Source: an uncultured Flavobacteriales bacterium (GTDB lineage: Bacteria; Bacteroidota; Bacteroidia; Flavobacteriales_G; Salibacteraceae). From it: a DNA stretch of 64,000 nucleotides. A model generated the notes under the pieces. It saw only the letters and a program-made list of their open reading frames with translations, was not told the origin of the DNA and ran no database searches. The position numbers and the translations under genes are program-made. Location: contig CALSRJ010000003.1 of NCBI GenBank assembly GCA_943788725.1, positions 558,001-622,000 on the forward strand, read 5' to 3'. Shown piece by piece: positions 1-64,000 of the stretch; position 1 is the first letter of the stretch, and every line of letters starts with the position of its first letter.

Positions 1-1
1 C

Positions 2-2350
2 AACGACGGAAACCTCCTCTTCTACACAGATGGCTCTACCGTATGGAATAAAATCCACCAGATCATGCCTAACGGCACCGGGTTACTGGGAAATGCCTCT
101 TCGAGCCAATCGGCCATCATCGTTCCTCGCCCTGGCGTGCCGAGCAACTATTACATCTTCACTGTTCCTGTATCAGGGACCATTGGCATGCGTTATTCCT
201 TGGTCGACTTAGATTTACAAGGTGGATTGGGTGACGTTGATACCGTAGAAAAGAACATTCTCTTGACCTTGAATACGGGCGAGAATGTATGCGCCCTCGC
301 ACACGGCAACGGCAATGGGTATTGGGTGGCTTCGCACATCCGGTATTCCGACACCATCAAGGCATTTGAAATCACCGGTGCTGGAGTCAACACAACGCCG
401 GTCATTTCCACTACTGGCGATAGCATCGAGGCGTTTGTAGGGTGCATTAAGGCTTCCCCTAATTCAAAATACATTGGACTGGCAAAGCAGACCTTTGGAT
501 TCACCTTCCCTTCTGGACGCATCTCCTTGATGAAGTTCAACAATAACACAGGAGAGGTGGTTGATCACATCATGTGGTCAAGTCCGTTCGTCACAGGTCC
601 ATACGGCGTTGAGTTCAGTCCAAACAGCGACGTCATGTACATCTCCGATGGATGGGGAGCGCAATTAAGGGCCTTGGTGCAATACGACATATCTTCCTTT
701 GATTCGATTCCGATCGTTACGTCAGAATACCTTGTTGCGGATTCCGTATCGTTTGGTCAAGTGCAACTCGGTCCCGACGAGCGCATCTATTTGACAACAA
801 GCATTGGTCAGGGACTTGGGTTAGATTCCTTTTTACATCGAATCAATGAACCCAATGTGCTTGGGGTAGGCTGTAGCTGGGAGCCGTTTGCGGTGTATCT
901 CGAAGGAAGAAGGGCGACCATGGGATTACCGCCATTTTTGTCCTCCATCTTCAATGTGACCTTTGAAGTAGAGAACCTGTGCTTGTTTGATACGGTGCTT
1001 TTCATCCCAGATACGGCAGATGTGGATAGCATGTGGTGGAATTTTGGGGATCCAGGTTCGGGTGGATTGAATACATCTACTGCGTTCTTTCCAAGTCACT
1101 ACTACGCCGATACAGGGAGCTACACGGTCGAGCTGATTGCTCAGTCAGACACGGTTTTTGATACGCTTCAGCTGAACATCTACATCTATCCTCGCCAGTC
1201 CTTGGATCTGGGGCCCGACACCACGTTGTGTTTTGGCGACACCTTAGTGTTGGACGCTTCTGATTTGTTTTCTACCTACCTGTGGAGCGACAGCTCAACC
1301 GCGGATTCTTTTGCTGTCTTTGGAGATTCGATGGTGTACGTAACCCTATTCGGGGTATGCGATACCTTGAGCGATACGATTCGAGTTGACTTTGATACGT
1401 TGGCGACGTTTGATCTAGGGCCGGACACTACTTTTTGCGAGCCGAATACCATGGTCTTGAATCCCGGACTAAATGTAGGTGCATTGGCATACTGGAATAC
1501 AGGCGACACGGTTGACTCGACCGACCTGCTTCTGGTAACCCAATCGGGGCAGTATATTTTGGTGGCTGAAAACGTATGCGGAAATGTGTCGGATACCGTG
1601 GAGGTTTTTATCACTCCGCTTCCTGACAGCGCATTACTGCCACCAGACACACTGAATTGTTTTGATAACGCGATTTTCTTGACGCGTCCTATCAATGACA
1701 CGGTTACCTATATCTGGAGTGATTCGAGCAGTGAGGAGATTTTTGAGATCGACACTACCATGACCATTTGGTTGGCTGCGTTCAATGAATGTGGTATAAA
1801 CATCGACACGTTCACGGCGATCTTCAATGGCGAGATCAAGACAGAGTTAGGTGAAGACACGATAATCTGTGATGAGGATAGCATTCAACTCTTCGGCACA
1901 GATTCGCTGGCGACTTACGTATGGAACACAGGAGATACAACCGATACCATTGTTACGCCTGAAGGGGAGAGCAAGAACTACATCGTGACCATCACCCTTC
2001 GCGACTGCCAAGCAATTGAGTCGAGGGAAGTGGTTTCGAACGACACGGCATGTCCAGATATTGATTGCACACTGCGTTATGGCAATGTATTCACGCCAAA
2101 TGGCGATGGCTGGAACGATCGCTTCCGCATCGATTCTGATTGCGACATTTTCAAGTTCTCGATGTCCATCTTTAACCGATGGGGACAGTTGGTACACGAG
2201 AGTTCCAACGTGGCTTATGGATGGGATGGCTACATCAATGGAGAACCTGCCGCTGTAGGCACTTATTTCTTCACGGTCCAGTACAAAGACTATGTAGTCG
2301 TCAATTCTGACCGTTTCTATACCCGTGGAAGTTTTAGCCTAATCCGCTAA
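2..2350 (+). CDS. T9SS type B sorting domain protein, 5' end outside window
   Basis: The reading frame is open from the first bases of the window, so the true start lies upstream; the ATG at 65 is internal. Residues before it (DGSTVWN-type) already resemble the N-terminal part of gliding-motility-associated surface proteins. A PKD-like domain sits near 1020-1160 (WWNFGDPG, then YADTGSYTV). After it come several Ig-like repeats starting with a LGPDTTLC-type motif (about 1207, 1410 and 1846). The C-terminus carries the type B sorting domain: FTPNGDGWNDRF, FNRWGQLV and YGWDGYINGE, ending in a short basic tail. By family knowledge it is exported by Sec and then by the type IX system to the cell surface, usually with a PorP/SprF partner; none is visible downstream here. 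It is very rich in D-S/T-hydrophobic tripeptides, the Bacteroidota O-glycosylation sequon. It abuts the convergent lipoprotein gene with no gap. Cargo function is unknown. Confidence 0.88.
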   Translation, partial: NDGNLLFYTDGSTVWNKIHQIMPNGTGLLGNASSSQSAIIVPRPGVPSNYYIFTVPVSGTIGMRYSLVDLDLQGGLGDVDTVEKNILLTLNTGENVCALAHGNGNGYWVASHIRYSDTIKAFEITGAGVNTTPVISTTGDSIEAFVGCIKASPNSKYIGLAKQTFGFTFPSGRISLMKFNNNTGEVVDHIMWSSPFVTGPYGVEFSPNSDVMYISDGWGAQLRALVQYDISSFDSIPIVTSEYLVADSVSFGQVQLGPDERIYLTTSIGQGLGLDSFLHRINEPNVLGVGCSWEPFAVYLEGRRATMGLPPFLSSIFNVTFEVENLCLFDTVLFIPDTADVDSMWWNFGDPGSGGLNTSTAFFPSHYYADTGSYTVELIAQSDTVFDTLQLNIYIYPRQSLDLGPDTTLCFGDTLVLDASDLFSTYLWSDSSTADSFAVFGDSMVYVTLFGVCDTLSDTIRVDFDTLATFDLGPDTTFCEPNTMVLNPGLNVGALAYWNTGDTVDSTDLLLVTQSGQYILVAENVCGNVSDTVEVFITPLPDSALLPPDTLNCFDNAIFLTRPINDTVTYIWSDSSSEEIFEIDTTMTIWLAAFNECGINIDTFTAIFNGEIKTELGEDTIICDEDSIQLFGTDSLATYVWNTGDTTDTIVTPEGESKNYIVTITLRDCQAIESREVVSNDTACPDIDCTLRYGNVFTPNGDGWNDRFRIDSDCDIFKFSMSIFNRWGQLVHESSNVAYGWDGYINGEPAAVGTYFFTVQYKDYVVVNSDRFYTRGSFSLIR

Positions 2351-3181
2351 TCAGCGGATCACTTCACGTACCTGTCCCATGATCAGCTCATAGTTCTGCT
2401 CCAGAGAAATCTCGATGCGATCACAAGGCATCTTGGTAACACCCGCTGCATTTTCGCACGCAGAAGATCCAAAGGTCAGTGGCATTCTCACGTTACCTTT
2501 TTCTTTTGCCAGTTGTGCGTAGACGGCACCTGCTCGATCTGCCGCTTGGTTCATGTCTGCATTGGTCACCGCGTTGATATGGTAGAAGAGGGGAGTGTTG
2601 CCTTGAAGGGCCACCGCTAGTCGAGCTACTAGGCCTTTGCCCATTTCGCTCAATTCTGCCTTGCCTGCTTCAAAAAGTTCGGCGTTGTTGATGCATATGA
2701 CTGACCGGCCACCGCCAAAATCATAGCTCACTTGATTCTGATTGTACTCTGCTAGTGTTGCCTTTAGCGCTTCAACTACCAATCGATTTTGGAATTCACC
2801 TTGTTCAAACTGATTTTGAAACTCAGATCGCTCGTTCATCATGGGGTCGTTGCCTGGACCTGCTGATTTCTGGAGTTCTTCCATGTGCTGCAATTCATAC
2901 ATGCGCATTTGCTCGGAGGTGGGTTGTGGCATTTCACCAGACTCCATCATCATGCGAAACTGCTTTTCGTTTTGCTCGAGCGTCTCCACTTGAATGCGCA
3001 ACTGTTGGATCTGGTCCATATGCTTCTTTACTTCCGAAGCTTCCAACTTGGCTTTCGCATCCGTGGCTGGAGCCATGGCTGAAAGTCGGTCATTCTCTGC
3101 CTGGAGTTCTGCGTATTTTTTTTGGGATACACATCCGGTTAAAACCATGGATGCGATGAGGAGGGTAAGGAGATGCTTCAT
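2351..3181 (-). CDS. OmpA-like lipoprotein with coiled coil
   Basis: A 276-residue lipoprotein. I chose the ATG at 3181 over a longer frame starting at 3301 because it gives a clean lipoprotein signal, with lipobox LTGC and the acylated cysteine at residue 17. After the lipobox there is a charged, Glu/Gln-rich helical stretch (about residues 20-110) that should form a coiled coil. The C-terminal third has an OmpA-like pattern (NAELFEAGKAELSEMGKGLV, later DRAGAVYAQLAKEKG), which in the family binds peptidoglycan. The sequence is divergent, so the peptidoglycan role is inferred. Expected location is the inner face of the outer membrane. It is convergent with the upstream T9SS gene and divergent from padR. 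Confidence 0.8.
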   Translation of the reverse strand: MKHLLTLLIASMVLTGCVSQKKYAELQAENDRLSAMAPATDAKAKLEASEVKKHMDQIQQLRIQVETLEQNEKQFRMMMESGEMPQPTSEQMRMYELQHMEELQKSAGPGNDPMMNERSEFQNQFEQGEFQNRLVVEALKATLAEYNQNQVSYDFGGGRSVICINNAELFEAGKAELSEMGKGLVARLAVALQGNTPLFYHINAVTNADMNQAADRAGAVYAQLAKEKGNVRMPLTFGSSACENAAGVTKMPCDRIEISLEQNYELIMGQVREVIR

Positions 3182-3332
3182 GTTTGAATTGCTTTGTGAG
3201 GCGCAAATATCGGAGGATGAATTGAAAAAATCCGTTAAATCAAAAAGGGGGGGTGATAAAATGTGATGGAACGATTTGAAATTAATTGAACTGAAAAACA
3301 AATGGTTAGGTGTTGTGTCTCAAATAATATAG

Positions 3333-3351
3333 TACTATGTATTGCATAGTA
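3333..3351. promoter_or_regulatory. Perfect inverted repeat, probable PadR operator
   Basis: TACTATG (3333-3339), a 5-nt spacer, then CATAGTA (3345-3351) form a perfect 7-bp inverted repeat about 40 nt upstream of the padR start. Its spacer holds a TTG that lies 21 nt upstream of a perfect TAnnTTTG element, the spacing expected for a Bacteroidota -33 element. A repressor bound here would block the promoter. PadR proteins typically autoregulate through such dyads, so autoregulation is a reasonable inference but is not shown. Confidence 0.6.
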
Positions 3352-3365
3352 AAGTCTTATGCATA

Positions 3366-3373
3366 TATATTTG
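3366..3373 (+). promoter_or_regulatory. Bacteroidota -7 promoter element for padR-pspC
   Basis: TATATTTG matches the Bacteroidota TAnnTTTG consensus exactly. It lies 17 nt upstream of the padR ATG at 3391, implying a leader of roughly 10 nt. A TTG at 3342-3344 is suitably placed as the -33 element. Confidence 0.6.
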
Positions 3374-3390
3374 TATAGCAATAACAGATC

Positions 3391-3738
3391 ATGAATATTG
3401 AAAACTCAAAAGCTCAGTTACGAAAAGGAATCCTAGAATTCTGCGTACTCGCTTTGCTTCAAAAAGAAGAGGCATATCCTTCGGATGTACTCGGATCATT
3501 GAAGGAAGCAGAGTTGATTGTAGTAGAGGGTACATTGTATCCATTGCTCAATCGACTCAAGAATGCAGGTCTGCTGACGTACCGATGGGAAGAGTCCAAA
3601 TCTGGACCACCCCGCAAGTACTACAGCTTGACAGAACAAGGAAAGACTTTTTACAAGGAGTTGGCGACCTCCTGGGAGGAACTCAGGAACGCCGTAGACC
3701 AAATTATTTTAGACAATAAATCCCCCAAGGAAAAATGA
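3391..3738 (+). CDS. PadR family transcriptional regulator
   Basis: A 115-residue winged-helix protein matching the small PadR subfamily. Visible features are the RKGILEFCVLALL first helix, the recognition segment VVEGTLYPLLNRLKNAGLL and the wing SGPPRKYYSLTEQGK. Such regulators dimerise through a C-terminal helix and usually repress a neighbouring membrane-stress or transport gene. The stop codon overlaps the start of the PspC-domain gene by 4 nt (ATGA), so the two are translationally coupled. The padR-pspC pairing is common in Bacteroidota. A palindrome overlaps the promoter, pointing to autoregulation of the operon. The inducing signal cannot be read from sequence. Confidence 0.93.
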   Translation: MNIENSKAQLRKGILEFCVLALLQKEEAYPSDVLGSLKEAELIVVEGTLYPLLNRLKNAGLLTYRWEESKSGPPRKYYSLTEQGKTFYKELATSWEELRNAVDQIILDNKSPKEK

Positions 3739-5411
3739 AAAAGACCGTTCAAGTCAATCTGAGTGGTCAAGTGTTTACGCTTGACGATGACGCTTACGAC
3801 TTACTGTCGGGCTATCTTAAAAGGATAGGCGGACTTTATGAACGAAGCGCTGGAAAGGATGAGATCCTTTCCGATATCGAACTTCGCATCGCCGAGCTCT
3901 TGCTCGAACGAAAAGGTGATGAGAATGCCGTAGTATCCATCGCCGACGTACGAGCTGTTACCGAAATCATGGGAAATCCCGAAGATTTTGAGGACGACGA
4001 AATCGGCGCAGATGAACCCGGCTATTCATCGCGAAGCTATACAGGTCCAAAAAGACTGTTCCGCGATCCAGACAATCCACTCATCGGTGGAGTGTGCTCT
4101 GGTATCGGCTACTATTTCGGCATCGATCCACTCTGGATTCGATTGGCCTTTGCCATCGCATTGATCTTCTTCGGAACGGGTATCTTGTTCTATGTCATAC
4201 TGTGGATCATCATTCCTGTGGCGAAAACCAGTGCCGATAAGCTTAGCATGCGTGGTGAACCCATCAACATCGACAGCATTGGAAAGACCGTTGAGGAAGA
4301 ACTGAACAACTTAGGTGATCGATTCTCAAAGAGCGGTCAGCGATTCACCGACGGTAGCGGTCGCAAGATCGAGCGGGGTATTGATCGATTCTTCAATTTT
4401 TTAGCGGAGATCTTTCGCGGTTTTTTTACCGTACTCGGTAAGTTTCTAGGAGGCTTATTCATCCTGATCGGCGTGTTCACCATCGTCGTTCTTCTTACCG
4501 GGATCATTGGTGTAGCGGACCTCGTTCATTTGAGTTCGCACGGATGGGATTCGAGTTATTCTGTCTATGAAATCGGCGACCTGGTATTCAATTCAGGCGA
4601 ATGGTTCTTCATGGCGATGGTGGGATTCTTCCTCATGATCGGTATACCCTTCCTGGCCCTTGCTTACGGAGGTATTGTACTGCTCTTTCCTAAAGCGCGC
4701 GTTCCTTATTTAGGTGCGAGTTTCGCAGGATTGTGGTTCATCGGAGTCATCCTTTCAATCATCACAGGATTCAGCGTGGCCAGGGAATTCTCGAAAGAAG
4801 AGACCTTGACCGAAGTGGTGCCATTAGCCGAGTTTGGACTCGCTTCGGATACGCTCTTACTCGATGTCGGTGACGATCCGTTCGATATATCCGAAACCCG
4901 TGCATACTATGCCAACAATGATTTCATGATGCGCGTTGAAGAAGGCAACATCGTGGTAGGCAATGTGTCGTTTGACATACGCGCCTCAAAGAACGATCAA
5001 GCATCCGTGGAGATGAATCGAACCGCAAAGGCAGAATCCTACGAACAAGCAACCATGCGTGCTGATGCGATCAAGTATTCTTTCCAAGTCGATTCCAATG
5101 AAATCAGCTTTGAACCTTTTTTCACCTACCCAGAGGCGCAGTTACTGCGTGGTCAGGATGTAGAATTGGTCCTTCGTCTTCCAGTAGGGAAGACGGTGTA
5201 CTTGGCCAAAGGCATGAAGCGCATCATTGACGACATCGACAATGTGCAGAATATGTACGATCCAAGGATGGTCGATCACTATTGGCAAATGACCGACGAA
5301 GGCCTGAACTGCCTTGATTGTGAACCGTCCAAAACCACGTCAAAAATGAAGTTTGAAGCCGTCAGTGAAGACGGCGAAGTCAAGGTAGACGTCAACATTT
5401 CAGAGAATTAA
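3735..5411 (+). CDS. PspC domain-containing membrane protein
   Basis: A 558-residue protein. Residues 1-90 form a small N-terminal domain (KKTVQVNLSGQVFTLDDDAY) typical of Bacteroidota PspC proteins. The PspC domain follows at about residues 112-160 (LFRDPDNPLIGGVCSGIGYY, then a hydrophobic segment ending LWIIIP). Further transmembrane segments are at about 220-260, 285-315 and 325-350. The C-terminal 200 residues are a soluble region, presumably periplasmic. PspC proteins sense or buffer envelope stress in enterobacteria; the role in Bacteroidota is less defined. It is translationally coupled to the upstream PadR regulator, and a strong terminator follows at 5447. Confidence 0.9.
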   Translation: MKKTVQVNLSGQVFTLDDDAYDLLSGYLKRIGGLYERSAGKDEILSDIELRIAELLLERKGDENAVVSIADVRAVTEIMGNPEDFEDDEIGADEPGYSSRSYTGPKRLFRDPDNPLIGGVCSGIGYYFGIDPLWIRLAFAIALIFFGTGILFYVILWIIIPVAKTSADKLSMRGEPINIDSIGKTVEEELNNLGDRFSKSGQRFTDGSGRKIERGIDRFFNFLAEIFRGFFTVLGKFLGGLFILIGVFTIVVLLTGIIGVADLVHLSSHGWDSSYSVYEIGDLVFNSGEWFFMAMVGFFLMIGIPFLALAYGGIVLLFPKARVPYLGASFAGLWFIGVILSIITGFSVAREFSKEETLTEVVPLAEFGLASDTLLLDVGDDPFDISETRAYYANNDFMMRVEEGNIVVGNVSFDIRASKNDQASVEMNRTAKAESYEQATMRADAIKYSFQVDSNEISFEPFFTYPEAQLLRGQDVELVLRLPVGKTVYLAKGMKRIIDDIDNVQNMYDPRMVDHYWQMTDEGLNCLDCEPSKTTSKMKFEAVSEDGEVKVDVNISEN

Positions 5412-5446
5412 GACCGTTCTTTTCATCTCTCTGTTTAGTTAGGTTC

Positions 5447-5475
5447 AAGTCCCGGCATCTCGCCGGGACTTTTTT
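5447..5475 (+). terminator. Rho-independent terminator after pspC
   Basis: AAGTCCCGGC (5447-5456), a 5-nt loop ATCTC, and GCCGGGACTT (5462-5471) make a perfect 10-bp stem followed by a T-run. It ends the padR-pspC operon. Confidence 0.88.
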
Positions 5476-5502
5476 GTAGTGTACATTCCCACGTTCATTT
5501 CC

Positions 5503-5510
5503 TACCTTTG
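5503..5510 (+). promoter_or_regulatory. -7 promoter element upstream of E1 fusion gene
   Basis: TACCTTTG fits TAnnTTTG exactly, 42 nt upstream of the ATG at 5552. It is followed directly by GCGGCCCCAAAA, a box that recurs almost unchanged after the rpmE2 promoter at 62122. No well-spaced -33 TTG is visible. Confidence 0.5.
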
Positions 5511-5551
5511 GCGGCCCCAAAACAGCTCCTTTTCATCGTAAAAACATCCCT

Positions 5552-7969
5552 ATGGCAGAGACGGCTACCGCATCAGAAAAAGAGATCACCAAGGACGAAC
5601 TAAAGCAAGAAGTGCTCAACGATTATCGCCTGGCTAGCTACAGCCGCGAAATCAGCCTGCTGGGGCGGAAGGAAGTGCTGACGGGCAAGGCCAAGTTTGG
5701 CATCCTCGGAGACGGCAAGGAGGTCGCCCAAATTGCCCTGGCCAAGCAATGGATGCCGGGTGATTGGCGTTCTGGATATTACCGGGATCAAACGATGATG
5801 ATGGCTGCCGGGTTGCTGACCGGAGAACAATTTTTTGCGCAACTATACGCAGATGCCGATGTAGAGCGTGATCCAGCCTCCGCAGGTCGAATGATGAACG
5901 GCCATTACGCTTCGCGTTCCTTGGACACGAATGGCAAATGGCTCAACCTCTCAGAGCAAATCAATTCATCGGCAGACATTTCTCCGACGGCAGGACAGAT
6001 GCCCCGATTATTGGGATTAGGATTGGCGAGTAGATTCTTCCGAGAAAACCCCGAACTCAAAAACCACAAGCAATTCAGCGACGAAGGCAACGAGATCGCA
6101 TTCGGAACCATTGGCGATGCATCTACCAGTGAAGGAATGTTTTGGGAAGCGATGAACGCGGCGGGTGTCTTGCAAGTTCCCATTGTCATGTCTGTGTGGG
6201 ATGATGGCCACGGCATCTCCGTACCCAAAGAATTTCAGACCACCAAGGAGAGTATTTCAGAAGCACTTTCGGGATTCCAACGTACCAAGGACAAGAAGGG
6301 ATTTGAGATCCTGAAGACGAAAGGGTGGGACTACCCGCATCTGATCTTGACCTACGAAAAGGCGGCTAAGATTGCCAGGGAAGAGCACGTGCCAGTATTG
6401 GTACACGTTGAAGAAGTTACCCAGCCCCAAGGACATTCCACCAGTGGCTCGCACGAACGCTATAAGTCGAAAGAGCGTCTGCAGTGGGAAAAGGATTTTG
6501 ACCCCATTACCAAAATGAAGGAGTGGATCCTGAGCAAAGGGATCGCCAACGAAGAAGAGCTGGCAGCAATCGAGAAGGATGCAAAGAAAGAAGCACGCGA
6601 TGCGAAAAACAATGCGTGGAAGGCGTTCCTAGAGCCGATCAAGGAGGAGCACAAGCAAGCGGTCGAACTCCTCACCAACTTCGGAGCTGAAAGTAAGAAT
6701 GCGGTTTTCATCAACAAGCTCAAGGATGACTTGGCCTCGGCTATGGACCCCTTCCGCAAGGAGATCTATGAAACGGCTCGTAAGGCACTTCGGTATGCGC
6801 GGAATGAACATTTGGAGAGCAAAACGAAACTGATCAATTGGCTAAACGCCAAAATGGAGGAGAACGCCGAGCGCTACTCTTCACACTTGCATTCACAGTC
6901 GGATGAGTCTCCGCTGTTGATCGACGAACTCCCCGCGACCTATGAAGGTGAGAACCTCGTTGACGGTCGTGAGGTCCTGCGAGAGAACTTTGACGCCTTG
7001 TTATCCAAGCACCCTGAACTCATCATCTTCGGCGAAGACTCCGGCAAGATCGGTGGCGTGAATCAAGGCCTTGAGGGGCTTCAGGCTAAATATGGCGTAC
7101 ACCGCGTCTTTGATACCGGCATCCGCGAATGCACCATCCTCGGTCAAGGCATCGGTATGGCCATGCGCGGATTGCGTCCCATAGCTGAGATTCAATACTT
7201 GGACTACCTCTTGTACGCCCTTCAAATCATGAGTGATGACTTGGCTACGGTCCAGTACCGAACCAAAGGAGGACAGAAGGCACCAGTCATTGTCCGAACG
7301 CGAGGCCATCGATTAGAAGGCATCTGGCATAGTGGATCACCCATGGGAATGATCATTCACGCCCTGCGCGGCATGCACATCTGTGTACCTCGAAACATGA
7401 CACAAGCAGCAGGAATGTACAATACCCTCTTGTCTGGTGATGATCCTGCTTTGGTCATCGAATCACTGAATGGTTACCGACTGAAGGAGAAGCTTCCGAC
7501 CAACTTGGGCGAGTACAAGGTCGAATTGGGCAAGGTGGAAACCATGGCCGAAGGAGAAGACATTACCATGGTGACCTACGGTTCTATGGTGCGCATGTGC
7601 GTTGAGGTTGCCAAGCAATTGCGTGAAGTGGGCATTTCCGCCGAAGTGATCGACGTGCAGACTTTGCTACCATTCGACTTGAACGGCGATATTTTGGAGA
7701 GCATCCAAAAGACCAGTCGCGTGCTGTTTGTAGACGAAGATGTGCCGGGTGGCGCCTCCGCATTTATGATGCAACAAGTACTGGAAGAACAAGGCGGGTA
7801 CCGATTCCTCGATTCAGCACCTGGAACGCTTACTGCGAATGCGCATCGTCCTGCCTATGCTTCAGACGGAGACTATTTCTCCAAACCATCCAATGAAGAC
7901 ATCTTCGAGAAGGTGTATGCGATCATGCATGAAGCCGACCCACAGAAGTATCCTGAACTCTATTCGTGA
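5552..7969 (+). CDS. 2-oxoacid dehydrogenase E1, alpha and beta subunits fused
   Basis: An 805-residue thiamine diphosphate enzyme with both E1 halves in one chain. Residues about 25-330 are E1-alpha-like: RSGYYRDQTMMMAAG, then the ThDP/Mg motif GTIGDASTSEGMFWEAMNAA. A helical, charged linker (about 330-460) leads to the E1-beta-like half (VDGREVLRENFDALLSKHPE, EIQYLDYLLYALQIMSDDLA, ending with the transketolase C-terminal domain). The fused form is usual in Bacteroidota and is thought to decarboxylate branched-chain 2-oxoacids or pyruvate, passing the acyl group to a lipoyl E2. No E2 or E3 gene lies nearby, so the substrate cannot be assigned. It has its own promoter element at 5503 and is followed without gap by an outer-membrane protein gene (TGATG junction). 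Confidence 0.93.
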   Translation: MAETATASEKEITKDELKQEVLNDYRLASYSREISLLGRKEVLTGKAKFGILGDGKEVAQIALAKQWMPGDWRSGYYRDQTMMMAAGLLTGEQFFAQLYADADVERDPASAGRMMNGHYASRSLDTNGKWLNLSEQINSSADISPTAGQMPRLLGLGLASRFFRENPELKNHKQFSDEGNEIAFGTIGDASTSEGMFWEAMNAAGVLQVPIVMSVWDDGHGISVPKEFQTTKESISEALSGFQRTKDKKGFEILKTKGWDYPHLILTYEKAAKIAREEHVPVLVHVEEVTQPQGHSTSGSHERYKSKERLQWEKDFDPITKMKEWILSKGIANEEELAAIEKDAKKEARDAKNNAWKAFLEPIKEEHKQAVELLTNFGAESKNAVFINKLKDDLASAMDPFRKEIYETARKALRYARNEHLESKTKLINWLNAKMEENAERYSSHLHSQSDESPLLIDELPATYEGENLVDGREVLRENFDALLSKHPELIIFGEDSGKIGGVNQGLEGLQAKYGVHRVFDTGIRECTILGQGIGMAMRGLRPIAEIQYLDYLLYALQIMSDDLATVQYRTKGGQKAPVIVRTRGHRLEGIWHSGSPMGMIIHALRGMHICVPRNMTQAAGMYNTLLSGDDPALVIESLNGYRLKEKLPTNLGEYKVELGKVETMAEGEDITMVTYGSMVRMCVEVAKQLREVGISAEVIDVQTLLPFDLNGDILESIQKTSRVLFVDEDVPGGASAFMMQQVLEEQGGYRFLDSAPGTLTANAHRPAYASDGDYFSKPSNEDIFEKVYAIMHEADPQKYPELYS

Positions 7970-8733
7970 TGCGCAAGGCGTTTGCCTCGATCTGTCTGGT
8001 GATACTTTTCATACCCACGCTGCGAGCGGGCGATGAGAAGTTTCAATTGACCTTATTGCTTTCTCCTACCGCCGAATGGGTGCGCTTCGGTCAGAGCATC
8101 AATGCGCCGCTCTACAACAATTTATGGGGTACGAAGTTGAGCTACAATTTCGGATTTGAGTACAAGCGATTCTTCGACCCCTCGCTGAGTTTGAGCACGG
8201 GTCTTATGTACATGAACAAAGGATTTCGAAACGAGATCCTCGAGGATCCAACGACGAATTCCAGCGGCAACGAAGGACAAATCGGCGTCACTTTGGCGAG
8301 CATGCACATCGCTGCGGTTCCCTTGTACCTCAACGTACACCATCGGCTGAAAAGGAAGGTAGAGATGATCTATACCGCAGGACTAGCAGGCGGATGGCTG
8401 TTTGCGGAACGCGTCCGCAATAACTACTATTCCGGAGAAGACACGCCGCAGCAAGGGTTTTTCGACAATTCGCCGGGAGCGACTTCGGTCAATTTATTCA
8501 AGGATTACTATATCGGAGCGCATTTCGGGGTGGGCATATCTGCTTACGTGAAAAGCCGTATTATCATGGTCATTCAGCCCATGTACAAGTGGCAGATCAA
8601 CAACGCAAGGGACTATTTCGGCGCCTTCTCATCGAGCGACCCTTTTTCGGTGCGGATGAATAGTTTTGGTATTGACCTGAAGATTGGGTACTTTTTTACC
8701 AAACAGATCCGCAATCGAAAGAAAGAATTCTGA
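7969..8733 (+). CDS. Outer membrane beta-barrel protein
   Basis: A 254-residue exported protein. The ATG at 7969 overlaps the stop of the E1 gene (TGATG); a GTG one codon earlier is the only alternative. The N-terminus is a signal peptide (MRKAFASICLVILFIPTLRA). The mature part alternates polar and hydrophobic residues with many aromatics (YNFGFEYKRF, YYIGAHFGVGISAYV) and ends in IDLKIGYFF followed by a basic tail. This matches the small porin-like barrel family common in Bacteroidota. Its last 50 nt overlap the frame of the next gene. Function is unknown. Confidence 0.75.
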   Translation: MRKAFASICLVILFIPTLRAGDEKFQLTLLLSPTAEWVRFGQSINAPLYNNLWGTKLSYNFGFEYKRFFDPSLSLSTGLMYMNKGFRNEILEDPTTNSSGNEGQIGVTLASMHIAAVPLYLNVHHRLKRKVEMIYTAGLAGGWLFAERVRNNYYSGEDTPQQGFFDNSPGATSVNLFKDYYIGAHFGVGISAYVKSRIIMVIQPMYKWQINNARDYFGAFSSSDPFSVRMNSFGIDLKIGYFFTKQIRNRKKEF

Positions 8734-9814
8734 CCGGACCCTCTATTTACTCGCCTTGGCGTTTCTGGCTGTGCTGTGCGTGCAGTCGCTGTTTCATGTT
8801 ATACCTCAAACGCCACTTGCGGGGGCGGAGCATATTCCAGCCAGCCAGCCTTTGACATGGCAGAGCTGGTCTACCGGTCAGTGGCAAATCAATCGCGAAC
8901 AACTAAGCGTCAAGCAATTTGGTTTCCGCCCAGCCTTGGTGCGATTGGTGAATCAATTGCGCTACTCCTTTTTTGATGAGCACAACGCCCAGATCACTTA
9001 TGGAAAGGATGGGACGCTTTTCGAGACTGCATATCAATCCACCCTGTGCGGCGAGGATTTCATAGGGGAGGAGGCCATCGTGCAAACGATAGACTCTTTG
9101 GATCGATTCAGAAATGCGTTGATTGCAAGAGGAAAACGCCTAGTAATTCTGGTCGCTCCGAATAAGTGGCGCACACTTCAAGAAAAGGTCACCCTCAATT
9201 GCAAACCGAAGATGACCAACTACGAGGCCTTGATACCTTCGCTCAGGAATCGAGGCTATGCAATCTACGATGGCATTGACTTGTTTCAGTACGACCAGCA
9301 GCAAGGACCAGCACACCCGCTGCACAGCAAACAAGGAACGCACTGGAGTGTCTTTGGAGCTGCAATTTCTGTAGACTACCTCCGCTTCGCCTTTGCAGAA
9401 GAAGGCATTCGATTGCCCAAGGTGTCCTTTGCCGATGTTGAACTATCCGATGAACCTAGGAATACCGATAAGGACTTACACGATCTACTCAACATCATGC
9501 TGGGGCCTGATGATGAAGAATTGGCCTATCCGAACCTTGCTTTTTCAGAAGGCGATCGACCTAATGTGGTGGTAATCGGTGATAGCTATTATTGGACCTA
9601 CTATTACTTGGGCATTCATCAAGGATTATTTGCATCGGAGAGCAAGTTCTTCTATTACAACCAATCCTTGGTGGGGACAGAAACCGACGAGCGTATCGCA
9701 CTGACCGATGATCTGAGGAAACAGGCCATTGAAAATGCCGATGCGGTATTGCTAGTGATGGGTGAACCGTCGCTCGCTCGTTTTGGGTTTGGAATATTCA
9801 GCGCAGGGATATGA
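8684..9814 (+). CDS. AlgX/AlgJ-like SGNH hydrolase-fold protein
   Basis: About 376 residues with an N-terminal membrane anchor (LYLLALAFLAVLCVQSLF). The frame opens with TTG at 8684 inside the preceding gene and no ATG precedes the anchor, so the start is uncertain. The rest resembles the AlgJ/AlgX acetyltransferase-like SGNH family: RLVILVAPNKW, a GTHWSVFGA block in the place of the family's DxHW motif, and VVVIGDSYYWTYYY around the GDS nucleophile motif. Family members acetylate exported polysaccharides in the periplasm with an MBOAT membrane partner. No MBOAT gene is in the window, so this is an orphan copy. Acetylation of a cell-surface glycan is an inference. Confidence 0.72.
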   Translation: MGTFLPNRSAIERKNSDRTLYLLALAFLAVLCVQSLFHVIPQTPLAGAEHIPASQPLTWQSWSTGQWQINREQLSVKQFGFRPALVRLVNQLRYSFFDEHNAQITYGKDGTLFETAYQSTLCGEDFIGEEAIVQTIDSLDRFRNALIARGKRLVILVAPNKWRTLQEKVTLNCKPKMTNYEALIPSLRNRGYAIYDGIDLFQYDQQQGPAHPLHSKQGTHWSVFGAAISVDYLRFAFAEEGIRLPKVSFADVELSDEPRNTDKDLHDLLNIMLGPDDEELAYPNLAFSEGDRPNVVVIGDSYYWTYYYLGIHQGLFASESKFFYYNQSLVGTETDERIALTDDLRKQAIENADAVLLVMGEPSLARFGFGIFSAGI

Positions 9815-9946
9815 ACCTCAAATTGATAGAATGATTTACCCTAACGGATTCAATCATAGTTGTTTATAACGTATTTTGGTAAGTGTCATTAACAATGAGA
9901 AACGCTGATGGGCGTTAGCCTGGAAACGCTCAAAATTTGCACAATC

Positions 9947-10231
9947 ATGAACAAGAATCGACTGAACATCATCGCATCGATTTCCCTCACTTTATTGCTC
10001 ATCCCTCTCATTGCAATGCAATTCACGGATGAAGTAAACTGGACGATCTCTGACTTCATGGTGGCTGCCGTGCTTCTTATAGGTACCGGATATGCGATCG
10101 ATTTGGTATTCCGCAAGGTGAAGGCTACGCAAATGCGAGTAATCTTCTCCATAGCCATCTTGGCTATGCTCCTCCTGGTGTGGTTAGAACTTGCTGTTGG
10201 AATCTTCGGAACGCCTTTCGCAGGTGACTAA
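9947..10231 (+). CDS. Small three-helix membrane protein, unknown function
   Basis: A 94-residue protein. I prefer the ATG at 9947 to one at 9908 because it gives MNKNRLNIIASISLT directly before the first hydrophobic helix. Three transmembrane segments are visible (about residues 7-24, 31-47 and 58-82), separated by an Asp/Glu/Trp-bearing loop (FTDEVNWTISDFM) and a basic loop (FRKVKATQMR). The pattern is common among small inner-membrane proteins of Bacteroidota but no function is known to me. It stands alone and is convergent with metF. Confidence 0.7.
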   Translation: MNKNRLNIIASISLTLLLIPLIAMQFTDEVNWTISDFMVAAVLLIGTGYAIDLVFRKVKATQMRVIFSIAILAMLLLVWLELAVGIFGTPFAGD

Positions 10232-10271
10232 GAGTGCTAACAGGTCATTGAACCAAGAGGTTTCGTGCGAC

Positions 10272-11231
10272 TTATTTCCCAAACACGGCTTCTGCTACTT
10301 CTTGCACGCTCTTGGCCTTTCCCATGGTATAGTAGTGCATTACAGGAACCCCAGCATCGATCAATTCTTCGGATTGCTGAATGCACCATTTCACCCCTTC
10401 TTGCCGCACTTGCTCATCGGTCTTGGCGTCTTCGATGGCGTCTACCAACACCTCGGGTAGGTTGACGTGAAAGAAGTGGGGGACAATGTTCAACTGCTTC
10501 TTTGACGTGATGGGTTTTAGTCCCGGAATGATCGGAACATCGATGCCCGCCGCCCGGCATTTTTTCACAAAGTCGAAGTACATCTTGTTGTCGTAAAACA
10601 ACTGCGTGACAATGTACTCTGCCCCGAGCTCCACCTTCTTCTTCAAGAACTTCATGTCGCTCTTGAAATTCGGAGCTTCAAAATGTTTTTCAGGGTATCC
10701 CGCCACACCAATGCAAAAATTGGTTTTGGAGCTGTTCCTCAATTCTTCATCCAAGTATTCACCTTCGTTCATTTGTACTACTTGTTGAAGCAAATCACTG
10801 GCGTAGGCGTGTCCGTCCGGCTCAGGTTTGAAAATGCCTTCGGATTTCACGGGATCGCCGCGCAAGACCAATACGTTCTCAATGCCCAGGAAGTTCAAAT
10901 CGATCAAGGCGTCCTCCGTTTCATCCTTTGAGAAACCGCCGCAAATGATGTGCGGCACCGTATCGATGTTGTACTTGTTCATCAACGAAGCACAGATTCC
11001 AACAGTCCCTGGACGCTTTCGCACGGCATGCCTTTTCATCAGTCCCTTTTCCACTTCCCTGTAAACAACTTCCTGGCGGTGATAGGTCACGTCTACAAAG
11101 GCAGGGTCGTAAGGCATCAACTTATCCATGGTCTCGTAGATCGAATGGATGGTTTGCCCTTTTAGGGGAGGCAGCACTTCTATCGAGAAGAGGGTCTTCT
11201 CGGCGCGTTTGATGTGTTCGGTTACTTTCAT
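10272..11231 (-). CDS. metF: Methylenetetrahydrofolate reductase
   Basis: A 319-residue flavoprotein of usual MetF length that reduces 5,10-methylene-THF to 5-methyl-THF, the methyl donor for methionine synthase. Family landmarks are FSIEVLPP (the position of the catalytic Glu in EFFPP), FVDVTYH, VPHIICGG and ENVLVLRGDP, with later blocks GVAGYPEKH and VTQLFYDN for flavin and folate binding. It starts 12 nt after the stop of the large metH half and is the last gene of the metH-metF operon, whose leader is a SAM-I riboswitch. High S-adenosylmethionine should therefore lower its expression. Confidence 0.96.
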   Translation of the reverse strand: MKVTEHIKRAEKTLFSIEVLPPLKGQTIHSIYETMDKLMPYDPAFVDVTYHRQEVVYREVEKGLMKRHAVRKRPGTVGICASLMNKYNIDTVPHIICGGFSKDETEDALIDLNFLGIENVLVLRGDPVKSEGIFKPEPDGHAYASDLLQQVVQMNEGEYLDEELRNSSKTNFCIGVAGYPEKHFEAPNFKSDMKFLKKKVELGAEYIVTQLFYDNKMYFDFVKKCRAAGIDVPIIPGLKPITSKKQLNIVPHFFHVNLPEVLVDAIEDAKTDEQVRQEGVKWCIQQSEELIDAGVPVMHYYTMGKAKSVQEVAEAVFGK

Positions 11232-11243
11232 TTCAATCGTTCG

Positions 11244-13914
11244 TCATTCGGCGAGGACGGGCCTCAACCATTTCTTTAGTTCTTCTTTGTCCATGCCCTT
11301 GCGTTGAGCGAGGTCTTCCACCTGATCATCCAAGATCTTACCCAAACCGAAGTAGCGTGATTGGGGATGGGCGATGTAGTAGCCACATACAGAAGCCGCC
11401 GGCTGCATGGCCAATGACTCGGTCAGGGTGATTCCCGTATGCTTTTCTACATCGAGTAATCGCCATATCGCCAACTTCTCAAGATGGTCTGGGCATCCCG
11501 GATAGCCAGGTGCTGGACGTATGCCACTGTATTTCTCCTTGATCAGGTCATCGTTGCCCATTGCTTCATCGCTGGCATAGCCCCAATACTCTCGCCGCAC
11601 TTTTTGATGCAGAAATTCTGCAAATGCCTCGGCTAGGCGATCGGCCACGGCCTTCAGCATGATCGAACCGTAGTCGTCATGATCGGCTTCGCGCTCTGCG
11701 ATCAATGGCTCCATGTTTAGTCCAGCCGTAACCGCAAAAGCTCCGATGTAATCGTTCACACCCCTCGGTCCGATAAAGTCAGCCATGGCGAGGTTGGGTT
11801 CGGAGGCTGTCTTTTTTTGTTGCTGTCGAAGGGTTCGGAAGACGTCTTGGCACTCGGTTCGATCTTCATTTGTATACACCTCAATATCATCCCCTACGCT
11901 GTTCGCAGGAAACAACCCAACCACGCCTTTGATTCCGAGCTGGCGGCTTTTTTCGAGTTGATCGAGGAGCGCATTGGCATCGTCATAGATAGAGCGCGCT
12001 TGCTCACCTATGCCGTCGCGCTTAAAGACCTCTGGGAATTTACCCTTGATTTCCCACGTGTGAAAGAAGGGTGTCCAATCGATGAAAGGCCTCAAGTCCT
12101 CGACGCGTGCTTCTATCCCGGTTACCCCCAATTTTTTGGGAACGGTCGGGGCATAAGCATCCCAATCGACCGACTCTCTTTTATTGCGCGCATCCTCTAA
12201 AGGCAAGTAGGACTTCCTTCCCTGAGACAAGGTGTAGTTTTCTCGCACGGTGACGTATTCTTCCTTTATGGATCGAAGGAAGTTGTCGCGTTCTTCTGAA
12301 TTCAATTTTCCAGCTACAGGCACGGCACGAGAAGCGTCGTTGACATGCACCACGCCGTGTGGATAGGCTTGTTCGATCTTGATCGCCGTGTGCACCCTAG
12401 AAGTCGTAGCTCCACCGATCAGCAACGGCAAGGTCATGCCCTGGCGCTCCATTTCTTTGGCTACATGGATCATTTCATCCAGAGATGGGGTAATCAGTCC
12501 GCTTAATCCGATGATGTCCACTTCCTGTGCAATTGCCTCGCGCAAGATCTTGTCTGCCGGAACCATCACCCCAAGATCGATCACCTCGTAGTTATTGCAG
12601 GCGAGCACTACCCCAACTATGTTCTTACCAATGTCGTGCACGTCGCCTTTCACGGTGGCCAACAAGATCCTTCCTGCGGTCTTTGCACCATCTGATTTTT
12701 CTGCTTCCAAGTAGGGAGTGAGGTAGGCAACGGCCTTTTTCATCACCCGGGCGCTCTTCACCACCTGCGGCAAAAACATCTTCCCAGACCCAAAGAGGTC
12801 GCCGACCACGTTCATGCCGTCCATCAGCGGACCTTCAATAACGTGCAAGGGTCGCTCCAACAGCTGACGCGCTTCTTCCGTATCTTCTTCAATGAAGTCG
12901 GCAATGCCCTTGACCAATGCGTGCTCCATGCGTTTACGCACATCCCAAGTACGCCATTCTGGAATGCCGTCTTCGGTCTTCACGTCTTGCTTCACGTTTT
13001 CGGCAAAGGCCATCAGGCGCTCCGTAGCATCGTCGCGTCGGTCTAGCAGCACATCTTCTACGCGCTCTAACAGGTCTTTGGGAATATCATCGTATACCTC
13101 TAGCATCGTTGGATTCACGATGCCCATGTCCATACCGGCCCTGATCCCGTGGTAGAGAAAGGCCGAATGCATGGCTTCCCGCACCTTGTTGTTGCCGCGA
13201 AAGGAAAAGGAGACATTGCTCACCCCACCACTCACATGCGCGTGGGGCAGGTGCTCCTTGATCCAAGTAGTCGCTCGGAAGAAATCCAATGCATTTTTCC
13301 GGTGCTCTTCCATGCCTGTCGCAACAGGAAAGATGTTCGGGTCGAAGATGATGTCCTTCGGGTGAAAGCCTACTTTGTCGACGAGCAAGCGATAGGCGCG
13401 CTCGCAAATTCCGATGCGCCGGGCGTAACTGTCGGCCTGACCTTCTTCATCAAACGCCATCACGATGACCGCTGCACCGTGGCGCTGTACGGCCTTGGCT
13501 TGTCGAACGAACGTTTCTTCGCCCTCCTTGAGGCTAATGCTATTGACCACCGCCTTTCCTTGTACCACTTGTAAACCTGCCTCGATGATTTCCCACTTGG
13601 AAGAATCGATCATGATCGGAATCCGTCGCAATATCGGGTTCAGCCGCGATGAGGTTCAGAAAGTTGACCATGGCTTCTCTGCCATCGATGAGTCCATCGT
13701 CCATGTTCACGTCCAGAATCTGCGCTCCGCCTTCTACCTGTTCTCGTGCAATGGACAGAGCCTCGTCGAAGTTGCCTTCATTGATGAGTCGAAGGAATTT
13801 TTTGGAGCCGGCCACATTGGTGCGCTCACCCACGTTCACGAAGTTCGAATCCTTACGCACTACCAAGGGTTCCAAGCCAGAAAGCTCCAGTACTATGTCC
13901 GATCGATCGCTCAT
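11244..13914 (-). pseudogene. metH: Methionine synthase, folate/B12/activation part, one frameshift
   Basis: This encodes the second half of a split cobalamin-dependent methionine synthase. The start at 13914 gives [25 protein letters not shown] and [14 protein letters not shown] of the pterin-binding domain. The frame then breaks at about 13623-13628, between [10 protein letters not shown] and [10 protein letters not shown]. Removing one base there (GCGACGG read as GCGCGG) restores the conserved junction and gives a span of exactly 890 codons. After the break come the cap and B12 domains ([24 protein letters not shown]) and the SAM-binding reactivation domain ([19 protein letters not shown]). 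All later motifs are intact. The start overlaps the stop of the upstream half (ATGA), the usual two-gene arrangement in Bacteroidota. As written the enzyme would be inactive. A sequencing indel is at least as likely as a real mutation. Confidence 0.88.
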
Positions 13915-14910
13915 GCTACGGTGCTTGTTGAGATGGGACGAGGAGCAAATTTTGCGGCAACTTCAGACATTACTTTGATGTGATCGGGCGTGGTGCCACA
14001 GCAACCGCCGAGCAATGTTGATCAAGTTGCGTTTGAAGTATTCCTTGAGCAATGCGGCAAATTCTTCAGGGTCTTGGTCATAGGCGCCCATCGCGTTGGG
14101 GAGTCCAGCATTGGGGTGGGCTGAGATCAATACCTCAGCGTGTTGACTCAAGGTATCGATGTACGGCATGAGCTGGTCTGCACCGAGTGCGCAATTCAAA
14201 CCAATGGAGAACAAGGGCACGTGCGAAAGCGAAATGAGAAAGGCGTGCGCGGTTTGTCCGCTGAGCGTTCTCCCACTTGCATCGGTGATTGTGCCTGACA
14301 CCATGATCGGCAGGGTAGTCCCACGCTCATCGAATACAGATTGGATGGCAAACACAGCCGCTTTCGCGTTGAGTGTATCAAACACCGTCTCCACCATGAG
14401 GATGTCTGCTCCTCCGTCCATCAACCCCTTGGTTTGTTCCGCATAGGCATCTACAAGCGCATGAAACGTGATGGCTCGGAATCCAGGGCGGTTCACATCA
14501 GGACTCATGGAAGCTGTTCTGTTGGTTGGTCCCATCGATCCGGCCACAAAACGAGGGCGATCCGGCGTGCTGTACTCGTCTGCTGCTTGACGCGCCAATT
14601 TTGCAGATTCGAAATTCAAGGGGTAGACCAGGTGCTCCAATGCATAGTCGGCTTGGGCGATGGTGGTGCTGCTGAAGGTGTTGGTCTCAACAATGTCACA
14701 CCCGGCTTCAAAGTACTTGCGGTGGATGTCTAAAATGATGTCGGGACGTGTGAGGGAGAGAAGGTCATTGTTGCCCTTCAAGGAATTAGGATGGTCTTCC
14801 AAGTCAGCATTGCGAAAGTCCTCCTCCTCCAAGGAATGCCTTTGAATCATCGTTCCCATCGCTCCGTCGAGGATGAGGATTTTTTGTTGTGCCAGGTCGT
14901 ATAGCGTCAT
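13911..14910 (-). pseudogene. metH: Homocysteine S-methyltransferase part of split MetH, one frameshift
   Basis: First half of the split methionine synthase, about 332 residues after correction. The ATG at 14910 gives MTLYDLAQQKILILDGAMGT. Conserved blocks include FEAGCDIVETNTFSST, GSMGPTNRTASMSPD and SIGLNCALGAD, which carries the first zinc-ligand cysteine. The frame breaks at about 14009-14014, just after KRNLINI and just before the GGCCGTTPDH segment with the other two zinc cysteines, which is present in the adjacent frame. Removing one C (GCTCGGC read as GTCGGC) restores it, and the protein then ends at 13911, overlapping the next start by ATGA. Length is then exactly 333 codons. Without the repair the zinc site is lost. 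Confidence 0.87.
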
Positions 14911-14958
14911 TGTCGTGTATCTGTGACCTGTCAAGAAATAGAAGGAGTCTATCTTGAA

Positions 14959-15061
14959 CTCATCTTTCCCCACTTGCGGTGGAGTCGGATTTAGCACCTT
15001 TCCGAAGTTCGGAGGTTGCTAAGACGTCAAAGGGCCTAATCCCTCGGTCTTTCTTGATAAG
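14959..15061 (-). ncRNA. SAM-I riboswitch (S box)
   Basis: Read on the minus strand, the leader of metH shows the S-box landmarks in order. It starts with CUUAUCAAGA for P1, then ACCGAGGGAUUAGGCCC, GACGUCUUAGCAACC, a P3 hairpin closed by UUCG-like sequence, AAGGUGCUAAAUCC, and finally GAAAGAUGAG closing P1. CUUAUC pairs with GAUGAG (one G-U). SAM-I aptamers bind S-adenosylmethionine and switch off methionine genes. It lies about 50 nt upstream of the metH ATG. That short stretch is the room available for an expression platform; I do not see a clear terminator hairpin with a U-run, so control of translation is possible. Confidence 0.92.
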
Positions 15062-15068
15062 TCAATTG

Positions 15069-15076
15069 CGAATGTA
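15069..15076 (-). promoter_or_regulatory. Probable -7 element for metH-metF operon
   Basis: On the minus strand TACATTCG differs from TAnnTTTG at one position and lies 7 nt upstream of the first base of the SAM-I aptamer. That is about where transcription should begin. Confidence 0.4.
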
Positions 15077-15117
15077 CGGACTAGGCGCATGACCTCCGAT
15101 AGGCTTCGAAAGAAATC

Positions 15118-16911
15118 TTAACGCACGACGGAAAGTACTTGTTGGAACCAATCTCCATCTAACGATTGAATGGACAATACGTAAGATCCATCAGCCACTG
15201 AGCTGATGTCAAGGCCAAATTTGCCTTGCGGTGAGACCATGCCTTTTTGCAGTACAATGCGTCCTTGCATATCGGTGAGTTGCACAGCCGTTATTCGCAC
15301 CTCTTCAGCAGCAACCACTTGAATAAAATCATTCGCAGGATTCGGGTAGACCGAAAGGGAAGTGCGATTGAGTTCTTCCAATCCAACGGGCGTAAACTTC
15401 TTGCATGCCGAGGTATCCACACAAGCTCCATTCGTTACTTCAACCGCATAGGATCCGCCGAGGGGCGGATTGTACGACTGACTGGTAGCTCCCGCGATAA
15501 CCGTCATGTCCTGATTGCAATTGAGCCATTGGTACGTGCTTCCCGCTTGCCCATCTTTGGATGACAAGAAGGTCTCTCCAATCGTTACCCCAGTGTTGAT
15601 GTCCATTACAGAAACTTCCAGGGTGACCATAGAATCACAGCCTCCGCCGGTGGTGGCGAATGTTTCCGAATACGTCCCAGCTTCGGTGATCGTCTGAGTG
15701 CCTAAGAATATGCTTTCACCTTCGCACAAGACCACTTGCTCCTCGATATCGTACTCTTGATCTTGAAGGAGGGTCAGCATCACGGTAGAGTCGCAACCGT
15801 AGCCGTTGGTGAACTGACCCGTATAGGTTCCGGCAGCCGTTATGGGCGTCCCGCCAAAGTCATAGGTTCCACCTGGACAGAGGTAATCGGTAATCTGTAA
15901 AAAATCGACAGGATTGAATACCAACTCCAAGGCTACTAAGGAGTCACAACCGTACTGACTGGTAAATGCTCCTGAGTATGAGCCAGGGGTGAAGAGCATC
16001 TGCCCATCAAAGTCGTAGCCTTCTCCAGGACATATTCCTGCGTTGATGCTGTCGTTATAGGAATCGCGGAAGTTTACTTGGTAGCTGACGTTTGAGTCGC
16101 ATCCGGCGGTAGAAGAAAAGTTTCCAGAAAGGGTGGAGGTTGAGGTATATGCCGAACCGTCGAAGTAGAAGGTGTCACCATTGCAAAGGTCGAAGGTGTC
16201 GCTGATGTTATAAGGACCAACCTGTAAGTTGAGAATGACGTTAGAGTCGCATCCGTACTGTCCGGTAAAATTGCCGTTGTACTGACCGGAGGTGCTGAGC
16301 ACTTGTCCGTTGAAGATGTAAGTGCCTGAGCAAATATTGGCATTGATGATGTTGGCGACACTTACCACACTGTTGTCTACGATCGTGCCGTAATTGCCTG
16401 CCCAAAATTCTGCATCATCTCCTCCGCATTCTACGCGTACATATCGAACACCTGAACCGTAATTGGTAAAGCTTCCAGCCACCGTATCCCAAGCTGAGGT
16501 AGTTGTAATGGGGCTGGTTTGCGAGCCGAGGTTGTAACTGGCAATGACTTGATTTGTGGCACTTCTCAGTTCAATTTTGTAATAGTATTTGTCCGCATAG
16601 TTTACCGTATGGCCTCTGTACATCTGCATGTAGGAGATCTCAGGCTGCTGGTTGTCGAGGTAGGAAGTACTGTAGCCATTCGCCCAGAGGTCCACCGTTT
16701 GGTTCATGGTCGTCCAATTGTAAGAAGCTACAAATGCAGGGCCGTAGGTGCCGTTCTGTACAGTCCAGGTGGTTCCCGTTCCTGAGGAGAAGTTCCAACC
16801 CGTTAAACCCGAAGAGGCATTGCCGTTGGTGAGTACATTGTTGCACTGCCCAAATGCATGGATACTCATCGTAGACATTAGGGCAAGAAGAAGAACATGA
16901 AGAAAGCGCAT
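15118..16911 (-). CDS. T9SS type A sorting domain protein with Cys-containing repeats
   Basis: A 597-residue secreted protein. The ATG at 16911 gives a signal peptide (MRFLHVLLLALMSTMSIHA) and is preferred to a TTG 21 nt upstream. The N-terminal 200 residues look like a beta-sandwich carbohydrate-binding-type module (NGNASSGLTGWNFSSGTGTT). Next are five degenerate repeats of about 45 residues, each with a pattern of the type ICxGxxYxFxG, GxYxGxFxxxYGCDS and VxLxL. The C-terminus is a type A sorting domain: LSVYPNPANDFIQ, QLTDMQGRIV and DGSYVLSIQ. It should be exported by Sec and T9SS to the surface or medium. The repeats resemble those of Bacteroidota adhesins. The ligand is unknown. Confidence 0.85.
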   Translation of the reverse strand: MRFLHVLLLALMSTMSIHAFGQCNNVLTNGNASSGLTGWNFSSGTGTTWTVQNGTYGPAFVASYNWTTMNQTVDLWANGYSTSYLDNQQPEISYMQMYRGHTVNYADKYYYKIELRSATNQVIASYNLGSQTSPITTTSAWDTVAGSFTNYGSGVRYVRVECGGDDAEFWAGNYGTIVDNSVVSVANIINANICSGTYIFNGQVLSTSGQYNGNFTGQYGCDSNVILNLQVGPYNISDTFDLCNGDTFYFDGSAYTSTSTLSGNFSSTAGCDSNVSYQVNFRDSYNDSINAGICPGEGYDFDGQMLFTPGSYSGAFTSQYGCDSLVALELVFNPVDFLQITDYLCPGGTYDFGGTPITAAGTYTGQFTNGYGCDSTVMLTLLQDQEYDIEEQVVLCEGESIFLGTQTITEAGTYSETFATTGGGCDSMVTLEVSVMDINTGVTIGETFLSSKDGQAGSTYQWLNCNQDMTVIAGATSQSYNPPLGGSYAVEVTNGACVDTSACKKFTPVGLEELNRTSLSVYPNPANDFIQVVAAEEVRITAVQLTDMQGRIVLQKGMVSPQGKFGLDISSVADGSYVLSIQSLDGDWFQQVLSVVR

Positions 16912-16995
16912 GGTGGATAGGTTAGAGCTCAAAGTTAAAAAAGGGAGAAGGGAAGGAGCTGCAATCGGAAAATAATTCCGAGAAGCCTGGATGAT

Positions 16996-17787
16996 CTAAT
17001 CGATGATGCGCTTAATGATACGCAAACGGTGGGAGTAATCCCGGTGGTCATTGTTGTAAATGCCCTGGTGGTCGATCCGATCGATACGTACGTGACCAGA
17101 CGCGTGGATGATGTAGTTGTCTTGCAACAGAATGCCCACGTGAATGATGCGTCCTTCTTTATTGTCAAAGAAGGCCAAGTCTCCCGGTTGCGACTCCTCA
17201 ATAAAACTAAGGGAATGGCCCATTTCAGCTTGTTGATACGCGTCGCGAGGCACTTTAATGCCGATGGACTTATAACAGACTTGCACCAATCCCGAACAGT
17301 CGATTCCAAAAGGATGCCTGCCACCCCAGAGGTAAGGTGCCTTTAAGTATACCGCGGCGTTTTGGACGAGGAGTTCCGTGTTCTTCTTTTCTGCCTTTTC
17401 TTGTACGTGTCCGTCGAAGGTGTATTCTTCCTTCCCGATTTTAAATGCGCCTTCTTTGAAGAAAGGAAGAGAACTTCCCTGAAGAATGGGCGTCATGCGT
17501 TGGTCAGCAGTGCGCACGGCGATGCCTGCCATTTCTAGGCTGACAGGAATGAATTTTTGTTTTTCGAGTCGTTCGAAGAACTTGGCATCGATGGGAGTAT
17601 GCTGTTTGACGTCTATCCAGCATTCGTATTTGTCCAATGCAAAACGGACACGCATCCATTTCTTGCGCTTTTCCCGCACTTCGTAGTGTTCGCCAAACAG
17701 CAACTGGGTCACCTGCTCGGAGGCGTCAGCAGGTTCTGCCCGTCCGGGGATCACACTCAAGGTACTGATGCCGTATGCTGATGCCAT
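16996..17787 (-). CDS. NlpC/P60 (C40) family cell-wall peptidase
   Basis: A 263-residue protein; the ATG at 17787 gives the family-typical start MASAYGISTLSVIP, followed by EPADASEQVTQLLFGE and a bacterial SH3-like region (about residues 10-120). The C-terminal NlpC/P60 domain has the catalytic Cys in YLWGGRHPFGIDCSGLVQVC, a QPGDLAFFD block, and the catalytic His in HVGILLQDN, with HASG following. Enzymes of this type cut gamma-D-Glu-meso-DAP bonds in peptidoglycan stem peptides. No signal peptide is visible, so a cytoplasmic recycling role, as for YkfC-like enzymes, is possible. Confidence 0.9.
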   Translation of the reverse strand: MASAYGISTLSVIPGRAEPADASEQVTQLLFGEHYEVREKRKKWMRVRFALDKYECWIDVKQHTPIDAKFFERLEKQKFIPVSLEMAGIAVRTADQRMTPILQGSSLPFFKEGAFKIGKEEYTFDGHVQEKAEKKNTELLVQNAAVYLKAPYLWGGRHPFGIDCSGLVQVCYKSIGIKVPRDAYQQAEMGHSLSFIEESQPGDLAFFDNKEGRIIHVGILLQDNYIIHASGHVRIDRIDHQGIYNNDHRDYSHRLRIIKRIID

Positions 17788-17941
17788 GTGGTTTTTAAAC
17801 AGCGGCAATTTACGCCCGTCTCATCAGCGATACATCCATCCGCCGTGCATTTGTTAACGCAATTTTGTTGACGTCGCCTCAAGGAACAATGAAGCATCTA
17901 CCTCCCTAGGGTTTTCATGATTGAAACAAGATATTTGCACC

Positions 17942-18628
17942 ATGAGCGTAGCCGAACAATTGAAGCAAGTCCGAGATCGTATTTCTGCCCATGTGACCTT
18001 GGTCGCCGTATCAAAAACGCACCCCGTAGAGCATATTTTAGAAGCCTATGAGGCAGGTCAGCGTGATTTCGGTGAGAATAAAGTGCAGGAATTGATGGCC
18101 AAAGCCCCTGCCATGCCTGGTGATGTTCGCTGGCATTTGATCGGTCACTTGCAGAGCAACAAGGTGAAGTACATCGCCCAAGTGGTCCACATGATCCATT
18201 CCGTAGATAGTATGAAGCTCTTGAAAGAGATCAACAAGCGTGCTTCGGGTGCTGAACGGGTCATCGATTGTTTGCTGCAAGTGCACATCGCGGAGGAGGA
18301 TACCAAGTTTGGATTGGATGAAGGTGAGGTAGAATTGTTACTTGCGAATCCTCTCTTTTGGGAAATGAACAACGTCCGGATCAAGGGCTTGATGGGAATG
18401 GCAACCTTTACGGACGATCAGACGCAAGTACGGAGAGAATTTGCTGCCCTCAAATCACTCTTTGAACGATTGAAACTTAAGTTTGATGCTGATGAACGCT
18501 GGCAACCCGAGGTGCTATCGATGGGCATGAGCGGCGACTTTGAGTTGGCGATAGAAGAAGGGAGCAACATGATACGCGTAGGCAGCTCTATCTTTGGTGC
18601 GACGAGATTACGCTTAGAGTTCTACTAG
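17942..18628 (+). CDS. yggS: YggS family pyridoxal phosphate homeostasis protein
   Basis: A 228-residue single-domain PLP-binding barrel without its own known catalytic activity; the family controls free pyridoxal phosphate. The PLP lysine is in TLVAVSKTHP. Other landmarks are DFGENKVQE, WHLIGHLQSNK, HSVDSMKL, GLMGMATF and SMGMSGDFELAIEEGSNMIRVG, which binds the phosphate. I used the ATG at 17942 instead of the TTG at 17921. The 3' end overlaps the convergent ATP10-like gene by 15 nt. Confidence 0.95.
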   Translation: MSVAEQLKQVRDRISAHVTLVAVSKTHPVEHILEAYEAGQRDFGENKVQELMAKAPAMPGDVRWHLIGHLQSNKVKYIAQVVHMIHSVDSMKLLKEINKRASGAERVIDCLLQVHIAEEDTKFGLDEGEVELLLANPLFWEMNNVRIKGLMGMATFTDDQTQVRREFAALKSLFERLKLKFDADERWQPEVLSMGMSGDFELAIEEGSNMIRVGSSIFGATRLRLEFY

Positions 18629-19147
18629 GTCTGCAATTTTTTCGAGCTTGGATTCGGAATATCTCCCGGAATCGTGAAAGATGATCTTTCCTGCCTCGTC
18701 GAGCACAAACACATAAGCATCGTCCTTCTTTTTTAAGTCTAGGTCCTGCATGTGCTCTTTGAAGTCGCCTTGATAAAAGAGTAGGTAGTCACTCATTTCT
18801 TCATCCACATTGGCACGGATCTTCTCCATGATGTTTTCTGAAAGAGATTGCCCGAGTCCGGTGAACATCATCACTAATTTCACATGGCAGTCGTAGGCCA
18901 TGGCGTTGAATCCACTCTTGTCGATGAACATGGTGTACACAGGAGCATACCAATTGTCCAACATTTCTTCTGCTTCTTTCGTAAACGCTAAGAACAGAAT
19001 GCTCTTCTTTCCGGACAGGTCTGTGGGAAGGTTTACTTCGCTCCGATTCGGAGATTCGGTGTTGATAGAAGGGAATTGTTGTGCAGATGCAGATAAAGTT
19101 GTGAGGGAGATCGCAACTATGGTGCTCATTTTCAATAAGAAAGACAT
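18614..19147 (-). CDS. Exported ATP10-like thioredoxin-fold protein
   Basis: A 177-residue protein with signal peptide MSFLLKMSTIVAISLTTLSASA when started at the ATG at 19147. The mature part (KKSILFLAFTKEAEEMLDNW at its start, YVFVLDEAGKIIFHDSGRYS near its end) has the strand-helix order of thioredoxin-like domains but lacks a CxxC pair, as does the ATP10 family it resembles. I cannot assign a function. It is divergent from the EEP gene with almost no intergenic space, so one of the two promoters must lie within coding DNA. Confidence 0.6.
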   Translation of the reverse strand: MSFLLKMSTIVAISLTTLSASAQQFPSINTESPNRSEVNLPTDLSGKKSILFLAFTKEAEEMLDNWYAPVYTMFIDKSGFNAMAYDCHVKLVMMFTGLGQSLSENIMEKIRANVDEEMSDYLLFYQGDFKEHMQDLDLKKKDDAYVFVLDEAGKIIFHDSGRYSESKLEKIADLVEL

Positions 19148-19170
19148 ATTTGTGTAGTTTGAACGTACGA

Positions 19171-20154
19171 TTGAAGGCAATAATAACGGTATTTCTATGG
19201 GCTTTGGTATTACTGATCTTGGCATCAGCGATGGTGCCGTTTACCCATTCCGCCTTTCTGCCTTATTTCCAGATTCTTCCTTCGTTTGACCTCGTATTTT
19301 GGATGGGAGCCCTAGGGCTTTTGCTTGCTACTAGCTTGCGTAAACGAAGCCCTGTTTTACCCGTATTCACCTTTCTGTTAGCTACAGCCCTATTGGTTTG
19401 GAGAGGATATGGTAGCCTTCCTGATTTTGAAGATAAACCCCACGAAAAGGTTACCGTCTTGTGCTTGAACGTGGGTCAGTTCAACAACGACACCGCCGCC
19501 GTAAATGGCACCATCGAGGAGATTAACTTACACCACCCTGATATCCTTTGCCTCCAAGAATTTGGGCTCTACTACAAGTGGCCCGACGTTGCATCGGTGG
19601 CCAAAGACTTTTCGGAACGAACCGGACTTGCCTATTATGATTTCACGCCGTACCCAGGAAATATTTTTGGAACGGCGGTCTTTTCGCGCTACCCCATCCT
19701 TTCTTCGGATACGATCTTCAACATGCTGTCTGCCACCAATGAGGCCAAGTCCTATGTGTTTGATGTGCACGGACAGGAACTTCGACTGACCAACATGCAT
19801 TTGCAGAGCTACAACCTGATGGGATCGAAAAATGGCGCATCCAACTCAGGCGATGACTTGGTAGAAACACTCTCACGAAGAAGAAGCCAAGTCAAGATAT
19901 TGGTGCAGCACAAGGCAGACATTGTTGTGGGCGACCTGAATGCAAGCGTAGGTTCCATCTACTATGAAACGATAGCCAACAAATGGCGCGATGTGCAACG
20001 CGCCTATGGCATGGGATTACTACCCACGCATGCGTATGTGCCTACCCGACTCGACTACATTTTTACCCGCAAACGCATGCGTCCAGTTGCCTTTGAACGG
20101 TTGACGGATTTCCCGTCAGACCACTACGGTCTCCTCGCTACCCTCGCCATTTGA
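19171..20154 (+). CDS. Endonuclease/exonuclease/phosphatase family membrane protein
   Basis: About 327 residues. No ATG precedes the first helix; I use the TTG at 19171 (MKAIITVFLWALVLL), while a TTG at 19150 is also in frame. Three transmembrane helices occupy about residues 5-85. The EEP (DNase I-like) domain follows: VLCLNVGQFN, DILCLQEFG with the metal-binding Glu, GTAVFSRYPI, LTNMHLQSYN, DIVVGDLNAS, RLDYIFTR and SDHYGLLATL with the catalytic Asp-His. Many Bacteroidota carry such anchored EEP proteins. Substrate (phospholipid, nucleic acid or phosphosugar) is unknown. Confidence 0.85.
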   Translation: MKAIITVFLWALVLLILASAMVPFTHSAFLPYFQILPSFDLVFWMGALGLLLATSLRKRSPVLPVFTFLLATALLVWRGYGSLPDFEDKPHEKVTVLCLNVGQFNNDTAAVNGTIEEINLHHPDILCLQEFGLYYKWPDVASVAKDFSERTGLAYYDFTPYPGNIFGTAVFSRYPILSSDTIFNMLSATNEAKSYVFDVHGQELRLTNMHLQSYNLMGSKNGASNSGDDLVETLSRRRSQVKILVQHKADIVVGDLNASVGSIYYETIANKWRDVQRAYGMGLLPTHAYVPTRLDYIFTRKRMRPVAFERLTDFPSDHYGLLATLAI

Positions 20155-20245
20155 TCGAATCTACACTGCCGTGTCGAAAACTCTAGGTTTTCGACAAAAT
20201 GGGGGGTGCATTACGGGGTAAGTTTGATTCAAAGCCCGAGTACAC

Positions 20246-21556
20246 ATGAAACGCCTTTTATTCCTGACCCTGACCGTACTGATTGCATCCTCCGGAATTG
20301 CGCAGGAAACGGCATCCAATTTCAATCAAGCCAAGCTGCACCTAGCCAATCACAAGCTAGACAGGGCCATTCCGATCCTTGAAGGACTATGGGCAAAGGA
20401 CCCGTCGAACGCCAACCTCAACTACTTGTTGGGCTTGTGTTACGTAAAAGAAGACCACCAGATTAGAAAGTCAGTAGAACTCTTGGAGACGGCTTCGCAG
20501 ATTTACACATCCGAATATGCATCAGGTTCTTTCCAAGAGCGACGCGCTCCTGAGTATGTGTATTACTACTTGACCATTGCATATTCAAAAAATGGACAAT
20601 GCGAGGAAGCCTTGCGGGCGCTGAATAAGTTTTATCAGGTATATACGTACAACGACGAATACTACCTCGTTGATGGACAGAAGTGGGTACGTGAATGCAA
20701 CCTAAAAGACAAAGAAGAAGAGGAAGTAGAGGAGGAAGTAGTGGTGGTCGACGATCCTGTTGAGGAGTCAACGACTGATGCAGAGGAAAGCGCTCCTTTG
20801 TCAGAAGAAGCAGCAGAAGAGGAGTTCAGACAAGATATTGCCCAAGAGATTCAAGAAGAGCGCACCGAACCGAAAATCAAGGAACGCTTGGTTCCCTTTG
20901 ACGATTGGGATGAATTGAGGACGCGAGAGATAGATTACACCACCATGTCTTCCCTCTACGGTGTGCAGATCGCGGCTTTGATTGACTTGAAGCCGACGAG
21001 GGAGTTTGACAATCTAAAGAACGTTGAAGTTTACGTGGATGAGAACGGCATCTTCCGCTACGTGATTGGTCGTTTCTCCTACCGTAAGCAGGCCGAGTCG
21101 CTCCTAGAGAAGATTCGTGAGCGCGGCTATACCGACGCATTCATCGTAGATGTGAATCGACCCACCTACGAACAAGAGGTCTTGGGTGTGGGCACGGAGA
21201 ACATCAACTGGCACATCAATGGAAGCGTCGATTTCCGCGTTCAGATTGGGGCGTTCAGAACGATTGTTCCAAGCGCTGTCGCAGAGAAATATTTGGATGT
21301 AGATGGCATCCGTGAAAACCAACAAAACGACCTAGTCATCATGACCGTGGGCAATTTCGCGCAGTACGACGAAGCAGCGCGCTACCGAGAAGAATTGAAA
21401 GCTATGGGCATTGAAGATGCCTTTGTTGTATCCTTCAACCTCGGCAATAAGATTCCGTTGAAAGAGGCCATCGACTACGCCACCGAGCACCCAGAGGAGC
21501 AGGCGAAGTCGCATGAAGGACCAGGAGCGAAGAAAAAGAAACGCGCCGATTTTTAA
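20246..21556 (+). CDS. TPR and SPOR domain exported protein
   Basis: A 436-residue protein with signal peptide MKRLLFLTLTVLIASSGIA. TPR-like helices fill about residues 25-145 (LHLANHKLDRAIPILEGLW, NLNYLLGLCYVKEDH). An acidic linker follows (EEEEVEEEVVVVDDPVEES). The C-terminal half holds two SPOR-like segments: YGVQIAALIDLKPTREF with RYVIGRFSYRKQAESLLEKI, and FRVQIGAFRTIVPSAVAEKY with IMTVGNFAQYDEAARYREEL. SPOR domains bind denuded septal peptidoglycan, so a periplasmic cell-wall role is expected. The large propeller protein downstream is separated by a strong terminator, so it is a separate unit. Confidence 0.83.
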   Translation: MKRLLFLTLTVLIASSGIAQETASNFNQAKLHLANHKLDRAIPILEGLWAKDPSNANLNYLLGLCYVKEDHQIRKSVELLETASQIYTSEYASGSFQERRAPEYVYYYLTIAYSKNGQCEEALRALNKFYQVYTYNDEYYLVDGQKWVRECNLKDKEEEEVEEEVVVVDDPVEESTTDAEESAPLSEEAAEEEFRQDIAQEIQEERTEPKIKERLVPFDDWDELRTREIDYTTMSSLYGVQIAALIDLKPTREFDNLKNVEVYVDENGIFRYVIGRFSYRKQAESLLEKIRERGYTDAFIVDVNRPTYEQEVLGVGTENINWHINGSVDFRVQIGAFRTIVPSAVAEKYLDVDGIRENQQNDLVIMTVGNFAQYDEAARYREELKAMGIEDAFVVSFNLGNKIPLKEAIDYATEHPEEQAKSHEGPGAKKKKRADF

Positions 21557-21675
21557 TCGGTCGCCGTATTCTAGCGAGAAGCCGCCGTATCTGCGTTTGC
21601 ACTAGGATGGCATCCATCTTTGAGCGTATTTCGGTATTGCTTTCAAGCTAAGGCAAGTTTTATAGGTAACGTCAG

Positions 21676-21705
21676 AAAAGCCCTGCTTCGGCAGGGCTTT
21701 TTTTT
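21676..21705 (+). terminator. Rho-independent terminator after the SPOR gene
   Basis: AAAGCCCTGC (21677-21686), loop TTCG, GCAGGGCTTT (21691-21700), then a T-run. This is a perfect 10-bp stem with a stable tetraloop. Confidence 0.92.
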
Positions 21706-21741
21706 ACCATGTCTTGCATGCCGCCAGCCCGTTGGAAAGGC

Positions 21742-21749
21742 TACTTTTG
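21742..21749 (+). promoter_or_regulatory. -7 promoter element, very short leader
   Basis: TACTTTTG matches TAnnTTTG exactly and lies only 9 nt upstream of the likely ATG at 21759. The mRNA would start within a few bases of the start codon, so it may be nearly leaderless, or translation may begin at ATG 21792. Confidence 0.45.
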
Positions 21750-21758
21750 CACCCTCCG

Positions 21759-24446
21759 ATGCAAAACCTTGGATCTATTCGTTTGAAGACAATGATGGCC
21801 ATTGTCTTGTGCACTGCACTTGCGACGAGTGTGGTAGCTCAATTCACGAGCGATGATTACGCCACCCAACCCCAACCTTTCACCCTGGTAAACGATGGTT
21901 CGGCCAATTTCAATCCGGTCATCGGTGACAATGGCATTAACCTATGGTTTACGCGAACGGGGCATCCGAACAACACGGGTGGCGAGAACGACCAAGACAT
22001 CTGGTTCATGCAATACGATGGCGGAAGGTGGTCGGAGCCTACCAATGATTTCGAGGGACTGAACACCAAGAAGAATGACCTGGTCGTCGGTCAATCAGAG
22101 AATACCCTGGTATACATCTTACGTTACAACCAGAATTCGAACAAGGAACTCACCTCCATCAATGCCTTTAAGCGCATCGACGGTGTGTACGAGCACGATC
22201 ACGTAATCGAGCTCCCTGAGCTGAACATTTCGGGGTCCTACTTCGGATTCTATGTGTCGCGCGATGAGTCGTTCATCATCATTTCCATGAAAGGCGAGTA
22301 TACCTTCGGAAAGGAAGACCTTTACATAAGCCTCAACAGAGATGGCGCTTGGACCAAACCTATTCACATGGGGGCTAGGATCAATACGGCAGGTTTTGAA
22401 ATGTCTCCATTTGTTTCAAGCGATGGAAGGCACCTGTTCTTTTCGAGTGAAGGGCATAGAAGCTACGGCAAGGGCGACATCTTCGTTTCTACCCGATTGG
22501 ACGATACTTGGCAGAACTGGTCTAAGCCGATTAACTTAGGACCCAACATAAACACTCCTGGCTTTGAAGCCTATTTCTGTCTGAACGAAACGCTGAACGA
22601 AGCCTACTTCTTTTCAGACCGCGTAGATGGCAATGGACGCATGTATCGCATTCCACATTCGCTTGACCCGAGTACCGAAAACATGTCGCCCCATCAGATG
22701 GCGAGTGGATTCATCAAATTCAATCAACTCACACCCATGCAGGTAAAGCTGAACCTCATGGACAACAACGACCAAGTCATTCAGTCCATTACTACCAATG
22801 AGGATGGCTACTTCAACCTGCAATCCTTTCTCCCTAACCGCGACTATAAATTGGCCTTTGCTGATGAGATGAAAAACCAGATCGGGGATGCAGAGATCTT
22901 CCTCGCAAATGATTTGGGAGAGAAGATGGTCTTCATGAACGAGGAGGAACTCGGCATGTTTGGCTTCAAGGTGATCTCTGGAAACACAATGAAAGGCATC
23001 GGTGAATTCGAAGAGATGGCCCGTCAAGGAAAGGTGGTGGATAAACCGACTACCATCTCTGGTAAGGTGACCTCTTTCGGAACCATTCCAGATGCATTGA
23101 CCTTGAACATCGTAGATGAGCAAAACAACTTGGTGAAAACGGTTGAAACGGATGATGAAGGCTTCTTCAGCTTTAGCACGGATGTCATGGAAAAACGCTA
23201 TTTCCTGAGCATTGACAAAGACCTTACAGGATTGGTAGACGTATACGAGGTATACCTCACCAACGATAATCCGGAAGAAGACATTGTGGTGACCAAGACC
23301 GACAAACACCTGTTTGAGTTCAGTTCATTGCTCAATGCAGGCAACAGTCCGATCAAGCTGATGGACGAACGCGATTACGGCATTCCTGAGCGCGTGTTTG
23401 AAACCTACGGATTGGTGCATGCCAATACCAGTGAACTGTCTGGTTATTTAAAGCGCGGCGCGTTGCCCCTAATCGACGCGGAAATCGAATTGTTGGATGA
23501 GAATGAATCTGTTGTGGGTAAGGTGAAAACAGGACAAGATGGTTACTTCCAATTCGACACTCCGTTTGATGAGGGGGAGTACGAACTGAGGTTGACCAAG
23601 GAACAGCAGGACATGCTCGCGAGCAGCGAAATCTACTTGGCGAAGAATCCTGACGATGTACTGTTTTACATGAACGATAACCGGGCAGGCGTATTTGCAT
23701 TTAAGAAATTGGCCCGTAATAAACCGATGACCTTGTATTCGCTCCGGATGGAGGCGGAAGGCGGCGCGTTGGTAAACGAAGGCACTTCACTGAAAGGTAA
23801 ATTCCAATACAACAAGCTGCCGAAGAATGGCGTCATGCTCACCCTGCTCGATGAGGAGGAGAATGTGGTGCAGCAAATTGAAGTGCAGAAAGACGGAAGT
23901 TTTGAGTTTGATCGCTTTACGACGGATAAGAATTACTTCATCTCCGCCGACGGGGAAGGACTTTCGGATATCTATGAGATCTACATTTCTGGCCAGAACA
24001 AGAATGTATTGGTCAATCGGACCAACAAGTTTGTGTTCTCCTTCAAGGTGCTACCATCGCAGGATGTGGTGTTGACGGAAGCGTTTGAGAAGGATGATGG
24101 CATGCTGCAAGGGAATGTCGTAATTGGCGATGGAGCTAGAACTAACCTCAGCGTAGACCGTGCCTATCATGAATTCGACCTCGACATGCTCAAGGCCTTG
24201 GATTTCGAACCTTTGGATCAAGTAGTTGCGGAAGCGCGCAAGGATTATCAGATCGTCATTCGAGTCTATGTAGAAGTAGAGGATGCTCCGAAGGACACGG
24301 ATGTGGCACTGCGCACACTGAGCGAAAAGGACATCGAGCCTATGCTCATGCACTTAGAGGCCCATTCGATTGACCGAAAGAACATCGAAGTGCGACTGTC
24401 CAACAGCGATCAAGCAATCATCGTCATCCAGCCAGCGGCCGAGTAG
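21759..24446 (+). CDS. Exported beta-propeller protein with four repeated modules (PorE-like)
   Basis: An 895-residue protein; the ATG at 21759 gives a signal peptide (MQNLGSIRLKTMMAIVLCTA). Residues about 40-300 carry PD40/WD40-like propeller blades: NPVIGDNGINLWFTR, MSPFVSSDGRHLFFSSEG and NEAYFFSDRVDGNGRMYRI. Four tandem modules of about 110-150 residues follow (about 310-770). Each has a strand set resembling carboxypeptidase regulatory domains (LPxxGVxLxLLDEExxVV, then DGxFxFxxF) and a shared tail of the type DxYEIYLxxxxxxVxxNxxxxFxFK. The last 110 residues may be a degenerate OmpA-like fold (LRTLSEKDIEPMLMHLEAHS). The order propeller, CRD, OmpA recalls T9SS component PorE, but no N-terminal TPR is seen. 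Envelope location is inferred; function is unknown. Confidence 0.75.
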   Translation: MQNLGSIRLKTMMAIVLCTALATSVVAQFTSDDYATQPQPFTLVNDGSANFNPVIGDNGINLWFTRTGHPNNTGGENDQDIWFMQYDGGRWSEPTNDFEGLNTKKNDLVVGQSENTLVYILRYNQNSNKELTSINAFKRIDGVYEHDHVIELPELNISGSYFGFYVSRDESFIIISMKGEYTFGKEDLYISLNRDGAWTKPIHMGARINTAGFEMSPFVSSDGRHLFFSSEGHRSYGKGDIFVSTRLDDTWQNWSKPINLGPNINTPGFEAYFCLNETLNEAYFFSDRVDGNGRMYRIPHSLDPSTENMSPHQMASGFIKFNQLTPMQVKLNLMDNNDQVIQSITTNEDGYFNLQSFLPNRDYKLAFADEMKNQIGDAEIFLANDLGEKMVFMNEEELGMFGFKVISGNTMKGIGEFEEMARQGKVVDKPTTISGKVTSFGTIPDALTLNIVDEQNNLVKTVETDDEGFFSFSTDVMEKRYFLSIDKDLTGLVDVYEVYLTNDNPEEDIVVTKTDKHLFEFSSLLNAGNSPIKLMDERDYGIPERVFETYGLVHANTSELSGYLKRGALPLIDAEIELLDENESVVGKVKTGQDGYFQFDTPFDEGEYELRLTKEQQDMLASSEIYLAKNPDDVLFYMNDNRAGVFAFKKLARNKPMTLYSLRMEAEGGALVNEGTSLKGKFQYNKLPKNGVMLTLLDEEENVVQQIEVQKDGSFEFDRFTTDKNYFISADGEGLSDIYEIYISGQNKNVLVNRTNKFVFSFKVLPSQDVVLTEAFEKDDGMLQGNVVIGDGARTNLSVDRAYHEFDLDMLKALDFEPLDQVVAEARKDYQIVIRVYVEVEDAPKDTDVALRTLSEKDIEPMLMHLEAHSIDRKNIEVRLSNSDQAIIVIQPAAE

Positions 24447-24451
24447 GGCGT

Positions 24452-27400
24452 TTATTTCACTATCATTCGTCGTCGTTCTCGCGAATCGTCACCGATCAAC
24501 TCGATGAGGTAGACCCCAGCGGCTTGTCCAATCAGGTCGATGGAAGTGCTTTCCGTTCCAGTTTCGACGGAACGCTGAGCCACGACCTGACCGTGTAGGT
24601 TGATTACTTCTATGCGATGCACGCCCATGCCTTCCCAAGCAACTTGGAAGTTACCATTGGAGGGATTCGGATAAATAGATACTTCAGCATTTACGATTTC
24701 ATCGATCCCAGTGCAGACCCCCGTGCTGGCAGCGATTGCCGCTCTTTCACTGATGCAGATTTCCTCTACTTGCCAATCATAGAAATAGAAATAGGACCCG
24801 TTCTCACTGGACGACGTAATCCTTGCAACCCCGTCGAGGGTATACGGAAAGTTTACACCTGTCGTGTTTCGATACAAGTTGACCGCGTTATTGGCCCCTA
24901 AGGTCAATTCGTAATCATTGCCTGCCTCTACTTGAAAATCCAACTCCACCACTTGTTCACCATTTGGAACAGAGAGCGTGGTATCTGCAACGACAAATCC
25001 TTGGTTGTCTTTCAAGATGAAGTTGCGTTGACCACCTGTGTTGGCGTAGACCCTAACGCTGCGGAGGTTCAAATCAGAAAGTGCATCGAAGTATAAGGAG
25101 GCAGGACTTCCAAGGTAGCCCCCTTGTCCAAAGCTGTTGTTGACAGGTCCTGCTGTTTTTGCAGAACTTTGCACGACAGATTCTACGTAATACGCGGTAG
25201 ACTGCTGCACGATCGGCGTCACGAACGTATCTCCTACGTGGATAACGTCTCCTCCGAAAGAGCTCCTGTACCAGCGCATTTCACCAACCCCACTTGCGAT
25301 CAACGTTCCCTGATCACCCGGACAGACCTGAACGTCTTGCCCATCAGGTGCATCGGGAAATGCAACGGTGATATAACTTGTTTTGATTTCTGTGTCATTT
25401 CCTATCACGTTGCCGGTGGTCAGCTCTACGGTATAGTCACCACTTACCGCATACGTATGGGTAGGGTTTTGGGTAGTAGCACTATTTCCATCTCCAAAGT
25501 CCCACATCCAGCTGTCAGCTCCGTTTTGAGAGAGGTCCGTAAAGTGGACCACGCCGTCGCACGTTTGAACCACGTCCGCTTCAAAGTCGGCCATGGGTGG
25601 CGTGGTGGGTGCGTTGCATTCCCAGGCGATGCGGAAACCGTCCCAGTTTACACCTCCGTTGGATACAAAGCGGATCGTTAGTTTGTCACCCGTATTGGTG
25701 AGGGTAGAGGGCGGAGGGTTAGAGTTGCAGTAGCGTCCGATCAAGGGGCTATTGAGTCCAGCTCCGTCGTACACTTCCAGGAAGTCATAAATACAATTGT
25801 TTCCGCCTCCCGGTTGCACATTGAATTCGTTGAAGGTCAGCGTTATGGTGGCTGCACCTTGGGCCGAAATGACAAAGTAGCTGTCGTTGTTGTCGGAATA
25901 GTTTTGTGTGGTACCTCCATCGTCGATCAGGGTTCCAGCACAATCGTCCGAAGAGGAGAACTGACCGTTGCTTGGCATGGTTACTTCACAAGGAGCGTTG
26001 GGGCCAATCTCGATCAAATCTGCCATTACGAGCGTGTCTGTGCCACAAGTTGAAGCAACCGCCAAGGTCACCGTATAAGTGCCCGCTGATGTGTAGGTAT
26101 GACTCGGATTCAGTTGAGAAGTTGATCCGCCATCGCCGAAGGTCCAGAACTGGGAGGTGGCATTTGAGCTAACATTCGCAAAGTGTACCGTGAGCGGCAC
26201 TGAGCAATCACCTGTTGAGCTAGGAACAAAATCTGCCGTAACATCATCTTCATAGGGCGTGCCAACGCCGACGGCGTACCATGCATTTCCCGTACTGATG
26301 AGTTGCTGACTGCAAGGACCAAAGAGGTCAATAGCAGATTCTAGCGCATAGAATCTGGCATCGGCATAATCGCTTGATTGAGAAAGATAGGTGGTCAAAT
26401 TGCGGTAAGCCACGGCACCTGCATCATCAACTCCGATGCCTTCCACTTCAAAAGCGTTTCCTAAATCATTCGTACCAGTTCCGCCTACCGTGAGCAGATA
26501 GAACCAATAATTCTGCACGCCACTATTCGTGTGCACCCCGTAATTGTCAGAAGCACTGTAGTGCCAATTCGTGCCTTTGTATGTGTCCGGGTCTCCTTGA
26601 GAATTTGGATTAGACATAGACCGGATGATGAAACCGAGGTCTTCTCCGATAAGCCAGTCACCGTTTGCAAAGCCTAAGGCATCAAATTCAATCGCAGCAC
26701 CGAAAATATCAGAGAAGCTTTCATTCAAAGCCCCTGATTCCTTTTCATAGATGAGTCCGGCGGTGAAGGTTGTCAGTCCGTGTGCGATCTCATGACCTGC
26801 AATATCTAGCGCCGTAAATGGAGCATTTCCGCTGCCACCATCGCCATAGGTCATGACCGATCCATTCCAAAATGCGTTGGCGTAATTGGTGCCATAATGA
26901 ACACGGCTCACGAGCGCAAATCCAGCATTGTTAATGCTGTTCCTATTGTAGTGATTCATAAAGTAGTCATAGGTCATCTCAGATCCCCAATGCGCATCCG
27001 TTCCAAATCGCTCTACCGTCGTTGTATCCCAAATATGATCACTATGGATGAAGTCAGTTCCCAGTCCTCCGGTACCATTGTTCATGTCATAGGTAAAGAT
27101 GCCATTTCCCCTGCCGCTTTCTCGCAAGCGGAAGTATTGTCCGGTATAATCTGAAACGATGTCTCGTTGACCACTGTACCCTGTCACGGCTCCGCTGTTG
27201 CTGTCTACATGGTGAATTAAATTGTTCTCAAAGACCAGACTTCCATCTTCCGCATCGATGTACATCTCACGGCGCGACATGGGCTCACTTGCATAAACGT
27301 TGAATTTCCAAGTCAGTTTGAGCGATTCAGAAGAACCGTAGAGGTCATTTGTTACGTAGGCCAAAGATCCTTTTGGGAAATGGGTTGCAAGGCTGTCGTT

Positions 27401-27913
27401 CTCGATGGATTGCAATGCCTGCTCTTCTGCTTGAACCTCCCACATGTATGTGGTGGCGCCAACATAGTCAAGGGCTTGCCCCAAGGCGGCAGCCTCACCG
27501 AGCGCTGCGGTTTTCGGTTGAGGGGTTGCGTATAGTCTTCCATTCATGCTCGTGACCTTACCATTGAGCGTGTGTACAATCCAACCTCCAAAAGCCAGGG
27601 GATTACCATCCAAAGTCTGCTTGAATCGATAATGCACCATGCCTAGCTGATCTCGCTCTTCATTGTGCAGTGCGAATCCTGCGAGCTTGCTGTTTTGGAA
27701 GTAGCGCTCCTTCATCCATTCCTCCCAGTCGGAGTAATCGATCTGAGCGTCTTCCCTGAATTTGATGAATACTGGGATCTCTGAGTATTCTCGGTATCGA
27801 ATCACCTCGGCGCCTGGAATGACTTGACGGGCCTCTCGACCTCTCAGGATCTCTTCGGCATGGACATTCGTTGAACTGAGAATGGCAAGGAGGAACAAGA
27901 ATCGCTTCAACAT
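24452..27913 (-). CDS. Secreted M4 (thermolysin-type) metallopeptidase, copy 1, intact
   Basis: An 1153-residue T9SS-exported protease. The order is: signal peptide (residues 1-19); FTP/propeptide region (about 45-230); M4 catalytic domain (about 235-555); PKD (560-625); CUB (640-766); second PKD (775-845); an Ig-like segment; a jelly-roll-type module; and a type A sorting domain (SIYPNPSNGNFQVAW near the end). Catalytic residues are the zinc motif HEIAH at 374-378, the third ligand Glu398 in ESGALNESFSD, and the catalytic His461 in YGVHTNSGVQ. It degrades extracellular protein, with the PKD and CUB parts probably binding substrate or surface. It is the last of three tandem paralogues in transcription order and the only one with an unbroken frame. 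It converges on the propeller gene with a 5-nt gap. Confidence 0.94.
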   Translation of the reverse strand: MLKRFLFLLAILSSTNVHAEEILRGREARQVIPGAEVIRYREYSEIPVFIKFREDAQIDYSDWEEWMKERYFQNSKLAGFALHNEERDQLGMVHYRFKQTLDGNPLAFGGWIVHTLNGKVTSMNGRLYATPQPKTAALGEAAALGQALDYVGATTYMWEVQAEEQALQSIENDSLATHFPKGSLAYVTNDLYGSSESLKLTWKFNVYASEPMSRREMYIDAEDGSLVFENNLIHHVDSNSGAVTGYSGQRDIVSDYTGQYFRLRESGRGNGIFTYDMNNGTGGLGTDFIHSDHIWDTTTVERFGTDAHWGSEMTYDYFMNHYNRNSINNAGFALVSRVHYGTNYANAFWNGSVMTYGDGGSGNAPFTALDIAGHEIAHGLTTFTAGLIYEKESGALNESFSDIFGAAIEFDALGFANGDWLIGEDLGFIIRSMSNPNSQGDPDTYKGTNWHYSASDNYGVHTNSGVQNYWFYLLTVGGTGTNDLGNAFEVEGIGVDDAGAVAYRNLTTYLSQSSDYADARFYALESAIDLFGPCSQQLISTGNAWYAVGVGTPYEDDVTADFVPSSTGDCSVPLTVHFANVSSNATSQFWTFGDGGSTSQLNPSHTYTSAGTYTVTLAVASTCGTDTLVMADLIEIGPNAPCEVTMPSNGQFSSSDDCAGTLIDDGGTTQNYSDNNDSYFVISAQGAATITLTFNEFNVQPGGGNNCIYDFLEVYDGAGLNSPLIGRYCNSNPPPSTLTNTGDKLTIRFVSNGGVNWDGFRIAWECNAPTTPPMADFEADVVQTCDGVVHFTDLSQNGADSWMWDFGDGNSATTQNPTHTYAVSGDYTVELTTGNVIGNDTEIKTSYITVAFPDAPDGQDVQVCPGDQGTLIASGVGEMRWYRSSFGGDVIHVGDTFVTPIVQQSTAYYVESVVQSSAKTAGPVNNSFGQGGYLGSPASLYFDALSDLNLRSVRVYANTGGQRNFILKDNQGFVVADTTLSVPNGEQVVELDFQVEAGNDYELTLGANNAVNLYRNTTGVNFPYTLDGVARITSSSENGSYFYFYDWQVEEICISERAAIAASTGVCTGIDEIVNAEVSIYPNPSNGNFQVAWEGMGVHRIEVINLHGQVVAQRSVETGTESTSIDLIGQAAGVYLIELIGDDSRERRRMIVK

Positions 27914-27956
27914 GGATGCGGCAGTTTAATAAGGTTCTACCAAAAAACGTCTGAAT

Positions 27957-28003
27957 GAAAAATAGGTTCAATCCAAGGCGATGGTGCCTGAAATTGAACC
28001 TAT
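27957..28003 (-). terminator. Stem-loop terminator after M4 copy 2
   Basis: ATAGGTTCAAT (27962-27972) and ATTGAACCTAT (27993-28003) form a perfect 11-bp inverted repeat with a 20-nt loop that contains a smaller hairpin. On the minus strand the stem is followed by TTTTTC. It lies between M4 copy 2 and copy 1, so copy 1 probably has its own promoter. Confidence 0.65.
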
Positions 28004-28015
28004 TGGTATTGGGTT

Positions 28016-31000
28016 TTATTCTACAATCACACGCTCCATCAGAGGCTGCTTGTCATTGCTGCCTTTGAGCAAGTAAATGCCGCTGCTCAACGAACCTAAA
28101 TTCAGGTCGATGGAGTTAGATTGAGCAGGCACGGAAACCTGATCGACCAGACTTCCTGAAGCATCGTAGATGGAGATGCTGCCTGGATGTGCGTTTCCTT
28201 CCCAAGTGATGTTCACCTTACCCTGTGTTGGGTTCGGGAAGATGGAATACTGAGATGCATTGTCTCGTTCCTCTACACCGGTACAAACGCCTGTGCTGGC
28301 AGAAATCATAGCCCGGTCACTCACGCAGATGTCTTGTACTTGCCAATCGTAGAAGAAGTAGTAGTAATCATACTCAACACCAGCGGCGCTTGAACGATAG
28401 ACACTGACAACATCTTCGATCTCATACGGATAGTTCACTCCGCTGTTGTTTCGATAGAGGTTCTTCATCTCGTTGTTGCTCAGCGTGATTTGGTAGTCAA
28501 TGCCCGGGCTAATATCCCAATTGAGTTCGAGGGTTTGTTCCCCCGTTGGAATATTGATCACCGTGTCTAAGATGATGTTTTGCGTTTGGTCTAGGACAAT
28601 GATTTCTCGATCTCCAGGAATGCTAGCGTAAACGGTGACGCTCTTCAGACGGAAATCTGCATAGACGTTGAAAAAGAGCGACTGATCTCCGTTGAAATAT
28701 CCACCGCCTCCTATGTTATTGTCAGGGGCGCCTGTAGACTGTGCAGGGCCAGCTACCTCAGCTTCCACGTAGTAGGGGGTGGATTGCTGCACGATGGGTG
28801 TGGTGAATGTATCGCCAACTGCAATTGGGGAGCCACCCGTGGGCACATTATACCAGAAATGTTTACCTGCGCTGCTGGCAATAAGATCTGCTTGATCACC
28901 TGGGCAAATTTCTACGTCTTCGCCCTCTGGAGCAGCCGGCTTCTGTACATCGATGTAATTCGTTTTGGTCACTGTGTCTGAACCAAAGGAATTCGAAGCG
29001 ACCATCATCACCGTGTACAGTCCGCTTTGAGCATAGGAGTGACTCGGGTTCTGAAGGTTCGACGTGTCGCCATCTCCAAATTCCCAATACCAACCCGTAG
29101 GAATGTTTGATCCCAAGGCCGAAATGTCGGTGAAGTTGATGTCGCCTTTACAGGTTTCCACCAAGTTGGCTTCAAAGTCAGCCAAAGGAGCTTCGGTAGG
29201 GATGCTGCATTCCCATCCGATTTTGAATCCATCCTCTTCCAGCGCAACATCGGTGCTGAATTGCATCGTAATGCTCGAGCCCGTTGAGTTGACAAAGGTG
29301 GGAGGAGGATTGCCATCGCAATACTTTCCAATAATAGGAGCGCCAGTATTCGGCCCATCGTACACGGTCAAGTAGTCGTATTGGCAATTGGGATCGGTCT
29401 CTACATTGAACTCGATGAACTCAAGGGATACACCAACGGCATTGGTCGGAGCGATAGTAATGGTCGAGTTGTAGTTTGCACTGTACGTTCCCAAGGGGCC
29501 TCCATCATCGTAGAGGACTCCTTCACAACTGGTTTGCGTCGTCGCCAATCCGCCTCCTGAAGATGCAAGCATGTATATTGCACGGGTAAGTTTGGGCCTA
29601 CTTTAATGTAGGTCCAACGAAGTCATCGGTACTCTCGGCATCGCAGTTCGAGCTTGTCGACCTGCAAGGTCACCGTGTAGTCACCAGCACTAGCGTTATA
29701 CGTGTGCGATGGTTCAATTGCGGTGCTTGTGTTTCCATCTCCAAAATCCCACATGATAGGTGGATCCGAGTGATGTGTCAAGTTCGACGAATTCAACCGT
29801 GGCTGGTGCCTGCACAGTGCTCATCTCGGTCAGGGTAGCTTCGAAATCTGCTCGTCAAGCTCACCTGTATACATACAGGTCCTCCTACGCCCACTGCATA
29901 CCATGCATTCCCATGTGCTCTCTGCTTCTTGGCTGAACAAGGGCCGAATAGGTCAACCTGCCGCTTCAATGCCGTAAAACCTGAGCATCTGCGTACTGAC
30001 TGTCTTGACGTATAGATAGACCGTGAGGTTGCGATAGGCAACTGGCCGCCGCATCGTCAATGCCTATACTGCCAGTTACGGCAGTAGCCGTCGTTGTTGT
30101 CGTTGGTGCCGCTTCCCCCTTCCGAGAGCAGGTAGAACCAATAATTCTGCACGCCACTGTTCGTATGCACTCCGCCGTTGTCACCACCCAGTCAACGATG
30201 CCCAAGAAGTTTCCAAAGTAAGTGTCTGGGTCGCCCAAGTGCATTTGGATTACTCATGTTCCGAATGAGAAAATTCAAATCTTCTCCGATGAGCCACTCA
30301 CCGCTGTTCACGCCGAGCGCATCTCTTTCGATTGCCGCAGCAAAAACATCGGAAAAGCTTTCATTTAGAGCACCTGACTCGGCTTGATAGATAAGATTGG
30401 CAGTATTGGATGTCAGTCCATGCGTAACTTCATGTCCGGCAACGTCCAGTGCAGTAAAAGGATTGTTGCCGGTACTTCCGTCTCCATATGTCATGTATTG
30501 GCCATTCCAAAAGGCATTGGCAAAATTGGTCCCGTAGTGTACCCGACTTCGAAGCGCGAATCCATCGTCGTCAATGCTGTTTCGATTGAAATGGTTGAAG
30601 TAATAATCGTACGTCATTTCCGTACCCAGATGTGCATCCGTTGCAAAACGACTTACGGTATTGTCGTCCCAGATGTTGTCGCCATGCGTGAAGTCTACTC
30701 CGGCTCCCGTAGTGCCATTGTTGAGGTCGGTGGTGAAGATGCCATCTCCTCGTCCAGATTCTCGTAGTCGGAATATCGAACCGTTGAAATCTGCGACGAT
30801 GTTTTGGGTGTCTAAATAGCCCGTTACCGCAATGATGTTACTATCGGCCTCATGAATAAGGTTGTTTTCAAAGAGGATGGCGCCAGACATTGCATCCACG
30901 TATACATCTTGTCTGGACATTGGACTGTGTGCATAGATATTGAACCTCCACGCCAATTTCAGATCAATCGAACGAAGCGAAGCATCAGGGTTGACGATTT

Positions 31001-31556
31001 CAAGGACTCCTTTTGGGAAATAGGTAGCATTCGGATCGTCACTGATTTCCTTGATGTCATTTTCTTCAGCAGGAATCTCCCACTTATAGGTATCCGCATT
31101 GACGTGCGTTAATGCCTTAGATAATGCTGCGTTTTCACCTAAAGATGCAGCGGTTACGGGCACTTCATCGAAGAGCATTCCGTTCATGCTGACCACCTTG
31201 TCGTTTAAAGTGTGCACAATCCAAACACCAAAGGTGACAGGGTTGCCCCCCGCGGTTTGCTGGAAACGGTAGTGCACCATGCCCAAGCGATCGACTTCGT
31301 CGCCGATCAACTCAAAGCCCACATACTTGGCTTCCTTGAAATAGCGCGTTTTCATCCATTGTTGCCAATCGGCGTATTCGATGCGCGCGCTTTCACGGAA
31401 TTTGATGAATGCCGGAATGCTGGAAGATTCCTTGTAACGGACCATTTCTGCACCTTTCACAGCTTCGTTGGCTGCTCTGCCGGTCAAGACTTGTTCGGCG
31501 TTAGTAGTAAAAGAGAGGGTGGTGAGTACGATCAGAGAGAGTACAAGTTGCTTCAT
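28016..31556 (-). pseudogene. Secreted M4 metallopeptidase, copy 2, multiply frameshifted
   Basis: A paralogue of copy 1 whose frame is broken repeatedly between about 29580 and 30240. The N-terminal part (31556 to about 30236) is open: signal peptide MKQLVLSLIVLTTLSFTTNA, FTP region, and the M4 motif HEVTHGL with QAESGALNESFSD. After NMSNPNA, the expected segments are spread over different frames: GDPDTYFGNFLGIVDW, then GVHTNSGVQNYWFYLL, then GSIGIDDAAA, then VDLFGPCSAKK, then AWYAVGVGG, then the first PKD. At least six frame changes fall in about 660 nt. From 29572 to 28016 the frame is open again through CUB, PKD and a type A sorting domain (SIFPNPTQGKVNITW). Catalytic His (HTNSG) is present but out of frame. 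Either a decayed gene or a poorly resolved consensus. Confidence 0.85.
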
Positions 31557-31690
31557 GGAAATTTAGTTAGGATCCCCAAATATACTCCTCCGCAAACTAC
31601 AAGCGAGGCGTGCTCGATTCGAATCAACCTAGGATTGCTAAATCGATTGGATACGAAGCGCTGGGACGACAGGATACCATTGGGTCGAGC

Positions 31691-31724
31691 ATTAAAAAGC
31701 TCCGGCGTTGGTTTGCCGGAGCTT
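31691..31724 (-). terminator. Rho-independent terminator after M4 copy 3
   Basis: AAGCTCCGGC (31697-31706), 8-nt loop, GCCGGAGCTT (31715-31724): a perfect 10-bp stem. On the minus strand it is followed by TTTTTAAT. It ends M4 copy 3 and separates it from copy 2. Confidence 0.85.
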
Positions 31725-31752
31725 GTGTAATATAAGTCCTATGCTGAGTCTC

Positions 31753-34700
31753 CTACTGAATCACCACCTCGTTTGGTAATGATGTTGGCCCCCTCATTGA
31801 TTTGAAGGAAATAAACACCCTGGCTCAATCCAGCTAGATCTAGGTCTACTTGGCCTATGGAGTGGGGAACAGGTATCATGCGGGCCAAAGTTCCTGAAGC
31901 TGAATACAGCTGCATGCTTTGGGGACGCTCTAAACCTGACCATTGAACCGTCATCATACGATCTGTTGGGTTTGGGAAGAGTTGGTAGCGATCGGCTGTC
32001 AACTCGTCAACGCCGGTACACTCGCCTGTGCTCGCTGAAATCATTTCTCTTTCTGAGGTGCAGAGCTCTTGCACTTGCCAGTTGTAGAACCAATAATAAA
32101 AACCAGGGCCAGCGGTGCTTCCATAGATGCTGACCGTGCCAGGAATTTCATACGGGTACTCCACCCCTCCATTGTTTCTCCAGAGACCATTCATCTGGGT
32201 ATTGTCTACCTTAAACAGGTAATCCTGTCCCGCTTCGATATCAAAGTCGAGTCAACAAGGTGACTTCCCCTGTGGCAATGTTAATCGTGGTGTCGTGGAC
32301 GACCCCGTTGGTAGGATGCTTGAATGAAGATATGTCGATCTCCAGGCAAAAGGGTGTAGACCGTTACAGCATGCAATCGGAAATCAGAGAGCGCATTGAA
32401 GTACAGTCCCTGATCCAAGCTTGTATTGGCTCCGGTTCCGATGAACTTGTCAGGTGCGCCTGTCGTATCGGTGCTTACTGCGCCATAGTTTTCTGCATAG
32501 AATGGCGTAGACTGATTCACGATGGGCGTAATGAAGGTATCTCCTACCGCCAACACTGTCGATCCTGTGTCGGAGTCGTACCAATAATTGGTTCCAGTAC
32601 TGAACGCGATCAGCGTCGCTTGATCACCTGGGCATACTTCTACATCTGGTTCAGTGGGAGCAAGCGGAAGGGCTTTTTCGATCAAGTTCACGATCTTCAT
32701 GGTATCCGTTCCAAACGAATTGATGGCCGCGCATTTGACGGTATAAACACCCTCGTTTTGGTAGGTATGGCTCGGATGCTCAAGCGTACTGGTATTTCCA
32801 TCGCCGAAATCCCAGAACCATGAAGTTGCTGTATTAGGGCCGAGTGCAGATTGGTTCGTGAAATTGGCGTTACCGCTGCAGCTGTATGTTCGATCTACTG
32901 TGAAACCCGCGATTGGGGCTTCTTCTGGAGTATTGCATACCCATGCGATTTCAAAACCAGTGTAGTCTAAGAAGGATCCTTCTGCCGTAAATCGGATCGT
33001 GACAGCGCCGCCACTCGAAATCCATGATGCAGGCGGCAAGGCTCCATCACAAAAAGCGAGGACCATTGGCGAATTCGTATCTGGACCATCGTAAATGCGA
33101 ATGCCATCATTCTCGCCCGTTCCTACACAGGCCATGCCTACTTCATTGAAGTAGAGATTGACGCTTTGGGTACCGGTTGGTGCAATGGTAATCCACGTGT
33201 CGATGTCCCCTTGATAGCCCCAGAAAGGTCCGCCATCGTCGTAGACGAATCCTTCACACCCGGTTTGCGTAGCTGCCGCACCAGATGTTGGCATCACAAT
33301 ATGGCATGGATTAGAACCATCCAAATTGATCAAGTCGGTCATTTCGAAGGTATCTTGTCCACACGTGGATGATGCGATGAGCGTGACCGTATACGTACCT
33401 AAGGCGCTATACGTATGTTCAGGCTCGAAGTCAGTACTGGTGTTGCCATCTCCAAAATTCCAAAGCCAAGATTCGCTGTTGTAAGAGAAGTTCTCAAAAT
33501 GAACCGTATGCGGAGCATGACACTGCTCAGGAATATCTGAGATGAATCCGGCAGCGACTTCGTTTCCGCCGAATGCCGGCCCAACACCAACGGCATACCA
33601 AGCGTCCCAAGTGCTTTTCACCTCTGGTGAGCAAGGCCCGTAGAGATCGGTAGCGGCTTGAATAGCATAATAGCGCGTATCGGAGTAGTCACTCCACCTA
33701 TGAAGGTAAAAGGTCAGATTCCTGAAAGCAATCTGCTCCGCCACATCCCAACCCAATCCATCAACCGTGTAGGCATTTCCCAAGTCATTGGTGCCAGAAC
33801 CGCCCTCCACCATGTTGTAATACCAGAAATTCTGCACACCGCTATTGCTGTGGACTCCATAAAGATCACCTGGAGTCGTTTTCCAATTCGTTCCTAGGTA
33901 AGTGTCGGGGTCTCCATAGAGGTTAGGGTTAGACATGTCACGAATTTCCAATGGACCGCAACCGATGACCCAATCGGTCATAGCCGTGTCAAACTCGTGC
34001 TGTAAAGTAATCCCGAAGACGTCCGAAAAGCTCTCGTTCAACGCGCCCGATTCCTTGTAGTAGACCAAGTTAGCCGTGAATTCGGTCAAGCCGTGCGTGA
34101 TCTCGTGTCCGGCGACGTTGACGCATACCAAAGGCGGGTACCCAGAGGCCGTATCGCCATTCCCGTATGTCATGCGTTCTCCGTCCCAAAAAGCCTTCAC
34201 AAAGGGCCCTCCAGGTGAGAAATGAATGTAGCTCAAGAGCGCAAAGCCATTATCATCGATACTGTTTCTTCCGAATGTTTCCCACAGATAATCATAGAAT
34301 AACTCGGTGCCATAATGCGCATCCGTACCGTATTGGCTCCACCAAGATGTGCTATCCCAAAGTGTATCTGCAAAACAGATATCAGTGGCCAAGCTGTAGT
34401 CGTCTTGATTGTCTAGGGTGTAGGTGAATACCCCATCGCCACGCGTGTAGTCTTCTAGACAAAAGGTTCCGTTGGCGAAGTAGGCGCCTAATGTCTGAGT
34501 GTCGTGAAGCATGGTGTGTGCAGCGATCGTGGTATCCGCATCCTTGATACGCGACTCTTCGAAAAGAATATCCCCGGACTGGGCATCTACGTAAATATCC
34601 TTCCTTGATAGTGGGGCGTGGGCATAGATGTCAAACTTCCATGCGAGGTGGTGTTCCACCCGTTCCGTTTCCCATCCAAGGGTAATGTATTCCAGTGATC

Positions 34701-35247
34701 CTTCCGGAAAATAAGTCGCATATGGATTTTGCTTGATAAGCTTGAGATAGGCTTCTTCCTGGGGGACCTGCCATTTGTAGACCTGGGCTCCGATGTGGTC
34801 AAGGGCCTGCTCCAGCGCCTGTGGCTTGTTGTAATTTGCCTGCATCGGCTCCATATCCGTAAAGAGGGCTCCGTTCATACTCACGACCTCGCCATTCATG
34901 GTGTGTACGATCCACCCTGAAAAGGAAAGTGGGGTGCCGTTCAATGTTTGCTGGTAGCGATAATGTACCATACCCTGTCGATCGGCATCTTCTCGGATAA
35001 ACTCGAAGCCGAATCCTTCGCTGTTCTTGAAGAATTGACGTTCGATCCAAGATTCCCATTGGGTCAGCGGGATGCGATCACTTTCTCTAAATTTAATAAA
35101 GGTTGGAATCGACGTGTGGTCCTCTATTCGGAGGAGCTCAGTTCCTTTTAAGGTCTGATAGGCTTGATGGCCTCGTAAGATTTATTCGGCGGTACTGGTA
35201 AGTGCAAAGCACAGCAGTATCACTGCCAGGAGTAATTTGGTTTTCAT
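31753..35247 (-). pseudogene. Secreted M4 metallopeptidase, copy 3, nonsense codon and frameshifts
   Basis: The third paralogue starts at the ATG at 35247 with signal peptide MKTKLLLAVILLCFALTSTA. Codon 22 (35184-35182) is TAA where copies 1 and 2 have Glu or Gln (AEEILRG, AEQVLTG), so a C-to-T change of CAA is the simplest explanation. The frame stays open after it through FTP, the zinc motif HEITHGL, ESGALNESFSD, GVHSNSGVQNF, two PKD domains and the CUB. Further breaks lie at about 32307-32315, at about 32246-32252, and near the end, where one extra G in CGAGGTGGTG moves the expected KRVVIQ end out of frame. The corrected stop is at 31753. Most catalytic residues are preserved, so any inactivation is recent or only apparent. 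Confidence 0.86.
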
Positions 35248-35449
35248 AGGGTAGGTTTAGTTGGCTTAGCCTTTGCGAAAAGGGGCTCTCAGGTTATGCT
35301 TTGCAATTTAATTAAAATAGTTAGTAATGACAGAAGTGCACCCGAATGGAGGCGTTCGAATTGACATTGTGTCAGCTTCTAGGCGATGGCATAGGCTTTG
35401 ACCTTGGGGCGGTGAACAAATCAGGATAAACAAGTAATAGCGAAGAACC

Positions 35450-37342
35450 ATGAAAGGAACGATCAACGTACAAGCGGAGAATATCTTCCCCATCATCAAG
35501 AAGTTTCTCTACTCGGATCACGAAATCTTTTTGCGTGAACTCGTGTCAAATGCCGTAGATGCCACCTCGAAGCTCAAAGCATTGAGCAGAATGGGAGAGA
35601 TCAAAGACGATGTAGGAAATACCATGATCGAGGTGAAGCTCGATGAGAAGAAAGGAACCTTGAGTGTCATCGATCGAGGCATTGGAATGACAGAAGAAGA
35701 AGTGGAAAAATACCTCAACCAAGTGGCTTTCTCAGGAGCTTCTGAGTTTCTGCAGAAATATGAAGGAAAGGTAGACGACGCCGGGATCATCGGTCACTTT
35801 GGATTGGGATTTTACAGCGCCTTTATGGTCGCAAAAAAGGTAGAAGTAATCACCAAGAGCTGGAAGGATGAAACGGCTGTGAAGTGGGTCTGTGATGGGA
35901 GCCCTGAATTCAACATTACCAAATCAAAGAAGACCCAGCGCGGAACAGAAATCATCCTACACATCGATGATGAATCCAAAGAGTTCCTCGAAGAAGGTCG
36001 CGTAGCCGGCATCCTTGAAAAGTATTGCAAGTTCCTCCCAGTAGAGATCAAATTCGGAACCAAGGACAATTGGGTAGATGATCCGAAAGGCGAAAAAGAC
36101 GATAAGGGAGAAGTAAAGCAAGTGAAGGAGACGGTGGATAACATCGTCAACAATCCGAAGCCGCTTTGGAAGAAACAGCCTGCAGATCTCTCGGCAGAAG
36201 ATTACTCTTCTTTCTACCGAGAACTCTACCCAATGACGTTTGAAGAGCCCTTGTTCAACATCCACATCAACGTGGACTACCCGTTCAATTTGACAGGCGT
36301 ATTGTACTTCCCAAAGTTGGCGAAGCACAAGGTTGAGTTGCAGAAGAACAAGATCCAATTGTACAGCAATCAAGTGTTCATTACCGACTCTGTTGAGAAC
36401 GTGGTCCCTGAGTTCTTGACCTTGCTGCACGGCGTGATCGACTCACCAGATATTCCGTTGAACGTAAGCCGCAGTTATCTTCAGAGCGACAGTAACGTGA
36501 AGAAGATCAGCGGGCACATCACGAAGAAGGTGGCCGATAAGCTCGCTGAGATGTACAAGAATGACCGCGAAGACTTCGAGCAAAAGTGGCCTGACATGCA
36601 AGTGTTTATGGACTATGGTCTATTGACAGACGAAAAGTTCTATGAGCGTATTCAGCCTACGTATTTGTTGAAGAACACCAAAGGTGAGTTCAAGACCTTT
36701 GACGAATACAAGGAAGTGATCAAGGATGCACAAACAGATAAAGACGGCAACTTGGTCATCTTGTATACCAATGACGCGGAAGCACAGCACAGCATCATCA
36801 GCAAAGCCACCGCAAAGGGCTACGATGTGTTGGAGATGAACACACCGCTTACGGCGCATTTGGTGCAGCAGTTCGAAATGAAAATGGAAAAGGTCAATTT
36901 CAAGCGCGTTGATGCCGACGCCTTGGAGAAACTGGTTCCAAAAGAGAACGCTGTCGAAAGCAATTTGACCGAAGACCAGAAGAACACGCTCACGCCAGTG
37001 ATCGAAGAGATCGTAGACAAGCAAAAGTTTGCGATTCAATACGAGAGCTTGGATGAGAACGATCCACCCATGATGATTACGCAAAGCGAATTCATGCGAC
37101 GCATGAAAGAGCAAGCGGAGATCGGTGGAGGAATGATGGGAATGGGTAACCTACCTGATTCATTCAACTTGGTGGTGAACAGCAATCACGCCTTGGTCTC
37201 TAAAATCCTCGTAGAACAGGATGAGGCAAAGCGTTCTCAAATGGTGCAACAGGCAACCGACCTCGCACTTCTTTCTAAAGGAATGTTGAAAGGCGAGAAG
37301 CTCACACAATTCATTGAGCGCAGCGTAAACCTTATTGAATAA
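35450..37342 (+). CDS. htpG: Molecular chaperone HtpG (Hsp90)
   Basis: A 630-residue Hsp90. The N-terminal ATPase shows the expected blocks: [15 protein letters not shown] with the catalytic Glu and Asn, [29 protein letters not shown] (lid and G2 motif) and GTEIILHI. The middle domain has [11 protein letters not shown] and the C-terminal dimerisation domain is complete. A charged insert near residues 205-225 ([15 protein letters not shown]) is typical of Bacteroidota HtpG. It assists client folding under stress, in the cytoplasm. It is divergent from M4 copy 3 and followed by a strong terminator. I see no CIRCE-type operator upstream. Confidence 0.98.
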
Positions 37343-37366
37343 GGACAACAACGATCGAATAGGAAG

Positions 37367-37390
37367 AGCCTCCTTCGGGAGGCTTTTTTA
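37367..37390 (+). terminator. Rho-independent terminator after htpG
   Basis: AGCCTCC (37367-37373), loop TTCG, GGAGGCT (37378-37384), then a T-run. Confidence 0.88.
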
Positions 37391-37487
37391 TTGCCCGGTT
37401 CTCATAGGGGCTTTGGAGTATCTAACTGCTGATAACCCCTTTCAGAAAGTTTGTTTTTACTATCGTTGCTACTTGAAACCAAAAGAG

Positions 37488-38657
37488 ATGACAGAGAAGA
37501 TATTATTGCTTGGATCGGGTGAACTTGGAAAGGAATTGGTCATCGCCTTGCAGCGTCTCGGCCAGCATGTGGTCGCTTGTGATAACTACCCAAATGCACC
37601 CGCTATGCAAGTGGCGCAGGAGTTTGAGGTGTTTGACATGCTCGACGGTGCCGCACTGGAGGCGGCGGTGCGAAAGCACGACCCCAAACTGATCGTACCA
37701 GAGGTGGAGAGCATACGAACGGAAAAATTTTATGGCTTTGAAAATGAGGGCTATACTGTAGTGCCCAGTGCGAAAGCAGCGAACTTCACCATGAATCGAA
37801 AGCTGATCCGCGACCTCGCGGCAAAGGACTTGGGACTGCGCACGGCCAATTATCGCTACGCGACCGAACTCGCAGGATTTCGGAACGCGGTGGCAGAAGT
37901 CGGAATGCCTTGCGTTGTCAAACCCTTGATGTCGTCTTCCGGCAAAGGACAATCGGTCATCCGAACCGAAGCAGACATCGATAAGAGTTGGGAATATGCG
38001 ATGGAAGGCAGTCGCGGTGACTTGAAGGAGGTTATCGTCGAGGCCTTCGTTTCGTTTCATACGGAGATTACCTTGCTCACTGTAACACAGAACGCTGGGC
38101 CTACGCTATTTTGCGCGCCGATCGGTCACCGCCAGGAGCGAGGCGATTACCAAGAAAGTTGGCAACCCTGCGCCATTGATGCAAAAGATATTGAGGAAGC
38201 ACAAGAAATGGCCGGAAAGGTCACCGAAGCACTTACGGGTGCCGGCATCTGGGGCGTTGAGTTCTTTATTGCCGACGACGGTGTGTACTTCTCTGAACTC
38301 TCTCCGCGTCCACATGACACAGGAATGGCCACGCTTGCAGGGTCTCAGAACTTGAGCGAGTTTGAGTTGCACGCACGGACGATATTGGGTTTACCAATAC
38401 CATCCATTCGATTGGAAAGGGCAGGGGTAAGCGCAGTGATATTGGCCACCGATCAAAGCAACGAGCCGCCGAGGTTCGAAGGAGTGGAAGAAGCCATGCA
38501 AGATCCTCGGCACGACGTACGCCTTTTTGGAAAACCAAGCACACGTCCCTATAGAAGGATGGGGGTTGTCATCGCCTATGATGCACTAGATGGGGATATG
38601 GATCATTTGAGAAGAAGGGCTGCGGAAGCGGCTGCCAAGGTTAAGGTGAATCCTTGA
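37488..38657 (+). CDS. purT: Formate-dependent GAR transformylase 2 (ATP-grasp)
   Basis: A 389-residue enzyme of purine synthesis that makes formyl-GAR from GAR, formate and ATP without folate. The ATG at 37488 gives [17 protein letters not shown], the expected N-terminus; the frame extends upstream to 37335 but that part overlaps htpG. ATP-grasp landmarks are [38 protein letters not shown] and [15 protein letters not shown]. Length agrees with the family (about 390). It begins after the htpG terminator, so it has its own promoter. The end overlaps the convergent lipoprotein gene by 17 nt. Confidence 0.97.
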
Positions 38658-39474
38658 TCTCTGACGGCTTGCGATAGATGCCTTTGCCAAGCACATTCAC
38701 ATCCATCTGAATGCCCAGAATAAAGATGATGGGGCGCTGCCGAAAGGTGGTCTCCACATTCGGAATGGTAGCAAAACTTCCCCCTAATTGGAGCATAGCC
38801 TTGACATAGGGAAGACCGGCTTTTAGGGTCAAAGTAGGCTCAATGAAGACGTTGTAGGGCTTCTTAGCCATGAGTCCTAGGTATTCCAAATAATCTTGAT
38901 CACTCACGTAGGATTGTTGCCAGTCTGCCTCCATCGATGTCCACAGACTCGTGATGTAAACGAATGAAGTGCGCGGTGTAAAGAAGAAATCCACGTATTT
39001 GGAGGTGACACCAATGGAAGGTTGGATAAATCCCCGCACAAAGTCCCCGCGCAGTTGGTTGCTGTAAACCAAGTCTGCATTGAAGAGATTCGAAAAGGTG
39101 ACTTCACCTTCGGTATGTCCAAAACCCGCACCAGCGAAAGCGTTGAACATAGGCCTCGTGCTTATGTCCGCATCCTTACCATCTAGGTAGAAATTGCGAC
39201 CAATCCCTACTTCTCCGAAGTAATGCGTTAAATGATCTGATTGGTCGCTGTCTTCACTTTTTCCTTGGCTCCCATTGAGCATTACACCCCACTCATCCGT
39301 AATCGCATACCCAAACTGAAGATCGCTTCCATTGGTGCCTATGCTCACCGAGGCTTCTATGTCGCCCTGCTTGCGTAAACTAGGAGTGTTGGTGGTGTTC
39401 GGAATATACATAGGAGGGGTGCACGCCGCGCACAGCGTCACCAGCACCGTCATCGAAAGAAGCAGCTTCTTCAT
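38641..39474 (-). CDS. Putative outer membrane lipoprotein, unknown function
   Basis: A 277-residue protein with lipobox LCAAC (Cys18) after [17 protein letters not shown]. The mature part has amphipathic strands with many Gly and aromatic residues ([50 protein letters not shown]), as in membrane beta-barrels or beta-barrel-like lipoproteins of Bacteroidota. I recognise no named family. The 3' end overlaps purT. Confidence 0.72.
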
Positions 39475-39849
39475 GATGCATTTTCTTCAGGTAAAGGTGA
39501 AGCATGTGTCGGGGAATAAATATGATGGTGGTCAGGTGGTTGGTTTGGGGAGTAGGGGGAGTGAAAAGTGAAAAACTAAAAGTGAAGTAGGGAATAGTTG
39601 ATCCGGGAGTAGGGGGAATCTCTTGAGAGCAGAAAGATCGAAGAGTAAAGATTAGTACGGGGTTATCAAATCTAACAGCGAATCTTCGACTGCCACTGCA
39701 ACCTCAATGAGCTAATACATTATTAAGCTAATGATCTAACCGAGGCGAAGCCGAGCTCAGTGAGCGAAGTGAGCTAATTAACTAATCCCCAGCCTGCCTG
39801 CCTCTGGCAGGTCCCCAGTCCCCGCCGCAAAGCGGCAAAGCGGCACCCC
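39475..39849. repeat. Gene-free repeat-rich spacer
   Basis: This 375-nt spacer has no credible gene. It contains purine-rich runs with repeated GGGAGTAGGGGGA-like and AAAAGTGAAA-like phrases (39545-39620). Copies of AGCTAAT follow (39710-39716, 39726-39732, 39772-39778), mixed with GATCTAA and AACTAAT. Next are CCCAG/CCCCAGTCCCC tracts with a small hairpin (CCTGCCTGCC, then GGCAGG) and GCGGCAAAGCGGC. Such patchworks of short phrases are seen between genes in some Bacteroidota. Origin and function are unknown. Confidence 0.55.
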
Positions 39850-41388
39850 TTAAAGAATCCCCTTCGGCAATGCCTTCATGGTCCAGGTTTTGAACTGCTT
39901 TGTCACGCTTACCTCGTCGTCTGGGTTGAAGTCCATGGTGATCCTCCAAGCGTTTTCAGGTTGAAATTCAATTTCCATGTGACTTGCGACCTGCTCTGCT
40001 ATGCGCTCTGAGCGCATGATGGTGATGCATTCGGTATTGAGGTTTGCGCTGCGTGGGTCCAGGTTGAAGGTGCCAATCACCGTGGTGTGTCCGTCGATCA
40101 CCATTCCTTTTGCGTGCAGCCCAAAGATGGGTTGATGATCCAATTCCTTTTGCAGTTCTCCAGTCATGATTTCCGTTCTCACTCTGGCGTCTGGTCTCCA
40201 TTCGTACACCTCTACTCCCGTTGCCAATATTGCTTCTCGATCGCTTTGGTAGGCACTGAAGGCCTGTACATTGTCCGTAGAAGCCAAGCTGTTGGTGAGG
40301 ATGCGAACCCGCACACCATGATCAATGGCGGACTTGAAGAGGGCGCGGCTTTGGTCTGTGGTGATGAGGTAGGGTGTTTGTATGTCGATGCTCGAAGTGG
40401 CCTTGAGGACGAGTGCTATCAACGCATCTGTGGTCACACCGCCCCCTTCCAAGCCTTCCTTTGCGCTGTTTTTACCTGCTGTATCAGCTATGAATTGGAC
40501 GTCGTTTAGCCAAACGATGTCTCCTGAAGCTTTGATTTCATCAATGGCTTGTGGTAGTCGATGGATCCGTTCGCGCACTTGTGGCCAAAAATTACTCGGG
40601 TCGCAGGCGTAAGCGTGCAGCCTTTCATACGTTGCCTCGTTGGCAATCGGTTTCGGCTGATCGGAAAGCTTGGCTACCGGAACGCTGAGTCTGTGCTTCC
40701 AAAAGCCCTCGAAGGATGCGGAAACATCTTCAACCACGCCACCGATCAGCAGCACATCGCGGTCGCGAAAATTGAAGTCGTGGTCGTAGTCGAAGTACTC
40801 ATCCGCGACATTTCTTCCGCCGGTTATGGCCACTTTTCCATCCACCGTAAAAGTCTTGTTGTGCATGCGTTGATTCGCACCTCGAAAGTCGGTTGCGAAG
40901 GCTTCAGCCTTTTCAACCAAGTTTTTTCCCAAGTTGACGCCTGGATTATAAATGCGGACATCAATGTTAGGATGGGCATCCATGATCAGTACATCTTCCA
41001 AACTGGCGTCGACCATGATATCGTCCACAAGAATCCTGACCTTAACCCCACGATCTGCAGCGCGCACTAAGTAGTCACAGGCAATCAATCCAACGTTGTC
41101 GGTCGAGAAGATGAAGTATTGAATATCAATGGTTTTCTCCGCGTATTCGCAAAGCCACGCTCGGATTACCATCGCCCCATCACCGTCTTCTAGAACATAC
41201 GCTCCCGTGCTGTCGGCCATTTGGTCTTGGAGGTCCACCAATGTGCCAGAAAGGCTTACGCTATCGTTTCGATGGATATGCATGCAAAAGTCGGTTTCAG
41301 GTCGTTCAGATTTGACGGTTTCCTGGTCCTGCTCTCCACAAGAGGAAAGCCCGGTGATAAGGACAAAGAGAATGCTGATGCGTTTCAA
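39850..41388 (-). CDS. Phospholipase D superfamily lipoprotein
   Basis: A 512-residue protein with two HxK(x4)D motifs: H176-K178-D183 (HNKTFTVDG, followed by ITGGRNVADEYF) and H425-K427-D432 (HAKGMVIDG, followed by IGTFNLDPRSANLNTE). The pair forms one active site that hydrolyses or transfers phosphatidyl groups, as in cardiolipin synthases. Unlike cytoplasmic-membrane ClsA types, it starts with a lipoprotein signal, MKRISILFVLITGLSSC (Cys17), and lacks two N-terminal transmembrane helices. It should act in the periplasm or at the outer membrane. Phospholipid remodelling is likely but a nuclease or toxin-like role is not excluded. Confidence 0.88.
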   Translation of the reverse strand: MKRISILFVLITGLSSCGEQDQETVKSERPETDFCMHIHRNDSVSLSGTLVDLQDQMADSTGAYVLEDGDGAMVIRAWLCEYAEKTIDIQYFIFSTDNVGLIACDYLVRAADRGVKVRILVDDIMVDASLEDVLIMDAHPNIDVRIYNPGVNLGKNLVEKAEAFATDFRGANQRMHNKTFTVDGKVAITGGRNVADEYFDYDHDFNFRDRDVLLIGGVVEDVSASFEGFWKHRLSVPVAKLSDQPKPIANEATYERLHAYACDPSNFWPQVRERIHRLPQAIDEIKASGDIVWLNDVQFIADTAGKNSAKEGLEGGGVTTDALIALVLKATSSIDIQTPYLITTDQSRALFKSAIDHGVRVRILTNSLASTDNVQAFSAYQSDREAILATGVEVYEWRPDARVRTEIMTGELQKELDHQPIFGLHAKGMVIDGHTTVIGTFNLDPRSANLNTECITIMRSERIAEQVASHMEIEFQPENAWRITMDFNPDDEVSVTKQFKTWTMKALPKGIL

Positions 41389-41450
41389 GGGGATCAGGTC
41401 TTCACAAAAAACGTTGTATCATTCAGAAAGGAAAGTGCGTCGCGATTCAT

Positions 41451-41870
41451 CTAGGATTTATTGGCAAAGTGCATCGCAATTCTTCCACCAAGCCACCCCA
41501 TGGGAATATAGGCTACCCCAATATCTGCAACGGCGAACCAAATGGGGCCTGGCAGGAGGTAATTCACTGTGATGCCACAAATGAGAAAAAGTCCGCCTAC
41601 AGAAAGCGCAAAGGTCATTTTATACGACGCAGCGATCAATCCAGCCAGGATTGCTCCGGCTAGTGTTCCCAACGCATGAGCCAGAAAAGGAAAAATGAAA
41701 TACTTGGCGCTCAAGCTGGGCAGTACTTCTGTCAAAGCATCCATGTCGTTCGGATCCACTCCTTCAATGGGTAAAACGGAACTACCCAACTGAATCAGGG
41801 CCATGTTGACGATGCTTCCACCGATCCAACCAAGGATAACGGCGAGTATATTTCTGGCAATGGGGTGCAT
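41451..41870 (-). CDS. Four-helix integral membrane protein, unknown function
   Basis: A 139-residue protein from the ATG at 41870 (MHPIARNILAVILGWIGGSI). Four hydrophobic segments are visible, at about residues 6-26, 56-78, 83-100 and 108-125. The loop between the first two has VLPIEGVDPNDMDALTEVLP, and Gly-rich faces (GTLAGAILAGLIA) suggest helix packing. Similar small membrane proteins occur widely in Flavobacteriales without assigned function. Confidence 0.7.
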   Translation of the reverse strand: MHPIARNILAVILGWIGGSIVNMALIQLGSSVLPIEGVDPNDMDALTEVLPSLSAKYFIFPFLAHALGTLAGAILAGLIAASYKMTFALSVGGLFLICGITVNYLLPGPIWFAVADIGVAYIPMGWLGGRIAMHFANKS

Positions 41871-41966
41871 AGGTATGAGGTTTGAGGTGGTCGAAAAATA
41901 TGAATTTTCTACAAGGGGCACTTCGTTTGACTCTGCATACTTTTCAGTGCAAGTAGTAAAAAGAGT

Positions 41967-42941
41967 CTATCGTTCAGTGTCGAGTTCTAAGATGACGTTT
42001 CCCTTTTTCTGACCGCTCTCCACGTAGGTATATCCTTCGCGTATTTCGGCAAGCGAATAGCTTCGGTCGATCAAGGGAGAGAAGGCTCCACTTTCTAGAT
42101 GATGCCGCATGGTTTCAAGCGTATTTGGAATATCTACGGGTACAGGGAAGATTACTTTCCGACCACCGAGTAAAGGGGTGACCAGCGCCAACCAAATGTT
42201 CTGCCAGTTGGGACCTAATTCCGTTGATATGTAGATGCCATCTGGTTTGAGGATCCGTCTGCATTCGAAGAACGTTCGCTTCCCCACAGCGTCGAAGACA
42301 TGAACGTAAACGGTATCCTGGGAGGTGATGTCGTCTTTCGTGTAATCAATCACCTCATCTGCACCCAGCGATTTAACCTTGTCTATGTATTCCGTGCTGC
42401 TGGTCGCTGTCACATGCAGCCCAGCAGCCTTCGCCAATTGGATGGCTGCTGAGCCGATGGCTCCGGTGCCGCCGTTGATAAGCACTTGGTCTCCCGGCTT
42501 CAGCGAAAACTTGTTCAGGAAATTCAAGGCGTAGTGTGCGCCTTCTAGCGAAGCCACTGCATTTTGAAAGGAGATGCTTTCAGGAATGCCAATCATGTGA
42601 AAGGAGGCCGGTACAACCAGGTATTCTGCCTGAGACGCTGTGTCACCCTGGTCGCTCAATCCCATGACGCGATCTCCGACCTTCCATTGGGCAACATTAG
42701 CTCCAATGGACTCTACGACTCCAGCGAAGTCGGTGCCGGGTGTCCTTTTTTTGGGTCTCGAAAGACCCGAAAAGGCTCTGATCAGGTATGGCTTTCCGCG
42801 AAGAATTCCACCGTCGGTACGATTGATGGTGGTGGCATGCACGCGAATGAGTACTTCACCTTTTTTTGGGCTGGGGGTGGGTACTTCTTCGATGGTGATC
42901 ACCTCAGGACCACCGTATTGATTTCTAATGGCTGCTTTCAT
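41967..42941 (-). CDS. MDR superfamily NAD(P)-dependent oxidoreductase
   Basis: A 324-residue quinone-oxidoreductase-like medium-chain dehydrogenase. The ATG at 42941 gives MKAAIRNQYGGPEVITIEEV. The GroES-like N-terminal domain includes GTDFAGVVESIG and WKVGDRVMG. The Rossmann domain has the nucleotide motif LINGGTGAIGSAAIQLAK, then TATSSTEYIDKVKSLGADEVIDY. The catalytic and structural zinc ligands of true alcohol dehydrogenases are missing, which points to a zinc-free, probably NADPH-dependent reductase of quinones or enones. It is monocistronic as far as visible. Confidence 0.88.
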   Translation of the reverse strand: MKAAIRNQYGGPEVITIEEVPTPSPKKGEVLIRVHATTINRTDGGILRGKPYLIRAFSGLSRPKKRTPGTDFAGVVESIGANVAQWKVGDRVMGLSDQGDTASQAEYLVVPASFHMIGIPESISFQNAVASLEGAHYALNFLNKFSLKPGDQVLINGGTGAIGSAAIQLAKAAGLHVTATSSTEYIDKVKSLGADEVIDYTKDDITSQDTVYVHVFDAVGKRTFFECRRILKPDGIYISTELGPNWQNIWLALVTPLLGGRKVIFPVPVDIPNTLETMRHHLESGAFSPLIDRSYSLAEIREGYTYVESGQKKGNVILELDTER

Positions 42942-43269
42942 GGGTATTGTACTGAATGCATTGCAATCAGGGCTTTGTGAGTGAAATCTTGCTATTTTTC
43001 GATCAAGGTCGTTCGACGAAAATACTACAAGAAGGAGCTGTTTCCAATGCGATCTCCGTGCGCTGAGCCTCAACGAATGAGTGTATTAGTTCTATGAGTG
43101 CAATGTACAATTCCAATGGCCCATGCATCGTTCGGAAAGCTTTGTATGTGAACGTCTACATTCTATGAAATAATGGCGGCGGGACTGAATAAAATAAAAA
43201 GAGCCCAGCGAATCCCTGGGCTCTTTCTCAACCGGCCGGCAATCCCGACCGCGTGCTATATGATTCGGT
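42942..43269. other. Spacer with one terminator, no gene
   Basis: This 328-nt stretch between the MDR gene and the ruined fasciclin-like gene has no coding sequence I can support. It holds the terminator at 43190-43226 and must contain the promoter of the MDR gene, but no clear TAnnTTTG is visible on the minus strand. Confidence 0.5.
43190..43226 (-). terminator. Terminator after the fasciclin-like remnant
   Basis: GAGCCCAG (43201-43208), 7-nt loop, CTGGGCTC (43216-43223), extended by A-T pairs. On the minus strand it is followed by TTTTTATTTTATT, so it serves the sorting-domain gene ending at 43270. Confidence 0.8.
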
Positions 43270-43709
43270 TTACAGCTTGATGAAGGTGCGCTGAGCAACT
43301 GCATCTTCCTTCTGCAAGCGAACGAAGTATGAACCCTGATCGAGGGTCGAAACTTCGATGGCATTCTTGTCAGAAACGAAACCTTGAAGGATCACGGCTC
43401 CTTTGATGTCAATGATTTCGTAGCGTGCATTGTTGAAATTGCTGATCATCAATACATTTACGGATGGGGCAGGGAAAACGTTCACATGTAAGATCTTCCA
43501 CATCAAGAAGAGGTAAGTGCAATCTGTCAAGCACGTGAACTACACCGGTGCCAGCTGAACTATCAGCGGAAGTAACGGTTGTTCCAAGAATATGAGACTT
43601 CAACCTTGTCAAGATTTCTCGAAGCCACTAGATCTGTCAAATTGGTGTCTAAAGCATCTGCCAAGTTTTTCGAATGCTTGGTAGGGCCTGTGTCCTCGTC
43701 AAATCAATT
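43270..43709 (-). pseudogene. Remnant of a fasciclin-like T9SS type A protein
   Basis: Only the 3' end of a larger gene is left, broken into several frames. The last frame (from about 43490 to the TAA at 43270) is a type A sorting domain: VNVFPAPSVNVLMISN, YEIIDIKGAVIL and GSYFVRLQ. In a different frame, just upstream, comes TSADSSAGTGVVHVLDRLHL with PLLDVEDLT, which matches the conserved H2 end of a FAS1 (fasciclin) domain. Further upstream, QAFEKL, ADALDTNLTDL and ILTRLKSHILGTTV lie in changing frames and also fit a FAS1 domain. No start or signal peptide exists, since the sulfurtransferase stop at 43710 comes first. FAS1 domains mediate surface adhesion. The 5' part is gone, so deletion plus decay is likely. 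Confidence 0.55.
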
Positions 43710-44528
43710 TCAATGGGTATTCCTGGACCACTCGCTCCAAGAACCAGGATACAGCTCAGCGATTTGACCAAAAGCATATGCCATGGCTAGTATTCCATGG
43801 CAGGCAGTAACTCCAGAACCGCAGTAAAAGACTACCTCTTCACCGTTGTCAATCCATGGAGCGTACAATGCGCTTAACTCCTGTGGAGACTTGAAGGTTC
43901 CATCTGCATTGAGGTTCTGCGTGTACGGTACATTGATAGCTCCAGGAATGTGCCCAGCCACGAGGTCAATCGGTTCGTGGACTCCATTGAATCGGTCAGC
44001 TTCGCGAACGTCGATCAGGGCAAGGTGGTGTTCCTTCCTTTCTTCTAATGCTCTCATAGACAGCAAGGGATATTGCCATTGAGAGGCAGGATAGGGTGCT
44101 TTCTCTATGGGGGACGCTTCTTTACTTGCTGTTAAGTTTCCGCCGGCGGCTTGCACCGCTTGATAACCCCCATCGATGACCCAAGTCTGCTCGTGCCCTA
44201 TTGCGCGTAACATCCACCAGCAGCGTGCGGCCGCAAGTGCTCCGTTGTTGCGATCGTATATCACCACTTTGGAGTTTGTGTCAATGCCAAACGTACCAAG
44301 CGTAGCGGCAAAAGACTCGACCGAAGGAAGTGGATGTCTTCCACCAAGGCTAGGGTCTGGCCCTATTTCAGAAAGTTGTGTGTTCAGGTTTATCCATTGC
44401 GCTCCTTCGATGTGCGATTTGGTGTATTCAGCGTAAGCCTCCTTACCAAAGGTCGCGTCCAATAAGACAAGGTCAGGATCGTCGACCATCGAAAGGAAGG
44501 AAACCGCAGAAAGTAGAGTTGAACTCAT
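43710..44528 (-). CDS. 3-mercaptopyruvate sulfurtransferase (tandem rhodanese)
   Basis: A 272-residue protein from the ATG at 44528, with two rhodanese domains. The first (about 5-130) is inactive-type, with VLLDATFGKEAY, HIEGAQWINLN and VVIYDRNNGALAAARCWW. The second (about 160-270) has the active loop YCGSGVTACHG with Cys236. CGSGVT is the signature of mercaptopyruvate-specific enzymes, whereas thiosulfate-specific rhodaneses have CRKGVT. It transfers sulfur from 3-mercaptopyruvate to thiols or cyanide in the cytoplasm. The DUF1853 gene upstream on the same strand ends 71 nt before its start, so they may be cotranscribed. Confidence 0.93.
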   Translation of the reverse strand: MSSTLLSAVSFLSMVDDPDLVLLDATFGKEAYAEYTKSHIEGAQWINLNTQLSEIGPDPSLGGRHPLPSVESFAATLGTFGIDTNSKVVIYDRNNGALAAARCWWMLRAIGHEQTWVIDGGYQAVQAAGGNLTASKEASPIEKAPYPASQWQYPLLSMRALEERKEHHLALIDVREADRFNGVHEPIDLVAGHIPGAINVPYTQNLNADGTFKSPQELSALYAPWIDNGEEVVFYCGSGVTACHGILAMAYAFGQIAELYPGSWSEWSRNTH

Positions 44529-44599
44529 GGTATTGCTGATTTGATAGACGGATGGCCAAAAATAATTTTCAACCTCAGGATGAAAGCCAAGCACTCAAT

Positions 44600-45514
44600 T
44601 TACCACCAAACAATAAAGGTTCGCTCTACCGAACCGTCTGGGTGTAAGGTCCAAACCATAGGGGAATATTTCTGCTGAAGTTGATTAGTAAGCTCACCAT
44701 CGATGCTTGAGCGTGCGTGCCAGGTTCGATTGTACATCGGGTCGATCAGCCATTCTTTGCGCTCGCATAAGTAATGCCGCTTGCCTTCATCTTTCCGAGC
44801 TAAGAATTCTTCTATTCGGCACCACGTTCCGATGATGGCCGATGGACGAATAGAAGGATCGCTTCCTTCGTACGATGAGGGAATGAACGCAAAGCCAGGA
44901 AGGGCCAATTGCTGCTCAGTCGTACCAGGGTCAATTTCGATTGCCTTCAAAAGCGGCAGTGCACGAGGATCATGGAGCAACGCAAATTGTTGATCGTACA
45001 GCTTTTTAACCTTGTGGGCTAAGTAATCGCGACGATTTGGACCCGTCCACTCTTCTCCTTGCTGTGCGTCAGGATCCAACAAGTACCACTTACAAGCCAT
45101 CTCTAGGTGCACCGTCTTTTGACGCTTAAGGTCTCGGTAGAAAAAATCGAATTCACCTAAGGTTCCTCCTTCCACAATGACTTGAACGTTATCTGCGATC
45201 AAATCGAAGTCCGGATGGGTGACCAGGTAATGCTTCATATAGGCCTCGGCGCATTTGCCGATGACCAATCCATCGGGAAGGATCGTTTCAAAAGACGGAA
45301 TGCTGGGGTCAAGGTCCATCTCAAACAGGGCAACCGTCGGATGCTCGACTTCAGCTAGAAGAGAAGTACACTGGTACAATCCCAAAGCACTCAACCGACC
45401 GATTTCTTCTGAAGTGAACATGTTGGCAAGATAGACATGTCTGGCGGTTGTTTCAAGTTCAGCTTTCGCATCTTCGATAACCAATGTTGGGTGTCCAGGG
45501 TGCTCGAATGCCAA
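44600..45514 (-). CDS. DUF1853 family protein
   Basis: A 304-residue protein that fits DUF1853. Recognisable blocks are LGEFDFFYRDLKRQKTVHLE, the following MACKWYLLD, GPNRRDYLAHKVKKLYDQQ and, near the end, SPMVWTLHPDG. The conserved acidic and basic residues around E-D/E-K (VHLEMACKWYL) recall nuclease-like folds, but no activity has been shown to my knowledge. No signal peptide or membrane segment. It may share an operon with the sulfurtransferase. Function unknown. Confidence 0.75.
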   Translation of the reverse strand: MAFEHPGHPTLVIEDAKAELETTARHVYLANMFTSEEIGRLSALGLYQCTSLLAEVEHPTVALFEMDLDPSIPSFETILPDGLVIGKCAEAYMKHYLVTHPDFDLIADNVQVIVEGGTLGEFDFFYRDLKRQKTVHLEMACKWYLLDPDAQQGEEWTGPNRRDYLAHKVKKLYDQQFALLHDPRALPLLKAIEIDPGTTEQQLALPGFAFIPSSYEGSDPSIRPSAIIGTWCRIEEFLARKDEGKRHYLCERKEWLIDPMYNRTWHARSSIDGELTNQLQQKYSPMVWTLHPDGSVERTFIVWW

Positions 45515-45630
45515 ACGGTTCTTTGATCCGCATCCTACTATTCCTAAACCAGACCATCGATCGAAGCGATGGATGCATCCTGAACCCCTTGCAGGTCATT
45601 CATGGAGGTGGACCTTATTTCCACCTGATC

Positions 45631-46251
45631 TTACAATAGGATCAATCCGATGATCGTGTAAGAACCAATATTGGCCACGGCATGGGATGTCCACCCAGGA
45701 ACGATGCTTCCATCCGCCAATTTTTCATTCAAGTACGCCGAAACCAGGGCCCCGATTCCAGAGAAGAAAAAGATGAAAAGGATGAAGAAGATATTGTCTG
45801 TGATGGTGATGAAAATCAGCAGGTGTACTATTCCAAAGATGGCAGCCTGCGTGAGGTTGCCCCATTTGAATCCAATCTAGGCGATGAGCCGCTTAGCAAT
45901 GAATCCTCTAAAGAACAGTTCTTCGGCAAAGGAGGTTTTGATCACTGCTATGAATAGAATACTGATAACGGTTGTCCAGTGCCAACCGAGCGCAGCAAAC
46001 TTGCCTGTAATCGTTTCGGGATCTGCTAATATGGATTTGAACTGCGGATCAACAGCTACTAGCACAAGTGGAGGGACGAGAAAAAGTAAGCTGGCAATTG
46101 CCGCGAGCGCATTGGCCTTGAAATTGGCTCGTTTGATGCCTAAAAACTCAAAGTAGGAAGATTGTTGTCTAAACCAAATGAGGTACACGAGACTTGGAAT
46201 GAGCGCAAAAACAATTACTTGCAATAGGCTGTTGAGGATGTCGCTTAACAT
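45631..46251 (-). pseudogene. CPBP-family intramembrane metalloprotease with in-frame amber codon
   Basis: From the ATG at 46251 the frame runs 124 codons to a TAG at 45879-45877, then stays open in the same frame for 81 more codons to a TAA at 45631. Both parts together give the full CPBP (Rce1-like) protein: motif 1 EELFFRG (Glu110, Glu111, Arg115) before the stop, and motif 2 FGIVHLL and motif 3 SHAVANIG after it. The sequence around the stop, FIAKRLIA-stop-IGFKWGNL, suggests the TAG replaced a TGG (Trp) codon. Transmembrane segments are intact on both sides. As read, the protein would lose its second and third metal-binding motifs. CPBP proteins cleave or process membrane substrates, or act in bacteriocin immunity. 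Confidence 0.82.
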
Positions 46252-46360
46252 GGTGGGTGAGATTACACTCTCAAAATTAAGCAATCAACAAATCAGAAAA
46301 TTCATTGCACATCCTGTTTCGTCGCACCGCATACCTCTTCAATCTATTACCTTCATCGCC

Positions 46361-47260
46361 ATGCGAATACTTCTTCTTTCATTACTACTCATGCTCGGTG
46401 CCTCAGCCCAAGCTCAGGAGGATTACCAAAACATTTTCAATCAACTCACCGAAGAGGGGAATTGGGAGGCCATTCCATCCCTCCTGCAAGGGTGGGAGTC
46501 CGCCAAGCCAAACGATGCTCAACTTTTCGTGGCAAAGTTCAATTACTACTTCCACGCATGTCGGAAAGAGATGATGCAGATGACCACCGAGGAGCCGACA
46601 GTTGAGCACATGGTGATCAATGATACCGCCACAGGAGAACCGGTCGGCTATATGTACAGCGCCTTGGTGTATGACGACTCCATCTTCAGCCTTGCAATGC
46701 AATCCATCGAAGCGGGTTTGAAGCTCTATCCAAAGCGTTTAGATATGCACTTCGGAAAGATCTATGTACTTCGAGAGAAAGGAGAAGTAGGTGAACACAT
46801 CAATGCCGTGTTGAAGGTGATTAGGCTCCATGAAAAGTATCACGATGAATGGCTATGGGCCAATGACGAACCTATCGAAGACATCAATGAAATGTTCACT
46901 GGATCCATGCAAGATTATTGCTACGCGCTCTTCAACATGGCAGAGCCGAGGATCGATGGCGTAGAGCAGATATCGGTGTTGATGACCCAGTTGTATCCCG
47001 CCGATGTGCGATTCTACTCGAACCTAGGCGCATGCAAACTGATGACTCAGGACTTTTCGTCTGCGCTTCAATTCTTCCTTGCTGCCAATGAAAAGCAGAA
47101 GAACGATGCAGTAGTATTGAGCAACATCGCTTACACCTATCTATTGCTCGAACAACCTGACAATGCGAAGCTTTACTACCAGCAGCTGGAAACGACAGGA
47201 GATGCGCAACAGGCGGCATTTGCGCGGGATCAAATCGATCAAATCGATGCGCGCAAGTAA
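46361..47260 (+). CDS. Exported TPR-repeat protein
   Basis: A 299-residue protein; the ATG at 46361 gives signal peptide MRILLLSLLLMLGASAQA. TPR-type helix pairs are visible near the N-terminus (YQNIFNQLTEEGNWEAIPSL) and clearly in the C-terminal part (VRFYSNLGACKLMTQDFSSA, then AVVLSNIAYTYLLLEQPDNA). The middle (residues about 75-200) is less regular. Probably a periplasmic scaffold; the partner is unknown. Divergent from the CPBP gene, with the two starts 110 nt apart. Confidence 0.75.
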   Translation: MRILLLSLLLMLGASAQAQEDYQNIFNQLTEEGNWEAIPSLLQGWESAKPNDAQLFVAKFNYYFHACRKEMMQMTTEEPTVEHMVINDTATGEPVGYMYSALVYDDSIFSLAMQSIEAGLKLYPKRLDMHFGKIYVLREKGEVGEHINAVLKVIRLHEKYHDEWLWANDEPIEDINEMFTGSMQDYCYALFNMAEPRIDGVEQISVLMTQLYPADVRFYSNLGACKLMTQDFSSALQFFLAANEKQKNDAVVLSNIAYTYLLLEQPDNAKLYYQQLETTGDAQQAAFARDQIDQIDARK

Positions 47261-47353
47261 TATCAATCCAAAGGCAAATTCTGATGCAGACGCTTAAAGC
47301 GTCCTCAGAAGAATCAAGGCAATAAGTACATTTACCGCTCACGTAAAACGGAT

Positions 47354-48334
47354 ATGAAAGAATACAAAGACGAAGTAGAGGCAGCAGATGATTTTGGAGT
47401 GAAAGTGAAGGCCTTAAAGGCGGAAGTTAACAAGGTGATAGTTGGACAAGAGGATGTGCTCAATGCATTGTTGACCTCTATCTTCAGCAATGGTCACTGC
47501 CTGCTTGTCGGCGTTCCGGGACTGGCAAAAACTTTACTCGTCAGCACCATCAGCGAGGCCTTAGGACTCAATTTTAGCCGAATCCAATTTACGCCAGACT
47601 TGATGCCTTCAGACATCATCGGTTCTGAGATCTTGGATGAGCATAGAAATTTCAAGTTCATCAAGGGCCCCATCTTCGCTAACATTATCCTAGCAGACGA
47701 GATCAACCGTACACCACCTAAAACCCAAAGTGCCCTGCTTGAAGCCATGCAGGAGCGGGTGGTTACTACAGCTGGACATCGCTATCCTCTTGAGGCGCCC
47801 TTCTTTGTGCTTGCTACGCAAAATCCGATTGAGCAGGAGGGAACCTATCCTTTGCCCGAAGCCCAACTCGATCGTTTTATGTTCAACATTTGGGTAGACT
47901 ACCCATCCTTTGAGGAGGAAGTTCAGATCGTGAAATCGACTACGGGAACGCACGTAGCGAAATTGAATAAGGTGATGTCTTCCGAGGAGATCCTCTTCTT
48001 TCAAAGCCTCGTGCGGCAAGTGCCTGTTCCGGATGGAGTGGTAGACTTCGCCGTAAAGCTCGCCAATTCTACGCGTCCTGCTAAAGACTACTCACCGCAG
48101 ATTACGAATGAATTTGTGAATTGGGGTGCCGGTCCGCGTGCGAGCCAATACCTTGTATTGGGGGCCAAATGCCACGCCCTTATGATGGGTAGGTATACCC
48201 CAGACAACGAAGATGTGCGTGCTGTTGCAACCAACGTTTTGCGTCACCGAATCGTTCGGAACTATAAAGCGGAAGCAGAAGGGGTGTCCACGGAGCACAT
48301 CATCAATGAACTGATGAAGCAGGCTCAGGCGTAG
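47354..48334 (+). CDS. MoxR family AAA+ ATPase
   Basis: A 326-residue cytoplasmic ATPase. Walker A is LLVGVPGLAKT, Walker B is IILADEINRTPPKTQSALLE with sensor 1 LATQNPIEQEGTYPLPEAQL, and the arginine finger lies in LDRFMF. The C-terminal lid domain follows. MoxR ATPases act as chaperones for cofactor insertion or complex assembly and normally sit beside DUF58/VWA and BatA-like genes; none is adjacent here. A near-consensus promoter element (TACATTTA, 47327-47334) lies 20 nt upstream of the ATG. It ends 1 nt from the convergent glycosyltransferase gene. Confidence 0.95.
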   Translation: MKEYKDEVEAADDFGVKVKALKAEVNKVIVGQEDVLNALLTSIFSNGHCLLVGVPGLAKTLLVSTISEALGLNFSRIQFTPDLMPSDIIGSEILDEHRNFKFIKGPIFANIILADEINRTPPKTQSALLEAMQERVVTTAGHRYPLEAPFFVLATQNPIEQEGTYPLPEAQLDRFMFNIWVDYPSFEEEVQIVKSTTGTHVAKLNKVMSSEEILFFQSLVRQVPVPDGVVDFAVKLANSTRPAKDYSPQITNEFVNWGAGPRASQYLVLGAKCHALMMGRYTPDNEDVRAVATNVLRHRIVRNYKAEAEGVSTEHIINELMKQAQA

Positions 48335-48335
48335 A

Positions 48336-49661
48336 TCACAGGTTTCGAATCGGCGATACGATCAATTTTCGTGTGAATTTTGGATAGAAGATGGCCAATG
48401 CCAAGACCAGGTATTCCAGAGCGATGAGGACCATGTTTTCTTCGTAAATGGTGGTTTCATAGGCACTGTAACTTACGAAAATGACCACGCTCCAAATGAC
48501 CGCAAAAGGGCGTCTTGAAAAGATCCCGATGATGATTAAGAACGAGATGTACCAAGGATGCACCGTGGTTCCGAGTAGATAGTAGGTCAGCGATAACCAT
48601 AATGCAGACCGCAACGCCACAGATAGCCTTCCCCACGGTTGTCGCCACCATAAGGAAACGCCTACCAATGCCGTAAGGATTCCCATCGCAGGACCGATTA
48701 CCGCAATGAGATTGTACCCAACCACCGATTCCCCAAGCCAACGGACCACATAGTAAATACTCGCGTTGAATTCAAAGCGTTGGAAGTAAAGATTGATGCT
48801 CTCCATAAAATGCATGAGGTACTCCCACCGAAAGTAAATGGGGAGGAATAGGATCAAACTGCAGCACATGAAGGCCGCGAAGAATTGTACACGATCCTTT
48901 CCCTTGAACACTTTCCAGAGAAATGGAATCATCAGCAATGGAAAAAGCTTGGTAGCCACACTCATAGCCATAGCCCCACCGGCCAGCGCGAAGTTTTTCT
49001 CTTGGATATGACGAAGTGCCAGGACGACGAAAAAGATCATCAAAGCCTCGAAATGGGCATTGCCCAATACATCCACAATCAACAAGGGGTTCAGCATGTA
49101 AAGGACACTGTACTTGGGACTTATGTTGAATTTTAGAAGTACTTGGGGAAGCATCCAAATGGTGGCAATCTCCGCCAACAAGAGGGGTAGCTTGATGATC
49201 AACGACGAAAGGTAGAGGTCGTTGGATGCCAAGGCTCCAAAAGCGCTGATCACCTGGATTACCGTGGGGTATACAGAGTAGTAGGAAGTGGAATTGATCA
49301 GCGGAAAAATCTGCTCAAATGGGGTGTGTAAGTTTTCCTTGTAGAATTCGATAGGAGTTAAGGCATATGGACTGACTCCCTCCAATATCACGGTTCCGTC
49401 CCAAATGAATCTATAAAGATCTTCGCTGAGCGTAGGAAAGGCGAACCAAGCGATGCCTCGAAAAAAGACACCGAGAAAAGCGGCAGAACGTATGCTCCTG
49501 ATTTCTTGATAGAGCACCAAATAAGCGCCACACATGGCGAAGTAAACAGTCAGCAGTTGAACCGTTTCATCACGTGGGGTCATGAAAAGTAAGGCGATTT
49601 CGGCGAAGAGATAAAGCACGACCGCGACGATCGCAATGCTATTGATCCTCGCCCAGCTCAT
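48336..49661 (-). CDS. GT-C type membrane glycosyltransferase (GT87/mannosyltransferase-like)
   Basis: A 441-residue protein with about 11-13 transmembrane helices. A first-loop acidic motif, SEDLYRFIWDG (Glu80-Asp81), is followed by SPYALTPIEFY, the layout of polyprenyl-phosphate-sugar-dependent GT-C enzymes. Other family-like segments are YPTVIQVISAFGA, NPLLIVDVLGNAHFEALM, VATKLFPLLMIPF and GTTVHPWYISFL. These enzymes transfer a sugar, often mannose, from a lipid carrier on the periplasmic side. The start overlaps the stop of the PorE-like gene by 4 nt (ATGA), making it the last gene of the T9SS operon at 49658-56405. That context suggests glycosylation of surface protein or anchor glycan, but this is inference. 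The acceptor is unknown. Confidence 0.82.
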   Translation of the reverse strand: MSWARINSIAIVAVVLYLFAEIALLFMTPRDETVQLLTVYFAMCGAYLVLYQEIRSIRSAAFLGVFFRGIAWFAFPTLSEDLYRFIWDGTVILEGVSPYALTPIEFYKENLHTPFEQIFPLINSTSYYSVYPTVIQVISAFGALASNDLYLSSLIIKLPLLLAEIATIWMLPQVLLKFNISPKYSVLYMLNPLLIVDVLGNAHFEALMIFFVVLALRHIQEKNFALAGGAMAMSVATKLFPLLMIPFLWKVFKGKDRVQFFAAFMCCSLILFLPIYFRWEYLMHFMESINLYFQRFEFNASIYYVVRWLGESVVGYNLIAVIGPAMGILTALVGVSLWWRQPWGRLSVALRSALWLSLTYYLLGTTVHPWYISFLIIIGIFSRRPFAVIWSVVIFVSYSAYETTIYEENMVLIALEYLVLALAIFYPKFTRKLIVSPIRNL

Positions 49662-51646
49662 TCGTTTCGCTCGATACGAAGAATTTCGATGCGTCTTTCC
49701 CGTGCTGCTGTGGGACTGTAAATTGCCCCCAGTTGGTCGCTTAGATCGTCAGATACGTTCACGGCAGCTTGACTCTCCCCATAAGGAATCTTGTCAATGG
49801 TGAGTTGGCCGTTGTTAAGAAATGGCACAAAGGCCCCAGTGTCGTATTGCATGATGTAATTCTCCATGGAGGCGATTCTACGATAGGTCAAGTTAAGGTT
49901 ATAGTCGCTATCTGCAAGGGGAGAGGCGTATCCTTTCACCGCCAAAGTGATTGAAGCTCCCTTATTCAATTCCCTCATAAGCACATTCAATGCCTTGTTC
50001 AACTTGCTCAAACTCCGCTTCAAGTCTTGCTCAAAGAACGATTCCATCACGTTGCCCAGTTCCATTTTGGTGGTTCCGTCATGGGTGCTTCCATTCACAG
50101 CGTCTATGTAGTCGAATCGCATAGCGAGGTATTCAGTAATGGTCTCGGAATAGGTTCGTTTTGTTATACGGGCTGTGGTGCGAGGGTCTGGACGGTCATT
50201 GTGAAAATAAAGGCTGATCGGCAGCAGGGTTTGCAATTCTTCTAGGTTCTGAGGGTTCTCAATTTCAATAACCTCGGGTTCATCTGCGAGCAAGGTGTCC
50301 GATGCTAAACTATCTGAGGGCACTGTGTCGACAACAACAGGGGGAGGGAGGACCTTGACGCGATAAAAATCATTGCAGCAGGTTTCATTGCCACTTTTCT
50401 TCAATCCACTAGCACGATTCGATGCGAAATACCCCAGACTGTCTGCTGTGTGGATATGCATATAATAGTCATCGGCAGGGGAGTTGATCCCCGGTCCTAA
50501 GTTTTCTGGTAGTGCACTGTTTCCAGGAATGCCTTTGGCCTTGAAGACATCGAAACCTCCAAATCCGGGAAGGCGATTGGAACTGTAGTACAACGTTGTA
50601 TCGCTGTGATCAAAGTACGGGGTAATGTCGTCACCCTTCGAATTGACCGTGGAGCCCATGTTCCGCAAACGGCTCGTCGGATTACCCTGCTTCATCGGGA
50701 CAAACCAAAGGTCCATGCCACCCTTTCCCCGCTCACGATTTGAAGCGAAGATGAGGTACTCGTCTTCGCCTACCACTGCGATGGTAGGTTGTGTGCTCAA
50801 AGCGTTGAGAACATTGATAGGATCGGGAAGGGGTTGCGGATCCTGCCAGGTGCTTTCTAGTTTAACCGTCCTCCAGATTTGGCAGCTCGACAATTCTTCG
50901 CAGCGTGAATAATAGAATTGGCTACTGTCTCGGTTGAAAATGCCATTGCCTATGTGCACATCCTTCTCGGCGATGGGAAGGTCTGCGTCCACCAAGCCCC
51001 AAACGTTACCCTCTCGTTTGGCCTTTTTGATCTCAATGAATACAGGGTTGCTCTTTTTGACTTCGTCGCTCTCATAGCGCATGGTGCTGAAGTAAATGCT
51101 TTGAGCATCGATAAAGAAAGGACTCATTTCTGCATGAACTGAATTCAGTCCACTGTCGGGTCGTTGCACCTCAAAGAAAGCCGTATCGTGCTCATGCTCC
51201 ATGGCCCAATAGCAACTGACTTCCTTATCACGCGCCCATCGGTACAGGTCGTCCCGAGATCGGTACATGCTTAAAAACGTTTGAAAACTCATCATGGCCG
51301 TCTTGTACTTCCCGAGCTGCTCGAGCATCAGGCCCTTGTAGAAATGGGCTTCTGGGTATTGATCTTGGCCGTCGATGTCGATGGTCGCATCGTAAAAATC
51401 ATGTGCTCTCCGGTAGTTTCGCAGCATGCGGTAAGCGTTGGCCGTCTGAAAGTTTGCCTCCAGAATATTGGTGTCCAAACGAAGGGCTTTCTTATAATAA
51501 GCCACCGCGGTCTGGTAATACCCAAGTTCAAGTTCTTTTTTTCCCTTGGCAATGTATTGCGCAGCTGATTGGGCTGTGGATTCCACCGAGAGAAGCAGCC
51601 CAATCGCGATGACGAAATATGTCTGGATCAGAGGTAATCTGGGCAT
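49658..51646 (-). CDS. PorE-like OmpA family protein (TPR, propeller, OmpA)
   Basis: A 662-residue protein; the ATG at 51646 gives a signal-like N-terminus (MPRLPLIQTYFVIAIGLLLS) and overlaps the end of the PorP/SprF gene by 19 nt. TPR repeats cover about residues 30-160 (YYQTAVAYYKKALRLDTNIL). PD40-like propeller blades cover about 170-440 (MSPFFIDAQSIYFSTMR, DEYLIFASNRERGKGGMDLW, TLYYSSNRLPGFGGFDVFKA). An OmpA-like domain fills the C-terminus (ITLAVKGYASPLADSDYNLN, RRIASMENYI, RERRIEIL). The architecture matches PorE, the T9SS protein that links the outer-membrane complex to peptidoglycan. The PorE carboxypeptidase-like module is not evident. In this operon it probably tethers the PorP/SprF partner. 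Confidence 0.85.
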   Translation of the reverse strand: MPRLPLIQTYFVIAIGLLLSVESTAQSAAQYIAKGKKELELGYYQTAVAYYKKALRLDTNILEANFQTANAYRMLRNYRRAHDFYDATIDIDGQDQYPEAHFYKGLMLEQLGKYKTAMMSFQTFLSMYRSRDDLYRWARDKEVSCYWAMEHEHDTAFFEVQRPDSGLNSVHAEMSPFFIDAQSIYFSTMRYESDEVKKSNPVFIEIKKAKREGNVWGLVDADLPIAEKDVHIGNGIFNRDSSQFYYSRCEELSSCQIWRTVKLESTWQDPQPLPDPINVLNALSTQPTIAVVGEDEYLIFASNRERGKGGMDLWFVPMKQGNPTSRLRNMGSTVNSKGDDITPYFDHSDTTLYYSSNRLPGFGGFDVFKAKGIPGNSALPENLGPGINSPADDYYMHIHTADSLGYFASNRASGLKKSGNETCCNDFYRVKVLPPPVVVDTVPSDSLASDTLLADEPEVIEIENPQNLEELQTLLPISLYFHNDRPDPRTTARITKRTYSETITEYLAMRFDYIDAVNGSTHDGTTKMELGNVMESFFEQDLKRSLSKLNKALNVLMRELNKGASITLAVKGYASPLADSDYNLNLTYRRIASMENYIMQYDTGAFVPFLNNGQLTIDKIPYGESQAAVNVSDDLSDQLGAIYSPTAARERRIEILRIERNE

Positions 51647-52638
51647 TGCCGCAAGCGCTTGACTTTTTCTCGTACCGTGGGAATGATATAAATCACCGTC
51701 GCTTCCCAACCCCCGCGGTAGTTGGTGGATGGTTGAAGCCGTGAAAGGTTGAAGTCATAGGACCCACCCACGTACAAGTTGTTCAATTGAACACCAATCG
51801 AAGTGTAGGCGGCATCGTTCAACCGATACCAAAAACCCATCTGCACTGAGCGCGGGTTCATTGGACCTGTGCTCAGGTGATAGCGAAAGGCACTTCCACC
51901 TTGCAGTTCGGTATGTGGGCCTTGCCATTGATACTTGACACCGGGCATGAAATCCCACACCCCACCGATCGGAAATGAAGTGAGTACGTGAACATCATAC
52001 CTGCGTTCTAAGCGATTTTCCGTGTTTTTATAGAAGCTTCGATCAGGCTGTGTCAGGTTCATGGAGCTGAAGCCAATTCCCCATCGGTTTCGCTCTGAGA
52101 AGCGTTGCTCGAGATAGGCGCCAGCTCCGAAATTCAAAAGGTTCGAACTCCCATTCCCAAACGACTGTTGCGTGGCAAGGTTGGGGTCAAAGCGAATGCC
52201 GTTGAATTGATCGTCAAACGTCAGTTTACTGTAGTCGATGCTCTGCATCCAAAATCCGCCTTGCGCACCAATGTGAAGAAATAGGTTGCGGTCTCCGATG
52301 AGCGGGAAACGCTTTGAAACCATGCCATAAACCTGGGTTGTGGTCAGGCTGGAAAGTCCAGCAAAGTCATGTGAAAATTGCAGTCCAGCACCCGTATTCT
52401 TGATGTTGAAAGGGGCGTTGACGTCAAAGGCACCGCCGAAGGTTTGAAAGGGTTGTGCGGATACCGACCACCATTGGTTGCGCGTGATGCCATGGAGCCG
52501 ATAGGTCCCTTCGAAATGTCCGGTCAACGCTGGGTTAGTAAAGGTTGGAGCTGCGAAGAACTGACTGAAATGGATGTCCTGCGCTTGAGAAAGCATTCCC
52601 ATTAAAACGAGCGATATGGTCCAGAGTAGCTTCCTCAT
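51628..52638 (-). CDS. PorP/SprF family outer membrane protein
   Basis: A 336-residue barrel with signal peptide MRKLLWTISLVLMGMLSQA and the family signature right after it: QDIHFSQFFAAPTFTNPALT, then YRLHGITRNQWW. Further family blocks are GAGLQFSHDFAGLSS, RWGIGFSSMNLTQPD, PMNPRSVQMGFWYRLND and GGSYDFNLSRLQ. In Flavobacterium johnsoniae, SprF-type proteins are needed for secretion or surface attachment of the type B cargo encoded beside them. Here the cargo gene lies directly upstream with a 4-nt ATGA overlap, so this is very likely its dedicated partner. Confidence 0.95.
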   Translation of the reverse strand: MRKLLWTISLVLMGMLSQAQDIHFSQFFAAPTFTNPALTGHFEGTYRLHGITRNQWWSVSAQPFQTFGGAFDVNAPFNIKNTGAGLQFSHDFAGLSSLTTTQVYGMVSKRFPLIGDRNLFLHIGAQGGFWMQSIDYSKLTFDDQFNGIRFDPNLATQQSFGNGSSNLLNFGAGAYLEQRFSERNRWGIGFSSMNLTQPDRSFYKNTENRLERRYDVHVLTSFPIGGVWDFMPGVKYQWQGPHTELQGGSAFRYHLSTGPMNPRSVQMGFWYRLNDAAYTSIGVQLNNLYVGGSYDFNLSRLQPSTNYRGGWEATVIYIIPTVREKVKRLRQCPDYL

Positions 52639-55600
52639 TTGAGTAGCGTAACGTTTCCTTTCGTTTTGTATTCCTCATCGGTAATGCATACCGCCCGCAG
52701 CTGATATACATAAACCGCCTTGTCTGCCCCCTTTCCTTTGTAGGTTCCGTCCCATCCTTCAACAGGGTCTTCGGTGTAAAATACCTCATTGCCCCAGCGA
52801 TCAAACACGGAGAATTCCATCTCCTTGATGTTGCGTCCGCGCACGAACAATTTGTCATTGACGCCATCTCCATCGGGCGAAAATGCCGAGGGAACGAAGA
52901 CTTCAGGAGTATCACAGAGAATTTCAAAGGGCTTGATAATGACGGTATCGCGGAAGGTGCATCCCTTCGCAATCGAATCGCTTACCACCCAGATGTACAT
53001 CATTTCTTCCTTGGGTTGAGCCGTAGGGTCGGAGGAGAGAGGGTCGCTGAGGTACTTGTCGGGCGTCCAGTAGTAATCCAGTCCAGGGCCAGAAGGCGAC
53101 CCGTGCAGCTGCACGATTTGTCCGCGATAGAAGGTGTCTACCTCTGCATAAGCCTCAACCATGGAGGCATCGAGTTGCGACACATTCAATCGTACAGTGT
53201 CCTCCGCGGTACAACCACCAGCCGCAATGCCTACAGCGCGTAGATAGAAGGTCTGCGCTGAATCCAAGACAACCTCGATGAAGTTCTGATCTGTTGGGGC
53301 AATCGTTTCGTTTGGATTGCTGGTGAAGCCATCCAAACTCCAGTAATACGTGAAGGTGTTGAATGGGTTTTGAGAAATGGCACGGATGATCGTGGGATCA
53401 TTTTTACAAATGGTGCTATCACCGGTCAATTCAATGTCTAAATCTGAAACAGTAATCAGCACTGTATCGATCATTTGACAGCCGTTGTTTTTGGTGGTTC
53501 TGAAGTAGAAATAATTGAGCGGATCGGGAAGGGCGTCGATCAAGTAAACGCTGTCTGTGCTCAAGATCGAAGTGAACGAAGGATCGTCGCTCCATTCGTA
53601 TGTGGCGGAATCATTCAAGGCACTTCCGCTGATGAAAAACGGTGTGTATGAGCTGCATACAATCGTGTCGCTCGAGGATTGAATCGGGTAGGCGTCGATA
53701 TTGATCTGCTGAAGAATGCGCTCTTGACAACCTCCGTAATCAATGACAAGTCGGTACAAGGTAGAACTGGTGACCGTAGCGGTAGGGTTCAAACTGTTCG
53801 GATCGTCCAAGTTGGTAATGGGAAGCCAAGAAAGGGTCGCATTGTTCAAGTCTTGATATTCGTTTGGGTCCGGACCTAAAACGGCAGATTCACCAATGCA
53901 TCGTTCGATCTCTGGCAGCGTAAAGTTGGTGTCTTGTGCGATCGTAATCTGACGGATCAGCGTGTCGGAGAGGTTGCAACTGGTAGGGTCGTTTACGATG
54001 AGTCGCACGTCGTACGTGCCCTTTGAATTAAAGGTGATCGAGGGATTCGTTTGCGTGGACGTTTGTCCATTTCCAAAATCCCATACAAATGAAGTGCTGC
54101 TTTGGGTTACGCTGTTGTTTTGAAGGTTCAGCGTGAAAGGAGCGCAAGCGAAGGGCGGAATATTAAAGTCGGCCACTACGATCGGCAACTCAAAGTCAAT
54201 CTTGAAAACGGCATTGTTGCAATTGAAACTGTTGTTGGTCTCAGACCACGCTCCTGGATCGGGTACTATCGGGAAGTCGTCAAAACCACCACAACTAGCG
54301 CAAACGCTGTGGTAGATCTGTCCGCCGCGGTCAAAGCGACTGGTTCCACCATCCACGTGGTCGTCAGAGAGTAAACCGCCGTAAAAAGATCCAAAGACCA
54401 AGGAGTTTCCATCTGCAGCCACTACCGCTAAGTAAAAATCAGATCCATCGTTGTCAGGGTTGGCGCGGAAAGCGTCGAAAGTCGTTTGCAAGCCATCCAC
54501 ATTGCTTGCATTATTAAAGTTAGAGTTTGAGTTCAGAGGGCCACCCCATCCGCTGATGTATACCGAATTGCACACATCGACCAAGAAAGCCGTAGGCGAA
54601 ATGTTGGGCTGTCCTGGCGTGCTTCCGAACTGGGTCGTCCATTCACGCTCGCTGAGGTCGGGTTTCAATACGCCAAGGATCTGTCCGCCACCTGGATTGT
54701 TCCAATTGGCATTGAAGATCATTTGGCTTCCCGTGTGTTCGGTTTGGCCAAAGAAATGCGGATGGTCTCTCCGGTCGAGTTGCATGATGTAAATCTGATC
54801 GTAGGCAGCAGAACCGTAATAGGTAGCATGCAAGATGGAGTCGCCGCCTGCGCTGAGTTCGGCGATGAAGCCATCGGCGCGACCTCCGCGGTAACTCGTG
54901 TTGTAAGCCCCTTGGGTAGTGGGGAAATCAGTTGAGCTTGTTCCGCCTCCGACGTAAACGGTTCCATCAGTTGCCACATCCACACCGTAGGCCGCTTCGT
55001 CATTTTCTCCACCAATAAAGGTTGACCAGAGTACATCCGTGAGGGCAGGAGTTAGTTTTGTGAGAACGGCATCTTGACCACCGTTGTGCGACAGGTCAAA
55101 TCCATTCAATACGGGGAAGTCAGTGCTGTAGGTGCAGGAAGAAACGTAGACATTTTCTTCGTCGTCTAGGTTAATCTCTCCGCGAAACTCATCGGAGTAA
55201 TTGTAGTCAAGGTCCTGACTTAGGTTGAGCCCGTCCGTGTTCGTTCCTCCCAAATAGGTCGATCCGAGCAGTGAGGAGCCAGATGCGTTGAAGCCGGTGA
55301 TGAAGATGTCTACCCCGTCTGAAATGTTTCCGAAGATGTTTACCGAAGGCCCACCCGCGAAAGTGCGATCGAAGGCTGTAGTGGTAGTAGGGAAATTCTC
55401 GGAACCCGTAGAACCCATCACATAGAGGTTTCCAGTGCTGTTGACAATCAAGCTATGGGGATGATCGTAACCATTTCCACCCAAGTAGGTGGAAAAAACC
55501 AGCTGCGTGCCGGAGGTGTCGTATTTGGTGATGGCTACATCACAAGTTCCAAAATTGAAGGATTGATCGAAGGCTCCCGTAGTATAGGGATACCCAGTTC

Positions 55601-56405
55601 CGAAGACAATTCCTCCAGCGTACAAAAAACCATTGTTGTCAGGCGCGGCTGTGAAGCCCCAGTTGTCAGAGGTGCTTCCCGAAAAGGTGGAGAAGATGAC
55701 TTCTGGATCGATGACCAAAGGAAGAAAAGGGTCGACCTCCCCCAGGTCGTACGAAAGGCTACCGTTTTTGAGTAAAAAGTGACCTTCGACCTCGAACTCC
55801 CGCTTGGCATTGTATTGATACACATACGGCGCAAGTTCAACGATGTCTTGAAGGGAAGTTCGCATAATGAGGTTCTCTTCACGATCGAGGTATAGCTCGT
55901 CCAAGCCCTCGGTTTCGATTTGAATCACAGATGCATCTACCCCGGCATCAATGTGAAACTCGTACTTCAAGGTCTGGCCATTGTGCATCACGTGTAAATC
56001 GATGCCGTCGTATAAGTCGCGGTAGATTACCGTCTGCACCGGGTGAATGGAGTGTCGCCATTTCGTAGGGTCATTTCCCAGGTAAAAATTCTCGTAGGCA
56101 GTCGATTGATTCTCCACGTCAAAGAGCACGTTCGCGTTGGCACCCACAAAGTGAAGCTTGAAGGCGTGGTGACGCATCACATCGCCAGAATCCAACTTAC
56201 GATCGTGGAAGGCTTCCAATTTTTCGGGGTCCACCAAGTGAAAAGTAATGGTTCCTTGTTCCAAAAACACGGCACCAGTGGGGATGTCAGCTCGAAATAC
56301 GAAGGGGCCGTCCCATTGCCCTAGGTTGCGCACAAATCCATCTGCATGGGCCGAAATCGCCATGAAAAGAAAGGTTAAGATGGAAAGGAAATGTCTCATT
56401 CGCAT
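52635..56405 (-). CDS. Giant T9SS type B surface protein with SBBP/propeller and PKD domains
   Basis: A 1256-residue protein with signal peptide MRMRHFLSILTFLFMAISAHA. The N-terminal domain (about 22-230) is a DUF7948-type module: FVRNLGQWDGPFVFRADI, TAYENFYLGNDPTKWRHS, VIYRDLYDGIDLHVM. SBBP-type beta-propeller repeats follow (about 235-740): VVFGTGYPYTTGAF, STYLGGNGYDHPHSL, DGTVYVGGGTSSTDFPTT. Next are a PKD domain (about 765-830, SFVWDFGNGQTSTQ), several Ig-like repeats, and the type B sorting domain (VPSAFSPDGDGVNDKLF, FDRWGNEVFY, GWDGTYKGK, GNVTLLK end). About a dozen D-S/T-hydrophobic sequons lie in the second half. By family it is a surface adhesin or motility-type protein. It heads a four-gene overlapping operon with PorP/SprF, PorE-like and GT-C genes. 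Confidence 0.93.
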   Translation of the reverse strand: MRMRHFLSILTFLFMAISAHADGFVRNLGQWDGPFVFRADIPTGAVFLEQGTITFHLVDPEKLEAFHDRKLDSGDVMRHHAFKLHFVGANANVLFDVENQSTAYENFYLGNDPTKWRHSIHPVQTVIYRDLYDGIDLHVMHNGQTLKYEFHIDAGVDASVIQIETEGLDELYLDREENLIMRTSLQDIVELAPYVYQYNAKREFEVEGHFLLKNGSLSYDLGEVDPFLPLVIDPEVIFSTFSGSTSDNWGFTAAPDNNGFLYAGGIVFGTGYPYTTGAFDQSFNFGTCDVAITKYDTSGTQLVFSTYLGGNGYDHPHSLIVNSTGNLYVMGSTGSENFPTTTTAFDRTFAGGPSVNIFGNISDGVDIFITGFNASGSSLLGSTYLGGTNTDGLNLSQDLDYNYSDEFRGEINLDDEENVYVSSCTYSTDFPVLNGFDLSHNGGQDAVLTKLTPALTDVLWSTFIGGENDEAAYGVDVATDGTVYVGGGTSSTDFPTTQGAYNTSYRGGRADGFIAELSAGGDSILHATYYGSAAYDQIYIMQLDRRDHPHFFGQTEHTGSQMIFNANWNNPGGGQILGVLKPDLSEREWTTQFGSTPGQPNISPTAFLVDVCNSVYISGWGGPLNSNSNFNNASNVDGLQTTFDAFRANPDNDGSDFYLAVVAADGNSLVFGSFYGGLLSDDHVDGGTSRFDRGGQIYHSVCASCGGFDDFPIVPDPGAWSETNNSFNCNNAVFKIDFELPIVVADFNIPPFACAPFTLNLQNNSVTQSSTSFVWDFGNGQTSTQTNPSITFNSKGTYDVRLIVNDPTSCNLSDTLIRQITIAQDTNFTLPEIERCIGESAVLGPDPNEYQDLNNATLSWLPITNLDDPNSLNPTATVTSSTLYRLVIDYGGCQERILQQINIDAYPIQSSSDTIVCSSYTPFFISGSALNDSATYEWSDDPSFTSILSTDSVYLIDALPDPLNYFYFRTTKNNGCQMIDTVLITVSDLDIELTGDSTICKNDPTIIRAISQNPFNTFTYYWSLDGFTSNPNETIAPTDQNFIEVVLDSAQTFYLRAVGIAAGGCTAEDTVRLNVSQLDASMVEAYAEVDTFYRGQIVQLHGSPSGPGLDYYWTPDKYLSDPLSSDPTAQPKEEMMYIWVVSDSIAKGCTFRDTVIIKPFEILCDTPEVFVPSAFSPDGDGVNDKLFVRGRNIKEMEFSVFDRWGNEVFYTEDPVEGWDGTYKGKGADKAVYVYQLRAVCITDEEYKTKGNVTLLK

Positions 56406-56452
56406 AACAGAACTGGTAAAGATAAAAGACTAAATCCAGCACGAAAGGTTGG

Positions 56453-56469
56453 CCTACTTAAAAAGTAGG
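56453..56469. promoter_or_regulatory. Perfect palindrome between divergent operons
   Basis: CCTACTT (56453-56459), AAA, AAGTAGG (56463-56469) is a perfect 7-bp inverted repeat. It is 48 nt upstream of the type B protein start on the minus strand, behind a near-consensus -7 element TATCTTTA (56424-56417), and 76 nt upstream of the membrane protein gene on the plus strand. It could be an operator serving one or both divergent units. Binding protein unknown. Confidence 0.4.
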
Positions 56470-56544
56470 GAGCAACGAACCCAGGCCCTTGAACGGTAGT
56501 TTGTACCCTCATTTCCGTTTACTTTGTAACTCAAAGTGAAATCC

Positions 56545-57189
56545 ATGGAATCAAACGAACAACCACTCGACGCGCTGAGGGATATCAAAGCCTTGATGGA
56601 GCGCAGTTCGCGTTTCATATCCCTGAGCGGCTTAGCAGGCGTTTTCAGCGGAATCTTCGCACTGGTCGGCGCGGCAGCTGCTTACTGGCGCGTCAACATC
56701 GCTCCTTGGGCGGTACGCAGTGATGACACCCCCTTTGGAACCGGTCGCATCGTGCACATCGATACGGATGTAGCGAGTTTTTTAGCAATTGATGCCATCC
56801 TTGTCTTGCTGGCGAGCATTGCGGTGTCGTACATCTTCACGAAACGGAAAGCGCGACGTAAGCAACAACCCCTGTGGGGAGCGTACAGCAGGCATATGCT
56901 CATGAATCTCAGCGTTCCCTTGGTTACCGGAGGGCTCTTTTGCCTCATCCTCTTTTACCACGGCTTGATTGGATTGATTGCACCCGCCACGCTCGTCTTC
57001 TATGGGTTGGCTTTGATGAATGCGGGTAGGTTTAGCCTCGAGGAGATCAGTTACCTCGGATTGTCAGAGGTGATCCTAGGGCTAATATGCATGGCATTTC
57101 TCGGTTATGGGTTGATTTTCTGGGCTTTGGGATTTGGCTTGTTGCACATTATCTACGGCATCTTAATGTACGTGCGTCACGACCGATGA
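56545..57189 (+). CDS. Integral membrane protein paired with a winged-helix regulator
   Basis: A 214-residue protein from the ATG at 56545. The first 25 residues are soluble (MESNEQPLDALRDIKALMER). Five or six hydrophobic segments follow, e.g. ISLSGLAGVFSGIFALVGAAA and FLAIDAILVLLASIAVSYIF. I know this as a conserved Bacteroidota membrane protein without assigned function, usually encoded with the small winged-helix gene that follows; here the two overlap by 4 nt (ATGA). A near-consensus promoter (TTACTTTG, 56519-56526, with TTTG at 56500) precedes it. A sensor role for the pair is only a guess. Confidence 0.75.
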   Translation: MESNEQPLDALRDIKALMERSSRFISLSGLAGVFSGIFALVGAAAAYWRVNIAPWAVRSDDTPFGTGRIVHIDTDVASFLAIDAILVLLASIAVSYIFTKRKARRKQQPLWGAYSRHMLMNLSVPLVTGGLFCLILFYHGLIGLIAPATLVFYGLALMNAGRFSLEEISYLGLSEVILGLICMAFLGYGLIFWALGFGLLHIIYGILMYVRHDR

Positions 57190-57485
57190 AAGGGATCATC
57201 CATCAACTCGACAAGGCTTTTGAGAGTCGTATTCGTCTCGGCATCATGTCGGTGCTGACGGTAAACGAGTGGGTGGAATTCAATGAACTCAAGCAATTGT
57301 TGGACGTAACGGATGGCAACTTAGCCAGCCACATAGCTGCGCTTGAAAAGAAGGGCTTTCTCGAAGTGCGCAAGCGATTTGTAGGCAAAAAACCGAATAC
57401 TTCCTTCCGCATCAGTCAAGCAGGAAGGACGGCATTCGAGCACCATATCGCTGCATTGGAAAATTTATTGAGGCAACAAGGATAA
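57186..57485 (+). CDS. Winged-helix transcriptional regulator
   Basis: A 99-residue protein from the ATG at 57186 (MKGIIHQLDKAFESRIRLGI). Helix-turn-helix: VEFNELKQLLDVTDGNLASH as recognition helix region, IAALEKKGFLEVRKRFVGKK into the wing, then TSFRISQAGRTAFEHHIAAL. It matches the short MarR/ArsR-like winged-helix proteins (HTH_27 type). Its start overlaps the membrane protein stop, so the two are made together. The palindrome at 56453 is a candidate target. Effector unknown. Confidence 0.9.
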   Translation: MKGIIHQLDKAFESRIRLGIMSVLTVNEWVEFNELKQLLDVTDGNLASHIAALEKKGFLEVRKRFVGKKPNTSFRISQAGRTAFEHHIAALENLLRQQG

Positions 57486-57514
57486 AATTGTGAGCATGTT
57501 GTTATTTTTAGCAC

Positions 57515-58297
57515 GTGCATTTCATCGCAGAAAATCTTAAGTTCATTCGCAAACAAAAGGGGTGGACACAAGACCAATTGGCCCACCAATTGGGCGTTAA
57601 GCGTTCGTTGATCGGCGCATACGAAGAGGGAAGGGCCGATCCACGCATTTCATTTTTAATGCACCTCTGTCAGAAATTCGGCTATTCCTTGGACCAATGG
57701 GTGGGTAAACCACTTGACGATCAGACTACCCCGAATGACCGATACAGCGGCAATAACTTGCGCATCTTGCCGATTACCATCGATCGGCAGGAGAATACAG
57801 AACGGGTTTCTCTGGTTCCAGTGCAGGCAGCAGCCGGCTACCTCAATGGTTTTGGTGACGCAGAATTCATTGAGTCCTTGCCCATGTTTGATCTTCCTTT
57901 TCCGGAAGTATCCAAGGGTAAGACCTATCGCATTTTTCAGATCAAAGGAGACAGCATGCTGCCCATCCCTTCCGGGGCATATATTTTGGGCAGCTACGTC
58001 ATGGATTGGACAGGTGTTCGAAACGATGAACCTTACCTCGTGATCAGTAAATCTGAGGGCATCGTCTTCAAACGAATCCTCAATAACCTCAACAATGGCC
58101 ATTTAACATTGAAGAGCGATAATCCTACCTACGACCCATTCGATTTAGAAGCAAATGATATTGCGGAAATATGGAAGGCAGAAGGTGTTACTACATTTGG
58201 ATTCGATCAACACCACCATGCTGGTCACACAGACTTAATGGAAGAATTGAAGTCCATCCAACAAAAACTGGACGCGATTACACAACAAAATAACTGA
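57515..58297 (+). CDS. XRE/LexA-type S24 peptidase transcriptional regulator
   Basis: A 260-residue repressor; the GTG at 57515 gives the family-typical start MHFIAENLKFIRKQKGWTQD. The HTH (about 5-60) reads DQLAHQLGVKRSLIGAYEEG. The S24 (LexA/CI-like) domain has an Ala107-Gly108 cleavage-type site in VPVQAAAGYLNG, nucleophile Ser147 in GDSMLPIPSG and general base Lys186 in GIVFKRILN. A C-terminal helix (LMEELKSIQQKLDAITQQN) may form a coiled coil. The full catalytic set suggests RecA-stimulated self-cleavage, though in Bacteroidota many such proteins are single-copy and not phage-borne. No prophage genes surround it. The next gene follows closely (31 nt). Confidence 0.9.
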   Translation: MHFIAENLKFIRKQKGWTQDQLAHQLGVKRSLIGAYEEGRADPRISFLMHLCQKFGYSLDQWVGKPLDDQTTPNDRYSGNNLRILPITIDRQENTERVSLVPVQAAAGYLNGFGDAEFIESLPMFDLPFPEVSKGKTYRIFQIKGDSMLPIPSGAYILGSYVMDWTGVRNDEPYLVISKSEGIVFKRILNNLNNGHLTLKSDNPTYDPFDLEANDIAEIWKAEGVTTFGFDQHHHAGHTDLMEELKSIQQKLDAITQQNN

Positions 58298-58328
58298 GAC
58301 GATATGTCAAGCGGATGAAAGAACGGTC

Positions 58329-59834
58329 GTGCTGCGGCACTTGACCTTAGAGGATTATAATGACTTGAAGGATGCGATGATACAAGCCTACAGTGGCAGT
58401 CGTATGAGCTATTGGGGGCATGGGAACATATCAGATATCCTGCAGATATTTCCAGAAGGACAGATTTGCGTGGAGATGAACGGTACCGTTGTGGCTGCTG
58501 CGCTCTCTTTAATTGTGGATTACAGTAAATACGGAGACGATCACACCTATCAGGAAATGACCGGTGATTATACCTTTTCGACCCATGACCCTTCTGGTGA
58601 TGTGCTGTATGGCATCGAAATTTTTGTGCATCCCGAGTACAGAGGCTTGCGGCTAGCGCGTCGACTATATGATGCGCGAAAAGAGCTGTGTGAGAATCTC
58701 AATCTTCGGAGCATCATTGCGGGAGGCAGAATACCTGGTTATGCCAAACAGGCAGACAAGATGACGCCTGGCGAATACATCGAAAAAGTGCGCGTCAACG
58801 AGCTTTATGACCCCATTTTGTCATTTCAACTCGGCAATACTTTCCACGTTCGACGTGTGCTCAATAATTACCTCGAAGGAGACATTCAGTCGCAGGAATA
58901 CGCTACGCTCATAGAATGGAACAACCTATACTATGAAGCCAAACCCAAATTGATCAACCGCCAGAAGTCGGTGGTTAGCTTGGGATTGGTTCAGTGGCAG
59001 ATGCGCCCAACCCCAGACCTCGATGCCTTAAAAGAACAGATTGAGTTCTTCGTCGATGCTGTGGCGGGATATAATAGCGATTTCGTGCTGTTTCCCGAAC
59101 TCTTCAATGCTCCACTACTCGCCAAATACAACGATATGGTCGAGGCTAAGGCAATGCGTGAACTGGCGAGTTTTTCAGGTCCACTGCTCAGCTATTTTAA
59201 GGAATTGGCCGTGGCTTATAATGTCAACATCATCACCGGAAGTTACCCGGTATTGGATGGAGAGAAGCTGTATAACGTTTCCCATCTCTGCAGGAGGGAT
59301 GGAAGCAGTGAGGAGTACAGAAAGATCCACATTACGCCAAGTGAAGTGAGTGCTTGGGGAATTTCAGGAGGAGACAACCTAGGGATATTCGACACGGACT
59401 GCGGAAAGATTGGTGTGGTCATTTGCTACGATGTTGAATTTCCTGAACTGGGAAGGCTATATGCAGATCAGGGGGTACAAATCCTTTTCGTTCCTTTTCT
59501 CACAGACACTCAAAACGGATACCACCGCGTTCGAAGGTGTGCCCAGGCAAGGGCAATTGAGAATGAGTGCTATGTGGCCATCGCGGGCTGTGTGGGAAAC
59601 TTGCCGAAGGTGAGTAACATGGACATTCAGTATGCGCAAAGCGCAGTGTTTACCCCAGCGGATTTTGCCTTTCCTGAGAATGCCGTGAAGGCGCAAGCGA
59701 CTCCCAACAATGAGATGACATTGATCGTTGACGTAGACCTCGATTTACTGCGAGAGTTGAATACCAAAGGAAGCGTTAGAAACCTGCACGACCGCCGCAC
59801 AGATCTCTATGAAGTCGGAATAAAAAAATCTTAG
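58329..59834 (+). CDS. GNAT acetyltransferase fused to nitrilase-type amidohydrolase
   Basis: A 501-residue two-domain enzyme. Residues 1-180 are a GNAT domain (YGIEIFVHPEYRGLRLARRL binds acetyl-CoA). Residues about 215-490 are a carbon-nitrogen hydrolase with the full triad Glu257 (FVLFPELFN), Lys332 (EYRKIHITPSE) and Cys366 (GVVICYDVEFPE). The fused form is widespread in bacteria; the substrate is unknown, though amide hydrolysis linked to acetyl transfer is plausible. The only start in frame before the GNAT domain is the GTG at 58329. An ATG at 58315 (MKER) is one base out of frame, so either GTG is used or an indel hides a longer start. It lies 31 nt after the S24 regulator. Confidence 0.9.
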   Translation: MLRHLTLEDYNDLKDAMIQAYSGSRMSYWGHGNISDILQIFPEGQICVEMNGTVVAAALSLIVDYSKYGDDHTYQEMTGDYTFSTHDPSGDVLYGIEIFVHPEYRGLRLARRLYDARKELCENLNLRSIIAGGRIPGYAKQADKMTPGEYIEKVRVNELYDPILSFQLGNTFHVRRVLNNYLEGDIQSQEYATLIEWNNLYYEAKPKLINRQKSVVSLGLVQWQMRPTPDLDALKEQIEFFVDAVAGYNSDFVLFPELFNAPLLAKYNDMVEAKAMRELASFSGPLLSYFKELAVAYNVNIITGSYPVLDGEKLYNVSHLCRRDGSSEEYRKIHITPSEVSAWGISGGDNLGIFDTDCGKIGVVICYDVEFPELGRLYADQGVQILFVPFLTDTQNGYHRVRRCAQARAIENECYVAIAGCVGNLPKVSNMDIQYAQSAVFTPADFAFPENAVKAQATPNNEMTLIVDVDLDLLRELNTKGSVRNLHDRRTDLYEVGIKKS

Positions 59835-59895
59835 GGTAAAATTTGTTGAAGTGGTATTCCTTTCCCATTACTTTGTCCGAGGAAACAATACTATT

Positions 59896-60246
59896 ATGTC
59901 ATCAGGAAAGCCAAGGATCGCAAAGGACTACGATAAGCTTACAGAAGAACTGATCAATCAGATCAAATTGGAATACCCATTTGGATTTGAAGAGAATCTT
60001 ATTTCTTATAAAGATGCCAAAGGCAATAAGATCAGTGCATTGCCTTTTGAAACCGAAGAAGTCTACTATTTAGTCAGAATGACCAAGGCTGAGGCACAAC
60101 AGATCATTGAAGACGACTCTGATTACGACGGCGATGGTAATTTAAGAGAAGGCTTTGCGGATGATATTGAGTCTGACGATTCGGAGGAAGAAGAATCAGC
60201 AGAGGACGTTCCAAATGAGGATTCAAGCGACGACGAGGAATATTAA
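59896..60246 (+). CDS. Conserved Bacteroidota protein with acidic tail
   Basis: A 116-residue protein from the ATG at 59896 (MSSGKPRIAKDYDKLTEELI). Residues 1-85 are a conserved compact domain (KLEYPFGFEENLISY, ALPFETEEVYYLVRMTKAEA). The last 35 residues are almost wholly Asp/Glu/Ser and end in DDEEY. I recognise it as widespread in Flavobacteriales but without known function; the acidic tail recalls nucleic-acid mimic or RNA-polymerase-associated proteins, which is only suggestive. Its stop overlaps the next start (TAATG). A TTACTTTG element about 25 nt upstream may be the promoter. Confidence 0.78.
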   Translation: MSSGKPRIAKDYDKLTEELINQIKLEYPFGFEENLISYKDAKGNKISALPFETEEVYYLVRMTKAEAQQIIEDDSDYDGDGNLREGFADDIESDDSEEEESAEDVPNEDSSDDEEY

Positions 60247-60611
60247 TGACGAAGAAAACGGCAATCATAGGAGCCAGCGATAATCCTACACGCTACAGTT
60301 TCCTGGCAACCAATATGCTGAAGGAATACGACCACCCGGTGGTGCCTTTAGGCATTCGAGAAGGAAGTATTGATGGAACAGAGATCATTACCAAATGGCC
60401 CGATGCCATTGAAGAGTTGGATACGGTCACCATGTATATTGGCCCTAAGCGTCAGCCCGAATTATACGACTATGTGCTCGGTCTCAAACCCAAACGGATC
60501 ATTTTCAATCCGGGTACCGAAAACAGTGAGTTCAAAGCCTTGGCAGAATCGAAGGGCGTGCAGACAGAAGAGGCGTGCACGCTTGTGATGCTCCGAACGG
60601 GGCAGTTCTGA
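60246..60611 (+). CDS. CoA-binding Rossmann-fold protein
   Basis: A 121-residue CoA_binding_2-type protein. Blocks: KKTAIIGASDNPTRYSFLAT (nucleotide loop), HPVVPLGIREGSIDG, LDTVTMYIGPKRQPELYDYV, RIIFNPGTENSEF and EEACTLVMLRTGQF at the end. The fold binds coenzyme A; no catalytic role is established. It is translationally coupled (TAATG) to the acidic-tail protein, a constant pairing that hints at joint function. Convergent with the beta-helix lipoprotein gene, 4 nt apart. Confidence 0.92.
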   Translation: MTKKTAIIGASDNPTRYSFLATNMLKEYDHPVVPLGIREGSIDGTEIITKWPDAIEELDTVTMYIGPKRQPELYDYVLGLKPKRIIFNPGTENSEFKALAESKGVQTEEACTLVMLRTGQF

Positions 60612-60615
60612 TCCC

Positions 60616-62055
60616 TTATTCAGGAAGGTATTCGTAAGCGCCGATGTCCGGAGACCCATCTCTGGCATTGCCTTCAATGTCCACCATCAGGGCGGTTACT
60701 TTTCCCGCATCTTTCGCCTTACTCACTTCTGATAAATTGAAACCTTCAGAGACATCTTGAAAAAGCGGGTCAAACTGCTGTCCATCCACAACCGGAGAGA
60801 CCGGATTTAAAACAATGGATGAAAAGTACAAAGGGTCATCGGCGGTGGTGTCTCTCTTGAGAACGCAGTGATCAAAGAAATAGTCAAAGGCTTCTGAATC
60901 ATCGATATCGATGTTGACCTCCTCATCCAAATTGCCGTAGACGATGGTGTTGTCAAAATGAGCCATGAGGTCGCGTACATACGTTTTGCTTCCCACCTCA
61001 AAATAATTGTTGACCAATAAAACCGATCGGCTGCGCGGATTGCCAGACCAGTAATTGGCAAAGGTGCAGTGGTTAAAGTCGTACTGTCCCCCATAGCGCA
61101 ATGCAACAGCATGATCACCGCAATTTGCCACTACTAGGTTGTTCCCCACTATGCGTGCATCGTGCCCAATGATGCCTGAATAACTCATGTTCAGGATTTG
61201 GGTGTTCTCAATGGTCAGCGTAGGATTCTCGTTCGTATTCGAATCCACGATGATTCCAACAGTTCCATTTTTGATGATCGCGTGGTTGATGTAATTATCG
61301 ATGCTGGTTTGGGTCAGGTAGATGCCACCGTAGAGTTGTCCCCATTGTCCAGCTCCTTCTTCAAAGAAGTCCTCCAATCGATCCCCTTGAATCACTACCG
61401 GGTCCTCCTGACAACCGATGATCTGGAGGGAAGCCTGATGACCAACGATCAGCCCGCTGTTCGCATGAAAGTGTACTTGAGCACCGCAAGGAATCGTAAG
61501 CACAGCTCCCGTATCTACAAGAGAGTAGCCGTAAAAAACAATCGGTTTGTCGGTCGGGAGTTCCCAGGGGTCGCCCAGTCCATCTCCGTTGCCATCACCG
61601 AAGGAGATAGAAGGGTAGAAGTAGGCATCTTGTCCCCAAGCAACCATTTTTACTTGCTGGGTGTTCTGATCGGTGACAAAGACAAGGTCTTCCTCCAAGA
61701 TCATGGGTGTGTTGCCGCCATTGGGATCAACCGTAACTTCAACGAATACAAAAATGCTGTCAAAAGGAGCGATTTGGATACCTCGTACTTCTTGACCTTT
61801 CACGCCATCTACATTCAGCTTGAAGTTGGATCCCGCCCCATTTTCCACATAAATGTGATTGATTTCCAGCGTTTTGTCGTACGGATTGTACACTTTAAGG
61901 CGCTCCGTAATGCTGCCTACCGTCGTAAAGACAGTGTCGAAAAACACGGTGTCGGTAGAGAATGCTAACGTAGCTTTTCCTTCAAAGACGCGGTCTCGGC
62001 GACACGCTGTTAAAACAGCTGCGAATACGATAAAAAGAAGGAGTGCCTTGCGCAT
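60616..62055 (-). CDS. Right-handed beta-helix lipoprotein
   Basis: A 479-residue protein with lipobox LTAC (Cys18) after MRKALLLFIVFAAV. Residues 20-140 form an immunoglobulin-like region (RLKVYNPYDKTLEINHIYVE). Residues about 150-430 carry parallel beta-helix signs: TIPCGAQVHFHANSGLIVG, then rungs such as NHAIIKNGTVGIIVDSNTNE and TIENTQILNMSYSGIIGHDA, in the pectate-lyase style. The end has SPDIGAYEYLPE, typical of surface beta-helix proteins (choice-of-anchor type). No catalytic site is identified. Probably an outer-membrane or surface lipoprotein of unknown role. Confidence 0.82.
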   Translation of the reverse strand: MRKALLLFIVFAAVLTACRRDRVFEGKATLAFSTDTVFFDTVFTTVGSITERLKVYNPYDKTLEINHIYVENGAGSNFKLNVDGVKGQEVRGIQIAPFDSIFVFVEVTVDPNGGNTPMILEEDLVFVTDQNTQQVKMVAWGQDAYFYPSISFGDGNGDGLGDPWELPTDKPIVFYGYSLVDTGAVLTIPCGAQVHFHANSGLIVGHQASLQIIGCQEDPVVIQGDRLEDFFEEGAGQWGQLYGGIYLTQTSIDNYINHAIIKNGTVGIIVDSNTNENPTLTIENTQILNMSYSGIIGHDARIVGNNLVVANCGDHAVALRYGGQYDFNHCTFANYWSGNPRSRSVLLVNNYFEVGSKTYVRDLMAHFDNTIVYGNLDEEVNIDIDDSEAFDYFFDHCVLKRDTTADDPLYFSSIVLNPVSPVVDGQQFDPLFQDVSEGFNLSEVSKAKDAGKVTALMVDIEGNARDGSPDIGAYEYLPE

Positions 62056-62121
62056 GGATGCAAATTAACCGTCATTTTATTAAAATATTGCTGATTGAAA
62101 TGATTTCTTGTAAAACCTTCA

Positions 62122-62129
62122 TATATTTG
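62122..62129 (+). promoter_or_regulatory. -7 promoter element for L31
   Basis: TATATTTG matches TAnnTTTG exactly, 20 nt upstream of the ATG, followed by CCGCCCCAAAA. The same trailing box follows the promoter at 5503. Confidence 0.6.
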
Positions 62130-62149
62130 CCGCCCCAAAAGAGGAAGGT

Positions 62150-62425
62150 ATGAAGAAGGAAATCCATCCAGAGAATTACAGAATGGTCGTGTTCAAGGAC
62201 ATGAGTAACGGCTATGAGTTTTTGTGTCGTTCTTGCACTGAGACCAAGGACACAACCAAGTTTGAAGACGGAAATGAGTATCCGTTGGTGAAGCTGGAGA
62301 TCTCTTACAAATCGCACCCATTCTATACTGGTAAACTTCAGTTGGTGGACACTGCAGGACGCGTAGACAAGTTCCGCAACCGGTACAAGCGCCACATCAA
62401 AGAAGAAGCAAAGAAGGAAGATTAA
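62150..62425 (+). CDS. rpmE2: 50S ribosomal protein L31, type B
   Basis: A 91-residue ribosomal protein. [20 protein letters not shown] at the start and [20 protein letters not shown] mark type B L31, the longer form without the four-cysteine zinc site. Only one Cys pair (CRSC) is present, which cannot form that site alone. It has its own promoter element and terminator, so it is monocistronic. Confidence 0.97.
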
Positions 62426-62448
62426 TCGTCTTACTTCTCTAGATATTG

Positions 62449-62479
62449 AAAGCCTTTCGATCCGTCGGAGGGCTTTTTT
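62449..62479 (+). terminator. Rho-independent terminator after rpmE2
   Basis: AAAGCCTTTCGA (62449-62460), loop TCCG, TCGGAGGGCTTT (62465-62476) form a 12-bp stem with two G-U pairs, followed by TTTTG. Confidence 0.85.
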
Positions 62480-62502
62480 GTTTTTAGCCCTTTCTTGTCG
62501 TT

Positions 62503-62510
62503 TACATTTG
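62503..62510 (+). promoter_or_regulatory. -7 promoter element for GlmU-like gene
   Basis: TACATTTG matches TAnnTTTG exactly, 20 nt upstream of the ATG at 62531. A TTTG at 62477-62480 lies 22 nt upstream of it as a possible -33 element. Confidence 0.55.
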
Positions 62511-62530
62511 AGGTACTTTAATCATCCAAC

Positions 62531-63691
62531 ATGGCCAACGTCATCCTCACCGACCATCTAGAGCGCGATCACCTCCTTCCACTAACGCATACCAGACCCG
62601 TGGCGGGTATTCGCATGGGGCTATGGACCATGGCTGAGCGATGGGAGCGCTGCTGGAGCAGTGTTGTATCCTACCAGACACAAGATTATCTTTCTAAGGT
62701 CTTTCCATCGGCATCGACAGGAGACAACTTCTTCGTGAACGGCGCTTTGTTTCCAACCGCTTCAGTGGTGGATCAGATCATGAACCTGAAGGAAGGCGAA
62801 ACGCTCGTTGCAGAAGGAAAGTGGGTAGCAACGCGATCCTCGGAATCAACCATCCAAGCATCAACAGAAGGGAAGGAAGCGTCAGGCGAGGTGCGCATCA
62901 TCCAACGTCCTTGGCATATTTTCCAATGGAATGGGTGGGCCATTGATGAGGATATGGCGTGGTTGAAACAAAATAAGACCAGTAAGGATGTGCCTTCGGG
63001 TGTCACCTTGATCGGCGATAACATTTTCTTGGAAGAAGGAGCGGAGATCATGCCTTCCATCATCAATGCGAAAGAAGGGCCGGTCTATCTCGGAAAGGAT
63101 GCGCTGATCATGGAGGGATCTCTGGTGCGCGGAAGCTTAGCGCTCATGGATCACGCACAATTGAAAATGGGAGCGAAAATCTACGGTCCCACTACCATCG
63201 GACCTCACTCGAAAGTCGGAGGGGAGGTCAACAACTGCGTGATTTTTGGGTATTCTAATAAAGGCCATGATGGGTTCATCGGCAACTCGGTGATCGGTGA
63301 ATGGTGCAACCTTGGAGCAGACACCAATACCTCCAACCTGAAGAACAACTACGCCGACGTCAAAATCTACAATTACGCACTCGGAAGAAGCGAGAGCACT
63401 GGCGGACAGTTTTGTGGACTGATGATGGGTGATCATGCCAAGGCGGGCATCAATACCATGTTCAATACGGGAACGGTTTGTGGCGTTTTTGCCAATGTAT
63501 TTGGTGGCGATTTTCCGCATCGCAAGATTCCAGATTTTGCCTGGGGAGGCGCTACGGGATTTAAAGCTTATCGATTGAAGGATGCCCTTGAGGTGGCGGA
63601 AAAGGTGATGAGTAGAAGAGACACAGCGCTTACACAGGAGTGGATTGAAGTCTACACCCACCTCAACGAGCGCTTTCCGTTCGAACGCTAG
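62531..63691 (+). CDS. GlmU family sugar nucleotidyltransferase-like protein
   Basis: A 386-residue protein of the Bacteroidota GlmU-like family. The N-terminal half keeps only part of a nucleotidyltransferase fold (MANVILTDHLERDHLLPLTH, TRPVAGIRMGLWTMAERWE) and lacks the canonical G-x-G-T-R-M loop. The C-terminal half is a left-handed beta-helix with hexapeptide repeats (VTLIGDNIFLEEGAEIMPSI, YGPTTIGPHSKVGGEVNNCV, FGYSNKGHDGFIGNSVIGEW). True GlmU makes UDP-GlcNAc; whether this variant does is unclear. It has its own promoter, and lon follows 112 nt downstream. Confidence 0.9.
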   Translation: MANVILTDHLERDHLLPLTHTRPVAGIRMGLWTMAERWERCWSSVVSYQTQDYLSKVFPSASTGDNFFVNGALFPTASVVDQIMNLKEGETLVAEGKWVATRSSESTIQASTEGKEASGEVRIIQRPWHIFQWNGWAIDEDMAWLKQNKTSKDVPSGVTLIGDNIFLEEGAEIMPSIINAKEGPVYLGKDALIMEGSLVRGSLALMDHAQLKMGAKIYGPTTIGPHSKVGGEVNNCVIFGYSNKGHDGFIGNSVIGEWCNLGADTNTSNLKNNYADVKIYNYALGRSESTGGQFCGLMMGDHAKAGINTMFNTGTVCGVFANVFGGDFPHRKIPDFAWGGATGFKAYRLKDALEVAEKVMSRRDTALTQEWIEVYTHLNERFPFER

Positions 63692-63803
63692 GAATCGGAC
63701 AAAAAAGCAGATGCTACTCAATGGCACATCGCTTGTCCTAGACTCAGTGAAAGAAGGAGGGAAATCATCCCTCTCAGAAGGAAAGATAATTGCGCTGTAA
63801 GCT

Positions 63804-64000
63804 ATGACTGACGAAGGATTTAAACTATCAATGCTCGAACTTTCTGGTGTCTCAGATGAGAATTCAGAGTTCATTCCACTGATGAGTTCAGAGGATGAGG
63901 AGCGGATGTACAAGGAGGAAACTCCAGATGAACTGCCATTATTACCTGTTCGAAACACGGTGCTCTTTCCAGGAGTTGTCATTCCGATTACCGTCGGCCG
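63804..64000 (+). CDS. lon: Lon protease, N-terminal part, cut by window end
   Basis: The frame opens at the ATG at 63804 and runs off the window after 65 codons. After an acidic leader (SEDEERMYKEETPDE) comes the start of the Lon substrate-binding domain, LPLLPVRNTVLFPGVVIPIT, which is diagnostic. Bacteroidota Lon proteins carry such an acidic N-terminal extension. The ATPase and protease domains lie outside the window. Confidence 0.93.
   Translation, partial: MTDEGFKLSMLELSGVSDENSEFIPLMSSEDEERMYKEETPDELPLLPVRNTVLFPGVVIPITVG

Follow-up and report, generated by a model that had tools for sequence, protein, structure and literature searches.

We conclude, with a probability of roughly three in four, that a GT-C type glycosyltransferase gene belonging to a glycan pathway has become lodged in a T9SS anchoring operon in the window, by which we mean the whole 64,000-nucleotide stretch of DNA analysed here. 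The reading draws on four things that we observed: the gene order, the co-occurrence of this glycosyltransferase (hereafter GT) with two other glycosyltransferase genes, its pattern of presence and absence on a tree of relatives, and its predicted fold. The locus (48336-56405, minus strand) consists of four genes with successive overlaps of 4, 19 and 4 nt, a layout that the earlier note on this DNA had described correctly, with its coordinates and all three overlaps:

56536-57189, plus strand: divergent gene without a Pfam match, the upstream boundary
52635-56405, minus strand: T9SS type B cargo, 1256 aa, with the domains DUF7948, SBBP beta-propeller repeat, PKD, Ig_7 and a CHU_C sorting domain
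52635-52638, minus strand: cargo/porP overlap, ATGA, 4 nt
51628-52638, minus strand: PorP/SprF family outer-membrane partner, 336 aa, from profile matches
51628-51646, minus strand: porP/porE-like overlap, 19 nt counted with the ATG start
49658-51646, minus strand: PorE-like protein, 662 aa, with TPRs, a PorE-model match and a weakly OmpA/Pal-like C-terminal part
49658-49661, minus strand: porE-like/GT overlap, ATGA, 4 nt
48336-49661, minus strand: putative GT-C type glycosyltransferase, 441 aa, from sub-cut-off profiles and predicted fold
47354-48334, plus strand: convergent moxR-type AAA gene, the downstream boundary

The start of the PorE-like gene was taken as its ATG; the longest frame would begin at a TTG at 51709. 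The block is closed at both ends, with the GT stop abutting the stop of the convergent moxR gene and the gene upstream of the cargo running divergently, and no tRNA was found near the GT slot in window positions 44000-60000. Read from the sequence, the overlaps suggest that the four genes are coupled, which is less than the fixed protein proportions that had been deduced from them.

The first three genes form a conserved trio of an already published kind, so that their description as a sensible unit holds, and the GT gene is truly overlapped into this trio in the present lineage. The cargo scores above the cut-offs of TIGR04131 (44.4 bits, cut-off 35) and PF13585/CHU_C (57 bits, cut-off 27) and thus carries a T9SS type B CTD; the PorP/SprF protein, whose gene overlaps that of the cargo, scores above those of TIGR03519 (165.2 against 90.55 bits) and PF11751 (141.1 against 22.3 bits) and is thus a member of its family. 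The cargo had also been called giant, a term that does not suit 1256 aa when open frames with a type B match reach 4194 aa in the window genome. The third protein earns the name PorE-like in part: TPR_2 and TPR_1 match above cut-off, TPR structures are also matched, and the NCBIfam PorE model aligns, but over residues 15-413 only and below its cut-off (161.6 against 600 bits), as does CHU_0125 (172.4 against 620). Its C-terminal part has Pal as its best PDB match, weak at E 0.012, with OmpA-like models below cut-off. No lipobox cysteine was found in its N-terminal signal region when the translation was read by eye, and the protein therefore does not classify as a lipoprotein, the form in which PorE is described in an excerpt of PMC9143113.

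The excerpted literature reports a PorE-PorP-PG1035 complex in P. gingivalis and six porP-like genes adjoining porE-like genes in F. johnsoniae (PMC9143113, in part), and it gives five as the number of operons in which a PorE homolog is found together with a type B substrate and an SprF-like shuttle, for which static anchoring to the cell wall is suggested (PMC12618676, in part). As far as these excerpts describe them, P. gingivalis PG1035-PorP-PorE, F. johnsoniae Fjoh_3952-3951-3950 and four more operons share with the window a type B cargo, an adjacent PorP/SprF gene and a PorE-like gene downstream; the window differs in that its PorE-like protein scores below the PorE cut-off and lacks a lipobox cysteine, and in the GT-C gene behind it. 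All 15 loci retrieved from the family's other genera show the trio contiguous (they come from 15 of the 21 non-slot relatives there, G015 not counted), and the contig of G022 holds only part of the cargo. Among the more distant porE loci L125-L127, it was seen in one, L127. Cargo homologs were present in 100 of 120 relatives and PorE-like homologs in 91 of 120, distant matches being possible paralogs.

The window genome itself holds 12 PorP/SprF matches and 41 CHU_C matches, 40 of them over cut-off, and a CHU_C match lies within 500 bp upstream of 8 of the 12 PorP genes. The first gene in the window, at 65-2350 (plus strand), carries the last of four plus-strand type B CTD matches (C3:552549-560287 of the genome), about 2.5 kb apart in open frames of 828-856 aa, which by their arrangement in the sequence are possibly a tandem cargo array. 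Elsewhere in the genome, at C1:993236-993454 (minus strand), a type B CTD match with an in-frame TGA lies beside a PorP gene (C1:992253-993164).

The product of the fourth gene has a predicted GT-C fold. Its structure model is confident (pLDDT 92.0, pTM 0.93), and all nine top-ranking Foldseek hits are either GT-C enzymes or chains of GPI-transamidase subunit U, itself GT-C-like. The best solved matches, GPI mannosyltransferase I with Dol-P-Man, ALG6 with Dol-P-Glc, ALG3 and PimE, share the predicted fold with probability 1.00 and TM 0.44-0.56, all at E > 0.001; no Foldseek match of the model reached E ≤ 0.001. In a PDB profile search up to E 1 the sole match was again PimE, weak at E 0.018. 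These four enzymes depend on polyprenyl- or dolichyl-phosphate sugars and act on lipid-linked acceptors, and because the modelled fold resembles theirs, we favour a lipid-linked acceptor for the GT over direct protein glycosylation. The earlier note had described the GT as a periplasm-facing GT-C enzyme of family GT87; the predicted fold bears out the GT-C assignment, but the protein falls below the cut-off of GT87/PF09594 (21.9 against 25 bits), as it does below that of MptB (34.3 against 40 bits), and is a member of neither. Partial matches to NCBIfam TIGR03459 and MptB, both below cut-off, give the GT some similarity to the corynebacterial mannosyltransferases MptA and MptB; the two models span 470 and 553 positions against the 441 aa of the GT.

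The position of the GT gene is constant within the window genus. A GT homolog occurs in 23 of 42 genomes of the order (E 1e-30); it is present in 8 of the 13 genomes of the genus, every time behind porE, and likewise in G015 of a neighbouring genus. In all nine of these slot loci the GT gene lies between the PorE-like gene and the convergent moxR gene, which stands beside the slot in 9/9, and the 4-nt porE/GT overlap is retained in 9/9 at GT identities of 48-90%. The complete four-gene order was called in eight of the nine, the porP of L076 (G009) having been lost to the ORF filter on a contig that begins inside the cargo. The five genomes of the genus without a GT (G010, G006, G012, G004 and G002) still have the trio genes. 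In the first four (L078, L079, L080 and L081) an RlmL-like methyltransferase gene occupies the exact GT slot, with the PorE-like and moxR genes on either side, while the contig of G002 stops at the PorE-like gene, where the slot is unreadable. A diverged GT in the slot of this clade is ruled out, the slot gene being an RlmL/THUMP methyltransferase (four sequences; Pfam on one). In G004 (L081, C3:356000-374000) the porE-like gene, moxR and several neighbouring genes are all broken into short frames, leaving the trio in pieces; since several neighbours share the breaks, they are probably assembly indels, not the decay of one gene.

A tree built from aligned cargo, PorP and PorE sequences unites the five genomes lacking a GT in a single clade, whose sister group is the eight that carry one; G015 falls outside both (G002 entered with 44% of columns). 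The simplest reading of this pattern is one gain and one loss of the slot GT, in that presumed direction. Beyond the genus, 10 genomes from the family's other genera, which likewise have the trio, carry a GT homolog (27-36% identity) at another place in the genome. The GT loci of G036 and G038 are on short contigs that leave linkage unsettled there, and in L107 (G023) a cargo-like gene stands at the edge of the stretch. The GT is thus not kept wherever the trio is, either in the genus or in these other genera, and the dedicated module proposed in the earlier note is refuted by the very result that the note had named for this.

What the GT does accompany is a pair of other glycosyltransferases: c4, a polyprenyl-phosphate-hexose-synthase-like (AglJ/DPM-type) GT2, and c6, a membrane GT2. 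Within the order, 21 of 23 GT-bearing genomes have c6 and 20 of 23 have c4; among the 19 GT-less ones the numbers are 1 and 0. Across 395 genomes of the class, c6 is present in 66 of 69 genomes with a GT and in 26 of 326 without (P 1.7e-49 at a GT cut of E 1e-45), a P value that, like the others for co-occurrence, counts related genomes as independent and so overstates certainty, and some of the 26 do carry a GT, though one too weak for the 1e-45 cut (G049, G093, G114). Outside the window's own order the figures are 56 of 59 against 25 of 320. A GT without c6 was seen in G009 and G041 in the order and in G076, G369 and G394 in the class. An independent event stands beside the P values: in the GT-less clade of the window genus, GT, c4 and c6 are jointly absent while the trio genes remain. 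The cargo homolog is not tied to the GT in this way (35 of 40 GT-bearing against 65 of 80 GT-less relatives, P 0.45).

The same partnership is visible in gene neighbourhoods. Of the 56 genomes from outside the order that have both GT and c6, 36 have the two genes no more than 300 bp apart and 43 no more than 3 kb apart. The typical arrangement in 80 named loci from Bacteroidota and Balneolota is c4-c6-GT, frequently preceded by c44, which resembles a Pyr_redox_2 protein, and c24, which resembles a NapH-like iron-sulfur protein. At least one of c4 and c6 is encoded on the strand of the GT and no more than 3 kb from it in 57/80; a T9SS gene is directly adjacent in 2/80, L128 and L129, which both belong to the window's lineage. 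In 40 further GT loci from the class sample, c4 and/or c6 are within 3 kb on the same strand in 29, a T9SS gene is within 6 kb in 4 and directly adjacent in none (40 of 46 new loci were fetched, leaving out G371, G242, G274, G164, G402 and G124). In the relatives set, c4/c6 are near the GT in 14 of 37 loci and a T9SS gene is directly adjacent in 9 of 37, which are the nine slot loci. The CTD, PorP and PorE profiles behind these neighbourhood counts derive from close relatives, and more remote family members may have escaped them. In the window genome (G000) c4-c6 occupy C3:672324-674496, outside the window and some 65 kb away from the GT. G005 and G015 each keep an unbroken row c44-c24-c11-c4-c6 elsewhere that ends without a GT, which is what a move of the GT out of this row would leave.

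The full row c44-c24-c11-c4-c6-GT-C recurs across Bacteroidota lineages and in one Balneolaceae genome (L096, L088, L133, L146, L158, L191, L207 and others), and G000 has only c4-c6. The full redox cassette is ruled out as an obligate partner of the GT: c24 occurs in 17 of 42 genomes of the order and is absent from G000. In the open-licence papers searched, we recognised no description of this row, no GT in a PorP/PorE unit and no such GT pathway in Bacteroidota. In Salegentibacter flavus (L177:283-11311) c4-c6-GT is preceded on its own strand, after a gap of 125 bp, by a trio of type B cargo, PorP and PorE genes, a lone neighbourhood that fits chance, T9SS genes being common.

The earlier note had proposed a dedicated module, in which the GT would glycosylate the cargo in the periplasm before export, coupling secretion, anchoring and glycosylation, and we now regard this as highly improbable. 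The overlap retained in all nine slot loci speaks for it, as does the sequon count of the cargo, which the note had put at about a dozen: there are 11 D-S/T-[AILVMT] sequons (motif as defined in an excerpt of PMC10897501), where shuffling gives a mean of 6.0 (sd 2.4; P 0.04). Sequon density, however, does not follow the GT, with 6.2-9.5 per 1000 aa in the nine slot-linked cargos, 7.2-8.8 in the four readable GT-less cargos of the same genus, and 12.0-21.7 in the other 14 cargos of the family, whose genomes carry the GT elsewhere or have none. Enrichment as a sign of cargo glycosylation is therefore ruled out, since cargos without a linked GT are equally rich or richer. The proposal also fails on distribution: the trio persists without the GT in the sister clade of the genus, GT homologs sit elsewhere in other genera that have the trio, and the GT follows c4 and c6, not the cargo. 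The window cargo does share the D-S/T-X motifs of general protein O-glycosylation in Bacteroidota, a system whose core flippase, OTase and ligase are stated to be undiscovered in an excerpt of PMC12871550. According to the same excerpt the LFG locus starts with metG and a wzx flippase and ends with two conserved GTs, a gene content that differs from that of the window locus. At E 1e-45 the GT occurs in only 69 of the 395 class genomes, short of the breadth expected of a shared core O-glycosylation step, which it does not fit.

There are two further alternatives. In one, which we consider unlikely, the GT still serves the c4-c6 pathway, and its place behind porE has been kept since glycan and anchored adhesin are usefully made together. 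Selection for coupling is conceivable, as the overlap has survived through the whole range of slot GT identity, and looser neighbourhoods of a similar kind exist in S. flavus and in G040, from another family, where the trio, one gene and then the GT lie on one strand (the c16 gene of G040 is called pirin-like by eye, with no family search behind the label). Against this, the convergent moxR gene has stayed next to the slot with equal fidelity, a sign of high background synteny; and 15.2% of the window genome is no farther than 6 kb from a match to CHU_C or PorP, so that single T9SS neighbours of the GT, such as the 4 among the 40 class loci, are expected. In the other, the slot GT would have been acquired from outside the family and have a function of its own, different from that of its c4-c6-linked homologs. 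Quick trees do place the slot GTs with Saprospiria sequences, apart from the other GTs of the family (support 91; 93 in a second tree; the group table of the first tree was set aside, its label having also caught families f11, f13 and f14), but uniting them with five of those other GTs is not rejected (AU p 0.417), and all but one of the 9 genomes with a slot GT possess c4 and c6 too; we judge this origin very unlikely.

On the preferred reading, that a glycan-pathway gene is lodged in the anchoring operon, PorP would take over the cargo once it has been exported to the surface, and the PorE-like protein, with a periplasmic anchoring role suggested by homology, would tie the complex to the cell wall. 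The GT would serve a separate membrane glycan pathway together with c4 and c6: c4 would make a lipid-phosphate sugar donor, c6 would make or extend the acceptor, and the GT would add a sugar on the periplasmic side, with the cargo presumably not among its acceptors. The GT gene would have come behind porE in the common ancestor of the window genus and one neighbouring genus, where it is probably carried on a shared transcript. A bolder form, which we hold to be quite unlikely, places the GT at the end of a so far undescribed membrane glycan pathway found in many Bacteroidota lineages, consisting of an AglJ/DPM-like GT2, a membrane GT2 and the GT-C and frequently preceded by genes for a flavin oxidoreductase and a NapH-like iron-sulfur protein; expression of the GT would here have come under the T9SS anchoring operon, so that surface glycan and anchored adhesin are made together.

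The locus illustrates that overlapping junctions conserved within one lineage can come from shared ancestry, not shared function. The tempting functional link between the trio and the GT is replaced by a stronger one, between the GT and two other glycosyltransferases, whose joint presence and absence over hundreds of genomes marks a pathway and provides a more useful lead than the module.
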